Part shown: piece after piece, positions 1-37,005 of the stretch | How the letters are laid out: each line of letters begins with the position of its first letter | How positions within the stretch are numbered: position 1 is the stretch's first letter | Virus record (IMG/VR): IMGVR_UViG_3300023292_000026 | Span: 1-37,005 of that record | Length of the DNA stretch: 37,005 nt | From: a virus | Strand: one strand, 5' to 3' | Program-made: the position numbers and the translations under genes | Notes under the pieces: model-generated | The model's database searches: none | The model's input: the letters and a program-made list of their open reading frames with translations, nothing else | What the model was told of the DNA's origin: nothing

Positions 1-2
1 TT

Positions 3-431
3 TCAGCTTATTTACCTTTGGCAGGTGGGACAATGACTGGTGATATAAATATGGGGACGAAATCAATTACAAACGCAAACACAGCAACGTTTAGCAATCC
101 AATTACAGTAGGAACACCGACTAACAATGGACACGCAGCGACAAAGGAATATGTAGATGATTTTTTACCATTAGCTGGTGGGACAATGACTGGAGCTTTA
201 ACGGTTTCAAGTGGTGGATTTGTTTGTAGTGGTGGAAGCATAGATCAAACAGATACTGGTGGTAGGTTTAGAGGTTATATATATGGCATAAGGAATAAAT
301 ATGGCGCAGAACCTAGTAGCCCAGCTTCAGGTGAGGTTTATTTGTGGTATGCATATTCAAGTGGAGTTATAGATAGACTTTATGCTAAATTTAGTGACGG
401 TACAAATATAACACTGGCCGATAATATATGA
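3..431 (+). CDS. Tail fibre, C-terminal part (partial, runs in from before base 1)
   Basis: The reading frame is open from base 3 and ends at TGA 429-431, giving 142 residues with no credible start of their own; the TTG at 18 sits inside a repeat. It carries two copies of the LAGGTMTG motif, found in many phage tail fibres, separated by an ITNANTATFSNPITVGTPT segment. It ends in a Gly/Tyr-rich tip domain finishing KFSDGTNITLADNI, as in many fibre tips. The same motifs close the last gene of the window (34983-37005). I infer that both are parts of one receptor-binding fibre split by the record ends. The tip would contact the host surface. Confidence 0.85.
   Translation, partial: SAYLPLAGGTMTGDINMGTKSITNANTATFSNPITVGTPTNNGHAATKEYVDDFLPLAGGTMTGALTVSSGGFVCSGGSIDQTDTGGRFRGYIYGIRNKYGAEPSSPASGEVYLWYAYSSGVIDRLYAKFSDGTNITLADNI
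7..138 (+). repeat. Fibre repeat, copy B (copy A at 36778-36909)
   Basis: These 132 bases match 36778-36909 with about ten differences (about 92% identity), aligned by eye at an offset of 36771. The repeat encodes the LPLAGGTMTG...GTPT unit of the tail fibre. A repeat this close sitting at both ends of the record is a likely place for an assembly break or collapse. Confidence 0.9.
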
Positions 432-499
432 TAAAAAAGATTTTAGGCATTGTATACCTATTGACTTATTTCTTTAAATATGTTATAATAATAATATAA
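428..499 (+). CDS. Possible 23-residue hydrophobic peptide
   Basis: An ATG at 428 overlaps the fibre stop in an ATGA arrangement, and the frame runs to TAA 497-499. The 23-residue product is almost wholly hydrophobic after MIKK and could be a single membrane helix. ATGA coupling is common elsewhere in this genome, which favours a real gene. Against it, the 3' half coincides with a consensus promoter (461-489), so the frame may be open by chance. Confidence 0.25.
   Translation: MIKKILGIVYLLTYFFKYVIIII
461..489 (+). promoter_or_regulatory. Sigma70-type promoter for the lysis module
   Basis: TTGACT at 461-466, a 17-base spacer and TATAAT at 484-489. Transcription should start near 496, leaving a leader of about 22 nt without a Shine-Dalgarno sequence before the ATG at 518. 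It lies just after the fibre stop and would drive the lysis genes. Confidence 0.8.
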
Positions 500-517
500 T
501 AAATTTAACGAAATCTT

Positions 518-871
518 ATGACAAACAAAACATTAAGAACAATGGTATTAGTTGAATTAGCAATATGTATATTTTGTTTCTTTTCATTACCAAATAAAAT
601 AGAGCAACCTAAAACATTTTATCAATTAGAAAGTTATCAATTAGCAAAATATAGTAGATTAACTTATGGTGATATTTGTTATAAATATGCCAACAGAATG
701 AAATCATTATACCCGGATGTAAAGAAAGAACACGTGATAATTAGATACAGAGGATATGATACATTAACACATTACAGGGTAATACTATTTGAAAGTGAGA
801 GATTCACAATTTACACAGACAGCAATGCGAAAGGAAAAGGAATTATAAGAACTTGGTATGATCTTAACTAA
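518..871 (+). CDS. Membrane-anchored or secreted small protein, unknown
   Basis: The product has 117 residues. Residues 9-25 form a hydrophobic segment after MTNKTLRT, consistent with a signal anchor or signal peptide; the rest would be outside the cytoplasm. The remainder has the order GDICYKYA (Cys54), THYRVILF (His85) and YTDSN (Asp101). This Cys-His-Asp order and spacing recalls compact transglutaminase-like cysteine proteins, but the resemblance is from motif order only and I do not assign an activity. It is the first gene after a strong promoter and lies directly before the endolysin, so a role in lysis or envelope interaction is plausible. Confidence 0.75.
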   Translation: MTNKTLRTMVLVELAICIFCFFSLPNKIEQPKTFYQLESYQLAKYSRLTYGDICYKYANRMKSLYPDVKKEHVIIRYRGYDTLTHYRVILFESERFTIYTDSNAKGKGIIRTWYDLN

Positions 872-1014
872 TTATAAATAAACATAGGGGCTTACAGCAC
901 ACCACAGCAGTTTTTATTGAATAGTGGTATATTTATACAACTTTAATACAAAACAACCCACAGGGACAGTTATGGGGCAAGAACAAAGCATTTAATAAAC
1001 ATAACTATAATTCT

Positions 1015-1635
1015 ATGATAAAAAAGGTTATTTATCTCAATGCAGGACATTTTGCAGGAGATCCGGGAGCAAGTAGTAATAATTTAATAGAGAGAGATGA
1101 AGTTATTAAGATTAGAGATTTATTATTACCATTATTAGAAAAACAATTTAAGGTCTATGTAATACCTGATGATAAAAATTTACAACAATCAGTAAAATAT
1201 GTTAATGGATTAGCAAGAAAACTCAACGACGGATTAGCAATTGATTTACATATGAATGCAGGTGGCGCGAAAGGAGCTGAATGTTTTTATTATAGTTGGT
1301 CTGTCAAAGGAAAATCAATGGCCAAAAAATTAATCAATAAGTATTGTGAAATAACAAACCTTGAAAATCGTGGAGCAAAGCCAGATAGCAAGTCAGCTGG
1401 AAAGTATCTTTATTGGATAAAGAAAACAAACCCTTGGGCATTGTTATTAGAAATGTGTTTTATTGACAGTAAGGACGATGCAGATTATTTCAGAAGCAAT
1501 AGAGATCAAGTAGCTAAAGCAATTTATGTTGGCATCTGTGATATATTTGGTATAAAGGCCGAAACAAAAATAGATATTAAAAACAAGATTGCTTGGCATT
1601 TTGGTCAAGGAATAAAATTATTAAAACAATTATGA
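1015..1635 (+). CDS. Endolysin: N-acetylmuramoyl-L-alanine amidase (Amidase_3)
   Basis: The 206-residue product would cleave the amide bond between N-acetylmuramic acid and L-alanine in peptidoglycan. It shows the Amidase_3 order: NAGH with His12, IERDE with Glu26, DLHMNA with His79 and LLLEMCFID with Glu146, the zinc ligands and catalytic glutamate of the family. The catalytic domain fills about residues 1-180. Only about 25 residues follow, so there is no sizeable cell-wall-binding domain and no signal peptide. Export therefore depends on the holin, whose ATG overlaps this stop (ATGA at 1632-1635). The 143 bases upstream (872-1014) contain no gene that I can support. Confidence 0.92.
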   Translation: MIKKVIYLNAGHFAGDPGASSNNLIERDEVIKIRDLLLPLLEKQFKVYVIPDDKNLQQSVKYVNGLARKLNDGLAIDLHMNAGGAKGAECFYYSWSVKGKSMAKKLINKYCEITNLENRGAKPDSKSAGKYLYWIKKTNPWALLLEMCFIDSKDDADYFRSNRDQVAKAIYVGICDIFGIKAETKIDIKNKIAWHFGQGIKLLKQL

Positions 1636-1835
1636 TTAGTAAAAAAACATTAAAAAAGGTATTAACAAGAGTCATTAAGACTGGTATAATGGCATTGTTA
1701 ACTTTTTTAGTAGCATTAGAACCCGGACAATTCTTGAAACCAAATGTTTGGATTATGACAGCATTGATTGCTTTTATAGCAGGACTTCAAAAAGGAATTT
1801 CTGGTTATCTAAAATACGATAAAAAGACAAAATAA
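1632..1835 (+). CDS. Holin, two membrane segments
   Basis: I place the start at ATG 1632, which overlaps the endolysin stop. An upstream ATG at 1593 in the same frame lies deep inside the amidase and is less likely. The 67-residue protein has a basic N-terminus (ISKKTLKKVLTRVIK), a hydrophobic helix at about 14-29, a short turn with a proline, a second helix at about 39-55 and a basic tail ending KYDKKTK. Size, topology and position right after an endolysin are those of a class II-type holin, which would open the inner membrane at the end of infection. The assignment rests on context and topology rather than a family motif. Confidence 0.8.
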   Translation: MISKKTLKKVLTRVIKTGIMALLTFLVALEPGQFLKPNVWIMTALIAFIAGLQKGISGYLKYDKKTK

Positions 1836-1855
1836 AGTTAGTAACAGTTTAGGTA

Positions 1856-1883
1856 TTTACTTTTTATTTATTTCAGGTATAAT
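1856..1883 (+). promoter_or_regulatory. Sigma70-type promoter, predicted leaderless transcript
   Basis: TTTACT at 1856-1861, a 16-base spacer and TATAAT at 1878-1883. The ATG of the next gene is at 1891, seven bases past the -10 box, which is where transcription normally starts. The mRNA should begin at or within a base of its start codon. Confidence 0.65.
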
Positions 1884-1890
1884 AATAGGT

Positions 1891-2115
1891 ATGAGAGATT
1901 TGAATATTCTAAAAAAGGTTTGTCAGGATCACGGAGTTAGTGTGTACGAATTATGTGGAACAGGCAGACGACAGAAAATAATAGACGCAAGGGTAGATGC
2001 CTCGCATCAGTTAAAAGAAATGGGATTATCTCCAAGAGAGATAGGATTTTTGTTGGGTGGTAGAGATAGAGTTACAATAATGAATTTATTGAAGAAGAAG
2101 TTATCCGCAGGTTAG
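1891..2115 (+). CDS. DnaA domain IV-like DNA-binding protein
   Basis: This 74-residue protein matches the DNA-binding C-terminal domain of the replication initiator DnaA. It has an Ala/Arg helix (DARVDASHQLKEMG), then LSPREIGFLLGGRDRVTIMN, which follows the DnaA signature S-x-x-x-I-G-x-x-x-G-G-R-D-H-x-T-V with Arg in place of the His. There is no AAA+ domain, so it binds DNA only. It may recognise DnaA boxes to compete with or recruit host DnaA, or act as a repressor. It sits at the start of the replication module behind its own leaderless promoter. Family assignment is good; the role is inferred. Confidence 0.8.
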   Translation: MRDLNILKKVCQDHGVSVYELCGTGRRQKIIDARVDASHQLKEMGLSPREIGFLLGGRDRVTIMNLLKKKLSAG

Positions 2116-2118
2116 GAT

Positions 2119-2146
2119 TTGACTTTTTTTATAATAAATGCATAAT
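2119..2146 (+). promoter_or_regulatory. Promoter for the replication leader
   Basis: TTGACT at 2119-2124, 16 bases, then CATAAT at 2141-2146 (one mismatch to TATAAT). Start of transcription is predicted near 2153, where a 33-codon ORF begins with ATG (2153-2254), again leaderless. It reads into the structured leader ahead of the replication initiator. Confidence 0.6.
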
Positions 2147-2152
2147 TAAACT

Positions 2153-2266
2153 ATGGATACAAAATATACGAATAGAAATTTTAATAGAGAAAGTGGAATA
2201 AGGAGAAATCCTTGTCAGTTATTCGTAGCTGGTATCCTCCGCTTTCTCCATTAAGATTTTTATTTT
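2153..2266 (+). promoter_or_regulatory. Structured leader / attenuator-like RNA before the replication initiator
   Basis: Two helices compete. Helix A pairs 2155-2160 with 2232-2237 (GGATAC/GTATCC) and 2167-2174 with 2220-2227 (TACGAATA/TATTCGTA). Helix B pairs 2176-2197 with 2238-2259, 22 pairs with one A-C mismatch and two wobbles, followed by TTTTTATTTT. Linkers of one and zero bases make both full helices together sterically impossible. AAGGA-GAAA-TCCTT at 2200-2213 forms a small GNRA-loop hairpin. Helix B with its U tract looks like an intrinsic terminator and helix A like an antiterminator, suggesting control of the replication gene at 2267. The leader also holds a 33-codon ORF (2153-2254) that could be a leader peptide. 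Confidence 0.55.
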
Positions 2267-2983
2267 ATGAGCAAATTAATTATTAAAAACAAGTATGGAA
2301 TAGCACCGAACGAATTACTTAATAATGATAAGTTATCGCTAAAGGCAAAAGGAATGTTTACATTTTTGCAATCAAAACCAGATAATTGGAAATTTTCTGT
2401 TAAAAGAATTGGGATACAAAACCTTGACGGAAAATCGTCTATTGGAGTAGCGTTAAAAGAACTAGAGAAATATGGTGTTTTATGCAGGAGATCAACAAAA
2501 GATAGCAATGGTAAGTGGAATGGATATGATTATATATTGTCCGAAAAACCGTTTACCGAAAAACCGTCAACGGAAAAACCGTTAACGGAGAATCGGGCTA
2601 CCCTTAGTAAGATAGATAATAGTAATAAAGACATAGTAAAAAGGAATGTAGATATCTCTATAGAGAAAAAATTAAGTTTCTCAAAAAATGATATAATCTT
2701 AACAAGATTACTATACTCTATAGTTAAAGAAAATTATCCATTCTTAAAAGAAAAAACAGAGAAACAAATACAAGTTGATTATATTGAGATGAATAGACTA
2801 CACAACATTGATGGTTTTAATTATAAGCAGATAGAATGGATTATTAGGTGGGCCACACAAGATAGTTTTTGGAAACAAAATATTCGTAGTGTAAATAAAT
2901 TAAGAAAGCAATTTGATAATTTAATAATAAAAGCTAAAGGTCAATATGATAATAAACAAAAAAATAAAATAGTAACCATATGA
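2267..2983 (+). CDS. Phage replication initiator / replisome organiser, winged-helix
   Basis: The protein has 238 residues. Residues about 20-85 form a winged helix-turn-helix (LSLKAKGMFTFL, then KRIGIQNLDG and SIGVALKELEKYGVLCRR), as in O-like and DnaD-type phage replication proteins. Residues 92-109 are a linker of EKP-T repeats encoded by tandem DNA repeats. The C-terminal part (about 155-225) has the DSFWKQNIRSVNKLRKQFDNL signature seen at the end of many phage replication proteins, likely the helicase-loader contact. The layout, with DNA-binding head, iteron-encoding linker and C-terminal interaction domain, parallels lambda O. Expression is probably set by the structured leader upstream. 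The stop overlaps the next ATG. Confidence 0.75.
   Translation: MSKLIIKNKYGIAPNELLNNDKLSLKAKGMFTFLQSKPDNWKFSVKRIGIQNLDGKSSIGVALKELEKYGVLCRRSTKDSNGKWNGYDYILSEKPFTEKPSTEKPLTENRATLSKIDNSNKDIVKRNVDISIEKKLSFSKNDIILTRLLYSIVKENYPFLKEKTEKQIQVDYIEMNRLHNIDGFNYKQIEWIIRWATQDSFWKQNIRSVNKLRKQFDNLIIKAKGQYDNKQKNKIVTI
2541..2600 (+). repeat. Tandem 15-bp iterons inside the initiator gene, candidate origin
   Basis: Three consecutive 15-mers: CCGAAAAACCGTTTA (2541-2555), CCGAAAAACCGTCAA (2556-2570) and CGGAAAAACCGTTAA (2571-2585), plus a degenerate fourth (2586-2600). CCGTTAACGG at 2579-2588 is a perfect palindrome. They lie in the coding sequence for the linker between the two initiator domains and are followed by an A+T-rich stretch of more than 100 bp. 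This is the same arrangement as the lambda origin inside gene O. The repeats are seen directly; origin function is inferred. Confidence 0.6.
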
Positions 2984-3300
2984 AAACAATTTATTATAAT
3001 AGGGATACAATATTTAAAGTTACAGATGATGACTTCAATAAGATAATGGATCAATTTGATAATGGTGAACATAGAGTTTTTATTAAAAGTTTACAAGTAG
3101 TGTTAACCGATAAGTTTTTATGGGCAGGAAATGAACCTGCTGATAAAAATATTGGTTGGACACACGATGGCAGAAAAGTATTTAAGAAATTTGGAGAATG
3201 GAGATTTTCTGAAAGCCCAGAGTTGAAACCTGATATGAGATATTATCCAGAGTTAACAAAGGACGAACTGCCGTTAAGTAAAGCGATAGCGCTTAAATAA
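2980..3300 (+). CDS. Hypothetical protein, 106 aa
   Basis: The start overlaps the initiator stop (ATGA at 2980-2983), so the two are probably translationally coupled. The product is soluble, mixed in charge and aromatic-rich in its second half (WTHDGRKVFKKFGEWRF). I recognise no family or catalytic motif. Position between the initiator and the sigma-like gene suggests an early function. Confidence 0.75.
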   Translation: MKTIYYNRDTIFKVTDDDFNKIMDQFDNGEHRVFIKSLQVVLTDKFLWAGNEPADKNIGWTHDGRKVFKKFGEWRFSESPELKPDMRYYPELTKDELPLSKAIALK

Positions 3301-3304
3301 TTTA

Positions 3305-3673
3305 ATGCGAAATCATATGAGAAAAACAAAAAGAGAAATGGATTTATATAGAATAAGATTATCAAGGTTATTTGTGTCATTAGAGAAAGAATTACAAACA
3401 AACGGAGATGATTTACGGGAAATAGAAAAAATATGTTATAGTTATAGGTTAGAAAATAATAAGATAAGAGTTAAGATGATGAAAGTTATTAGAGATTTTA
3501 GGAATTTGATGAGCAAACGAGATTGGGAAGTATTAAAAATGAGAGTAAGAGTATTAAACCCGTTAACATTAGAAGCAGCAGCAAAGCATTATGGAGTAAC
3601 AAGAGAGAGGATTAGACAAATAGAATCAAGGGCAATAAAAATTATCAGGGATTATTGGAGAGGAAAGTATTAA
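3305..3673 (+). CDS. Sigma70 region 4-only transcription factor
   Basis: The 122-residue protein ends in a textbook sigma70 region 4: MSKRDWEVLKMRV, then the helix-turn-helix LTLEAAAKHYGVTRERIRQIESRA (about residues 87-110), the part of RpoD that reads the -35 box. The first 68 residues are charged helix with no region 2, so it cannot melt a -10 box alone. Phages use region 4-like proteins as late activators or as decoys on RNA polymerase. Here it could redirect the host enzyme to promoters such as those at 11977 or 20359. An in-frame ATG at 3317 is an alternative start. It is preceded and followed by tightly packed early genes. Confidence 0.82.
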   Translation: MRNHMRKTKREMDLYRIRLSRLFVSLEKELQTNGDDLREIEKICYSYRLENNKIRVKMMKVIRDFRNLMSKRDWEVLKMRVRVLNPLTLEAAAKHYGVTRERIRQIESRAIKIIRDYWRGKY

Positions 3674-3695
3674 AAAGTTATCAACAGTTTGGCAG

Positions 3696-3723
3696 TTGCA
3701 ATACTTTCAAAATAGTGTATAGT
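3696..3723 (+). promoter_or_regulatory. Promoter for the recombination operon
   Basis: TTGCAA at 3696-3701, 16 bases, TATAGT at 3718-3723, ahead of the gene at 3774 and ERF. TTATCAACA at 3678-3686, just upstream, differs from the DnaA box TTATCCACA at one base and could bind host DnaA or the phage DnaA-like protein. Confidence 0.5.
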
Positions 3724-3773
3724 AATAATAGGTTTAAAGGGTCGGTTTAATAAATAACATTTAATTGAGAATT

Positions 3774-4001
3774 ATGAGCAAACAAAAAATATCAATAAGC
3801 AAGGTAGAGGTTATTCTTAATTACCTTGCAGCAACAAAAAATAGACCAACAGACAAAAAAGGAAACTTAGATTTAAAAGCATTTAAAGAAACACCAGAAG
3901 CAAAAAAAGTAATATCAGATTTAAAAGAATTAGGGGTAGATAAGAAATGGCTTTGGAGTAATGGATTTATGGCAGCAGGTATGATATTAAACTTTAATTA
4001 A
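3774..4001 (+). CDS. Hypothetical protein, 75 aa
   Basis: I start at ATG 3774 rather than the in-frame TTG at 3765, because the TTTAATTGAGAATT run just before it is repeated ahead of the next gene at 4018. The protein is small, lysine-rich and mostly helical (ISISKVEVILNYLAATKN, KKVISDLKELGVDKKWLW). No family is recognised. It is cotranscribed with ERF and may be an accessory of the recombination or replication machinery. Confidence 0.7.
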   Translation: MSKQKISISKVEVILNYLAATKNRPTDKKGNLDLKAFKETPEAKKVISDLKELGVDKKWLWSNGFMAAGMILNFN

Positions 4002-4017
4002 ATTTAATTGAGAATTT

Positions 4018-4650
4018 ATGGTAAACAAAGAAGTAAAAAAAGAAACAACAAAGAAAAAAGAAAACACACTTTTTCAGGATATGCAAAATCTTTATATGTC
4101 AGCTGATCGTCTAACCAAAGACACAGAGGGATATAATTATAAGTATGTTCAATTGAAAGATGTATTATCAGAAGCAAAAAAGTTGTGTATTGCGAACAAC
4201 TTTATTTTTATTCAAACACCAAAAGTTAGAGAGGACGGTATAGCAATATTAGAAACCCAGTTAATTCACAAGTCAGGCGAAAAGATAGTAGCAGAAACAT
4301 TATTACCAACAAAGGATAACAATGATCCACAAAGATACGGTGCAGCAATTACTTATATGCGTAGATATTCATTAACAGCAATACTTGGGTTAGAGGAAAC
4401 AGACGACGACGCAGCAGAGGCAAGCAAAGGGCCAGCAAAGTTAATAATAAAGCCAGCAAAGAAGTTAACTAATATTGAGATAATGAAACAGATATTATAT
4501 AAGGGTGGAGCAAAAACAGACATAGACGCATTAAAAGCAATCAATGAATGTGGAGCATTTGAAAGTGAGATTAAAGAATTAAAAAATGTAACAGAATTAG
4601 GAGCAGAGAGAGTAATAACAGAATTAACAAAAGATGATGACGAAGATTAA
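4018..4650 (+). CDS. erf: ERF-family single-strand annealing protein
   Basis: This 210-residue protein belongs to the ERF family of phage recombinases, which anneal complementary single strands during recombination-dependent replication and genome circularisation. Recognisable features are the N-terminal FQDMQNLYMSADRL helix, the YNYKYVQLKDVLSEAKKL block (residues 40-57) and the family hallmark RYGAAITYMRRYSLTAILGL (106-125), followed by an acidic ETDDDAAE run. The last 60 residues are a separate lysine-rich helical tail, probably for protein contacts. SSB-like protein (5018) and NinG (6557) lie downstream in the same run of genes and would act on the same DNA intermediates. Confidence 0.9.
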   Translation: MVNKEVKKETTKKKENTLFQDMQNLYMSADRLTKDTEGYNYKYVQLKDVLSEAKKLCIANNFIFIQTPKVREDGIAILETQLIHKSGEKIVAETLLPTKDNNDPQRYGAAITYMRRYSLTAILGLEETDDDAAEASKGPAKLIIKPAKKLTNIEIMKQILYKGGAKTDIDALKAINECGAFESEIKELKNVTELGAERVITELTKDDDED

Positions 4651-4885
4651 GAAATACCAAGACCACAATAAAAAGCTCTACCAACTTTACAAGGAAAAGA
4701 TAGATGACGGTTGGTGGAGCTGGCACGCGGGAATTTGCTCAAGATTTAAGTGTGTATATTGTGGATCATTATTAAAAGCAAGTAAAACCCTTATGAGTTA
4801 TGTTGAATGCGACGGGATCAAGGCCTGTGAGAACTTAACTTGTTGGGAATGTTATCAGCCATTAAAAATAAATGAGAATATATGA
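4634..4885 (+). CDS. Small zinc-ribbon protein
   Basis: The product has 83 residues and overlaps the end of ERF by 17 bases; ATG 4637 is an equally possible start. It carries CxxC pairs at Cys40/43 and Cys70/73, with further cysteines at 35, 59 and 65, consistent with one or two structural zinc sites, and is rich in Trp and Tyr. No enzyme motif is visible. Such proteins often bind nucleic acid or partner proteins. Placement inside the recombination operon is the only functional hint. Confidence 0.7.
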   Translation: MMTKIKKYQDHNKKLYQLYKEKIDDGWWSWHAGICSRFKCVYCGSLLKASKTLMSYVECDGIKACENLTCWECYQPLKINENI

Positions 4886-5040
4886 CAATTTTAATAATAG
4901 TAGCAGCATTTTTATTAGGAACGTTTTGGGGAATGGGATTATTGATAACCATAACAGATCATAAAATGCGAAAGTTAAGCAAAAAATTAAATAGTCAATA
5001 CGAATCTAATAAAGATAATGAAAAAACAAATGGAAAATAA
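4882..5040 (+). CDS. Small single-span membrane protein, 52 aa
   Basis: ATG 4882 overlaps the preceding stop (ATGA) and the frame closes at TAA 5038-5040. Residues 2-25 are a strongly hydrophobic segment (ILIIVAAFLLGTFWGMGLLI) and the remaining half is charged (KMRKLSKKLNSQYE), so a membrane anchor with a cytoplasmic tail is expected. Coupling on both sides supports a real gene. Function is unknown; superinfection or host-membrane effects are possible. Confidence 0.6.
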   Translation: MTILIIVAAFLLGTFWGMGLLITITDHKMRKLSKKLNSQYESNKDNEKTNGK

Positions 5041-5302
5041 AAAATACGAAAAAAACCCATTTGACGTAGGAGCTTTTTGGAAAAATGTATCAAAGAAAGG
5101 ATTAAAATATTATTCAGGAGTAATAATGTTGGGTGGGCAAGAATATAAGTTAACACTATTCAAGTGTAAGGCATACAAAGAGGGCGGTAATATACCATAT
5201 TTCAATGCTATATTACAAGATCCTGATTACAAAGATAACAAAAGGCCGATACCAGAGAAAGAGGAAAGCAAAGAAATAGATGTTGAAGAAATACCATTTT
5301 AA
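5018..5302 (+). CDS. SSB-like single-stranded DNA-binding protein
   Basis: The product has 94 residues. The body (about 14-72) has a beta-rich pattern, GAFWKNVSKKGLKYYSGVI and QEYKLTLFKCKAY, as in small phage OB-fold or DUF736-type proteins. An acidic linker follows and the protein ends EEIPF. An acidic tail ending I-P-F is the conserved C-terminal tip of bacterial SSB (DDDIPF in E. coli) that recruits repair and replication enzymes. With ERF upstream and NinG downstream, I infer that it coats single strands and recruits host factors through that tip. The start overlaps the previous gene by 23 bases; ATG 5030 is an alternative. Confidence 0.65.
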   Translation: MKKQMENKKYEKNPFDVGAFWKNVSKKGLKYYSGVIMLGGQEYKLTLFKCKAYKEGGNIPYFNAILQDPDYKDNKRPIPEKEESKEIDVEEIPF

Positions 5303-5321
5303 TTAAGTTTAATAATATTAT

Positions 5322-5549
5322 ATGATATTGGAAAAATTAGTAAAACAAAAAGATTTTATAACAAGCACTAATATTGAAACAGGACTATATAAATTGTTGG
5401 TTGATTGTGGAATTAAAGAGGAATTGATTGTAAGTGGAAAATATAATAAAGAGATTGGAGATGCAAAAGAGAGAATATACAAAGAATTTTCAAATTTATT
5501 AGGTTTTGAATATTTTTGGGAAGATTATTATCACGTAAAAAAACAATAA
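5322..5549 (+). CDS. Hypothetical protein, 75 aa
   Basis: A small soluble protein, helical and lysine/glutamate-rich, with an aromatic C-terminus (FEYFWEDYYHVKK). It ends one base before the next gene. No family is recognised. Confidence 0.65.
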   Translation: MILEKLVKQKDFITSTNIETGLYKLLVDCGIKEELIVSGKYNKEIGDAKERIYKEFSNLLGFEYFWEDYYHVKKQ

Positions 5550-5550
5550 T

Positions 5551-5919
5551 ATGACATTAAAAAAACAAATACTTTATTGTCTTGAGCAATACCCGGAAAC
5601 AACAAACGATGACATAGCTTTAACTATTAAGATTTGGCAACACTTCCCACCTTATAATGAGGATACAAACAAGGATGTTAAAATAATTCATTCAGAAAAA
5701 ACAGGAAAAGATTATATTGCATTAGAGGATTTACATTACTTACAAAGAGAGGATAATATAAAAAGAGAAAGGGCAATAATACAAAATGACGAAGGATTAT
5801 TTTTGCCAACAAATCCAAAGGTTAGAGAATTTAGAAAGCCAAAGGGTAGAGGTGATCAAGAATGGAAAAAGAAACACGGATACGGAACAAAAGAAGATCA
5901 TATTAATAAAGATAATTAA
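5551..5919 (+). CDS. Predicted winged-helix phage protein
   Basis: The product has 122 residues. The first 90 resemble a small DNA-binding protein of low-GC phages: a helix LKKQILYCLEQYPETTNDD, an ALEDLHYLQREDNIKRERAIIQN block like a recognition helix (about 67-89), then EGLFLPTNPKVREFR. The last 30 residues are basic (KPKGRGDQEWKKKHGYG) and probably disordered. I infer sequence-specific DNA binding, perhaps in replication or regulation; the exact role is unknown. Confidence 0.65.
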   Translation: MTLKKQILYCLEQYPETTNDDIALTIKIWQHFPPYNEDTNKDVKIIHSEKTGKDYIALEDLHYLQREDNIKRERAIIQNDEGLFLPTNPKVREFRKPKGRGDQEWKKKHGYGTKEDHINKDN

Positions 5920-5925
5920 AGATTT

Positions 5926-6297
5926 ATGGGGAAACAAAAAGAGTTATTAAAAATACCTGCCAGCATAAACAAGATAACAACGATGGCAGATAAGACATTA
6001 CAGTTAGCAATTTATACAACAACAGAGCTGACACCAGAAGATGAAACAAAGATAATGAGATATAGAAATACAGAGGGAGTTATGGTTTTCAGTTTACAGG
6101 ATATAGTAGAAGAAGATTTAATTGATTTACCGAAGTTTAAAAAAGAATTTGAGGGTGAATTATCTCCTTCGCAAAGAATGCGTAATATCATTTATAAAAT
6201 ATGGGAAACTACGACTGACCAAAAAAACCCATTTCCAGATTATTATAAAGTATATATGTTTAAATTAAACGGGATGTTAAAAGAAAGAATAGGATAA
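5926..6297 (+). CDS. Conserved-looking phage protein, 123 aa
   Basis: The N-terminal half (LKIPASINKITTMADKTLQL, then TTTELTPEDETKIMRYRN) is beta-like. The C-terminal half has the SPSQRMRNIIYKIWE helix and a YYKVYMFKLNGMLKERI end, a shape common in proteins of phage recombination operons. I do not recognise a named family. Position between the SSB-like protein and NinG suggests DNA metabolism. Confidence 0.65.
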   Translation: MGKQKELLKIPASINKITTMADKTLQLAIYTTTELTPEDETKIMRYRNTEGVMVFSLQDIVEEDLIDLPKFKKEFEGELSPSQRMRNIIYKIWETTTDQKNPFPDYYKVYMFKLNGMLKERIG

Positions 6298-6321
6298 TAA
6301 AAAGAAAATTAAAGAGAAAAA

Positions 6322-6585
6322 ATGAGAAAAATAAAATTAACAGATAAAGTATTGGAAGAATTAGGAGAGAAAAGAATGAAAGAGTTGTTAAAGGAATTTA
6401 AGAAAGCTTATAACACATATTCAGGTATGCACGCAGGTCATTTTGCTCCGGGAGTTATAATGAAATATGCAGAAACAAAAGATGGATATTGGTATTGGAA
6501 AGGATATAGATTAAATACTTTTGTAAATTATTTAGATAAACTTAAAAGAGAAAAATATGACTCAAAGCACAAGAGCAAACATTAA
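6322..6585 (+). CDS. Hypothetical protein, 87 aa
   Basis: A basic, aromatic-rich protein (DGYWYWKGYRLNTFVNYLDKL) with a His/Lys tail. The AAAGAGAAAAA before its ATG is only a weak ribosome-binding match. It overlaps the NinG start by 29 bases, which suggests coupled translation. Function unknown. Confidence 0.65.
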   Translation: MRKIKLTDKVLEELGEKRMKELLKEFKKAYNTYSGMHAGHFAPGVIMKYAETKDGYWYWKGYRLNTFVNYLDKLKREKYDSKHKSKH

Positions 6586-7126
6586 AGAATGGGAAAAAAT
6601 AAGGCAGAGAGGTATGCTTAAGTTTCAGGAAAAGCAAAGGAAAAAGAATTTAGAAAAATTAAAAGCAGGAACATTATACCCAAAGATTGAATTTAAGATA
6701 AGAAAAGTTCCGGTAGATAAAGATATTAGGTGGTATAAGAAAGTATTATGGACTTGGTTTAGTAAGTTTATTAGATTGAGAGATAGTAATGAGAAAGGGA
6801 TCTGCGCTTGCATAACTTGTGAACGAGAGCATAAATGGAACGATGGACTATTAGACGCAGGACATTTTGAAGCAAAGAACAAGGGCAATTCAATATACTT
6901 TGATGAGCAGGATGTTAACGGACAATGTAGATATTGTAATAAATGGTTAAGTGGCAATCTAGCAGTTTATAGGGTTAAGATAGATGAGAAATGGGGAGCA
7001 GGAACAGCAGATAGATTAGCAATCAAAGCTAGGGAAACAAAATCTTTTACAGAGAAAGAGTTAATAGAAAAAATAAATTATTATAAGATAGAAGTTAAAA
7101 AATTATTACAGATAAAGGATTTATAA
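6557..7126 (+). CDS. ninG: NinG/Rap-type recombination nuclease
   Basis: The 189-residue protein matches lambda NinG (Rap), a structure-specific endonuclease acting on D-loops and Holliday-type junctions in the Red pathway. Visible hallmarks are a basic N-terminal helix, CACITC (Cys85/Cys88), DAGHFEAKN with His103, IYFDEQDVNGQCRYCNKWLSG (Cys124/Cys127), and the YRVKIDEKWG segment near 140. The cysteines form the zinc site and the His belongs to the HNH-like centre. With ERF upstream it completes an annealing-plus-resolution pathway. Start ATG 6557 lies within the previous gene. Confidence 0.88.
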   Translation: MTQSTRANIKEWEKIRQRGMLKFQEKQRKKNLEKLKAGTLYPKIEFKIRKVPVDKDIRWYKKVLWTWFSKFIRLRDSNEKGICACITCEREHKWNDGLLDAGHFEAKNKGNSIYFDEQDVNGQCRYCNKWLSGNLAVYRVKIDEKWGAGTADRLAIKARETKSFTEKELIEKINYYKIEVKKLLQIKDL

Positions 7127-7127
7127 A

Positions 7128-7706
7128 ATGAATATTTGGAGAACAAAGAAAATTAAGAGGTCGGCAAAAATAAACATACCTGTTTTGATTATATTAGTTA
7201 TAATCTTTGTGTTATGTTCTTATCTTGTCTGGGAGTTTTTAAAAACAGGATTTAGGAGTGAGGAAATACGGTATCAGCAAAAGTTTGAGGTTTACGAAAT
7301 GTTAGAAACGAAATTAAAAGAACAAAGAGATTACAAGATAGCAGTATTTAGACAGAAAGAAATAGATGACATAACCATTGTAAGGGGAATAATAGGAGAG
7401 GCAATAGGAGAATCAACAGAGGGAATAATTGCAGTATCTTGGGTATTAAGGAATAGGCTAGATGCAGGAATGAATATTGGGTTTTGTAGTTTAGACAGGG
7501 AGGATTTAGATCGTTTCATAAGCAAACAACCAAAATGGAAAATAACATTAGTGGGTTTTATATGGCAAAAGGTTAAAATGGGTCAACTACCAGATCCAAC
7601 CAAGGGTGCATTATATTTTGAGAACGTGAACGCATTTGGATTGCCGTCTTGGATAGAGCAGGTCAAGCTAACTGTATTGATTGGTAACCACAGATTTTAC
7701 AAGTAA
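7128..7706 (+). CDS. Membrane-anchored SleB-type cell-wall hydrolase
   Basis: The product has 192 residues. Residues about 15-36 are a transmembrane segment after a basic N-terminus, a coiled region follows to about 80, and the rest is a Hydrolase_2/SleB domain. Family features are VRGIIGEAIGES with the putative catalytic Glu91, IIAVSWVLRNRLDAG, DPTKGALYFENVNAFG and the terminal IGNHRFYK. SleB enzymes are lytic transglycosylases on peptidoglycan. The anchor places the enzyme on the outer face of the inner membrane, like a signal-arrest endolysin that needs no holin. It is 5 kb from the amidase/holin pair, so the phage encodes two lysis activities in separate modules. Confidence 0.85.
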   Translation: MNIWRTKKIKRSAKINIPVLIILVIIFVLCSYLVWEFLKTGFRSEEIRYQQKFEVYEMLETKLKEQRDYKIAVFRQKEIDDITIVRGIIGEAIGESTEGIIAVSWVLRNRLDAGMNIGFCSLDREDLDRFISKQPKWKITLVGFIWQKVKMGQLPDPTKGALYFENVNAFGLPSWIEQVKLTVLIGNHRFYK

Positions 7707-7709
7707 AGA

Positions 7710-7836
7710 TTAATTAGTTTATGGCTGGGGATCTCGTTTAGTTTTAGGCCCGGTCGTAGAATAATAGGTGTCCCAGCAAGGTTTTTTGTTTACCCTCATA
7801 AGCATCTGTTATTCTCCCCGGCCACAAGCTAATTAA
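7710..7836 (+). ncRNA. Structured RNA candidate with long closing helix
   Basis: No coding frame fits here. P1 pairs 7710-7731 with 7815-7836: 22 positions, one A-C mismatch and two wobbles, from UUAAUUAG/CUAAUUAA through UGGCUGGGGA/UCCCCGGCCA. P2 pairs 7759-7770 with 7803-7814 and abuts P1 directly. G+C is far higher than in the flanks. GCUGGG (7724-7729) can instead pair with CCCAGC (7772-7777), and GGCCCGG (7747-7753) with the 3' strand of P1, so alternative folds exist. It lies 14 bases before the gene at 7850. It may be a riboswitch-like leader or a free-standing RNA; I cannot match it to a known class. Confidence 0.55.
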
Positions 7837-7849
7837 GTTAAATAATTAT

Positions 7850-8074
7850 ATGAAATGGGAAAAAGAAGATATCAAAAATATTTTAAAAGAACATAAAATA
7901 TATTCAGACGAACTTATTATTAGTTTATGGCAGTATTGTGTTGGGAATGGTCAGTGTTTATTAGATAAACAGAAAGAAGAAATACTTGATTTAATAACAG
8001 ACGAAATAGTAATTGCCCAAAAAGAGGGACAACCAACAAGTCGCTTAACATCGCTTTTCAATAAAATAAAATAA
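7850..8074 (+). CDS. Hypothetical protein, 74 aa
   Basis: A small helical, acidic protein (EEILDLITDEIVIAQKEG) that follows the structured RNA and may be regulated by it. The start context AATAATTAT-ATG is the usual SD-less one here. No family recognised. Confidence 0.65.
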   Translation: MKWEKEDIKNILKEHKIYSDELIISLWQYCVGNGQCLLDKQKEEILDLITDEIVIAQKEGQPTSRLTSLFNKIK

Positions 8075-8078
8075 TTAT

Positions 8079-8357
8079 ATGTCAGACAAAATCAAAGATT
8101 GGGAAATAAAAATAATGGCACTCATTAAAAAACTTGAATTAAGGGCTTATAGAATAGGAAAGACTGGCAATAAAGATGAAGAAAGTGTAAGTCCAAATAA
8201 AAGAGAAATAGTAGGCTATGTTCAAGAACTTTTAGATAAAAGGGAAGAAGAAGTTATAAAAGAATTATGTGTTATAGCTGGAATTAGAGAAGTTAATGAT
8301 AGACAATTTCATATTATTTTAAAAGAATATAACAATAAAAAAGAATTAAATAAATAG
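8079..8357 (+). CDS. Hypothetical protein, 92 aa
   Basis: A highly charged, helical protein with KRE/KK-rich segments and a single Cys (KELCVIAGIREVND). It starts four bases after the previous stop, so the two are likely in one transcript. No family recognised. Confidence 0.65.
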   Translation: MSDKIKDWEIKIMALIKKLELRAYRIGKTGNKDEESVSPNKREIVGYVQELLDKREEEVIKELCVIAGIREVNDRQFHIILKEYNNKKELNK

Positions 8358-8361
8358 TATT

Positions 8362-8520
8362 ATGAAAGAAACAAGAATAAGACCAGATTGGATATTAAAA
8401 GGATATTGTGGAATGAAGTTATTTGTTAGAGCACCTTTCAAAGATATACTTTTGAAAAGAAAATTAGTTACAATAACTGATAAATTTGAAATGACATTGA
8501 AAAAGAATTGGAATAAATAA
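8362..8520 (+). CDS. Hypothetical basic protein, 52 aa
   Basis: The ATG at 8362 follows the previous stop by four bases, and the frame closes at TAA 8518-8520. It is strongly basic and aromatic (KETRIRPDWILKGYCGMKL), and codon use (AGA, TTA, ATA) matches neighbouring genes. Close spacing and codon use favour a real gene. Function unknown. Confidence 0.5.
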   Translation: MKETRIRPDWILKGYCGMKLFVRAPFKDILLKRKLVTITDKFEMTLKKNWNK

Positions 8521-8528
8521 AAACAATA

Positions 8529-8547
8529 AGTTCTTTTAAAAAGGAGG
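8529..8547 (+). promoter_or_regulatory. Strong SD leader, first copy of a repeated 19-mer
   Basis: AGTTCTTTTAAAAAGGAGG is repeated with one change at 9648-9666. GGAGG at 8543-8547 is six bases from the GTG at 8554, a full Shine-Dalgarno sequence that most genes in this genome lack. It therefore marks the start of a foreign-looking block. Confidence 0.75.
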
Positions 8548-8553
8548 TGAATC

Positions 8554-8736
8554 GTGTTATTCGCAGATTTGGACAAAGGTGATAAGTTCATAGCCCGACC
8601 ATTAGAAGAAGATGATGGTTGTAATCCTTTCTATGTCTTTATAAAGATAGAAAAAAACAAAGCCGTTAATTTAGTAAATGGAGCAACAAGCAGTATGCCT
8701 GACAAGATGGAAATAATCAAAGTAAGGGGGTTATGA
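8554..8736 (+). CDS. Small phage protein, 60 aa, SD-driven GTG start
   Basis: The start is fixed by AAGGAGGTGA six to ten bases ahead of GTG 8554. The product looks like the small barrel proteins common in phage early regions: FADLDKGDKFIARP, then VFIKIEKNKAVNLVNGAT and a KMEIIKV strand. No activity is known to me. It is the first gene of a three-gene block that uses SD sequences and richer codon choice. Confidence 0.65.
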   Translation: MLFADLDKGDKFIARPLEEDDGCNPFYVFIKIEKNKAVNLVNGATSSMPDKMEIIKVRGL

Positions 8737-8936
8737 TGAAAAAGACAAAGCATCATATAATACCAAGAAGTAGGGGTGGAAAATCAAACAGGGAAAACAT
8801 AATAAGGATAGACGGAAAATTACACGACTTGTATCATCAATTATTTGAAAACAAAACACCTGACGAAGTTATCCGTTTCCTGAACGAGTATTTCTGGAAA
8901 GAAGAATATGTTATCACAAAGAAAGGGGGTATGTAA
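8736..8936 (+). CDS. HNH-like mini-protein
   Basis: The ATG at 8736 sits five bases after AAGGGGG; the ATG at 8733 would be too close, so I use 8736 (66 residues). KHHIIPRSRGGKSNRENII resembles the first half of an HNH nuclease centre, and HDLYHQLFENKTPDEVIRFL follows as in small HNH-associated phage proteins. The CxxC zinc pairs of full enzymes are absent, so it may be a minimal HNH nuclease, a fragment, or a DNA-binding protein of that fold. It shares 1-base overlaps with both neighbours. Confidence 0.65.
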   Translation: MKKTKHHIIPRSRGGKSNRENIIRIDGKLHDLYHQLFENKTPDEVIRFLNEYFWKEEYVITKKGGM

Positions 8937-9142
8937 TGAAATTCTCAACTTATGTAGCAACCCAGGAAAAGGCATACCACGAAACCATCGAAGGATTATT
9001 GTATGAAATCGATGAATTACAAGAGAAGTGCGAAGAATTGATTAAGGAATTGATTAAGGTTGGTAGTGTCGAAGTATGCGATGGAAAAGAATTAACCGAA
9101 GTTAAGCGTCACGTAGGATTTGACGTAGGTGGTAAAAGATGA
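8936..9142 (+). CDS. Hypothetical coiled-coil protein, 68 aa
   Basis: AAGGGGG lies six bases before ATG 8936. Residues about 10-45 are a likely coiled coil (LLYEIDELQEKCEELIKELI). Use of ATC and CGT codons is unlike the AGA/ATA-rich neighbours. An 18-codon frame (9139-9195) overlaps the stop as ATGA and may be a remnant or leader peptide. Function unknown. Confidence 0.6.
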   Translation: MKFSTYVATQEKAYHETIEGLLYEIDELQEKCEELIKELIKVGSVEVCDGKELTEVKRHVGFDVGGKR

Positions 9143-9235
9143 AAAGAGATAAACGTGGAATTATAACACGAAACCAGTTCGTTAGCTCTGGTTAAAAGCT
9201 GACATTCATTAGCTAATTAAGTTAATTATAATATT

Positions 9236-9427
9236 ATGGAAATAGAAATATCATTTAATTTTCATAACTTTGAAGAATTTTTTGAAAAGCAAAAAAGAGA
9301 GTTTATTGAAATTGCAGAAAAACATACAGGAGAAAAGATTGATGGAAAAGAACCATTGTTGCCCATTGATACTGTGAAAGATATAGCACAAGTATTTTGG
9401 GATGAATTTTGGATTAAATATTTTTAA
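9236..9427 (+). CDS. Hypothetical acidic protein, 63 aa
   Basis: Here the genome returns to its usual SD-less start (ATAATATT-ATG). The product is small, acidic and Phe-rich (FNFHNFEEFFEKQKREF). The 93-base gap before it contains small hairpins and AGCTAATTAAGTTAA, which also ends the structured RNA at 7827-7841. No family recognised. Confidence 0.6.
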   Translation: MEIEISFNFHNFEEFFEKQKREFIEIAEKHTGEKIDGKEPLLPIDTVKDIAQVFWDEFWIKYF

Positions 9428-9443
9428 TTAAATAATTATATAT

Positions 9444-9641
9444 ATGGAAACAAAAAAAGAACAAATAATTGAATTAGCGAGGTTTATGCACGAGGAATAC
9501 GAAGACTCTGCAAGATTGTTTGGCTGGGAAAGCCAAGAAAAATGTAGAGTGCCATTTGATAAATTGCCACCAGCTAACGCAAAAACTATGCTCAATGTTG
9601 CTAAACAAATAATTGAAAATTATATTCTAATCAAAGTTTAA
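9444..9641 (+). CDS. Hypothetical protein, 65 aa
   Basis: A compact helical protein, EQIIELARFMHEEYEDSA then GWESQEKC and DKLPPANAKTMLNVAKQIIE, resembling small proteins carried by many phages without known function. The start is SD-less. It lies between the two SD-bearing blocks. Confidence 0.65.
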   Translation: METKKEQIIELARFMHEEYEDSARLFGWESQEKCRVPFDKLPPANAKTMLNVAKQIIENYILIKV

Positions 9642-9647
9642 ATAATT

Positions 9648-9666
9648 AGTTCTTTTACAAAGGAGG
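9648..9666 (+). promoter_or_regulatory. Second copy of the SD leader 19-mer
   Basis: AGTTCTTTTACAAAGGAGG matches 8529-8547 at 18 of 19 bases. Its own GGAGG is not followed by a usable start. A second SD (AGGAGG at 9692-9697) lies five bases before ATG 9703, so this copy may be a relic of the cassette edge or a leader for a lost small gene. Confidence 0.65.
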
Positions 9667-9702
9667 AAAATAATAGGAGTCCAAAAACCAAAGGAGGTTA
9701 TG

Positions 9703-10533
9703 ATGGACAAGATAGATAAGAATAGATGGGTTGAATTGCGTAATAGGGTTGGTTTCAAAAGTGGTATGATACCACGTCTTAACAAGCAACGCTTGAAAGT
9801 AAAGGATCACGGTAAAGAGTATGCTGAAGTTGTATTCTTTGGAGATACTCACTGGGGATCTCCTCAATGTGACAGAGATCGAGCAAGGCGAATGATACAG
9901 CACTGCATAGACAAAAACATTTATGTTTTACTTATGGGTGACTTAATTGAGTTCGCTACCAGAGGATCAGTCGGCGCAGGTGTTTATGAGCAGATTATGA
10001 ACCCACATCAGCAGTTTGATGAGGTAATGGAGATGCTTACACCCTTGGCAGACAAGAAACTGATACTGGGATTGCTCCGGGGAAACCACGAATTACGTGG
10101 ATACAAGGAAAGTGGTATTGACATTGCTCGTATTATGGCGACAGAACTGGATTGTCGCTATTTAATGGATGCTTGCTGGAACTTGTGGTATGTTGGAAAG
10201 CAGAGTTATTCAATTTATTCATTGCACGGTGCAACTGGAAGTAGGTATATCTATACCAAATTGAATTGTGCTATTAAAATAGCTCACAACTTTGCTTCGG
10301 AAATCTTGGTAATGGGTCACGTTCACGAAAACGCATATACCTCAACCATCAGTCAGGTGTTGAATAAGCATACAAAAACCATCGAGGAGATGAAACACTT
10401 TGTTGTTCTTACTGGTCATTATCTTAATTATGACAAGAGTTATGCTCAACGACTTGGTATGGGGCAAGGTAAACTTGGATCACCAAAGATTAAATTCTTT
10501 GCAAACAAACACGACATTCACATTAGTTGTTAA
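9703..10533 (+). CDS. Calcineurin-like metallophosphoesterase
   Basis: I choose ATG 9703, five bases after AGGAGG, over ATG 9700; the product is 276 residues. All motifs of the two-metal phosphoesterase fold are present in order: FGDTHWG (near residue 48), MGDLIEF, RGNHELRG, SLHGATG and MGHVHEN. Phage enzymes of this type may act as nucleases, nucleotide phosphodiesterases or phosphatases; the substrate cannot be read from sequence. Its SD and its CGT/CTT/ACC codons differ clearly from the AGA/TTA-rich flanks, which suggests recent acquisition. A perfect hairpin follows the stop. Confidence 0.85.
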   Translation: MDKIDKNRWVELRNRVGFKSGMIPRLNKQRLKVKDHGKEYAEVVFFGDTHWGSPQCDRDRARRMIQHCIDKNIYVLLMGDLIEFATRGSVGAGVYEQIMNPHQQFDEVMEMLTPLADKKLILGLLRGNHELRGYKESGIDIARIMATELDCRYLMDACWNLWYVGKQSYSIYSLHGATGSRYIYTKLNCAIKIAHNFASEILVMGHVHENAYTSTISQVLNKHTKTIEEMKHFVVLTGHYLNYDKSYAQRLGMGQGKLGSPKIKFFANKHDIHISC

Positions 10534-10551
10534 CCGGACTTCTATAAAAAC

Positions 10552-10574
10552 AGGGGAGATGAAAGCTCTCCCCT
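10552..10574 (+). terminator. Hairpin after the metallophosphoesterase
   Basis: AGGGGAGA (10552-10559) and TCTCCCCT (10567-10574) form a perfect 8-bp stem around a 7-base loop. No U tract follows on the + strand. An A run precedes it, so the terminator orientation is for the minus strand. On the + strand it may pause polymerase or protect an mRNA 3' end. Confidence 0.5.
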
Positions 10575-10590
10575 CAAACTAAAAAATTAT

Positions 10591-11847
10591 ATGAAATTAA
10601 ATAAAATATACAATGGAGATTGTCTTAAAGTTATGAGAACATTTCCAGACAACTCAATAGATACTATAATTACTGACCCGCCTTATGGACTTTCTTTTAT
10701 GGGAAAGAAATGGGATTATGATGTGCCAAAGGTAGAATTGTGGCAAGAGGCATTAAGAGTGTTAAAACCAGGTGGAACATTATTAAGTTTTGGTGGCTCA
10801 AGAACTTATCACAGAATGGCTTGTGCCGTTGAAGATGCTGGCTTTATATTAAAGGATTGTATGCTCTGGATTTTTGGTTCAGGTTTTCCAAAAGCTACTG
10901 ATATTAGTAAGCAATTAGATAAAGGAAAAGAAAGAAAAGTTATTGGAAAGGGAAAACAACATATTTCTGGAGAAGGAAAAGATAATTCTTGGGAAAGTGG
11001 ATATAAATTAGATTATAATATTACAGAACCAGCAACACCAGAAGCTAAACTCTGGAACGGTTGGAAATCACACGGACTAAAACCAGCATATGAACCTATT
11101 ATTGTGGCTATGAAACCTAATGATGGCACCTACGCCAATAACGCCTTAAAGCACGGAGTAGCTGGATTGAATATAGATGGTGGGAGGATACCTTGTAATG
11201 ATAAACCTAAGTTCCCAGAAGGAAAATATGACCAAAATACAGATATTAAATGGAGAACAGATAAAAGAAATAAAGATACACAACCACAAGGCAGATTTCC
11301 TGCTAATATTTTGTTAGATTCCGAAGCTGGTAAAATGTTAGATGAACAGAGTGGGGAATTAAGTGTTGCTGGAAATATTAGAGAAGCAAAAATAAATGAT
11401 TATAATGCAAGTTCTTATAAAGCGGGTATTGGTAAAAGAAACCCGAAATATCATAATGATAAAGGTGGAGCTTCAAGATTTTTCTATGTAGCTAAGGCAA
11501 GTAAGAGTGAAAGGAATATGGGGTGTGAGGATATGGAATTGATAAGACATTCAGATCGTAAAAAAGATGATGGAGTTGGCGGAGATAATCCAAGAAATAG
11601 AACTAATACTTCTAAAAAGAATTTTCACCCAACAGTCAAACCACTTAAACTTATGGAATATCTTTGTATTTTAACTAAAACTCCAACAGGTGGAATTGTA
11701 TTAGACCCTTTTGCTGGATCAGGAACAACCTGTATGGCTTGCAAGAGAACAGGAAGACCATTTATAGGAATAGAACAAGATAAAGAATATTGCAAGATAG
11801 CAGAGGCACGCATTGAGGCGACAATAGTAGATAATAAATTGTTTTAA
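10591..11847 (+). CDS. DNA methyltransferase, beta class (N6-adenine or N4-cytosine)
   Basis: The product has 418 residues. The catalytic motif TDPPYGLSF is near residue 29 and the S-adenosylmethionine motif LDPFAGSGTTC near 371, the motif IV-before-motif I order that defines the beta class (N6_N4_Mtase family). The long middle part (about 95-340) is the target-recognition region. It would transfer a methyl group from SAM to adenine N6 or cytosine N4. No restriction enzyme is nearby, so it is an orphan enzyme, most likely protecting phage DNA from host restriction. It returns to an SD-less start and native codon use. Confidence 0.9.
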   Translation: MKLNKIYNGDCLKVMRTFPDNSIDTIITDPPYGLSFMGKKWDYDVPKVELWQEALRVLKPGGTLLSFGGSRTYHRMACAVEDAGFILKDCMLWIFGSGFPKATDISKQLDKGKERKVIGKGKQHISGEGKDNSWESGYKLDYNITEPATPEAKLWNGWKSHGLKPAYEPIIVAMKPNDGTYANNALKHGVAGLNIDGGRIPCNDKPKFPEGKYDQNTDIKWRTDKRNKDTQPQGRFPANILLDSEAGKMLDEQSGELSVAGNIREAKINDYNASSYKAGIGKRNPKYHNDKGGASRFFYVAKASKSERNMGCEDMELIRHSDRKKDDGVGGDNPRNRTNTSKKNFHPTVKPLKLMEYLCILTKTPTGGIVLDPFAGSGTTCMACKRTGRPFIGIEQDKEYCKIAEARIEATIVDNKLF

Positions 11848-11854
11848 TAAAAAA

Positions 11855-11875
11855 GCCTCCGCATTAGCTGGAGGC
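11855..11875 (+). terminator. Hairpin after the methyltransferase
   Basis: GCCTCC (11855-11860) pairs with GGAGGC (11870-11875) around nine bases. An A6 run precedes it and no T run follows. Read from the minus strand it is a clean intrinsic terminator; read from + it is a hairpin without U tract. It precedes the only sizeable gap in this region (11848-12011). Confidence 0.5.
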
Positions 11876-11900
11876 ACAAAAATATATATTAAGTTTTATG

Positions 11901-11968
11901 TTTTACGACACTAAGTATCTATTACCTATGACGAAAGAATTATAAAAATGTAACACATTTTGCGACAC
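11901..11968 (+). promoter_or_regulatory. Paired direct repeats upstream of the packaging promoter, operator candidate
   Basis: TTTTACGACAC (11901-11911) and TTTTGCGACAC (11958-11968) are direct repeats 57 bp apart, differing at one base, in the gap before the 11977 promoter. The second lies eight bases before its -35 box. They are good candidates for binding sites of a phage regulator such as the sigma region 4-like protein. Confidence 0.4.
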
Positions 11969-11976
11969 ATAATAAA

Positions 11977-12005
11977 TTGACTAATTAATTTAATAAGTTT
12001 ATAAT
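11977..12005 (+). promoter_or_regulatory. Consensus promoter, predicted leaderless transcript
   Basis: TTGACT at 11977-11982, a 17-base spacer, TATAAT at 12000-12005. ATG 12012 is seven bases after the -10 box, so transcript and reading frame should start together. It would drive the genes leading into the ParB-methyltransferase and terminase. Confidence 0.8.
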
Positions 12006-12011
12006 GAAACT

Positions 12012-12269
12012 ATGATTACAAAAACAGAGTACCGGGTTATATCCCCGGCCAACAAAAAGATTGATCGCAACGAGATAGAAGTTGAGATCACAGAAACAAG
12101 AGTGGAGAAAAGAATAACAACCATTGGCGCGCTTGATAGTGCAATAGATATGATCAACGGATCAGCTATCAGATACAGAAAGGAAGTAGATGTAGCAGAG
12201 AACAATATTAAGATAATAAAGAAAGAAAGGTCGGAGTTAGATAGTAGGATTAAAAAATTAACAAAGTAA
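12012..12269 (+). CDS. Hypothetical helical protein, 85 aa
   Basis: First gene of the packaging-region transcript, apparently leaderless. Residues 20-45 are charged strand/helix, and the second half (RKEVDVAENNIKIIKKERSE) is a probable coiled coil. No family recognised. Confidence 0.7.
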   Translation: MITKTEYRVISPANKKIDRNEIEVEITETRVEKRITTIGALDSAIDMINGSAIRYRKEVDVAENNIKIIKKERSELDSRIKKLTK

Positions 12270-12271
12270 AA

Positions 12272-12715
12272 ATGAAAGTATTTAAAACCAATAAATTGTT
12301 ATTAGCAATATTTTACAGCAATCTAAGAGGACTAAAAACGGAGCAATTTAAAACAGATGACGAAATGGAGCAATATAGGAATAAGTTAAAGCCAACTTTA
12401 ATGGCAGAGTTAAAAGATTACTGTGATTTATGGGAAGATACAAAAAACATACAAAGGAATTTTGCACAGAAAAAGATAACAGAAGTAGAAGTTAAAAAAG
12501 CAATAGCAAATAGTAATAATAAATTTGCTGAATTAGATGTTATTAATGACGGCAAAGAGATTAGTTTAGAGTTAGAGGATGCAGATTTTAATCTGTTTTT
12601 TGACTTTTTTGGAACGATAGGGAAAAAATCATTCAGTAATATAGATCAATACCTTGACTTCAAGGAACAGCTTAACGCTACCAATATGCAACCAAAGGAT
12701 AAGAAAGTTAATTAA
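12272..12715 (+). CDS. Hypothetical protein, 147 aa
   Basis: It starts two bases after the previous stop. The N-terminal NKLLLAIFYSNLRGLKT helix is followed by charged helices and an acidic patch (LELEDADFNLFFDFFG). No named family is recognised with confidence. Context is the start of the packaging operon. Confidence 0.65.
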   Translation: MKVFKTNKLLLAIFYSNLRGLKTEQFKTDDEMEQYRNKLKPTLMAELKDYCDLWEDTKNIQRNFAQKKITEVEVKKAIANSNNKFAELDVINDGKEISLELEDADFNLFFDFFGTIGKKSFSNIDQYLDFKEQLNATNMQPKDKKVN

Positions 12716-12721
12716 TATTAG

Positions 12722-12958
12722 ATGAATAAAGAACATCTAAAAATTAAAGTATCTGATTTAAAGGCTAATCCTAAAAATCCAAAACAACACGACGACAAAC
12801 TGATCAAAGATAGTATCCAAGATTTAGGTTTTGTGGACGATATTGTAATAGACGAAAAGAATGTTATCCTTGCAGGCCACGGCAGGTTAAAAGCATTAGA
12901 GGAATTAGGAACAAAAGAAATTGACGTTATTAGAATATCCGGGTGGACGCAAGAGTAA
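12722..12958 (+). CDS. ParB-like N-terminal domain of an interrupted ParB-methyltransferase
   Basis: This 78-codon frame is a ParB/Srx-like nuclease domain: LKIKVSDLKANPKNPKQHDD, IKDSIQDLGFVDDIVID and the signature AGHGRLKALEEL (about 51-62). It ends at TAA 12956-12958 within ISGWTQE-stop-KDRYLLLSNK. Homologous fusions normally continue here without a break, commonly with Gln or another residue at that point. The next ORF is in the same frame, 18 bases on. A single C-to-T change (CAA to TAA) would explain the split. Alternatives are a sequencing error, low-level readthrough, or two genuinely separate subunits. Confidence 0.8.
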   Translation: MNKEHLKIKVSDLKANPKNPKQHDDKLIKDSIQDLGFVDDIVIDEKNVILAGHGRLKALEELGTKEIDVIRISGWTQE

Positions 12959-12976
12959 AAAGATAGATATTTATTA

Positions 12977-13870
12977 TTGAGCAATAAGAGTGTAGAGAAA
13001 GGTGGTTGGGATTTTGAGATGCTGGCCCAGATAGATAAGGAATTATTAAAGCAGGTTGGATTTGAGAGCCAAGAATTAGACAAGATATTCAAGGATCTAA
13101 ACAAGGACGATGACGAAGTGCCAGAAGTGCCGGAGAAACCAACAAGCAAATTGGGAGAGATATATCAGTTAGGGAAGCATAGGTTAGTTTGTGGGGATGC
13201 ATTAAAAAGAGATGATGTGGAAAAGTTAATGAATGGAGTAAAAGCTAATATGGTATTTACTGATCCACCATACAACGTTGATTACGGAGTTTCAAAAAAA
13301 CAGGGAAATAAAATTAGGAAAATAAAAAATGATAATCTTAGCGCAGATGACTGGGAGATATTTTGTAAGAGTTTGTATGAGATATTTAGACAATATAACA
13401 AAGGAGATATTTATATGTGGGGAGCTCCAGGCCCGGACGGAATGAAAATGAGATTATGGTTAACGGAAATTGGTTGTCATTGGTCTGCAACAATAATTTG
13501 GAAGAAACAACAATTAGTTTTATCGCCAGCAAAGTATCAAAGAATGTATGAGCCTTGTTTTTATGGATGGTTTGACCAGAGTTCATATTGTGGAAGTAGA
13601 AAAGAAACTGAAGTTTGGGAAATAGATAGACCATTAAATTCAAAATTACATCCTACAATGAAACCAGTTGAATTGTGTGAGAAAGCAATAACAAATAGCT
13701 CAAAGAGAGGAGATATAGTATTAGATGTATTTGGTGGTAGTGGATCAACGCTAATAGCTTGTGAACAGTTAGATAGAAAATGTTATATGATGGAATTAGA
13801 TCCAAGATACACAGACGTGATAATATCTCGTTGGGAGAATTTTACTAAGTTAAAAGCAAAAAAACTATGA
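12977..13870 (+). CDS. DNA methyltransferase domain (beta class), C-terminal half of the split fusion
   Basis: Open from just after the TAA; TTG 12977 is the first possible start and ATG 13019 the next, and neither has an SD. Residues 1-45 are the usual ParB-MTase linker (GGWDFEMLAQIDKELLKQVG). The catalytic DPPYNVDYG lies at about 96 and the SAM motif DVFGGSGST at about 250, a beta-class order. HPTMKPVELCEKAI precedes the SAM site as in phage enzymes of this group. The catalytic domain is intact, so activity may survive if it is translated from an internal start. The stop overlaps the next ATG (13867). Confidence 0.85.
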   Translation: MSNKSVEKGGWDFEMLAQIDKELLKQVGFESQELDKIFKDLNKDDDEVPEVPEKPTSKLGEIYQLGKHRLVCGDALKRDDVEKLMNGVKANMVFTDPPYNVDYGVSKKQGNKIRKIKNDNLSADDWEIFCKSLYEIFRQYNKGDIYMWGAPGPDGMKMRLWLTEIGCHWSATIIWKKQQLVLSPAKYQRMYEPCFYGWFDQSSYCGSRKETEVWEIDRPLNSKLHPTMKPVELCEKAITNSSKRGDIVLDVFGGSGSTLIACEQLDRKCYMMELDPRYTDVIISRWENFTKLKAKKL

Positions 13871-14049
13871 CAGAAGAAGAAAATATTTGCGGAAGTGAAA
13901 TAAGAGAAAAAACAAGGCGTGCTATTATTAAAAAATGCAAAGAAGATCCACTTGATAGGTTTAGAATATTAAATCGTAATGGTAAAATCATAGAAGTTTT
14001 TATTAAATGGGACGAAGTGGATACAGAGATTTTAAGCGTTAAGATATAA
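13867..14049 (+). CDS. Hypothetical protein, 60 aa
   Basis: It overlaps the methyltransferase stop as ATGA. A small charged protein (REKTRRAIIKKCKED, then FIKWDEVDTEIL) of unknown function, 11 bases ahead of the small terminase gene. Confidence 0.6.
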   Translation: MTEEENICGSEIREKTRRAIIKKCKEDPLDRFRILNRNGKIIEVFIKWDEVDTEILSVKI

Positions 14050-14060
14050 AATAAATAATT

Positions 14061-14573
14061 ATGACAGAACAAGAAGAAGAAAAAAAAATTACTCCTGTAA
14101 ATCCGAAAGAGTCCGAAAAAGACCCTATAATAATAAAGAAAGGAGATTATAGGGCATTCATTAAATTCTATTCTTTGCCGTCAATATATAGACAGGGGAA
14201 ATATGGATATAGGACAGAACAAGACTTTGCTAAAAAGTATAATTTATGTCAGGACACTTTAACAGATTGGAAAAAGAGGAAAGAGTTTAACAATGATGTA
14301 GATATTCAATTAGCAAAATGGGGATCAGACAAGACCCCTGATGTTATTGCTGCGCTATACAGAACAATACTTAAGGATGGAAAGGCAAGTGAGGTAAAAT
14401 TATGGCTTCAATACATTAAGAGATGGAAAGAGGGAATGATATTAGAGCAATCCATTGAAACAAAAGAAAATCCGTTAATAGATTTATTAGATAAATTAGA
14501 TGAACCAACAAGAAACAGAGTTTTGGCACAACTCGAAGCTAACAGAACAGCAAGAGAACGAGGCAACATATAA
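14061..14573 (+). CDS. terS: Terminase small subunit
   Basis: The product has 170 residues. The N-terminus is acidic; the central YRAFIKFYSLPSIYRQGKYG and YRTEQDFAKKYNLCQDTLTDWK region is a homeodomain-like helix-turn-helix of the phBC6A51 type, followed by TPDVIAALYRTILKDGKASEVK. These proteins bind the packaging site on concatemeric phage DNA and present it to the large subunit. The large-subunit gene begins inside this gene, overlapping by 74 bases, the expected partner arrangement. Confidence 0.8.
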   Translation: MTEQEEEKKITPVNPKESEKDPIIIKKGDYRAFIKFYSLPSIYRQGKYGYRTEQDFAKKYNLCQDTLTDWKKRKEFNNDVDIQLAKWGSDKTPDVIAALYRTILKDGKASEVKLWLQYIKRWKEGMILEQSIETKENPLIDLLDKLDEPTRNRVLAQLEANRTARERGNI

Positions 14574-15981
14574 ATACAATTTATGTAGCTTGATTAAATA
14601 TGAGATTTATAAATACCATAGGGAAGCGAATATAAATAATTGGAGATTAGGAACACTACATAAAGAGTGGAATGATTTATTACAATCAGGTTGTAATTTG
14701 GTCATAGAAGCACCAAGAGATCATTTAAAGAGTTTTTTCTTTAGTGAGTGTTATGCATTAGAGCAATGCCTCAATGATCCTGATATGAGCATTATTATAT
14801 TAAGTGCTAGTGACGGACTTGCCAAGAGGATATTAGATCATATTAAGAAGTGGGCCAAAGCTCCACGATATAGACATTTATTAGCAGGAGCAGATATTGA
14901 TAGTAGAAAGGAAATAAGATTTAGTAACGGTGCAACGATAGAGGTAGCAGGTTTTGGTAGTAAGATTAGGGGTGGTCATTTTAAATTGATTATATTAGAT
15001 GATCCTATTGATAATCAAGTTATTTATAGTGAGGACTATAATAGAAAAACATTAGAAAGAATGTCAACAGAGATAATACCAATGGGAGAACCAAACACAA
15101 AATTTGTTATAGTAGGAACATTACAAATGGATGGAGATTTATATAGTGTAGATTGGAATAGTATTAAAATGTTAGGAAAGAGCCATTGGATACACAAGAG
15201 ATATGATTCAATAGTAGATGCAGAAAAGCATATAACACTTTACCCGGAGAAATGGGATTGGGAAAGGTTAATGGGAAAGAAACAAGAGATCATTACTTTA
15301 ACAGGTAGCGACAAGTGGTTTAACAAAGAATATCGCTGTATGCCGGTGAACATTAGTGGAGAGATAGTTAAGGTAAATGACATTCAAGGATATGATGTAT
15401 TGCCAAGCGATTGCTGGGGATTGAACCAAGATGGCACAAAGAAAATAAACATAAACAATTACTGGGGTTGGGATGCTTCAGTAGGAAAAAATCCAGATAG
15501 TGGAGATTATACGGGAGGAGTACATTTTTACAGAAGTGAGAAAGGAGATATATTTATAGACAAGATAGTCAACAAGAGAATAGGATTTGACGATAGGTTA
15601 AAAGAGATAACAGCAAATGGTAAATTATACCCTGACGCTATAAGGATCGCGGTAGAGCAGAACACATTTCAATACGATAGCGTTCAGACATTAAAGATGA
15701 ATACCAGTTTGCCAATAGTAGGAGTGCAGACAACAAAGAATAAGATAGAGAAGTTTAACGAAGTGTTGCCACCATTATTTGGAAACAGAAAGGTTTTTAT
15801 TAAGAACGGGATTGAAAACAGACAAGAATTTATAAACCAGTTATTATCATTACCAAGAGGCAAATATGACGATATGGCCGATGCTCTATGTATAGGCATA
15901 TCAGGGCTTCAACAGGTAGGAACGCCCGGAGTGACTTGGTTGTTTGATGACGACGATGACGATGGCGAATATTTAAAATAG
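14500..15981 (+). CDS. terL: Terminase large subunit (packaging ATPase and nuclease)
   Basis: The product has 493 residues. ATPase: Walker A-like APRDHLKS at 71-78, a variant without the first glycines as seen in several TerL groups, the IIILSASDGLA segment, and Walker B LIILDDPID at about 162-170. Nuclease: RNase H-like domain with WGWDASVG near 322, IAVEQNTF near 385 and GKYDDMADALC at about 455, supplying the metal-binding aspartates. It pumps DNA into proheads through the portal and cuts the concatemer. The start lies within terS; no later ATG preserves the N-terminal helices. The acidic C-terminus (DDDDDDGEY) may contact the portal. The portal is 4.4 kb downstream, beyond the glycosyltransferases. 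Confidence 0.92.
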   Translation: MNQQETEFWHNSKLTEQQENEATYKYNLCSLIKYEIYKYHREANINNWRLGTLHKEWNDLLQSGCNLVIEAPRDHLKSFFFSECYALEQCLNDPDMSIIILSASDGLAKRILDHIKKWAKAPRYRHLLAGADIDSRKEIRFSNGATIEVAGFGSKIRGGHFKLIILDDPIDNQVIYSEDYNRKTLERMSTEIIPMGEPNTKFVIVGTLQMDGDLYSVDWNSIKMLGKSHWIHKRYDSIVDAEKHITLYPEKWDWERLMGKKQEIITLTGSDKWFNKEYRCMPVNISGEIVKVNDIQGYDVLPSDCWGLNQDGTKKININNYWGWDASVGKNPDSGDYTGGVHFYRSEKGDIFIDKIVNKRIGFDDRLKEITANGKLYPDAIRIAVEQNTFQYDSVQTLKMNTSLPIVGVQTTKNKIEKFNEVLPPLFGNRKVFIKNGIENRQEFINQLLSLPRGKYDDMADALCIGISGLQQVGTPGVTWLFDDDDDDGEYLK

Positions 15982-15985
15982 AATT

Positions 15986-16087
15986 ATGGAAACGAATAAA
16001 TATAGAAAGGATAATTTAATGTTAAAATTAATTCAAATAGTTTTAGCATTATTAACAATAGCTTTATTGGTTTATTTTAATAGGTAA
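15986..16087 (+). CDS. Tiny single-span membrane protein, 33 aa
   Basis: ATG 15986 to TAA 16085-16087. Eleven polar residues are followed by a hydrophobic helix (LIQIVLALLTIALLVYF) and a short polar end. An internal ATG at 16019 would give the helix alone. It fits tightly between terL and the first glycosyltransferase (spacings of four bases each), so it may belong functionally to that block, for example as a membrane partner. Confidence 0.5.
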   Translation: METNKYRKDNLMLKLIQIVLALLTIALLVYFNR

Positions 16088-16091
16088 ATAT

Positions 16092-18590
16092 ATGTATAGG
16101 TATCATACAAACAAAAGAATAGATATTAATGGCCGAACTTATAATGAGGGAGAGATTGTTATTAGTGAAACACCAATAGAGGGACTTAAAGATATAGACG
16201 CACCGATAATAATGGTTAGCGAAATACCAAAGAAAGATTTGGCAAAGATAAAGCCAACGATAGAAAAGAAAAGAAGCTATGATATTAAGGGTAAGATAGC
16301 AGATATTATAATACCTCACCACAACAGGCACGATCTATTAAAAAATACATTAGACGCGATACCATTAGACATATTTAATATATTTATAGTAGCAGGAGGA
16401 AGTTTTGCAAGGAACTGCAACTTGGGAGCAAAGCTAGCACAGACAGACAACTTAATATTTATGAATGATGACATAGAGCCAGATATAGGATTACTGATAG
16501 AAGCTTGCAAGAACAAGGCAGATATGGTTGGCTTTTCAGAGATATTTCCAAATCAAAACAACGTAGTCATTCACGGGATAGGTTGGGAGTTAAGAGAGAA
16601 TGGAAGTATAGCTTCTAATTTAAGACGAGATCAGAGAGATGTTCACATCCCATCTGGTTTTTTGTTTAAAATGAAAAAGAATGCTTGGGATAAGTTAGGA
16701 GGATTTGATGAAAAGTTTAAGAACGGAGCAGAGGATGTTGATTTAGGGTTAAGGGCAAGAGAGATGGGTTTGAGTATTGAATACATTAGATCAGGAAACC
16801 CTGTCATACATCACCATATGCAATCAGAGGGCAGGTTAGATAAGGTTATAGATAATAAGACACGATTAAATAAGTTATGGCCAGAGGACAGAATAAAGAG
16901 AGCATTAGGATTAGATAAGAAACAAAAGAGAATACTTTTGACGAATATAAGAATGGAGCATTTCTCGGGAACAGAAACATTTACTTATACATTAGCAAAG
17001 GAATTAGAGGGTAGAGGATACAAGGTTGATGTATTTACATTTTACCCGGGAAAGGTATCAAAGGATTTATTTGAGATAACACCAAAGAATAAAGACAAGA
17101 GATTAAGAATGGATTATGATTATATTTTTATCAACCACAATAAGTGTTTAGAATACTTAAAAGATGTAAGGGGAATAAAAGTTTTAACCTGTCACGGAAT
17201 ATTTCCTGATTTAGAACAGCCAATACCTGGAGCTGATGTTTATGTTTCAATATCAGATGAAGTTAAAAATCACTTGAATGAATTAGGATATAGTTCAAAG
17301 ATCATAAAGAACGGAATTGATTGTGAGTTATTTAAACCAACAAGCAAGATTAATAAGAAGCTGACAAACGTAGCATCAATATGTAAGGGAGTAAAAGCAA
17401 ATGAAATTATTAAAGAAGCCTGCGAAAAAATAGGAGTTAATTTTAAAGCTATAAGGAACATTGAGAATAATAAGATTATTGAGGTTAAGAATGTAGAGGA
17501 TTATATAAATGAAGCAGATTTGGTGGTTAGTTTAGGCAGAGGAGCATACGAGGCTATGGCTTGTGGCCGAGCAGTTATAGTGTTTGACAAGAGAGGCTAT
17601 ATGGACAAGATGATTGGGGATGGAATAATTACCAAAGACAATGTTAATGAGGCAGTTAAAAACAACTTCTCTGGCAGGAGATACGAGATTGAATTTGACG
17701 TTGATGGAATAGTAAATGAGTTAAAGAAGTATGATCAATCAATGGGAGAGATTAATAGAGAATACGCATTAAAGAATTTTAATATCAAGAAACAAATAGA
17801 TAAGTATTTTAATCTATTAGATAAAAAGAACGATAACAACATTATGTTTGTAGGAAGTTCAACAACTGAATATGGGATAGCAAAGCAATTAGAGAAGCAG
17901 TTAGTAAAGAATGGATACAACATAGGATATGGTGGCAAAAAGATTTGTTACGCAAACGATCTAGGAAGTAAAGATCCGGCAGATGGAAGTATGATTATAT
18001 TAGAGAACAGATCAACATTTCAGAGAGCATTAAAGAGCAATGCAGATCATTACTTCTGTAAAGAGAAAAGTTGCTTAAAATTCTTCCCAAAGAACACAAC
18101 ATATTTACCCTGTGCCATTGATGATAGTATTTTTAACAAACAGAGTTTAGACAGAGATATAGACATAGGATTTATAGGAAAGGAGATGTTCAGCTCAAGG
18201 ACGAAGTTTATAAAGTTCTTGCAAGACGAATATGACAACAAGTTTTTAAAGAAAGAGGGCATATTTTTTGACAAGGTAGCAGAGTTTTATAACAGATGTA
18301 AGATAGTGCCAAATCAATGTCCGGCAGATGATACGAATATGAGATTGTTTGAGGTAACGGCTTGTGGCGCTTTATTGATTACGCCTTATGTTCCTTATTT
18401 AGAGGAACTATTTGATTTAGAAAAAGAATTAGTTATCTATAAGGATATGTATGATTTAAAAGAGAAGATAGATTATTATTTGGAACACGACAAGGAGAGA
18501 GAAAAGATTGCCAGGGCAGGACAGAGGAGAACATTAAAAAACCATACATACAAGAATAGAGTTAAAGAAATAATTAAAATAATAAAATGA
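16092..18590 (+). CDS. Triple-domain glycosyltransferase (GT-A plus two GT-B-like domains)
   Basis: The product has 832 residues. Residues 1-55 are a small beta-rich leader domain (RIDINGRTYNEGEIVI). About 70-275 is a GT2-type domain with IIPHHNR, the metal motif NDDIEP near 125 and GGFDEKFKNGAEDVDLGLR near 202-220. About 280-575 is a GT4-like GT-B domain (HFSGTETFTY near 290, IIKNGIDCELF, GAYEAMACGRAVIVFD near 484). About 590-832 is a CgeB/Glyco_trans_1_2-like domain ending FEVTACGALLITPYVPY near 753. It should transfer several sugars in turn; donors and acceptor are unknown. Codon use matches the phage, so it is not a recent arrival. The stop overlaps the next ATG. Confidence 0.85.
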   Translation: MYRYHTNKRIDINGRTYNEGEIVISETPIEGLKDIDAPIIMVSEIPKKDLAKIKPTIEKKRSYDIKGKIADIIIPHHNRHDLLKNTLDAIPLDIFNIFIVAGGSFARNCNLGAKLAQTDNLIFMNDDIEPDIGLLIEACKNKADMVGFSEIFPNQNNVVIHGIGWELRENGSIASNLRRDQRDVHIPSGFLFKMKKNAWDKLGGFDEKFKNGAEDVDLGLRAREMGLSIEYIRSGNPVIHHHMQSEGRLDKVIDNKTRLNKLWPEDRIKRALGLDKKQKRILLTNIRMEHFSGTETFTYTLAKELEGRGYKVDVFTFYPGKVSKDLFEITPKNKDKRLRMDYDYIFINHNKCLEYLKDVRGIKVLTCHGIFPDLEQPIPGADVYVSISDEVKNHLNELGYSSKIIKNGIDCELFKPTSKINKKLTNVASICKGVKANEIIKEACEKIGVNFKAIRNIENNKIIEVKNVEDYINEADLVVSLGRGAYEAMACGRAVIVFDKRGYMDKMIGDGIITKDNVNEAVKNNFSGRRYEIEFDVDGIVNELKKYDQSMGEINREYALKNFNIKKQIDKYFNLLDKKNDNNIMFVGSSTTEYGIAKQLEKQLVKNGYNIGYGGKKICYANDLGSKDPADGSMIILENRSTFQRALKSNADHYFCKEKSCLKFFPKNTTYLPCAIDDSIFNKQSLDRDIDIGFIGKEMFSSRTKFIKFLQDEYDNKFLKKEGIFFDKVAEFYNRCKIVPNQCPADDTNMRLFEVTACGALLITPYVPYLEELFDLEKELVIYKDMYDLKEKIDYYLEHDKEREKIARAGQRRTLKNHTYKNRVKEIIKIIK

Positions 18591-19327
18591 AAATAGGAAT
18601 AACAAGAATTAGAAATGAGGGATTGATTATCAAGGATACATTAGATCATTTCGGACAATGGTGCGATAAGATTTATGTTTACGATGATGCTTCAACAGAT
18701 AACACACTAGAGATAGTTAAGGCACATCCAAAGGTAGTGGGAACTATTGAGAATAAGCAATGGTATCCAGAACCAAAGAAAAGAGATTGGGCCGAGCATA
18801 CGAGCAGAGAAGCAATTTATAAGTTGGCTTCACAGAATGCTAATCACGACGATTGGTTTTGTTATTTTGACGCAGACGAGAGATTAGAATTTGATCCAGT
18901 AATTTTAGACAAGAAAGAACTCTATTATTTACGAATGAGATTATTTGATTTTTATATAACAGAGCAAGACAAGGACAGAAAATATAATGGGGATATAACA
19001 AAGTTAAGAGATTATTGTGGGCCAGAGTTTAGGGATATTATATTCTGGTTTAGAAAGAAAGCTCAACCAACTTGGTCTATTAAGTCAGAGAGAGAGCCAA
19101 AGTTAAGTGGACTTGGAGGATTAAAAGGATTGGTTAGACATTATGGCAAATCAATATCAATTCAACAATGGGAGGACACTTGCGAATATTATTCAAAACA
19201 TAGAGGAGTATATTTTAAAAAATGGAACAATAGAAGTGGAAAAGCAATACACACAAAGTCAGATCCCGGGTCAGAGCTTGTTACTTGGGAGGATGTTAAA
19301 AAATTACATAAAGAATTATTAAAATGA
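18587..19327 (+). CDS. GT2-type glycosyltransferase
   Basis: The product has 246 residues. The first 100 are a classic GT-A nucleotide-sugar fold of the Glyco_tranf_2_4 type: RIRNEGLIIKDTLDHF, VYDDASTDNTLEI (Asp33-Asp34) and the metal motif YFDADE (Asp95-x-Asp97). The C-terminal part is aromatic and basic (RDIIFWFRKKAQPTW) and probably forms the acceptor site. There is no membrane segment, so a soluble cytoplasmic enzyme is likely. ATGA overlaps on both sides tie it to the other two glycosyltransferase genes in one translational unit. Confidence 0.85.
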   Translation: MKIGITRIRNEGLIIKDTLDHFGQWCDKIYVYDDASTDNTLEIVKAHPKVVGTIENKQWYPEPKKRDWAEHTSREAIYKLASQNANHDDWFCYFDADERLEFDPVILDKKELYYLRMRLFDFYITEQDKDRKYNGDITKLRDYCGPEFRDIIFWFRKKAQPTWSIKSEREPKLSGLGGLKGLVRHYGKSISIQQWEDTCEYYSKHRGVYFKKWNNRSGKAIHTKSDPGSELVTWEDVKKLHKELLK

Positions 19328-20151
19328 ACGTAGATAGTTTTGTTGTAGTGATTAGCAGAAAATACCCAATAGCAAAATGTTTAAAAGCAATAGCAAATGC
19401 GAATATACCACGCAAAGATTTGTATTTGCTTTTATATTTAGACACAAAGGATAGGTGGTTAATAGATTATTGTAAGAACTGGATAGATTATCACGGCCAG
19501 AAGTGGTTGTCAGCAGAAATGATAATAACAAACCAAGAGCCAATTAAGATAACAAGAATTGAGGATTATAAAAAGAGATGGAAAAGGATTATTGATAATA
19601 TGCAGAGGATCATAACGCACGTTAACTTCAGCGATATAGTTTTTATAGTTGAGGATGACACGATAATACCAAAGCAGGCATTTAAGAAGCTATATAGGAG
19701 AATTAACAGAGATAAAGAGATAGGTTGTATTCAAGGAGTAGAGGCAATGAGGAACGCAGGGGATCACGGCCATTGTGGAGCTTGGAAAATGAGAGTTGAC
19801 GCAAGAGGTAAGGTTAAAAACAAGATAGGGTTAGCAGCTAAAGAGAAAGGCATAGAGGAGATAGACGGAGGTGGTTATTATTGCTGGGCTTTCAGGAGAG
19901 AGGCAATGGAACAGATTAAGCTAAGGTCAACTTGGAACGGGTGGTGTGGCCCGGATTTATGGACTTGGTATGACATAGGAGCTAATGGTTGGAAAACATT
20001 AATTGATTGGAGTGTATGGTGTGTTCACATAGGATTTGATGACAAGGGAAAATTAAAAGAATATACCCCAATATCAACAAGGAATTGGTTTTATGATTAT
20101 GAGAATGGAACAGATGATTCGCCAAAGGTAAACTTTAATTATGAAATGTAA
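19324..20151 (+). CDS. GT-A-type glycosyltransferase
   Basis: The product has 275 residues. SFVVVISRKYPIAKCLKAI and YLLLYLDTKD start a GT-A fold; VFIVEDDTIIP (Glu110-Asp111-Asp112) is the metal/nucleotide-sugar site; DGGGYYCWAFRREAM and GPDLWTWYDI resemble the acceptor side of GT2 enzymes. It is divergent, and donor specificity cannot be inferred. Third gene of the coupled block between terminase and portal. It has no signal or membrane segment. Confidence 0.78.
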   Translation: MNVDSFVVVISRKYPIAKCLKAIANANIPRKDLYLLLYLDTKDRWLIDYCKNWIDYHGQKWLSAEMIITNQEPIKITRIEDYKKRWKRIIDNMQRIITHVNFSDIVFIVEDDTIIPKQAFKKLYRRINRDKEIGCIQGVEAMRNAGDHGHCGAWKMRVDARGKVKNKIGLAAKEKGIEEIDGGGYYCWAFRREAMEQIKLRSTWNGWCGPDLWTWYDIGANGWKTLIDWSVWCVHIGFDDKGKLKEYTPISTRNWFYDYENGTDDSPKVNFNYEM

Positions 20152-20362
20152 AAATTGTGGAGGAACATTTATTAAAAAGATTAGTCGTCAGAAGTTTTGT
20201 TGTGATAGGTGTAGATCATTATATTGGTTTAGTCACAACAGGGAAAGATGGAATAATTATATGAAAGAGTGGAGTAGAAACAATAGAATAAAAAGGTTTG
20301 CAAACACGCTCAAGGACTTTAAACCAGATAAACAAGATTTTAACGACTTAAATAATTTTTGA
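20141..20362 (+). CDS. Small zinc-finger protein, 73 aa
   Basis: It overlaps the previous gene by 11 bases. Cys3/Cys6 and Cys20/Cys21/Cys24 form a CxxC...CCxxC zinc knuckle (KCKNCGGTF, KFCCDRCRSLYW), followed by a basic aromatic helix (NRERWNNYMKEWSRNNRIKR). Likely nucleic-acid binding. Similar mini-fingers occur near phage packaging genes, but I cannot assign a role. The promoter for the capsid operon overlaps its stop. Confidence 0.7.
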   Translation: MKCKNCGGTFIKKISRQKFCCDRCRSLYWFSHNRERWNNYMKEWSRNNRIKRFANTLKDFKPDKQDFNDLNNF

Positions 20363-20387
20363 CAAAGAGGCTAAAATTTGTTATAAT
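20359..20387 (+). promoter_or_regulatory. Full-consensus promoter for the capsid operon
   Basis: TTGACA (20359-20364), a 17-base spacer, TATAAT (20382-20387): a perfect sigma70 consensus. Transcription should begin near 20394, only about 13 nt before the portal ATG, with no SD. It separates the glycosyltransferase block from the structural genes. Confidence 0.85.
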
Positions 20388-20406
20388 ACGTTTATAACGC
20401 TAAATT

Positions 20407-22530
20407 ATGAATATTCTCAAAAACATAAAACAATTCTTCTCAAAAGGAGAAATCAAAAACCAAATAACAAAAGCATTTGCTAATTTAGCTGGACTACCAA
20501 CGTTAAGTGCTGGAGAATGGTCAGAAGAAAAGTATCTTGAAACATACGACAAGTCGTTAGATGTGTTTGCTTGTGTTAAAAAGATTTCAGCAAAAGTTGC
20601 TTCAATAGAATATAAGTTATTTAGAATTAAAAATTCAAAGGGTGAGCTTGAACAAATATTAGCGCACCCTCTTTTAGATCTATTAGCAAACCCAAGCCCA
20701 TTTGTTAGTAAAGCAAAGTTAATTAAATTAAAAGCAATAAACGAATTACTAACAGGAGATGGATATTGGTATAAGGCAATGATTGGAAATACGGTAGCAG
20801 AGCTTTGGAACTTAAGGCCTGATTGGATTAGAATTATACCAAGCGCAACAGATTATATAAAAGAATATATTTATAGAATACCCGGACAGAAAGAATTACA
20901 TTTTACACCAGAGGAGATTATTCATTTTAACGAGCCATCTCCATTAAAAGAGTTTGCAGATAGAACAGGGCAATCACCAATCAGACCAGCACAAGCAAGA
21001 GTGGACACTGAAGAATATGCCACGAAGTTTCAAAGGAATTTCTTTTTAAATAATGCACGCCTTGATGCAGTATTACAGTCAGATCAACCATTAAATAAGG
21101 ATAGAATAGGAGAAATACGCGATCAATGGAGTAAAAAATACAAAGGAGTAGGAAAGAACTCAAAGATTGGTATTTTACAAAGTGGATTAAAATATGTTCA
21201 AATATCAACTGCTCAAAAGGATATGGACTATATATCAGGTCTTAAAGCGACAAGGGATGATATATTTATGGCCTTTGAAATGCCAAAGTCAGTTATAGGG
21301 ATAGCAGAGGATGTTAATAGGGCCAATGCTGACGCAGCTATGGCAAGTTTTTTAACAGAGAACATTAAACCAAAGATGAGAGATTTTGTAGATACACTAA
21401 ATCAATTCCTAGTTCCTCATTTTGGTAAAGGATTGATATTAGATTTTGTTGATCCATCACCAGAGAACGTAGAGGAAAAATTAAAGATATATGAGAATGC
21501 TTCAGATAATGGATGGATGACACCAAATGAAATTAGAGAGAAAGAGGGATTAATGCCATTGAAAATTGGTGGAGAAGAAACATTAGCAAGCAGTAAAATC
21601 AATTCAATAGTAGGTTTATCTATGTATATACCTCACAAAAGAACAGTTATATTAGGACAACCAGTTCAATCAGGTATCTTTGAGGGAAGAAAAGAATTGT
21701 TTAACGACATTAGGATTAAAGAATTAAAAGATAAAATTGGAAAGCAATATAAAAAGAAAGCATCAAAAGAAAAAAAAGAATTAGATGAGTTAAAACAAGA
21801 AAAGAGAAAGATAATATGGAGAACATATTTAGCAGATTTAGATCGCAGAAAGAATATATTACTGCCAGTTGTTAGAAAATTCTTAATAGATCAAGAGAAA
21901 AGATTGTTTAGAATTATAAACGAAAAGGATTATAAGTATGAAACTAATTATAAGAAGCATATTAAGAAAGCATTATTAGATTTTGATTGGGAAGTAGAGA
22001 ATGAAAGATTAATGGCAGCAATTACACCATCAGAATTAAAGATATTAAAAATATCCGGCAACGCAGCATTAGCTAGGGTTGGTGTTGGTAAACCATTTAT
22101 ATCAGAGGGATTTATAGGAGTATGGTTACAAAACCAGATCAAAGTGGACTCTTCCTTAATAAACAAAACAACTAGAACAAAATTATCAAAACAATACTAC
22201 GAAGCATTAGCCAAAGGAGAGGGAATCAATGAAATTAAAGATAGAGTTAAGGGAGTATATAAGATTAGAGGAGATGCAGAAGCTGTTAGGATAGCAAGAA
22301 CTCAAACAGGAGCTATTATAAACGAAGCAAGCGTGGAAGCATACAAGCAAAGTGGAGTCGTGCCGAAGAAAGAATGGATTGCCACAATGGATGACAGGGT
22401 TAGACCAGAACACGCAGCAGCAGATGGACAAGTTGTAGATGTAGACAAACCATTTGAGGTTGGTGGACATTTAAAAAATGCTCCAGATGATATAAATTGT
22501 AGGTGCGCAGTTGGCCCATTTATAGAATAA
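20407..22530 (+). CDS. Portal protein fused to a MuF-type minor head domain
   Basis: The product has 707 residues. About 1-400 is an HK97-family portal: SLDVFACVKKISAKVASI, HPLLDLLANPSPF, ELWNLRPDWIRII, FQRNFFLNNARLDAVL, then KATRDDIFMAFEMPKSVIG. About 410-520 is a lysine-rich linker. About 600-707 is a Phage_Mu_F/SPP1 gp7 domain: RIARTQTGAIINEASVEAY, WIATMDDRVRPEHAAADGQ and NCRCAVGPF. The portal is the dodecameric DNA channel at one capsid vertex; MuF proteins are carried inside the head. Here both come as one chain, known in some phages but less common. The very short leader and strong promoter suggest high late expression. Confidence 0.9.
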   Translation: MNILKNIKQFFSKGEIKNQITKAFANLAGLPTLSAGEWSEEKYLETYDKSLDVFACVKKISAKVASIEYKLFRIKNSKGELEQILAHPLLDLLANPSPFVSKAKLIKLKAINELLTGDGYWYKAMIGNTVAELWNLRPDWIRIIPSATDYIKEYIYRIPGQKELHFTPEEIIHFNEPSPLKEFADRTGQSPIRPAQARVDTEEYATKFQRNFFLNNARLDAVLQSDQPLNKDRIGEIRDQWSKKYKGVGKNSKIGILQSGLKYVQISTAQKDMDYISGLKATRDDIFMAFEMPKSVIGIAEDVNRANADAAMASFLTENIKPKMRDFVDTLNQFLVPHFGKGLILDFVDPSPENVEEKLKIYENASDNGWMTPNEIREKEGLMPLKIGGEETLASSKINSIVGLSMYIPHKRTVILGQPVQSGIFEGRKELFNDIRIKELKDKIGKQYKKKASKEKKELDELKQEKRKIIWRTYLADLDRRKNILLPVVRKFLIDQEKRLFRIINEKDYKYETNYKKHIKKALLDFDWEVENERLMAAITPSELKILKISGNAALARVGVGKPFISEGFIGVWLQNQIKVDSSLINKTTRTKLSKQYYEALAKGEGINEIKDRVKGVYKIRGDAEAVRIARTQTGAIINEASVEAYKQSGVVPKKEWIATMDDRVRPEHAAADGQVVDVDKPFEVGGHLKNAPDDINCRCAVGPFIE

Positions 22531-22548
22531 TAAAATTAATATAATATT

Positions 22549-23442
22549 ATGGTTAAAAAAGATCTAATTTTTGAAGTAAAAGCATCTAACGATGACAACA
22601 GAACAATAGAGGGAGTGTTTTCAACTGCCGATGTTGATCGTTCTGGTGATCCTCCAATAGAACAGGAGAGCTGGAATTTAAAGAACTTTAAAAAGAATCC
22701 AGTAGTTCTATTTGCTCACGATAGCAGAAACATACCAATCGGAAAGGTTACTAAATTAAAGTTAGACGAGAAAGGAAATCTTGCAGGTAAGATTATGTTT
22801 GCAGTTGACGAGGGAGTAGGTATTTATGGAGATTTAATAAAAACAGTATACAACTTATATAAGGGTAAGTTTATGCGCGCATTTTCAGTAGGGTTTAAGC
22901 TGGGAGAAATAACAGATGATAAAAAAGGAATGAAATTAGTTAAGAATGAATTATTAGAAATATCTTGTGTTCCTGTCCCGGCCAATGCATTAGCTTTAGC
23001 AAAATCAAAAGGATTAGATTTAGAAGCCCTTGAGAAAGTAGACGAGATTGAGGAAACAATAGATTTCAAGAAAGACGCAGAAAGCAACGAGGATAGCACT
23101 GATGAGGGAGCAGAGGACACAGGGGATAATAATGAGGAAGCAGAGGAAAACACGCCAGAGGATGACACAGGCGACACAGGGGACGCCACAGACGACGAAA
23201 AATCATTTAACCTAATAGTAAATACAGAATTAAAGGAGATAAAAATAGAGGATCAAGACGGGAAAGAATTAGGTAAGGTAAATATCTCCAACGAAGTTAA
23301 AAATCTTTTATTTAAAGATAAACAGGTCGTGACCGAAAGCTCTAACGAGCAAAAGGAAAAATCGCCGAAGAAAGCGATAAAAACCTTAAACAAAATAATC
23401 CGAACGCTTCTCACAGAGAAGCAAAAGGTTAGAAGTAATTAG
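22549..23442 (+). CDS. Prohead protease with acidic scaffold-like tail
   Basis: The product has 297 residues. About 1-160 is an HK97-type prohead protease (S78/U35): EGVFSTADVDRSGD, VLFAHDSRNIPIG with His57, GKFMRAFSVGFKLG with Ser113, then NELLEISCVPVPANALA. Residues about 180-235 are almost entirely Asp, Glu, Thr, Gly and Ala. The tail ends with a basic helix (IIRTLLTEKQKVRSN). Such tails act as internal scaffold for capsid assembly and are digested by the protease. No separate scaffold gene is present and the capsid protein follows ten bases later, consistent with a fused protease-scaffold. Confidence 0.88.
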   Translation: MVKKDLIFEVKASNDDNRTIEGVFSTADVDRSGDPPIEQESWNLKNFKKNPVVLFAHDSRNIPIGKVTKLKLDEKGNLAGKIMFAVDEGVGIYGDLIKTVYNLYKGKFMRAFSVGFKLGEITDDKKGMKLVKNELLEISCVPVPANALALAKSKGLDLEALEKVDEIEETIDFKKDAESNEDSTDEGAEDTGDNNEEAEENTPEDDTGDTGDATDDEKSFNLIVNTELKEIKIEDQDGKELGKVNISNEVKNLLFKDKQVVTESSNEQKEKSPKKAIKTLNKIIRTLLTEKQKVRSN

Positions 23443-23451
23443 ATATTTTTT

Positions 23452-24738
23452 ATGTTCGTATTAAAAGATATTTTAGCCAAAGAACTCAAAGACCTTTCTG
23501 ATGAAGAAAAAGCATTTTTAGCTGAACACGCCAGTGAATTAACTGACGAACAAGCTAAAAGTTTTGAAATCACCAAAGAAGTTGATGAGGGAATTGACAC
23601 AAAGGGATTAGGGGAATTGATTAAACTTGAAGTAGATCAAAAAGTTAAATCAGTTGTAGATAAAATGGTTGCAGTTAAGAGAGGAGAAATCAATGTAGCC
23701 AGTGAAACATTGCCATCAAGTGGTAAATGGTCACAAAAGACAATGGATTGGTGTGTATCGTTGACGCAAGGAGATTTAATGCAAATGAAAGCATTAACAA
23801 CTTCTTCTGGTGATACCCCAAAAGCAGGATATACTATTCCATCTGAATTATTTAACGAAATAATTAGATTAATAGAGGATGTATATGGTGTTGCTCGTAG
23901 AGAAATGAGATATTTACCTTTCAGCGGCCCAGGAAATACTAGAGATATTACCGCATTAGGTAGTTCTGTTTCTATGACTTGGACTGATGAAGCCATATCA
24001 AAGACAGCCACACAACCTGTATTCGTAAGAGTACAACAAACATTAAAGAAATTGGCTTGCATTATTCCTATGACAGAGGAATTGTTACAGGATACTGCAA
24101 TCAACTTACCTGGCTTGTTAGCTGACTTAGTAGCTGAAGCAACTGCGCAAGAAGAAGATGAGCAATTCTTTGATGGTAATGGTGCGCCTTGGACTGGTAT
24201 TTGTAATAACGGAAGTGTAACTCCTGTTGTTATGGCTGCTGCATTAGGATTTGCCGACATTACTGCTGAAAACTTACTAGATATGCAAGATGCAGGTTTA
24301 GTAGGTGCTCACAATGGAGCTAAATACTATATGCAAAGAACTATTTTCAGTTATGTTAGAAAATTGAGAGAAGATTCAATAGCTGCTGGAGATGGTCTAG
24401 GAGCATTCATTTACCAAAGGCCACAAGGAGAAATTCCTGCAACTATTTGGAATTATCCTTTTGAATTAGTAGAGGGAATGCCTGACAAAAATGATAACGC
24501 CATCAATAAGGGTTTTGTTATTTTTGGTAATCTTAAGCGTTATGCCATTTATGGAGACAAAGGTGGTATGCAGGTTAAGATTTTAACAGAAGCTACCATT
24601 ACTGATACAGACAGACAGACCTCAATCAATCTTGGTCAACAGGATATGATTGCTTATAGGTTTGTGGAAAGGGTTGGTTATGTTTTACCAAAACCAACTG
24701 CCATTGTTGTTCTTAAGACATCAGGAACAATTAGCTAA
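23452..24738 (+). CDS. Major capsid protein, HK97 fold
   Basis: The product has 428 residues. The first 100 or so are a charged helical delta-type domain (LAKELKDLSDEEKAFLAEH), normally removed by the prohead protease. The HK97 fold follows from about 110: AGYTIPSELFNEIIRLIED, EEDEQFFDGNGAPWTGIC in the E-loop/A-domain region, and a C-terminus with GDKGGMQVKIL and QDMIAYRFVERVGYVLP. It forms the icosahedral shell. Codon use shifts toward GCT, GGT and CTT compared with the AGA/TTA/ATA-heavy neighbours, consistent with a highly expressed protein. A long hairpin follows the stop. Confidence 0.92.
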   Translation: MFVLKDILAKELKDLSDEEKAFLAEHASELTDEQAKSFEITKEVDEGIDTKGLGELIKLEVDQKVKSVVDKMVAVKRGEINVASETLPSSGKWSQKTMDWCVSLTQGDLMQMKALTTSSGDTPKAGYTIPSELFNEIIRLIEDVYGVARREMRYLPFSGPGNTRDITALGSSVSMTWTDEAISKTATQPVFVRVQQTLKKLACIIPMTEELLQDTAINLPGLLADLVAEATAQEEDEQFFDGNGAPWTGICNNGSVTPVVMAAALGFADITAENLLDMQDAGLVGAHNGAKYYMQRTIFSYVRKLREDSIAAGDGLGAFIYQRPQGEIPATIWNYPFELVEGMPDKNDNAINKGFVIFGNLKRYAIYGDKGGMQVKILTEATITDTDRQTSINLGQQDMIAYRFVERVGYVLPKPTAIVVLKTSGTIS

Positions 24739-24745
24739 AGAGATA

Positions 24746-24782
24746 GGATATGGGGTTGCAATAAGAGGCAACCCCTATATCC
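24746..24782 (+). terminator. Long hairpin after the capsid gene
   Basis: GGATATGGGGTTGC (24746-24759) pairs with GCAACCCCTATATCC (24768-24782): 14 pairs with one bulged base and an 8-base loop. There is no U tract. After a capsid gene such a stem commonly reduces read-through or protects the abundant mRNA; here I infer transcript stabilisation or partial termination. Confidence 0.7.
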
Positions 24783-24797
24783 GAATAATAAGTTTGT

Positions 24798-24983
24798 ATG
24801 AATTATAAAAATAAACAGTTTATAAATTATAAAACGCGTATGGGAGAAGTAAAAATAGAAAAAAAGGTCAGTTTCTATGATCCAATAGTTAACGCTTGCA
24901 GAGAAATTTCTGTTAGTAATGCTAAAAAGTATTTAGCTGGCGTAGAAAAAATTAAGAAACAACTAGATAAACTTAACAAATAA
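24798..24983 (+). CDS. Hypothetical basic protein, 61 aa
   Basis: A small, lysine-rich protein (YKNKQFINYKTRMGEV, then AKKYLAGVEKIKKQLDKL) between the capsid and a structural gene. It could be a minor head component. No family recognised. Confidence 0.6.
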   Translation: MNYKNKQFINYKTRMGEVKIEKKVSFYDPIVNACREISVSNAKKYLAGVEKIKKQLDKLNK

Positions 24984-24988
24984 TCTTT

Positions 24989-25477
24989 ATGATTAGATTA
25001 AAAGATAAAGGCACATTCAAAAAGAGGTGGACTATTGAAAGATTTGCTTCACAGGCAGATTTTGAGAAAGGAAACTGCTATAAAAAAAGTGTTGTAAATC
25101 ATAATGTTTTGGCTAATGGTGGTATTAACGAGCTATGGACGCTTGTTTGTGCAGCCACAGGCATTAGATTTGATAATACAAATGCTTATCTTATAACAGG
25201 AACAGGAGTCGGCGCTGCCGCAGCTGCTGATGTAGAGGGAACATTTACAGCAGGAGTAGCAAAGGGTATGGAAGCAGGTTATCCAACTTATGGAACTCTT
25301 CAAAAAGCAACTTGGAGAGCATTATTTGGAGCAGGCGATGCTAATCAGGCTTGGAATGAATTTGGAGTTATGAATGCATCAACAGGAGAACAATTATTAA
25401 ATCGTCTTGTTTCTGCACAAGGAACTAAAACAGTAGGACAGGTTTGGCAATTAACATTCGACATTACATTATCATAG
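24989..25477 (+). CDS. Conserved phage structural protein, likely head-associated
   Basis: The product has 162 residues. VVNHNVLANGGINELWTL, NAYLITGTGVGAAAAADV, AKGMEAGYPTYG, NQAWNEFGVMNASTGEQLLNRL and GTKTVGQVWQLTFDITLS make up a block I recognise from hypothetical proteins next to capsid genes in many siphophages. It is probably a small beta-rich decoration or minor virion protein. I know of no assigned biochemical role. Confidence 0.65.
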   Translation: MIRLKDKGTFKKRWTIERFASQADFEKGNCYKKSVVNHNVLANGGINELWTLVCAATGIRFDNTNAYLITGTGVGAAAAADVEGTFTAGVAKGMEAGYPTYGTLQKATWRALFGAGDANQAWNEFGVMNASTGEQLLNRLVSAQGTKTVGQVWQLTFDITLS

Positions 25478-25523
25478 GTATAGATGAAATAGTTTGAAAA
25501 TATATACTTAATAACTTTTAGAT

Positions 25524-28112
25524 ATGTCTACAATATTCAAAAATATAGTTAATCGTTTTAATACAACGATAAAAGCCGGGAGCAGTATCAATAATTCTGA
25601 TGATCCTGTTACTTTTAATATTACAGACGATACAGGACTACCGTCAGAGCCATTTTATATAACAGTAGAACAATTAACAGACAATACTGTATATGAGAGA
25701 ATGCTCGTTACGGGTGTATCAGGAGATGAATTAACAGCAACGCGTGCGCAAGACGGATCATCAAAACAAACATTCGCTGCCGGTGATCTAGTGCAGATAA
25801 GAGTTATAGCAGCTCATATTGACGAGCCAACAGATGCTATAAATATATTAGAGGACATAAAAGATTATGCTGATAGCCCAATGGTTATTGCCGGAGGAGT
25901 AATTTCAGATGGAACGAATGCAGGAACATTTAAAGTAACTGCTTTAACTGCTTTATTTAGAACAACAGATAGTATAACAGGAGAATTAGTTGAGTTAGCA
26001 TTAGCAGAACAAGATAACCAAGCAATTACTGCTGCTGATACGACTTATTTTATTAGTTTAAATTATAATGATGGAGTAACACCAACAATTACTTTATCAA
26101 CAACAAAACCTTATGGGCCAGACGCTGCCGATTATAGAAACATACCAATAGGAAAAGTAATGAAAGATGGAAGCGATAATGTTCATTATATTTCAGGTGG
26201 ATTTAATTTTCAAGACGGAGTTGAGAAACTTCATCAAAGAGCATTAGAATTAAGAGCATTAGAATTACAAAGTGGCTCTACTATTGCTTATTCAGGAACA
26301 AATAATTTTACAATGGAATTAGGAGTGGCTTATGGTGGAATAAATAGAATTTCTTTTGCTCAATATGATAGTGCAGCAGTTCAATTTACAGGAGTTAGAG
26401 GAGATGGAGGAGCTGGTTGGACGGAAGCTCTATCAAATGTTATTGACTATGCTCACTATGATGATGGAGCAGGAGCATTAGGAAATATAGCAAACAACAA
26501 ATATGGAGTTCATTGGGTTTATAGACACATAGACGATGGACACGTTTACGTCAGATTAGGACTTGATAGTTATTCTTTAGCTGGAGCAGAGGATGCACAA
26601 GAGCCAACAAAACCAACTCACTTGTCAGATTTTGGAGTTTTAATAGGAAAAATAATTGCTCCACAAGCAGGGGGAAGTTTTACTCTTATTCAAATGGTAA
26701 CTGATATAATATTCACAGGAACGGCCGCTTCTGATCACGGAAATCTTACTGGATTAGCAGATGATGACCATACTCAATACGCTTTATTAGTAGGCAGAGC
26801 AGGTGGTCAAACTTTAATAGGTGGAACAGCAAGTGGAAATGATTTAACTTTACAGTCAAGTTCAGATGGAACAAAGGGAAATATTTATTTGGGTGCTGCA
26901 CAAACTTCTTATTTTGATGAAACAACAGAGAATTTAATAATCACAGGAGATATAGGTTTAACTGGCACAAGAGTAGTAAAAGGTTGGTTTGATGATTTAG
27001 AAGTAACTAATCCTATTGCTGGATCTATCACAGGACAAGCTGCAACAGTAGCAACTATTACTGGTTTAGCTCCTGATACAGCTACTGAAGCTGCCGCACA
27101 AGCTGCTATAACTTCTTTAGGAACACTTACAGGACTAACTATGGGTGGAAATATAGTAATGGCAGACAATTCTATTACTGGAATAGATACTTTAACATTT
27201 ACAGACACAGCAGGAACAATAGCAGGCATTGCTAATGGTAATTTACTTGATAAAACTGCTGCTGAAACTATTACAGGATATTATCTTTTTGACAGAAATT
27301 TTACAGGAACTACTGAAGTAGGTATGCGAGTAGATATGGATAAAACAGTAGGCAGTAATAGAACAAGCAATGACACTGCTTTTAATTGTGATAATGCTCA
27401 AGTAGTAGATGAAACATTTACTAATTCTGGATATAGTTCAGGAATAGGAATAACATCTTATAAAGTTGGATTAGGAACTTTATCTAAATTATATGGAGAA
27501 AGAATATTATATGGTTCAAGTGGAGCAGATAAAGGAACAATAACAACTGCTTATGGATTACAAATATTCCCATTATTAGGTTCAGCAACTTCAGCTATTA
27601 CAACGAACTATGGAATAAAGATTGAAAATATGGTAGGCACTACCAAGTATGCCATTTATTCAGGAACAGGTGCTGTTCATTTTGGAGATACATTAGCTTG
27701 TGGTGCTATAACTTCTACTGGAGGAACTAATTTTTCTTCTAATAACACAAAAATAGTAAGAGGAACAAAAGCTATGACTGGTTCTGCTGTAGATGTAGCA
27801 GAGGTTCAACTTGGTGGAAGTTGGGAAACTCAAGTAATAGAAGTTAAAGTTGTGCAGGGAGGAGGTCAAGTCATTGTTTCGCAAAAAGAATCTTCTACTT
27901 GGAGGGGACATTCTTCAACTACCCCAACTCAAAATGGAGCTACTACTACAGTATGGGGAGACGGAACAATTACTATAACCTATACGGCAGATGCTGCTGG
28001 TGGAATTACAATAGCATTAACTGGAACAGATGAATATTATCAAATATTTGAAATAAGTATTATGGGCGGAACTGATGCGGGAGTAGGAAATGCCACAATA
28101 ACGCTTTTATAA
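25524..28112 (+). CDS. Large fibre-like virion protein in the head module
   Basis: The product has 862 residues. N-terminus about 1-100: a beta domain (TRAQDGSSKQTFAAGDLVQIRV), often an attachment domain in fibre proteins. Middle: GLADDDHTQYALLVGRAGG near 411, GNDLTLQSSSDGTKGNIYLG and TMGGNIVMADNSITGI repeats, all typical of trimeric phage fibres. C-terminus (about 745-862): a Gly/Thr/Ser-rich beta domain (VRGTKAMTGSAVDVAEVQLG). Its position between capsid and neck genes, far from the tail fibre, suggests a capsid-attached fibre or decoration that may bind host or other surfaces. Codons resemble those of the capsid gene, suggesting good expression. Confidence 0.78.
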   Translation: MSTIFKNIVNRFNTTIKAGSSINNSDDPVTFNITDDTGLPSEPFYITVEQLTDNTVYERMLVTGVSGDELTATRAQDGSSKQTFAAGDLVQIRVIAAHIDEPTDAINILEDIKDYADSPMVIAGGVISDGTNAGTFKVTALTALFRTTDSITGELVELALAEQDNQAITAADTTYFISLNYNDGVTPTITLSTTKPYGPDAADYRNIPIGKVMKDGSDNVHYISGGFNFQDGVEKLHQRALELRALELQSGSTIAYSGTNNFTMELGVAYGGINRISFAQYDSAAVQFTGVRGDGGAGWTEALSNVIDYAHYDDGAGALGNIANNKYGVHWVYRHIDDGHVYVRLGLDSYSLAGAEDAQEPTKPTHLSDFGVLIGKIIAPQAGGSFTLIQMVTDIIFTGTAASDHGNLTGLADDDHTQYALLVGRAGGQTLIGGTASGNDLTLQSSSDGTKGNIYLGAAQTSYFDETTENLIITGDIGLTGTRVVKGWFDDLEVTNPIAGSITGQAATVATITGLAPDTATEAAAQAAITSLGTLTGLTMGGNIVMADNSITGIDTLTFTDTAGTIAGIANGNLLDKTAAETITGYYLFDRNFTGTTEVGMRVDMDKTVGSNRTSNDTAFNCDNAQVVDETFTNSGYSSGIGITSYKVGLGTLSKLYGERILYGSSGADKGTITTAYGLQIFPLLGSATSAITTNYGIKIENMVGTTKYAIYSGTGAVHFGDTLACGAITSTGGTNFSSNNTKIVRGTKAMTGSAVDVAEVQLGGSWETQVIEVKVVQGGGQVIVSQKESSTWRGHSSTTPTQNGATTTVWGDGTITITYTADAAGGITIALTGTDEYYQIFEISIMGGTDAGVGNATITLL

Positions 28113-28138
28113 GGTTAATTAGAAATGAATAAACTAAT

Positions 28139-28333
28139 ATGAAACAAGAGTTCGTAAATTTCAAAATCTTTATCTGGGCGATAGCAATAATCTTAGGATT
28201 ATTCGGTATTAGCTTTGGTATGATAGCAAACGCACAATTAAAAGCAGATGGAGCATATCATAGTATATATCAGATTAGAACAGACATAGAAATAATAAAA
28301 ACAGATTTGAATTGGATCAAGGATAAAATATAA
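28139..28333 (+). CDS. Small membrane-anchored protein, 64 aa
   Basis: Residues about 10-30 are a hydrophobic helix (FIWAIAIILGLFGISFGMIA), followed by a polar helix (YQIRTDIEIIKTDLNWI). The one-span topology with a coiled cytoplasmic or periplasmic part resembles spanin- or holin-like accessory proteins, but it lies in the head module. Function unknown. Confidence 0.65.
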   Translation: MKQEFVNFKIFIWAIAIILGLFGISFGMIANAQLKADGAYHSIYQIRTDIEIIKTDLNWIKDKI

Positions 28334-28335
28334 AT

Positions 28336-29349
28336 ATGTTTGATAGAATAATATTTGACAAGCCAACTTATGATGGTTTAGACCATTGGGAGAAGTCAGA
28401 ATCAGATACTGGCGCTGGAGTAGATTCAATAACAGGATTGTTAGTACAGCTAGGAATATCAGATACAGGAACAGGTGTGGATGCAATAATGGCACTATTA
28501 TCAGAGTTAACTTTAAGTGATACTGGTAGTGGATCAGATGCATTGACAGACATAGCAAGCCAAATAACAGCGTCAGATACAGGGACAGGAACAGAGTCAT
28601 TAGCATTACTGGCCCAAATAGCTTTAAGTGACACAGGAACTGGGGCAGAAGCATTAGCCTTGTTAATTAGTATAGCTTTATCAGATACTGGTACTGGGAC
28701 AGAAGTATTAGACATATTGGTTAATTTAGCATTAAGTGATACAGGAGTAGGAATAGATATAATAAATTCATTAACAAACGCGATAAGTGTCAGTGATACA
28801 GGAGTAGGAATTGAAGCATTAAATATATTAGCACAAATAGCATTAGCAGATTTAGGATCAGGAGTAGAGAATATTACAAGGAATAAAGAAATGACTTTAT
28901 CTGATACTGGAACTGGAGTGGAAGCATTATCAATACTGACTAATGTAGCTTTATCAGATACAGGATTAGGAGTAGAGGCATTATCAACACTTATGTCATT
29001 AACTATTAGTGATACAGGCACAGGAACTGAAATAGTAAATATATTGGCCAAGATAGCTTTGTCAGATAACGGAATAGGAACAGAGGGATTATCAATATTA
29101 AATCAAATTATATTAAGTGATAGTGGATTAGGAGTGGAAGCAGCGACTATATTAGCGCAGGTATCATTAAACGACACAGGGATAGGTAATGAAGCATTAG
29201 CAATTATGGCAAAGTTAAGTTTAAGTGATAGTGGAGTTGGTGTAGATGTAATAGAAGTTTTCAAAAAAATAAATCCATACTGCACAAAGACATCTCCATA
29301 TTCTCGTAAGGATTCTCCATATTCAAGGATGTCAAGCAGTTGTAATTAA
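28336..29349 (+). CDS. SDTGTG-repeat structural protein
   Basis: The product has 337 residues: a short N-terminus (FDRIIFDKPTYDGLDHWEK), then 16 tandem units of 18-19 residues with consensus S-D-T-G-x-G-x-E-A-L-x-I-L-x-x-I-A-L, and an end with two SPYSR motifs and three cysteines. The regular Asp/Gly turn and hydrophobic strand spacing fit a beta-solenoid or a calcium-binding stack. Similar DTGxG repeats occur in other phage structural proteins, but I know of no function. Location before the neck genes suggests a head or head-tail component, perhaps a spacer or fibre. Confidence 0.75.
   Translation: MFDRIIFDKPTYDGLDHWEKSESDTGAGVDSITGLLVQLGISDTGTGVDAIMALLSELTLSDTGSGSDALTDIASQITASDTGTGTESLALLAQIALSDTGTGAEALALLISIALSDTGTGTEVLDILVNLALSDTGVGIDIINSLTNAISVSDTGVGIEALNILAQIALADLGSGVENITRNKEMTLSDTGTGVEALSILTNVALSDTGLGVEALSTLMSLTISDTGTGTEIVNILAKIALSDNGIGTEGLSILNQIILSDSGLGVEAATILAQVSLNDTGIGNEALAIMAKLSLSDSGVGVDVIEVFKKINPYCTKTSPYSRKDSPYSRMSSSCN
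28402..29261 (+). repeat. Tandem 54-57 bp coding repeats (16 units)
   Basis: DNA encoding the SDTGTG units, one every 54 bases (57 in the first three and the seventh). Copies are diverged at the DNA level, so this is an old array kept by selection rather than a recent expansion. It creates long open frames on the opposite strand that are not genes. Confidence 0.85.
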
Positions 29350-29366
29350 CAATTAACAAAACAAGT

Positions 29367-29951
29367 ATGTTGGGATATACATCAAAAAATGACATTGAGA
29401 GATATATGTTAGTTGACATAGACGACTCTTATAATACCCAGATTAACGAGTGGATAGAAAGTGTAGAGGCAATGATAAATGATTATACTGGGAGATTATT
29501 TATAGCAGATACGATAGCTTCAATCAGATATTTTGATGGCGATGGATCACATTTACTTTTAATTGATGATTGTGTTTCATTAACAAAGATAGAAATGGGA
29601 GATCCAACAACGACAAAAGACGAATTGGATACAGATGATTATTATGTATATCCATATAACACAACACCAAAGAGAAAGGTATATTATGATAGTATTTTCA
29701 CAAGAGATAATAAAAATATTGATGTAACGGCAAAGTGGGGATATTCAATAGCTGTTCCTAACGATATAAAGTTGGCCACAACTATATTGGTTTCTTTAAT
29801 AATAGAGGAAGCGTGGCAGTCAGAGGGAGAAACCGATAGTGAAAGCATTGGTAGTTATTCAATTACTTACAAGAAAACAGAAACAAACAAGAGTAAAATA
29901 GATAGGGCAATACTTACATTAAATAGGTATCGCAAAATTAACATAGAATAA
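29367..29951 (+). CDS. Head-tail connector (adaptor) protein
   Basis: The product has 194 residues. It begins with LGYTSKNDIERYMLVDID and has an INEWIESVEAMINDYTGRLF helix, the YFDGDGSHLLLIDD strand pair and VPNDIKLATTILVSLIIEE, the order of Phage_connect_1 / HK97 gp6-type adaptors that form a ring below the portal. The next three genes are also neck and tail-end parts, which supports the call. Confidence 0.78.
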   Translation: MLGYTSKNDIERYMLVDIDDSYNTQINEWIESVEAMINDYTGRLFIADTIASIRYFDGDGSHLLLIDDCVSLTKIEMGDPTTTKDELDTDDYYVYPYNTTPKRKVYYDSIFTRDNKNIDVTAKWGYSIAVPNDIKLATTILVSLIIEEAWQSEGETDSESIGSYSITYKKTETNKSKIDRAILTLNRYRKINIE

Positions 29952-29952
29952 A

Positions 29953-30246
29953 ATGTCAATCAATATTTTTTATACAACCTCGTTTTCAACAAACAGAACG
30001 AAAGTAGATGAGTCAGCGTTTGAGGAAAACTTAACAGGGAAGAAATGCCACATACAACAAGAGAGCGGGGAGAAACAAGAGTTAGATGATGGCGCGTTTT
30101 ATATGTTATATAATATGTGGTGTCCGGTATTAGACATTTTAATAGGAGATCAGATAGTAACATCAAGCGACACCTTTCAAGTGAAATCAGTTCAATCATT
30201 TGATGTAGGAGGAAACCAACACTTACAATTACTGATAGTTAAATGA
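29953..30246 (+). CDS. Head closure (stopper) protein
   Basis: The 97-residue beta-rich protein (KCHIQQESGEKQELDDGAFY, ILIGDQIVTSSDTFQVKSV) has the size, fold pattern and position of SPP1 gp16-like stoppers, which close the DNA channel before tail joining. It ends in an ATGA overlap with the gp10-like gene. The call rests largely on gene order. Confidence 0.6.
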   Translation: MSINIFYTTSFSTNRTKVDESAFEENLTGKKCHIQQESGEKQELDDGAFYMLYNMWCPVLDILIGDQIVTSSDTFQVKSVQSFDVGGNQHLQLLIVK

Positions 30247-30629
30247 TAGATATTAAGATAAAAAATATAGATCAACTAATGCGCGTCTATGGTAATGTAG
30301 GGAATATAGTCAGAAAGGAAATGAAAGATGCATTAAATAAGTCGGGAGCAGTAGTAGAAAATACAGCGAAAAGAAAAACACCAGTAGATCAGGGACATCT
30401 AAGGCGATCAATACAGAAAGGGAAGAAAGCCAGGGCCGGAGATAGACAGGTATCAGTAGGGAGTAATGTTAAATACGCGTTAAGTCAGCACGAGAACTTA
30501 CATTTTAGGCATACAGTAGGAGAGGCAAAGTTTTTAGACAAGGCATTGAAACAAAACGAAAGCAGAATAAACAGATTTTTCAAAGAAATGATCAACAATA
30601 TAATAAAAAAATTAGCAAGATATAGATAA
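30243..30629 (+). CDS. HK97 gp10-like tail completion/neck protein
   Basis: The product has 128 residues. It shows the HK97-gp10 family pattern: an N-terminal helix (VGNIVRKEMKDALNKSGAVV), TAKRKTPVDQGHLRRSIQKG (about 41-60), VSVGSNVKYALSQHENLHF and a C-terminal FLDKALKQNESRI helix. These proteins join head and tail. Strongly basic. Confidence 0.82.
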   Translation: MIDIKIKNIDQLMRVYGNVGNIVRKEMKDALNKSGAVVENTAKRKTPVDQGHLRRSIQKGKKARAGDRQVSVGSNVKYALSQHENLHFRHTVGEAKFLDKALKQNESRINRFFKEMINNIIKKLARYR

Positions 30630-30632
30630 TTT

Positions 30633-31079
30633 ATGTTGACAACTTATACAGGGTTAAAAAGTGTAATAATAACCAAGTTAAGTGCCTTACAAATAGGTGG
30701 CGAGGATGCTTTTGTAGCAGTTTATACAGTTAACCCAATTAAGCCAACGGGTTATCCTTATGCTATGGTAATTGAGAGTGCGGGAGAGGGCGAAATAATA
30801 GACACAGATAGGAACGAAAGGATTATAGAGTTTAAGGTTAGATTATATCAGGAAGTAGGCACAAAAACGCCAGCAGAGGCATCGGCAATAAGATTAGCAA
30901 TAACAGATGCAGTAATGGCAATGTTTGACCAAGATCCACAGCTTACAGTAGCTGACGTCATTAGTGTAATGAAAGTCAATGTAACGCCGATAGAATTTGA
31001 GGAAATAACAAAGGACAGGCCTATATTTTCAAGCGAGTTTATTATCCAGTGCATTGTGCTAACTAATAATTATTCTTAA
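30633..31079 (+). CDS. Tail terminator protein
   Basis: The 148-residue alpha/beta protein starts with a helix (LKSVIITKLSALQIG), has YPYAMVIESAGEGEIID and ERIIEFKVRLYQEVG strands, an EASAIRLAITDAVMAMFDQ helix and a final strand FIIQCIV. This matches small tail-terminator proteins that cap the tail tube, and it is in the right place before the tube gene. The call is by fold pattern and order. Confidence 0.7.
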   Translation: MLTTYTGLKSVIITKLSALQIGGEDAFVAVYTVNPIKPTGYPYAMVIESAGEGEIIDTDRNERIIEFKVRLYQEVGTKTPAEASAIRLAITDAVMAMFDQDPQLTVADVISVMKVNVTPIEFEEITKDRPIFSSEFIIQCIVLTNNYS

Positions 31080-31090
31080 TATATAAATTT

Positions 31091-31246
31091 ATGAAGTATA
31101 AAAATGTAAGTAAAAAAGATTTACTGGTCGTTGGCATAGGATTAGTTAAATCAGGAGCAATAAGAAATATGCCAAAGGGTTTTCACAACATAAATTTTGA
31201 AAAGGTCATTGAAAAACCCATAGAAGTTAAAAAAGATAACAAATAA
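31091..31246 (+). CDS. Small conserved-type phage protein, 51 aa
   Basis: ATG 31091 to TAA 31244-31246, sitting snugly between the tail terminator and the tube gene. KDLLVVGIGLVKSGAIRNMP and GFHNINFEKV resemble very short proteins found at this position in other siphophages. Function unknown. Confidence 0.6.
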   Translation: MKYKNVSKKDLLVVGIGLVKSGAIRNMPKGFHNINFEKVIEKPIEVKKDNK

Positions 31247-31248
31247 AT

Positions 31249-32451
31249 ATGCCTAATTATTTATCAGATCAACAATATATAGCTTTAAAAGTTGAAGCTA
31301 TTGAGAACACACCAATCACGCCAGATGTATTTTTACCACTAATAAAAGAAGATATAGTTTCAGATTTAGGGAGAAACCCAGACGAAAGGTTAGCTGGATT
31401 AGATTGGAAATCAGATGATTTACTAAAGGGTAGACATTCACACGGAGGCCCAGTAGAGTTATACGCAGATCCTGACACATTAGGACATATTCTTAATATG
31501 TTTTATAAGAAAGGAAACACAGTAGGAGATGCAGCCGTTGGATATACTCATCCATTCACAGCAGCCGATCCAAAGAGTTATACAATAGAAATAGCCAAAG
31601 GATTATATGCGCAAAGATATTGGGGAGTAAAAGCTGATAATTTGAAGTTAGAATTTGATAACAACAAATTAAAAGCAACCATTGATATTAAAGCAGTTGG
31701 ACAATTCAGCACGGCAACATTAGCAGTAGCCCTCACAGGCGCAGCTATGACAGAGGCAGTATTCAATCAAGATTATATATTAAAGCCAACAGAGGGATTA
31801 GTTAATGGAGATGTAGTAGTTATAGGTGGAGTTGATATAACAATCACAAGTGTAGATGCAGATGGAGTTACAATAGGATTTGGAGCAACAACAGTAACAT
31901 CAGGCGTAGGTGGTAGCGTTTATTTAAAGAAACAAGATTATTCAGCGCCTACATTACAAGATCCTTTGTTTGAGGGTAATACGTTGATAGGTGTGGGAGT
32001 AGATGAAACAGCAGCAACGACAGCTTCGGGAGCAAAGGCAACGGCAACACCATTTCAAGAGTTTGTAATTGAATTAAAGAACAACTTGTTTGAACAAGCA
32101 GCTTCAGGACAGCACGATCCAATAAAGATACTTCCAAAAATGAAAGAGGGTAGAATATTAACAAAGAAATTGTTTGCAGATGTGGATCAACACAGAAAAT
32201 GGATAGACAAAACCAAACAAGCTATAACTTTGATATCAAAGGGTAGGTTTATTAAGACAGATAGAACCACTTGGGACGAATTATCATTTAAGTTTCACAA
32301 AGTAAAGCTCAATCCAAATAGCAATCCATTAGATGTTGGCGAATATATATATGACAATCAAGAGTTTGATGTTTTGTATGACAGAACAGACGTGAAAGCA
32401 ATTACATTGTCATTAGTAAATCGCACAGCTGGGACAGCTTATGGTGACTAA
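31249..32451 (+). CDS. Major tail tube protein
   Basis: The product has 400 residues. LSDQQYIALKVEAIENTPIT, DWKSDDLLKGRHSHGGPVEL and GHILNMFYKKG open a tail-tube fold, which resumes with ATPFQEFVIELKNNLFEQ and ISKGRFIKTDRTTWDELSF. About 170-230 is an extra Gly/Val/Thr-rich beta insertion (NGDVVVIGGVDITITSV) that likely projects from the tube, as the Ig-like domains of other phages do. It stacks to form the flexible, non-contractile tail. No sheath gene is present, supporting a siphovirus. Confidence 0.83.
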   Translation: MPNYLSDQQYIALKVEAIENTPITPDVFLPLIKEDIVSDLGRNPDERLAGLDWKSDDLLKGRHSHGGPVELYADPDTLGHILNMFYKKGNTVGDAAVGYTHPFTAADPKSYTIEIAKGLYAQRYWGVKADNLKLEFDNNKLKATIDIKAVGQFSTATLAVALTGAAMTEAVFNQDYILKPTEGLVNGDVVVIGGVDITITSVDADGVTIGFGATTVTSGVGGSVYLKKQDYSAPTLQDPLFEGNTLIGVGVDETAATTASGAKATATPFQEFVIELKNNLFEQAASGQHDPIKILPKMKEGRILTKKLFADVDQHRKWIDKTKQAITLISKGRFIKTDRTTWDELSFKFHKVKLNPNSNPLDVGEYIYDNQEFDVLYDRTDVKAITLSLVNRTAGTAYGD

Positions 32452-32470
32452 TTAACTTAATCTAAATAAA

Positions 32471-32821
32471 ATGGATAGAGAAATCAAAACAATTACAACT
32501 CCAAGTGGAGCAAGCATTAAGATTAAGACCTATATCACGGGCAGAGAAAGTGAACAGATAGACAACATTCTTTATAAGGCGATGAATTTATCGGCCCAGA
32601 CAGGAAATGCACAAGGAACTAATCTAAATCTTAGTGACGGAGCTTTCTTAACGGAGCAAACTCACAAAACTATTGAGTTAATGGTTGTTTCAGTTGACGA
32701 TAAGACCGATAAGATATTGGATACCATTTTAGATATGAAACAAAAAGATTATCTATTTGTTATTTCAGAGATAGAAAAGGTTACAAAGGATATACAAGAC
32801 GCAGACATAAAAAAAAAATAG
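32471..32821 (+). CDS. Tail assembly chaperone, short (G-like) product
   Basis: The 116-residue protein starts MDREIKTITTPSG and has the IKTYITGRESEQIDNILYKA and LMVVSVDDKTDKILDTIL features of G-type chaperones that load the tape measure into the tail tube. It ends in a run of ten A (32809-32818) directly before TAG, giving KKK-stop. This A10 run allows a -1 shift into a downstream frame that lacks its own start. Position between tube and tape measure is the canonical one. Confidence 0.82.
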   Translation: MDREIKTITTPSGASIKIKTYITGRESEQIDNILYKAMNLSAQTGNAQGTNLNLSDGAFLTEQTHKTIELMVVSVDDKTDKILDTILDMKQKDYLFVISEIEKVTKDIQDADIKKK

Positions 32822-32988
32822 CAATAGATAGATTGAATACGGCTATTATCTGTATAGAGATGGGTTGGGATTATTTGACTTACAGAAGTCAGCCGACTTG
32901 GTTTATTAAGATGGTAGCCGATATTATTACTAACAGAAATAAAAATGACAACTCAAAAACTACAAATATTGATAGACGCGCAAGATAG
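32818..32988 (+). CDS. Tail chaperone frameshift extension (T-like part)
   Basis: The -1 frame is open from the A10 slip site to TAG 32986-32988 and adds about 56 residues, including AIICIEMGWDYLTYRSQPTW and FIKMVADIITNRN. A Gly-Trp-aromatic pattern followed by Pro-x-Trp is typical of the T part of G-T chaperones. A -1 slip on A AAA AAA would give a fusion of about 172 residues. The extension overlaps the start of the tape measure by 44 bases. Its frame and motifs are visible; the frameshift itself is inferred. Confidence 0.78.
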   Translation: MAIDRLNTAIICIEMGWDYLTYRSQPTWFIKMVADIITNRNKNDNSKTTNIDRRAR

Positions 32989-34210
32989 GGCCAGCAAAAA
33001 ATTAGAGGGCATTAAAGGAAAGTTAGCTGGAATGTCAGCTGGAATGAGAAAAGTAGGTATTGCTACAACAGCAATGGGTGCTGCTATTACTGGTGCTGCA
33101 TTTTTATCTATTAAAGCATTTCAAAAACAAGAAAGGGCAGAGGCCAGATTAGAACAGTTAACCAAGAGCATATCAAACGCAACCGACGAGCAAATACAAA
33201 AACTAAAGGATCAAGCGACAGCACTTCAAAGGGTTGGTGTAGTTGGAGATGATGTAGTTATATCAGGGCAATCACAGTTAGCAACATTTGCATTAAACAC
33301 AGAACAGATAGGAGCATTAACTCCGGCATTAACAGATATGATAGTAGCGCAGAAAGGAGTTAACTCAACACAAGAGGACGCAATAACAATAGCAAACGCT
33401 GTTGGTAGGGCCATTGATGGTGGAGCAGGAGCATTAACAAGATATGGTATTAGTTTATCAGACACACAAAAAGAATTATTCAAAACAGCAAATAGAGAGG
33501 AACGAGTAGCTTTATTGGCAGAGATATTGACAGGAAACTTTGGTGGATTGAATGAAAAGATGAGAGAAACTTCAGAGGGTGGAGTAGCAGCTTTGAAAAA
33601 TAGTTTTGGAGATCTAATGGAAAAGGTTGGCAAACCATTATCAGAAGTATTAGATAGATTGGTTCAAGATTTAGCGCCAGTAATAGATAAAATTTCAGAT
33701 TGGATAGAGAAAAATCCTGAATTAACAAAAAAAATAGTTATAGCAACCGCTGCATTGGGTGGTTTACTTGTTGTTTTTGGCCCATTATTGATAATGTTGC
33801 CGGGAATAATAGCTTTGTTTAGCCCTGTTGGACTTATAATTTTTGGAGTAGTGGCAGCAATAACTGCCTTGTCGGCCGCGGTAATATTTGTTGTCAAGAA
33901 ATGGAAAGAAATGGTTAAGGCAATAAAAGATTTTGGTGGTATAGGAAAAGTATTAGGCGCTATTGGTAGCTTCGCCGGAGAAAAGATTACAGGATTGATA
34001 AAAGGAAGCCGTGAAACAGGTGGATACATACCAGAAACAGGGTTGTATCAATTACATAAAGGGGAAAATGTTATCCCGGCAAGTGGAAAATCAGGGAACA
34101 CTTATAACTTTGATTTTAGTGGAGCAAATATAGTAGATAAAGAAAACTTTATAAGACAAATAACTAAATCATTAAATAGGGGAGCAAAATTAGCTTCAAT
34201 GGGTATATGA
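32945..34210 (+). CDS. Tape measure protein (short)
   Basis: The product has 421 residues. N-terminal coiled region (LIDAQDRASKKLEGIKGKL), then a GIATTAMGAAITGAAFLSI segment, long helices, two hydrophobic stretches at about 265-315 (IATAALGGLLVVFGPLLIML, PVGLIIFGVVAAITALSAAV), and an end TGGYIPETGLYQLHKGENV that is common in tape measures. It sets tail length and helps DNA cross the membrane. At about 0.15 nm per residue the tail would be near 63 nm, short for a siphovirus. Confidence 0.85.
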   Translation: MTTQKLQILIDAQDRASKKLEGIKGKLAGMSAGMRKVGIATTAMGAAITGAAFLSIKAFQKQERAEARLEQLTKSISNATDEQIQKLKDQATALQRVGVVGDDVVISGQSQLATFALNTEQIGALTPALTDMIVAQKGVNSTQEDAITIANAVGRAIDGGAGALTRYGISLSDTQKELFKTANREERVALLAEILTGNFGGLNEKMRETSEGGVAALKNSFGDLMEKVGKPLSEVLDRLVQDLAPVIDKISDWIEKNPELTKKIVIATAALGGLLVVFGPLLIMLPGIIALFSPVGLIIFGVVAAITALSAAVIFVVKKWKEMVKAIKDFGGIGKVLGAIGSFAGEKITGLIKGSRETGGYIPETGLYQLHKGENVIPASGKSGNTYNFDFSGANIVDKENFIRQITKSLNRGAKLASMGI

Positions 34211-34980
34211 TAGATCTAAAATTTGACAATACTACAATATCAAATACAACTTATTTTTTAGAATATTCAAAACATCAAACAGCACCTGATAGAGATTTGG
34301 AATTAGTAAGACTACCAAATAGATCAGGGGAAGTTTTAATATCAAACAATTTTAGAAGTAAAAGAATATTATTAAGAGGAGTTATATTAGGAACATCTCC
34401 ATCAGATTTACAATCAAAAGTAGATACATTTAAAGAATTGTTCAGTAGAGAAGCAAAAAATCTTGACATAACACCAGATGGAGGATCAATACGTAGGTAT
34501 ATAGCAACTTGTTCGTCACATACGTTTGATCAAGAATCATACAATGTAACACATATGCCTTGGGAAGCAGAATTTATTGTGCCATCAGGAGAAGGAAAAG
34601 CAACAAGCTCAACCACTTATAGTGATGATGATATAACAAGTTCACCACACACAGATGATATTGGTTTAATATTAGCAGGATCAAAAAAGCCTCAACCAGT
34701 TATTGTAATGACAATTGATAGTGAAACTAATATGACGAAGTTAAAGTTTACAAATAATACAACCGATCAATACATAGAAGTAACAAGAGCATTTGCTAAT
34801 GCAGAAGTATTAACAATAGATTGCGAGAATATGACCTGTCAAGTTGGTGGAGTAGATGTTGATTTTGATGGTGTATTCCCAAAGTTTGATATAGGAACTA
34901 ATAGTTATACTTTAACTACAACAGATACAGGAGCATTCAACATTGATCTAGATGTAACTTATTACCTCACATATTTATAG
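34207..34980 (+). CDS. Distal tail protein (Dit-like)
   Basis: The product has 257 residues and overlaps the tape measure stop as ATGA. DLELVRLPNRSGEVLI and KRILLRGVILGTSPSDLQSK followed by LDITPDGGSIRRYIA match the N-terminal ring domain of Dit proteins; the C-terminal half (KKPQPVIVMTIDSETNMTKL) is a beta-sandwich like a carbohydrate-binding module. Dit forms the hub joining tube, tail tip and fibres. Confidence 0.8.
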   Translation: MIDLKFDNTTISNTTYFLEYSKHQTAPDRDLELVRLPNRSGEVLISNNFRSKRILLRGVILGTSPSDLQSKVDTFKELFSREAKNLDITPDGGSIRRYIATCSSHTFDQESYNVTHMPWEAEFIVPSGEGKATSSTTYSDDDITSSPHTDDIGLILAGSKKPQPVIVMTIDSETNMTKLKFTNNTTDQYIEVTRAFANAEVLTIDCENMTCQVGGVDVDFDGVFPKFDIGTNSYTLTTTDTGAFNIDLDVTYYLTYL

Positions 34981-34982
34981 AT

Positions 34983-37005
34983 ATGCAACCAAAATATATA
35001 TATAAAATATATGACATAACTGACACATTTGTTAAGGTGTTGGATGATGTTATATCAAAACCAGAGTTTACGTATTCTCTTAATGGTGGTTTAGGGGAAT
35101 TAGTTTTGCAATTGAATAGATCGTTAGATGATTATGGAGAGGGAACTGACTTAGATTTTAATTACAAAGTAGAAGTTCATCTAACAGATGATTATAATGA
35201 TAGCGCGTTGATTTATACGGGTTATATTTCTGCGTTTAATCCATATTACAGGAATGGATCAGAGGGAGTAGAGATAACTATTTTACCAAACATAGCAAAG
35301 TTAAATAATGAATATTATAGAAGTGGTACAAGCGTAAAGGATAACTTTGATCTTACTTGGACAGCAACAGAGATAGGAGATATTATTGAGGGCATTATAG
35401 ACAACCATAGATCATTAGTTTCAGCGCTTTATATTTCAAATGACTATACAGACATAGATGATACTGGAAATAGCATAACGGTTACATTTAGTCAAGAGAA
35501 ACATATAGATACAATACATTTATTAGAAAAATATATTGATACTGGTTGGCATTGGTATATAGATGCTTCTGGTAAATTTTATTTGAAAGATCAATCAGCA
35601 ACAGCAGATCATAGTTTTATTTTAGGAAAACATATTATTGGAATAGACGGACACAAAAACATAGAGGATGTAATGAATACTTATTTTATTTGGAATGGAG
35701 AAAAGTCAGGTACGGTAGTTGATAATATATATCAAGATGCAACAAGCCAAAATAACTTTGATAATATAGCAGGACTATTAGTTGATAGTGAAATGACAAC
35801 TGATGGTTTTTCTGATTTTACTGGTAATGCTAAAATAGCAAACAATAAAGATAGCAAGAGATTAATAACAATAACTATATCGGCAAAGGATTATGATATA
35901 GCAGGGATTAGGCCCGGAGATACCTGTAAGATATTAAACATTGATGGAAACCAAACTATATTTGGAACTAATATGAAGATTTACAGGATTGATTATACCC
36001 CAACAGAAGCTACATTGGAATTGATTGGAGTTGATTTAAAACCTGTATTGTCAACTGACAGCAAATCAAATGATGTTAAAAGTGTAGGTGGAGTAACTGC
36101 TCAAATGGTAAGAGAAGCAACAGTTAAAGCAAACGCCGGGATGCATTGGGACGGAGATGTATTGGTTATAGAGGGAAGCATAAAGGCAGTCACAGGAGAA
36201 ATTGGTGGCTGGGTTATAGGAACAGATACATTAAGTTCGGTTGATGGCGACATAGTTTTAGATAGCTCAACAGGAGCAGCTAACTTATCTTTTTATGATG
36301 GGTCAGCTAATCTTGCTGGTAAATTATATGGAGAAGATGTTGGTGGCCCAGTTATGACGGTAGGAGCATACGCATTAAGAATATTACCACAATCAAATAG
36401 TAATGATGGAGAATTAATTCTTTTAGGTGTTGATGCTGGTGGAACTCCTTATGCTGGCAACATTAAAATACATCACAGAGATAGCACGGGTGGAGAAACT
36501 CCACCATTCTATAGGGGAGATTTAGAAATATCTAGTGGAAATAATTATCCAGCTATTGCTCATACCATTTGGATAAATGATTGTCTTGTACCAACAGATA
36601 CAGTAAGAACATTAGGTATGCCAGATTCAAGTTATATGTGGGGAGCATTATATTTAGCTCAACTTGGTTTTGGTTATCCTGCCACAGAGGGAGCTGTTTT
36701 TACAAAAGACGATCATCATATTTATTATAGAAACAATACAGGAGAAGTTCAACTAGACACAACAGATCCAGTAGGAACTTATTTACCTTTGGCAGGTGGG
36801 ACAATGACTGGTGAAATAAATATGGGGACATACTCAATTACAAATGCAAACACAGCAACGTTTAGCAATCCAATTACAGTAGGAACACCGACTGCTGCTG
36901 GACACGCAGTAACAAGTGGATATTTAACAACAGCATTAGCAAGTTATTTGGCTCTTTCAGGTGGGACAATGACTGGTGAAATAGCAATGGGAAACCATAA
37001 AATAA
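34983..37005 (+). CDS. Tail-associated (Tal-like) protein with fibre repeats, 3' end beyond window
   Basis: ATG 34983, with 674 codons before the window ends without a stop. About 1-360 is a baseplate-hub Tal-like domain (EFTYSLNGGLGELVLQLNRS, QEKHIDTIHLLEKYIDTGWH, IAGIRPGDTCKILNIDG). A linker (VGGVTAQMVREATVKANAGM) follows, then a beta-rich fibre part with two GGTMTGEI repeats at its end. The frame matches the partial fibre at 3-431: the last base plus bases 1-2 make a codon, so a direct join would give about 817 residues. Repeat phasing suggests some residues may be missing at the join. It is the predicted receptor-binding tail tip. Confidence 0.85.
   Translation, partial: MQPKYIYKIYDITDTFVKVLDDVISKPEFTYSLNGGLGELVLQLNRSLDDYGEGTDLDFNYKVEVHLTDDYNDSALIYTGYISAFNPYYRNGSEGVEITILPNIAKLNNEYYRSGTSVKDNFDLTWTATEIGDIIEGIIDNHRSLVSALYISNDYTDIDDTGNSITVTFSQEKHIDTIHLLEKYIDTGWHWYIDASGKFYLKDQSATADHSFILGKHIIGIDGHKNIEDVMNTYFIWNGEKSGTVVDNIYQDATSQNNFDNIAGLLVDSEMTTDGFSDFTGNAKIANNKDSKRLITITISAKDYDIAGIRPGDTCKILNIDGNQTIFGTNMKIYRIDYTPTEATLELIGVDLKPVLSTDSKSNDVKSVGGVTAQMVREATVKANAGMHWDGDVLVIEGSIKAVTGEIGGWVIGTDTLSSVDGDIVLDSSTGAANLSFYDGSANLAGKLYGEDVGGPVMTVGAYALRILPQSNSNDGELILLGVDAGGTPYAGNIKIHHRDSTGGETPPFYRGDLEISSGNNYPAIAHTIWINDCLVPTDTVRTLGMPDSSYMWGALYLAQLGFGYPATEGAVFTKDDHHIYYRNNTGEVQLDTTDPVGTYLPLAGGTMTGEINMGTYSITNANTATFSNPITVGTPTAAGHAVTSGYLTTALASYLALSGGTMTGEIAMGNHKI
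36778..36909 (+). repeat. Fibre repeat, copy A (copy B at 7-138)
   Basis: Pairs with 7-138 (about 92% identical over 132 bases). Between this copy and the window end lies a further, more diverged GGTMTG unit (from about 36957). Confidence 0.9.

Follow-up and report, generated by a model that had tools for sequence, protein, structure and literature searches.

A likely virion-glycosylation cassette with constant ends and a variable middle in the head gene module of an uncultured phage

Introduction

In mycobacteriophages, glycans of the capsid and tail tube are made by tandem glycosyltransferases (GTs) (PMC11600133, PMC11256854), and virion glycosylation has been reported for Che8, Rita and cluster O phages (Freeman et al. 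2023, as cited in PMC11256854 and PMC11600133). The descriptions that we found of phages adding glycans to their own virions concern cultured actinophages. In the Chlorella virus PBCV-1, virus-encoded cytoplasmic multi-domain GTs (A064R and A111/114R) work in series on the capsid protein to build its glycan (PMC7019647).

Here, we describe a block of three overlapping genes encoding five predicted GT domains at positions 16092-20151 of the window, i.e. the whole stretch of 37,005 nucleotides that was analysed. As in the mycobacteriophage system, several tandem GT genes are found in a tailed phage. Furthermore, the three tandem GTs of cluster O adjoin an O-methyltransferase, and cassettes related to the one in the window also carry methyltransferases. 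There are also clear differences. In the window phage, a single protein combines three GT domains. The GT genes are located inside the head module, whereas Maravista has them close to the 3′ genome end, and the middle of the cassette has been swapped between phages. The products of the mycobacteriophage system are capsid and tail-tube glycans; in the window phage, the acceptor is putative. The likeness to PBCV-1, a eukaryotic virus with an unrelated capsid, consists of several GT domains per polypeptide; it is one of architecture alone, based on profiles and predicted activities.

Results

Genes and domains of the block

An earlier note on this DNA had described three ATGA-coupled genes with five GT domains between terL and the portal gene. 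This description was borne out by the ORFs, which encode proteins of 832, 246 and 275 aa with exact ATGA overlaps at both junctions, by profile searches, and by the identity of the flanking genes. The features of the locus are as follows:

14500-15981, plus strand: terL, 5′ flank of the cassette (phrog_38, E 4e-56)
16019-16087, plus strand: 22-aa hydrophobic micropeptide MLKLIQIVLALLTIALLVYFNR, between terL and the block, with GAAAGGA upstream
16092-18590, plus strand: triple-domain glycosyltransferase, 832 aa (GT-A/GT-B/CgeB-like fusion, by Pfam)
16092-16196, plus strand: constant N-terminal leader, residues 1-35 of the 832-aa protein
16287-16916, plus strand: GT-A domain, residues 66-275, which served as the marker and has homologues in 16 phage lineages
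16929-17822, plus strand: GT-B domain of the GT4 type, residues 280-577 (PF13439, PF00534)
17838-18587, plus strand: second GT-B-like domain, CgeB-type, residues 583-832 (PF13524)
18587-19327, plus strand: GT246, a 246-aa GT-A glycosyltransferase with DD and DADE motifs (PF13704, E 1e-14)
19324-20151, plus strand: GT275, a 275-aa GT-A glycosyltransferase with invariant EDDT and GPD motifs (PF13641, E 5e-10)
20141-20362, plus strand: 73-aa CxxC/CxxxC protein, overlapping GT275
20359-20387, plus strand: extended sigma-70 promoter-like site matching the consensus TTGACA-17-TATAAT at 12 of 12 positions, immediately 5′ of the portal gene
20407-22530, plus strand: portal-MuF fusion, 3′ flank of the cassette (PF04860, E 7e-62; PF04233)

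In the 832-aa protein, PF13439 and PF00534 exceed their Pfam cut-offs over residues 292-512, and PF13524 matches residues 714-828 with an E-value of 8e-34. The N-terminal domain scores 18-19 bits with PF00535/PF13641, which is under the cut-off; GT2-type models are matched by four of four homologues, and a relative in L006 reaches 68.6 bits with PF00535.

Structure prediction, which the earlier note had proposed for each domain, was informative for GT275: the model is of low confidence (pLDDT 58.7) but shows the GT-A fold, with Z 11.8 against solved GT-A enzymes. For the 832-aa protein, AlphaFold reached a pLDDT of only 33 from four sequences; this model was set aside, so the domains of the protein are assigned by profiles only. 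Matches of GT275 to collagen galactosyltransferases and LH3 in Foldseek/VIA were considered as a hint of a protein acceptor and dropped, since GnT I, TarP and GtrB come close to them in score and the matches thus show only the GT-A fold. PDB sequence searches gave no useful match.

Two small elements had been omitted from the earlier note, namely the 73-aa gene and the micropeptide between terL and the block. The former is the fourth member of the block and encodes a probable zinc ribbon. The latter has a 33-aa form if translation starts at position 15986, and the same micropeptide is carried by the relative L029. The promoter-like site is the window's only 12/12 match; it is kept in L029, L011 and L034, and possibly sets the block apart from the capsid operon.

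The genome is probably complete, since the two ends of the window record are in frame when joined. Its peptidoglycan amidase and cell-wall hydrolase genes point to a bacterial host. A search of 84,980 species gave no match to GT275 and, for terL, only matches of 19-25% in scattered phyla.

Constant ends and a variable middle

Within the window's own phage group, the cassette is invariably found between terL and portal. The leader of about 35 aa on the first GT, GT275 and, usually, the 73-aa gene are constant across the group, while the middle varies. GT275 is present in every near relative that covers the locus, with 58-90% identity to that of the window and more than 100 invariant positions in seven sequences. 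GT246, on the other hand, is missing from four relatives (L029, L020, L037 and L036).

The leader is common to relatives whose downstream GT domains differ. Between the window and L034, for example, it is 54% identical (two-sequence E 5e-15), while the remainder of the protein is unrelated. The L034 middle is likewise unrelated to that of the window, consisting of two GT2 domains, a GT-D domain, a nucleotidyltransferase and truncated methyltransferase genes, with GT-D, TagD/RfaE-like and TuaG-like similarities. The window's leader showed no match to a known virion domain; other leaders match DUF7302 (PF23976) at E of about 1e-3, under the cut-off, and, at E 0.02, a PHROG of head-tail connectors, both of which are to be taken as leads only.

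It had been remarked that no sugar-nucleotide synthesis genes accompany the block. This is true of the window, but the relatives' cassettes include nucleotidyltransferase and nucleotide-sugar epimerase genes, as well as methyltransferase and sulfotransferase genes. One relative, L011, is 100% identical to L029 up to about 4.0 kb (GT275 94-95%) and to the window beyond; it was dropped as a case of direct cassette swap, as it may be an assembly chimera of co-occurring phages.

This organization resembles that of bacterial O-antigen and capsule loci, in which constant ends enclose an interchangeable middle that sets the glycan and contains GT, nucleotidyltransferase and methyltransferase genes. 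Unlike those loci, the phage cassette is far smaller, is located in the head module, has no polymerase or flippase, and probably has a protein as its acceptor.

Related enzymes in the head modules of unrelated phages

The 832-aa fusion is 67% identical in L070 and 65% identical in L072, i.e. as similar as within the window's own group, although the portal of L070 is only 28% identical to that of the window, no portal identity is detected for L072, and the capsids of both are barely or not detectably related. In both phages the enzyme gene is located after the capsid gene. The enzyme has thus moved between phages and stayed with the head genes.

The earlier note had concluded from codon use that the block is an established trait. 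Its codon use is indeed not atypical (z -1.8 to 0.4), but the conclusion does not follow, given how similar the enzyme is in phages whose capsids are unrelated, the result of an AU test, which indicates exchange of the middle (p = 0.008 against one clade), and the different middle of L034. What is stable is having a cassette at the locus, not its content.

In order to place the enzymes more widely, we used a search for triple-GT homologues that is blind to neighbouring genes. Homologues of the marker GT-A domain were found in 16 lineages with five capsid families that are mutually unrelated by BLAST. In 16 of 16, as judged by PHROG matches, BLAST to window proteins and gene order, the homologue is among the terL, portal, protease, capsid and adaptor genes, mostly immediately after the capsid gene, although it should be noted that short contigs favour hallmark genes and that the lineages are not fully independent. 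The same placement is seen in the seven lineages with contigs of at least 24 kb, in which hallmark-gene selection matters less. In contrast, of seven contigs of other viruses with GT246-type genes, only three have a detected portal or capsid gene no more than 5 kb away; in the other four, the distance is 17-69 kb. A terL-portal position, which the earlier note had suggested surveying in related phages, is fixed only in the window's group; elsewhere the enzymes either directly follow the capsid gene or are encoded between it and the portal gene, and the rule is the head module.

The triple-GT was not found in any cultured phage. In a tblastn search of 50,697 phage records, the GTs of the block had weak matches or none at all, and no match was to a mycobacteriophage; more distant homology within GT2/GT4 may exist. 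GT275 has no homologue outside the window's group by which its role could be calibrated.

Discussion

Taken together, the conserved ends and the placement beside unrelated capsid genes suggest that the block is a cassette within the head gene module that probably serves to glycosylate the virion. Its product would be a short glycan, specific to the strain and carried by a protein of the head or of a head fibre. The earlier note had left the choice between a virion protein and the host envelope; the neighbourhoods in relatives strengthen the former as the best reading and make the latter less likely. A tail tube protein is predicted at 31249-32451. Three other products encoded downstream of the block are candidate acceptors, and any of them could serve:

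23452-24738, plus strand: HK97-type major capsid protein (PF05065, E 6e-43)
25524-28112, plus strand: fibre-like structural protein, 862 aa (phrog_8469), 20% Ser+Thr, with residues 1-111 conserved and the rest variable
28336-29349, plus strand: repeat protein with 18-aa SDTGTG-type repeats, 22.6% Ser+Thr

We infer the following scheme. Late in infection, the soluble GTs would draw on host nucleotide sugars. The constant parts (GT275, the leader and usually the 73-aa protein) travel with the group's own virion proteins and would probably do the acceptor-specific work: GT275 may be the priming enzyme that adds the first sugar, and the leader may hold the extending enzyme at its substrate. In the window, the triple-domain GT and GT246 form the swappable middle; this could provide up to four more transfer steps and would set which glycan is made, so that related phages would wear different coats. 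The benefit may be shielding or a changed virion surface.

The main rival, which we consider unlikely, is that the GTs act late in infection on the polysaccharide of the host surface. This could, for example, prevent superinfection or keep released virions from being caught on debris. The location in the head module would then only reflect late expression, and it does fit any late-expressed enzyme. The authors of a pelagimyophage study read the many GTs of those phages likewise (PMC7029224), and the similarities seen in L034 are also known from cell-envelope pathways. However, the GT proteins have no obvious membrane segments (highest 19-residue hydropathy 1.48), and the window has no flippase, no GtrA/GtrB-type lipid-linked transferase and no Pfam match to O-antigen conversion (gtrABC) genes. 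Moreover, surface-glycan genes would have no reason to stay beside the capsid gene across five capsid families.

It is very unlikely that the block is a passenger, made up of accessory genes that a permissive gap tolerates and that play no consistent part in the virion. The distant relatives L024-L026 have no such GT in the DNA covered, and the cassette is thus dispensable there; the truncated methyltransferase genes of L034 would also suit a passenger. Against this, the catalytic motifs and constant genes are conserved, and GT275 is never lost from a covered near relative.

Glycosylation of the phage DNA against restriction and CRISPR nucleases, already thought unlikely in the earlier note, is most improbable: this is a common job of phage GTs, and diverse glycans on virus DNA are credited to Pyle et al. 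2024 in a reference of PMC12619734, but no base-modification gene (hydroxymethylase, TET/JBP-type oxygenase, thymidylate-synthase homologue or base kinase) for an acceptor base was found among ORFs of at least 200 aa of the probably complete genome, two N6/N4 methyltransferases are carried instead, and the enzymes track head genes rather than DNA-metabolism genes. A modified base might, in principle, be made by the host.

An enzyme family with at most weak matches in deposited phages recurs beside unrelated capsid genes, with a specificity module that is swapped while the ends stay, and GT2-type genes adjoining a capsid gene provide a rule for finding such systems. If virion glycosylation is indeed the role of the cassette, the type of virion glycan would be a fast-changing and transferable phage trait, with a bearing on adsorption, predation, and host or immune recognition. 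More tentatively, head-module glycosylation cassettes may form a mobile pool common to uncultured phages. An exchangeable middle would be flanked by the constant leader and the priming GT of the group, and the whole would amount to a virion serotype system. In that case, phages with unrelated capsids would share one glycan while sister phages differ, in parallel with the O-antigen loci of bacteria.

Organization of the glycosyltransferase block

The window comprises 37,005 bases and is a virus record from IMG/VR. It is probably the full genome of a siphophage, circularly permuted, since the first and last ORFs each supply half of a single tail-fibre-like gene and can be joined without a break in frame. 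The genes relevant here are:

from 14061: terS
14500-15981: terL
16092-18590: 832-aa glycosyltransferase (GT), first gene of the block
18587-19327: 246-aa GT (GT246), second gene of the block
19324-20151: 275-aa GT (GT275), third gene of the block
20141-20362: 73-aa CxxC protein, fourth gene of the block
from 20407: portal-MuF
from 22549: protease
from 23452: HK97-type capsid
25524-28112 (+): fibre-like protein
28336-29349 (+): repeat protein
from 29367: head-tail adaptor, followed by tail genes

Profiles support the five GT domains described in the earlier note. The N-terminal domain of the 832-aa GT is below the Pfam cut-off in the window, and its assignment is backed by homologues; the predicted structure of GT275 is GT-A. 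Both GT-GT junctions are ATGA overlaps. Just 5′ of the portal, a perfect promoter-like extended sigma-70 site (TTGACA-17-TATAAT with TG; 20359-20387, +; ~20 bases before the portal start) is the sole 12/12 sigma-70 match in the window and is kept in the related loci L029, L011 and L034. This site suggests that transcription of the capsid operon starts separately, the block being read together with the terminase genes.

A hydrophobic micropeptide of 22 or 33 aa (15986-16087, +) with a good ribosome site lies between terL and the block; it is nearly identical in L029, and L025 has a comparable small hydrophobic ORF 5′ of portal. Elsewhere, a metallophosphatase gene (9700-10533, +) deviates further in codon use than any other gene of the window (z -8.5) and is possibly a recent acquisition. 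There are two N6/N4 DNA methyltransferase genes (10591-11847 and 12977-13870, +), the second immediately preceded by a small ParB-like ORF.

Near relatives keep the ends of the block and vary its middle

GT genes lie between terL and portal in all near relatives, i.e. those with terL 65-100% identical to the window's (L029, L034, L036, L020/L014, L037 and near copies). Three of the metagenomes holding them (3300025586, 3300035698 and 3300025642) come from Ace Lake, Antarctica (PMC8542988). GT275 is kept in every near relative covering the locus, and the 73-aa gene in all except L036. GT246 is absent from L029, L020 and L037, while the middle of L036 consists of the first GT-A domain only (311 aa). 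L034 instead encodes a 729-aa protein of two GT2 domains and a GT-D domain, together with a start-less methyltransferase, a cytidylyltransferase-HAD fusion, a truncated fragment and a 213-aa protein. Nucleotide identity between the window and L034 is 81-89% over most of terL, 49-58% over 16250-19250, and again 84% from GT275. The 832- and 729-aa proteins share a leader, residues 1-35 (54% identity; two-sequence E 5e-15), beyond which they are unrelated except for a generic GT motif.

In the more distant L024, L025 and L026 (terL 44-46%), terL is followed by portal with no GT between, and the available DNA of all three yielded no GT2-type domain. L011:1-8831 matches L029 on its left (identical bar GT275) and the window on its right (identical), switching within portal; it is either a natural recombinant or an assembly chimera.

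The large GT has moved between phages

The window's 832-aa GT is 68%, 64% and 64% identical to those of its group mates L029, L020 and L037, and 67% (over 819 aa) and 65% (over 766 aa) identical to those of L070 and L072. The L070 portal is 28% identical to the window's, and BLAST gives no direct match between the capsids of the two phages; the portal and capsid of L072 are unrelated to the window's. GT246 is 71% identical between the window and L070, lying 3′ of the triple-domain GT in the same order in both, yet is absent from the closer relative L029. In the 832-aa GT tree the four group mates do not group, and forced grouping is rejected (p = 0.008), a result of moderate weight given seven sequences and one long branch. 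In homologue searches, GT275 was found in the window's group only.

The triple-domain family lies in the head module

The 832-aa family was found at 26 loci in about 16 lineages (the window group, L070/L077, L072, L075, L078, L079, L080, L082, L083, L084, L085, L086/L087, L088, L089, L090/L091 and L006). According to neighbouring genes and PHROG identification of capsid proteins (for L083, L085, L086 and L088, BLAST to identified capsids), it is in the head module in 16/16. The terL-portal position noted earlier thus holds for near relatives, while other lineages place the gene elsewhere in the module: mostly 3′ of capsid (L070, L072, L075, L078, L079, L080, L082, L083, L085, L086, L089), between portal and capsid (L088, L090), flanking protease and capsid (L006) or before the head-tail adaptor (L084). 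The capsid proteins form five groups with no BLAST match between groups. Even supposing that half of a genome is head module, 16/16 would arise about once in 65,000 draws; this figure is a guide only, since the lineages are partly dependent on one another and short contigs are biased towards hallmark genes. Seven lineages are represented by contigs of 24 kb or longer, and in each of them the gene lies in the head module (7/7). In contrast, the GT246 family is present in many other viruses; among contigs in which portal or capsid was identified, three have it within 5 kb and four at 17-69 kb, and two of those four may be one phage.

Around the protease and capsid genes of L054:1-20000 lie several GTs together with a TylF-type methyltransferase and a nucleotide-sugar epimerase; this stretch is the start of a 93 kb contig, from a large unrelated phage, that contains L006. 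In L072:10301-13604, the triple-domain GT is followed 3′ by a methyltransferase, a GT246-type GT, a GT64-like protein and a sulfotransferase, which suggest a sulfated glycan.

Comparison with known systems and proposed roles

Mycobacteriophages bear glycans on capsid and tail tube, and in cluster O an O-methyltransferase adjoins tandem GT genes (PMC11600133; PMC11256854); fused GT domains act on the PBCV-1 capsid (PMC7019647). On paper the block resembles these systems and is a candidate member of their kind. It differs in its fusion architecture, in lying within the head module, in pairing constant ends with a middle that can be swapped, and in being absent, weak hits aside, from deposited phages. 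The observation in the earlier note is confirmed, and the interpretation given there is supported in part and refined.

Enzymes serving unrelated capsids probably recognise sugar rather than capsid, and components that travel with the structural genes of a single group probably face the protein. On this reasoning GT275 would be likely to prime the glycan, the leader would serve for docking, and the middle enzymes would carry out extension. Other cassettes carry their own activating and tailoring enzymes; in the window phage, sugar donors must be supplied by the host. The clearest candidate acceptors are the capsid protein, the fibre-like protein (25524-28112), just 3′ of the capsid region, and the Ser/Thr-rich repeat protein (28336-29349) in the structural region. 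Residues 1-111 of the fibre-like protein are conserved and the remainder is exchangeable (862, 524 and 537 aa in relatives). The repeat protein consists largely of 18-aa SDTGTG-type repeats, the number of which varies, as its L030 homologue has 429 aa.
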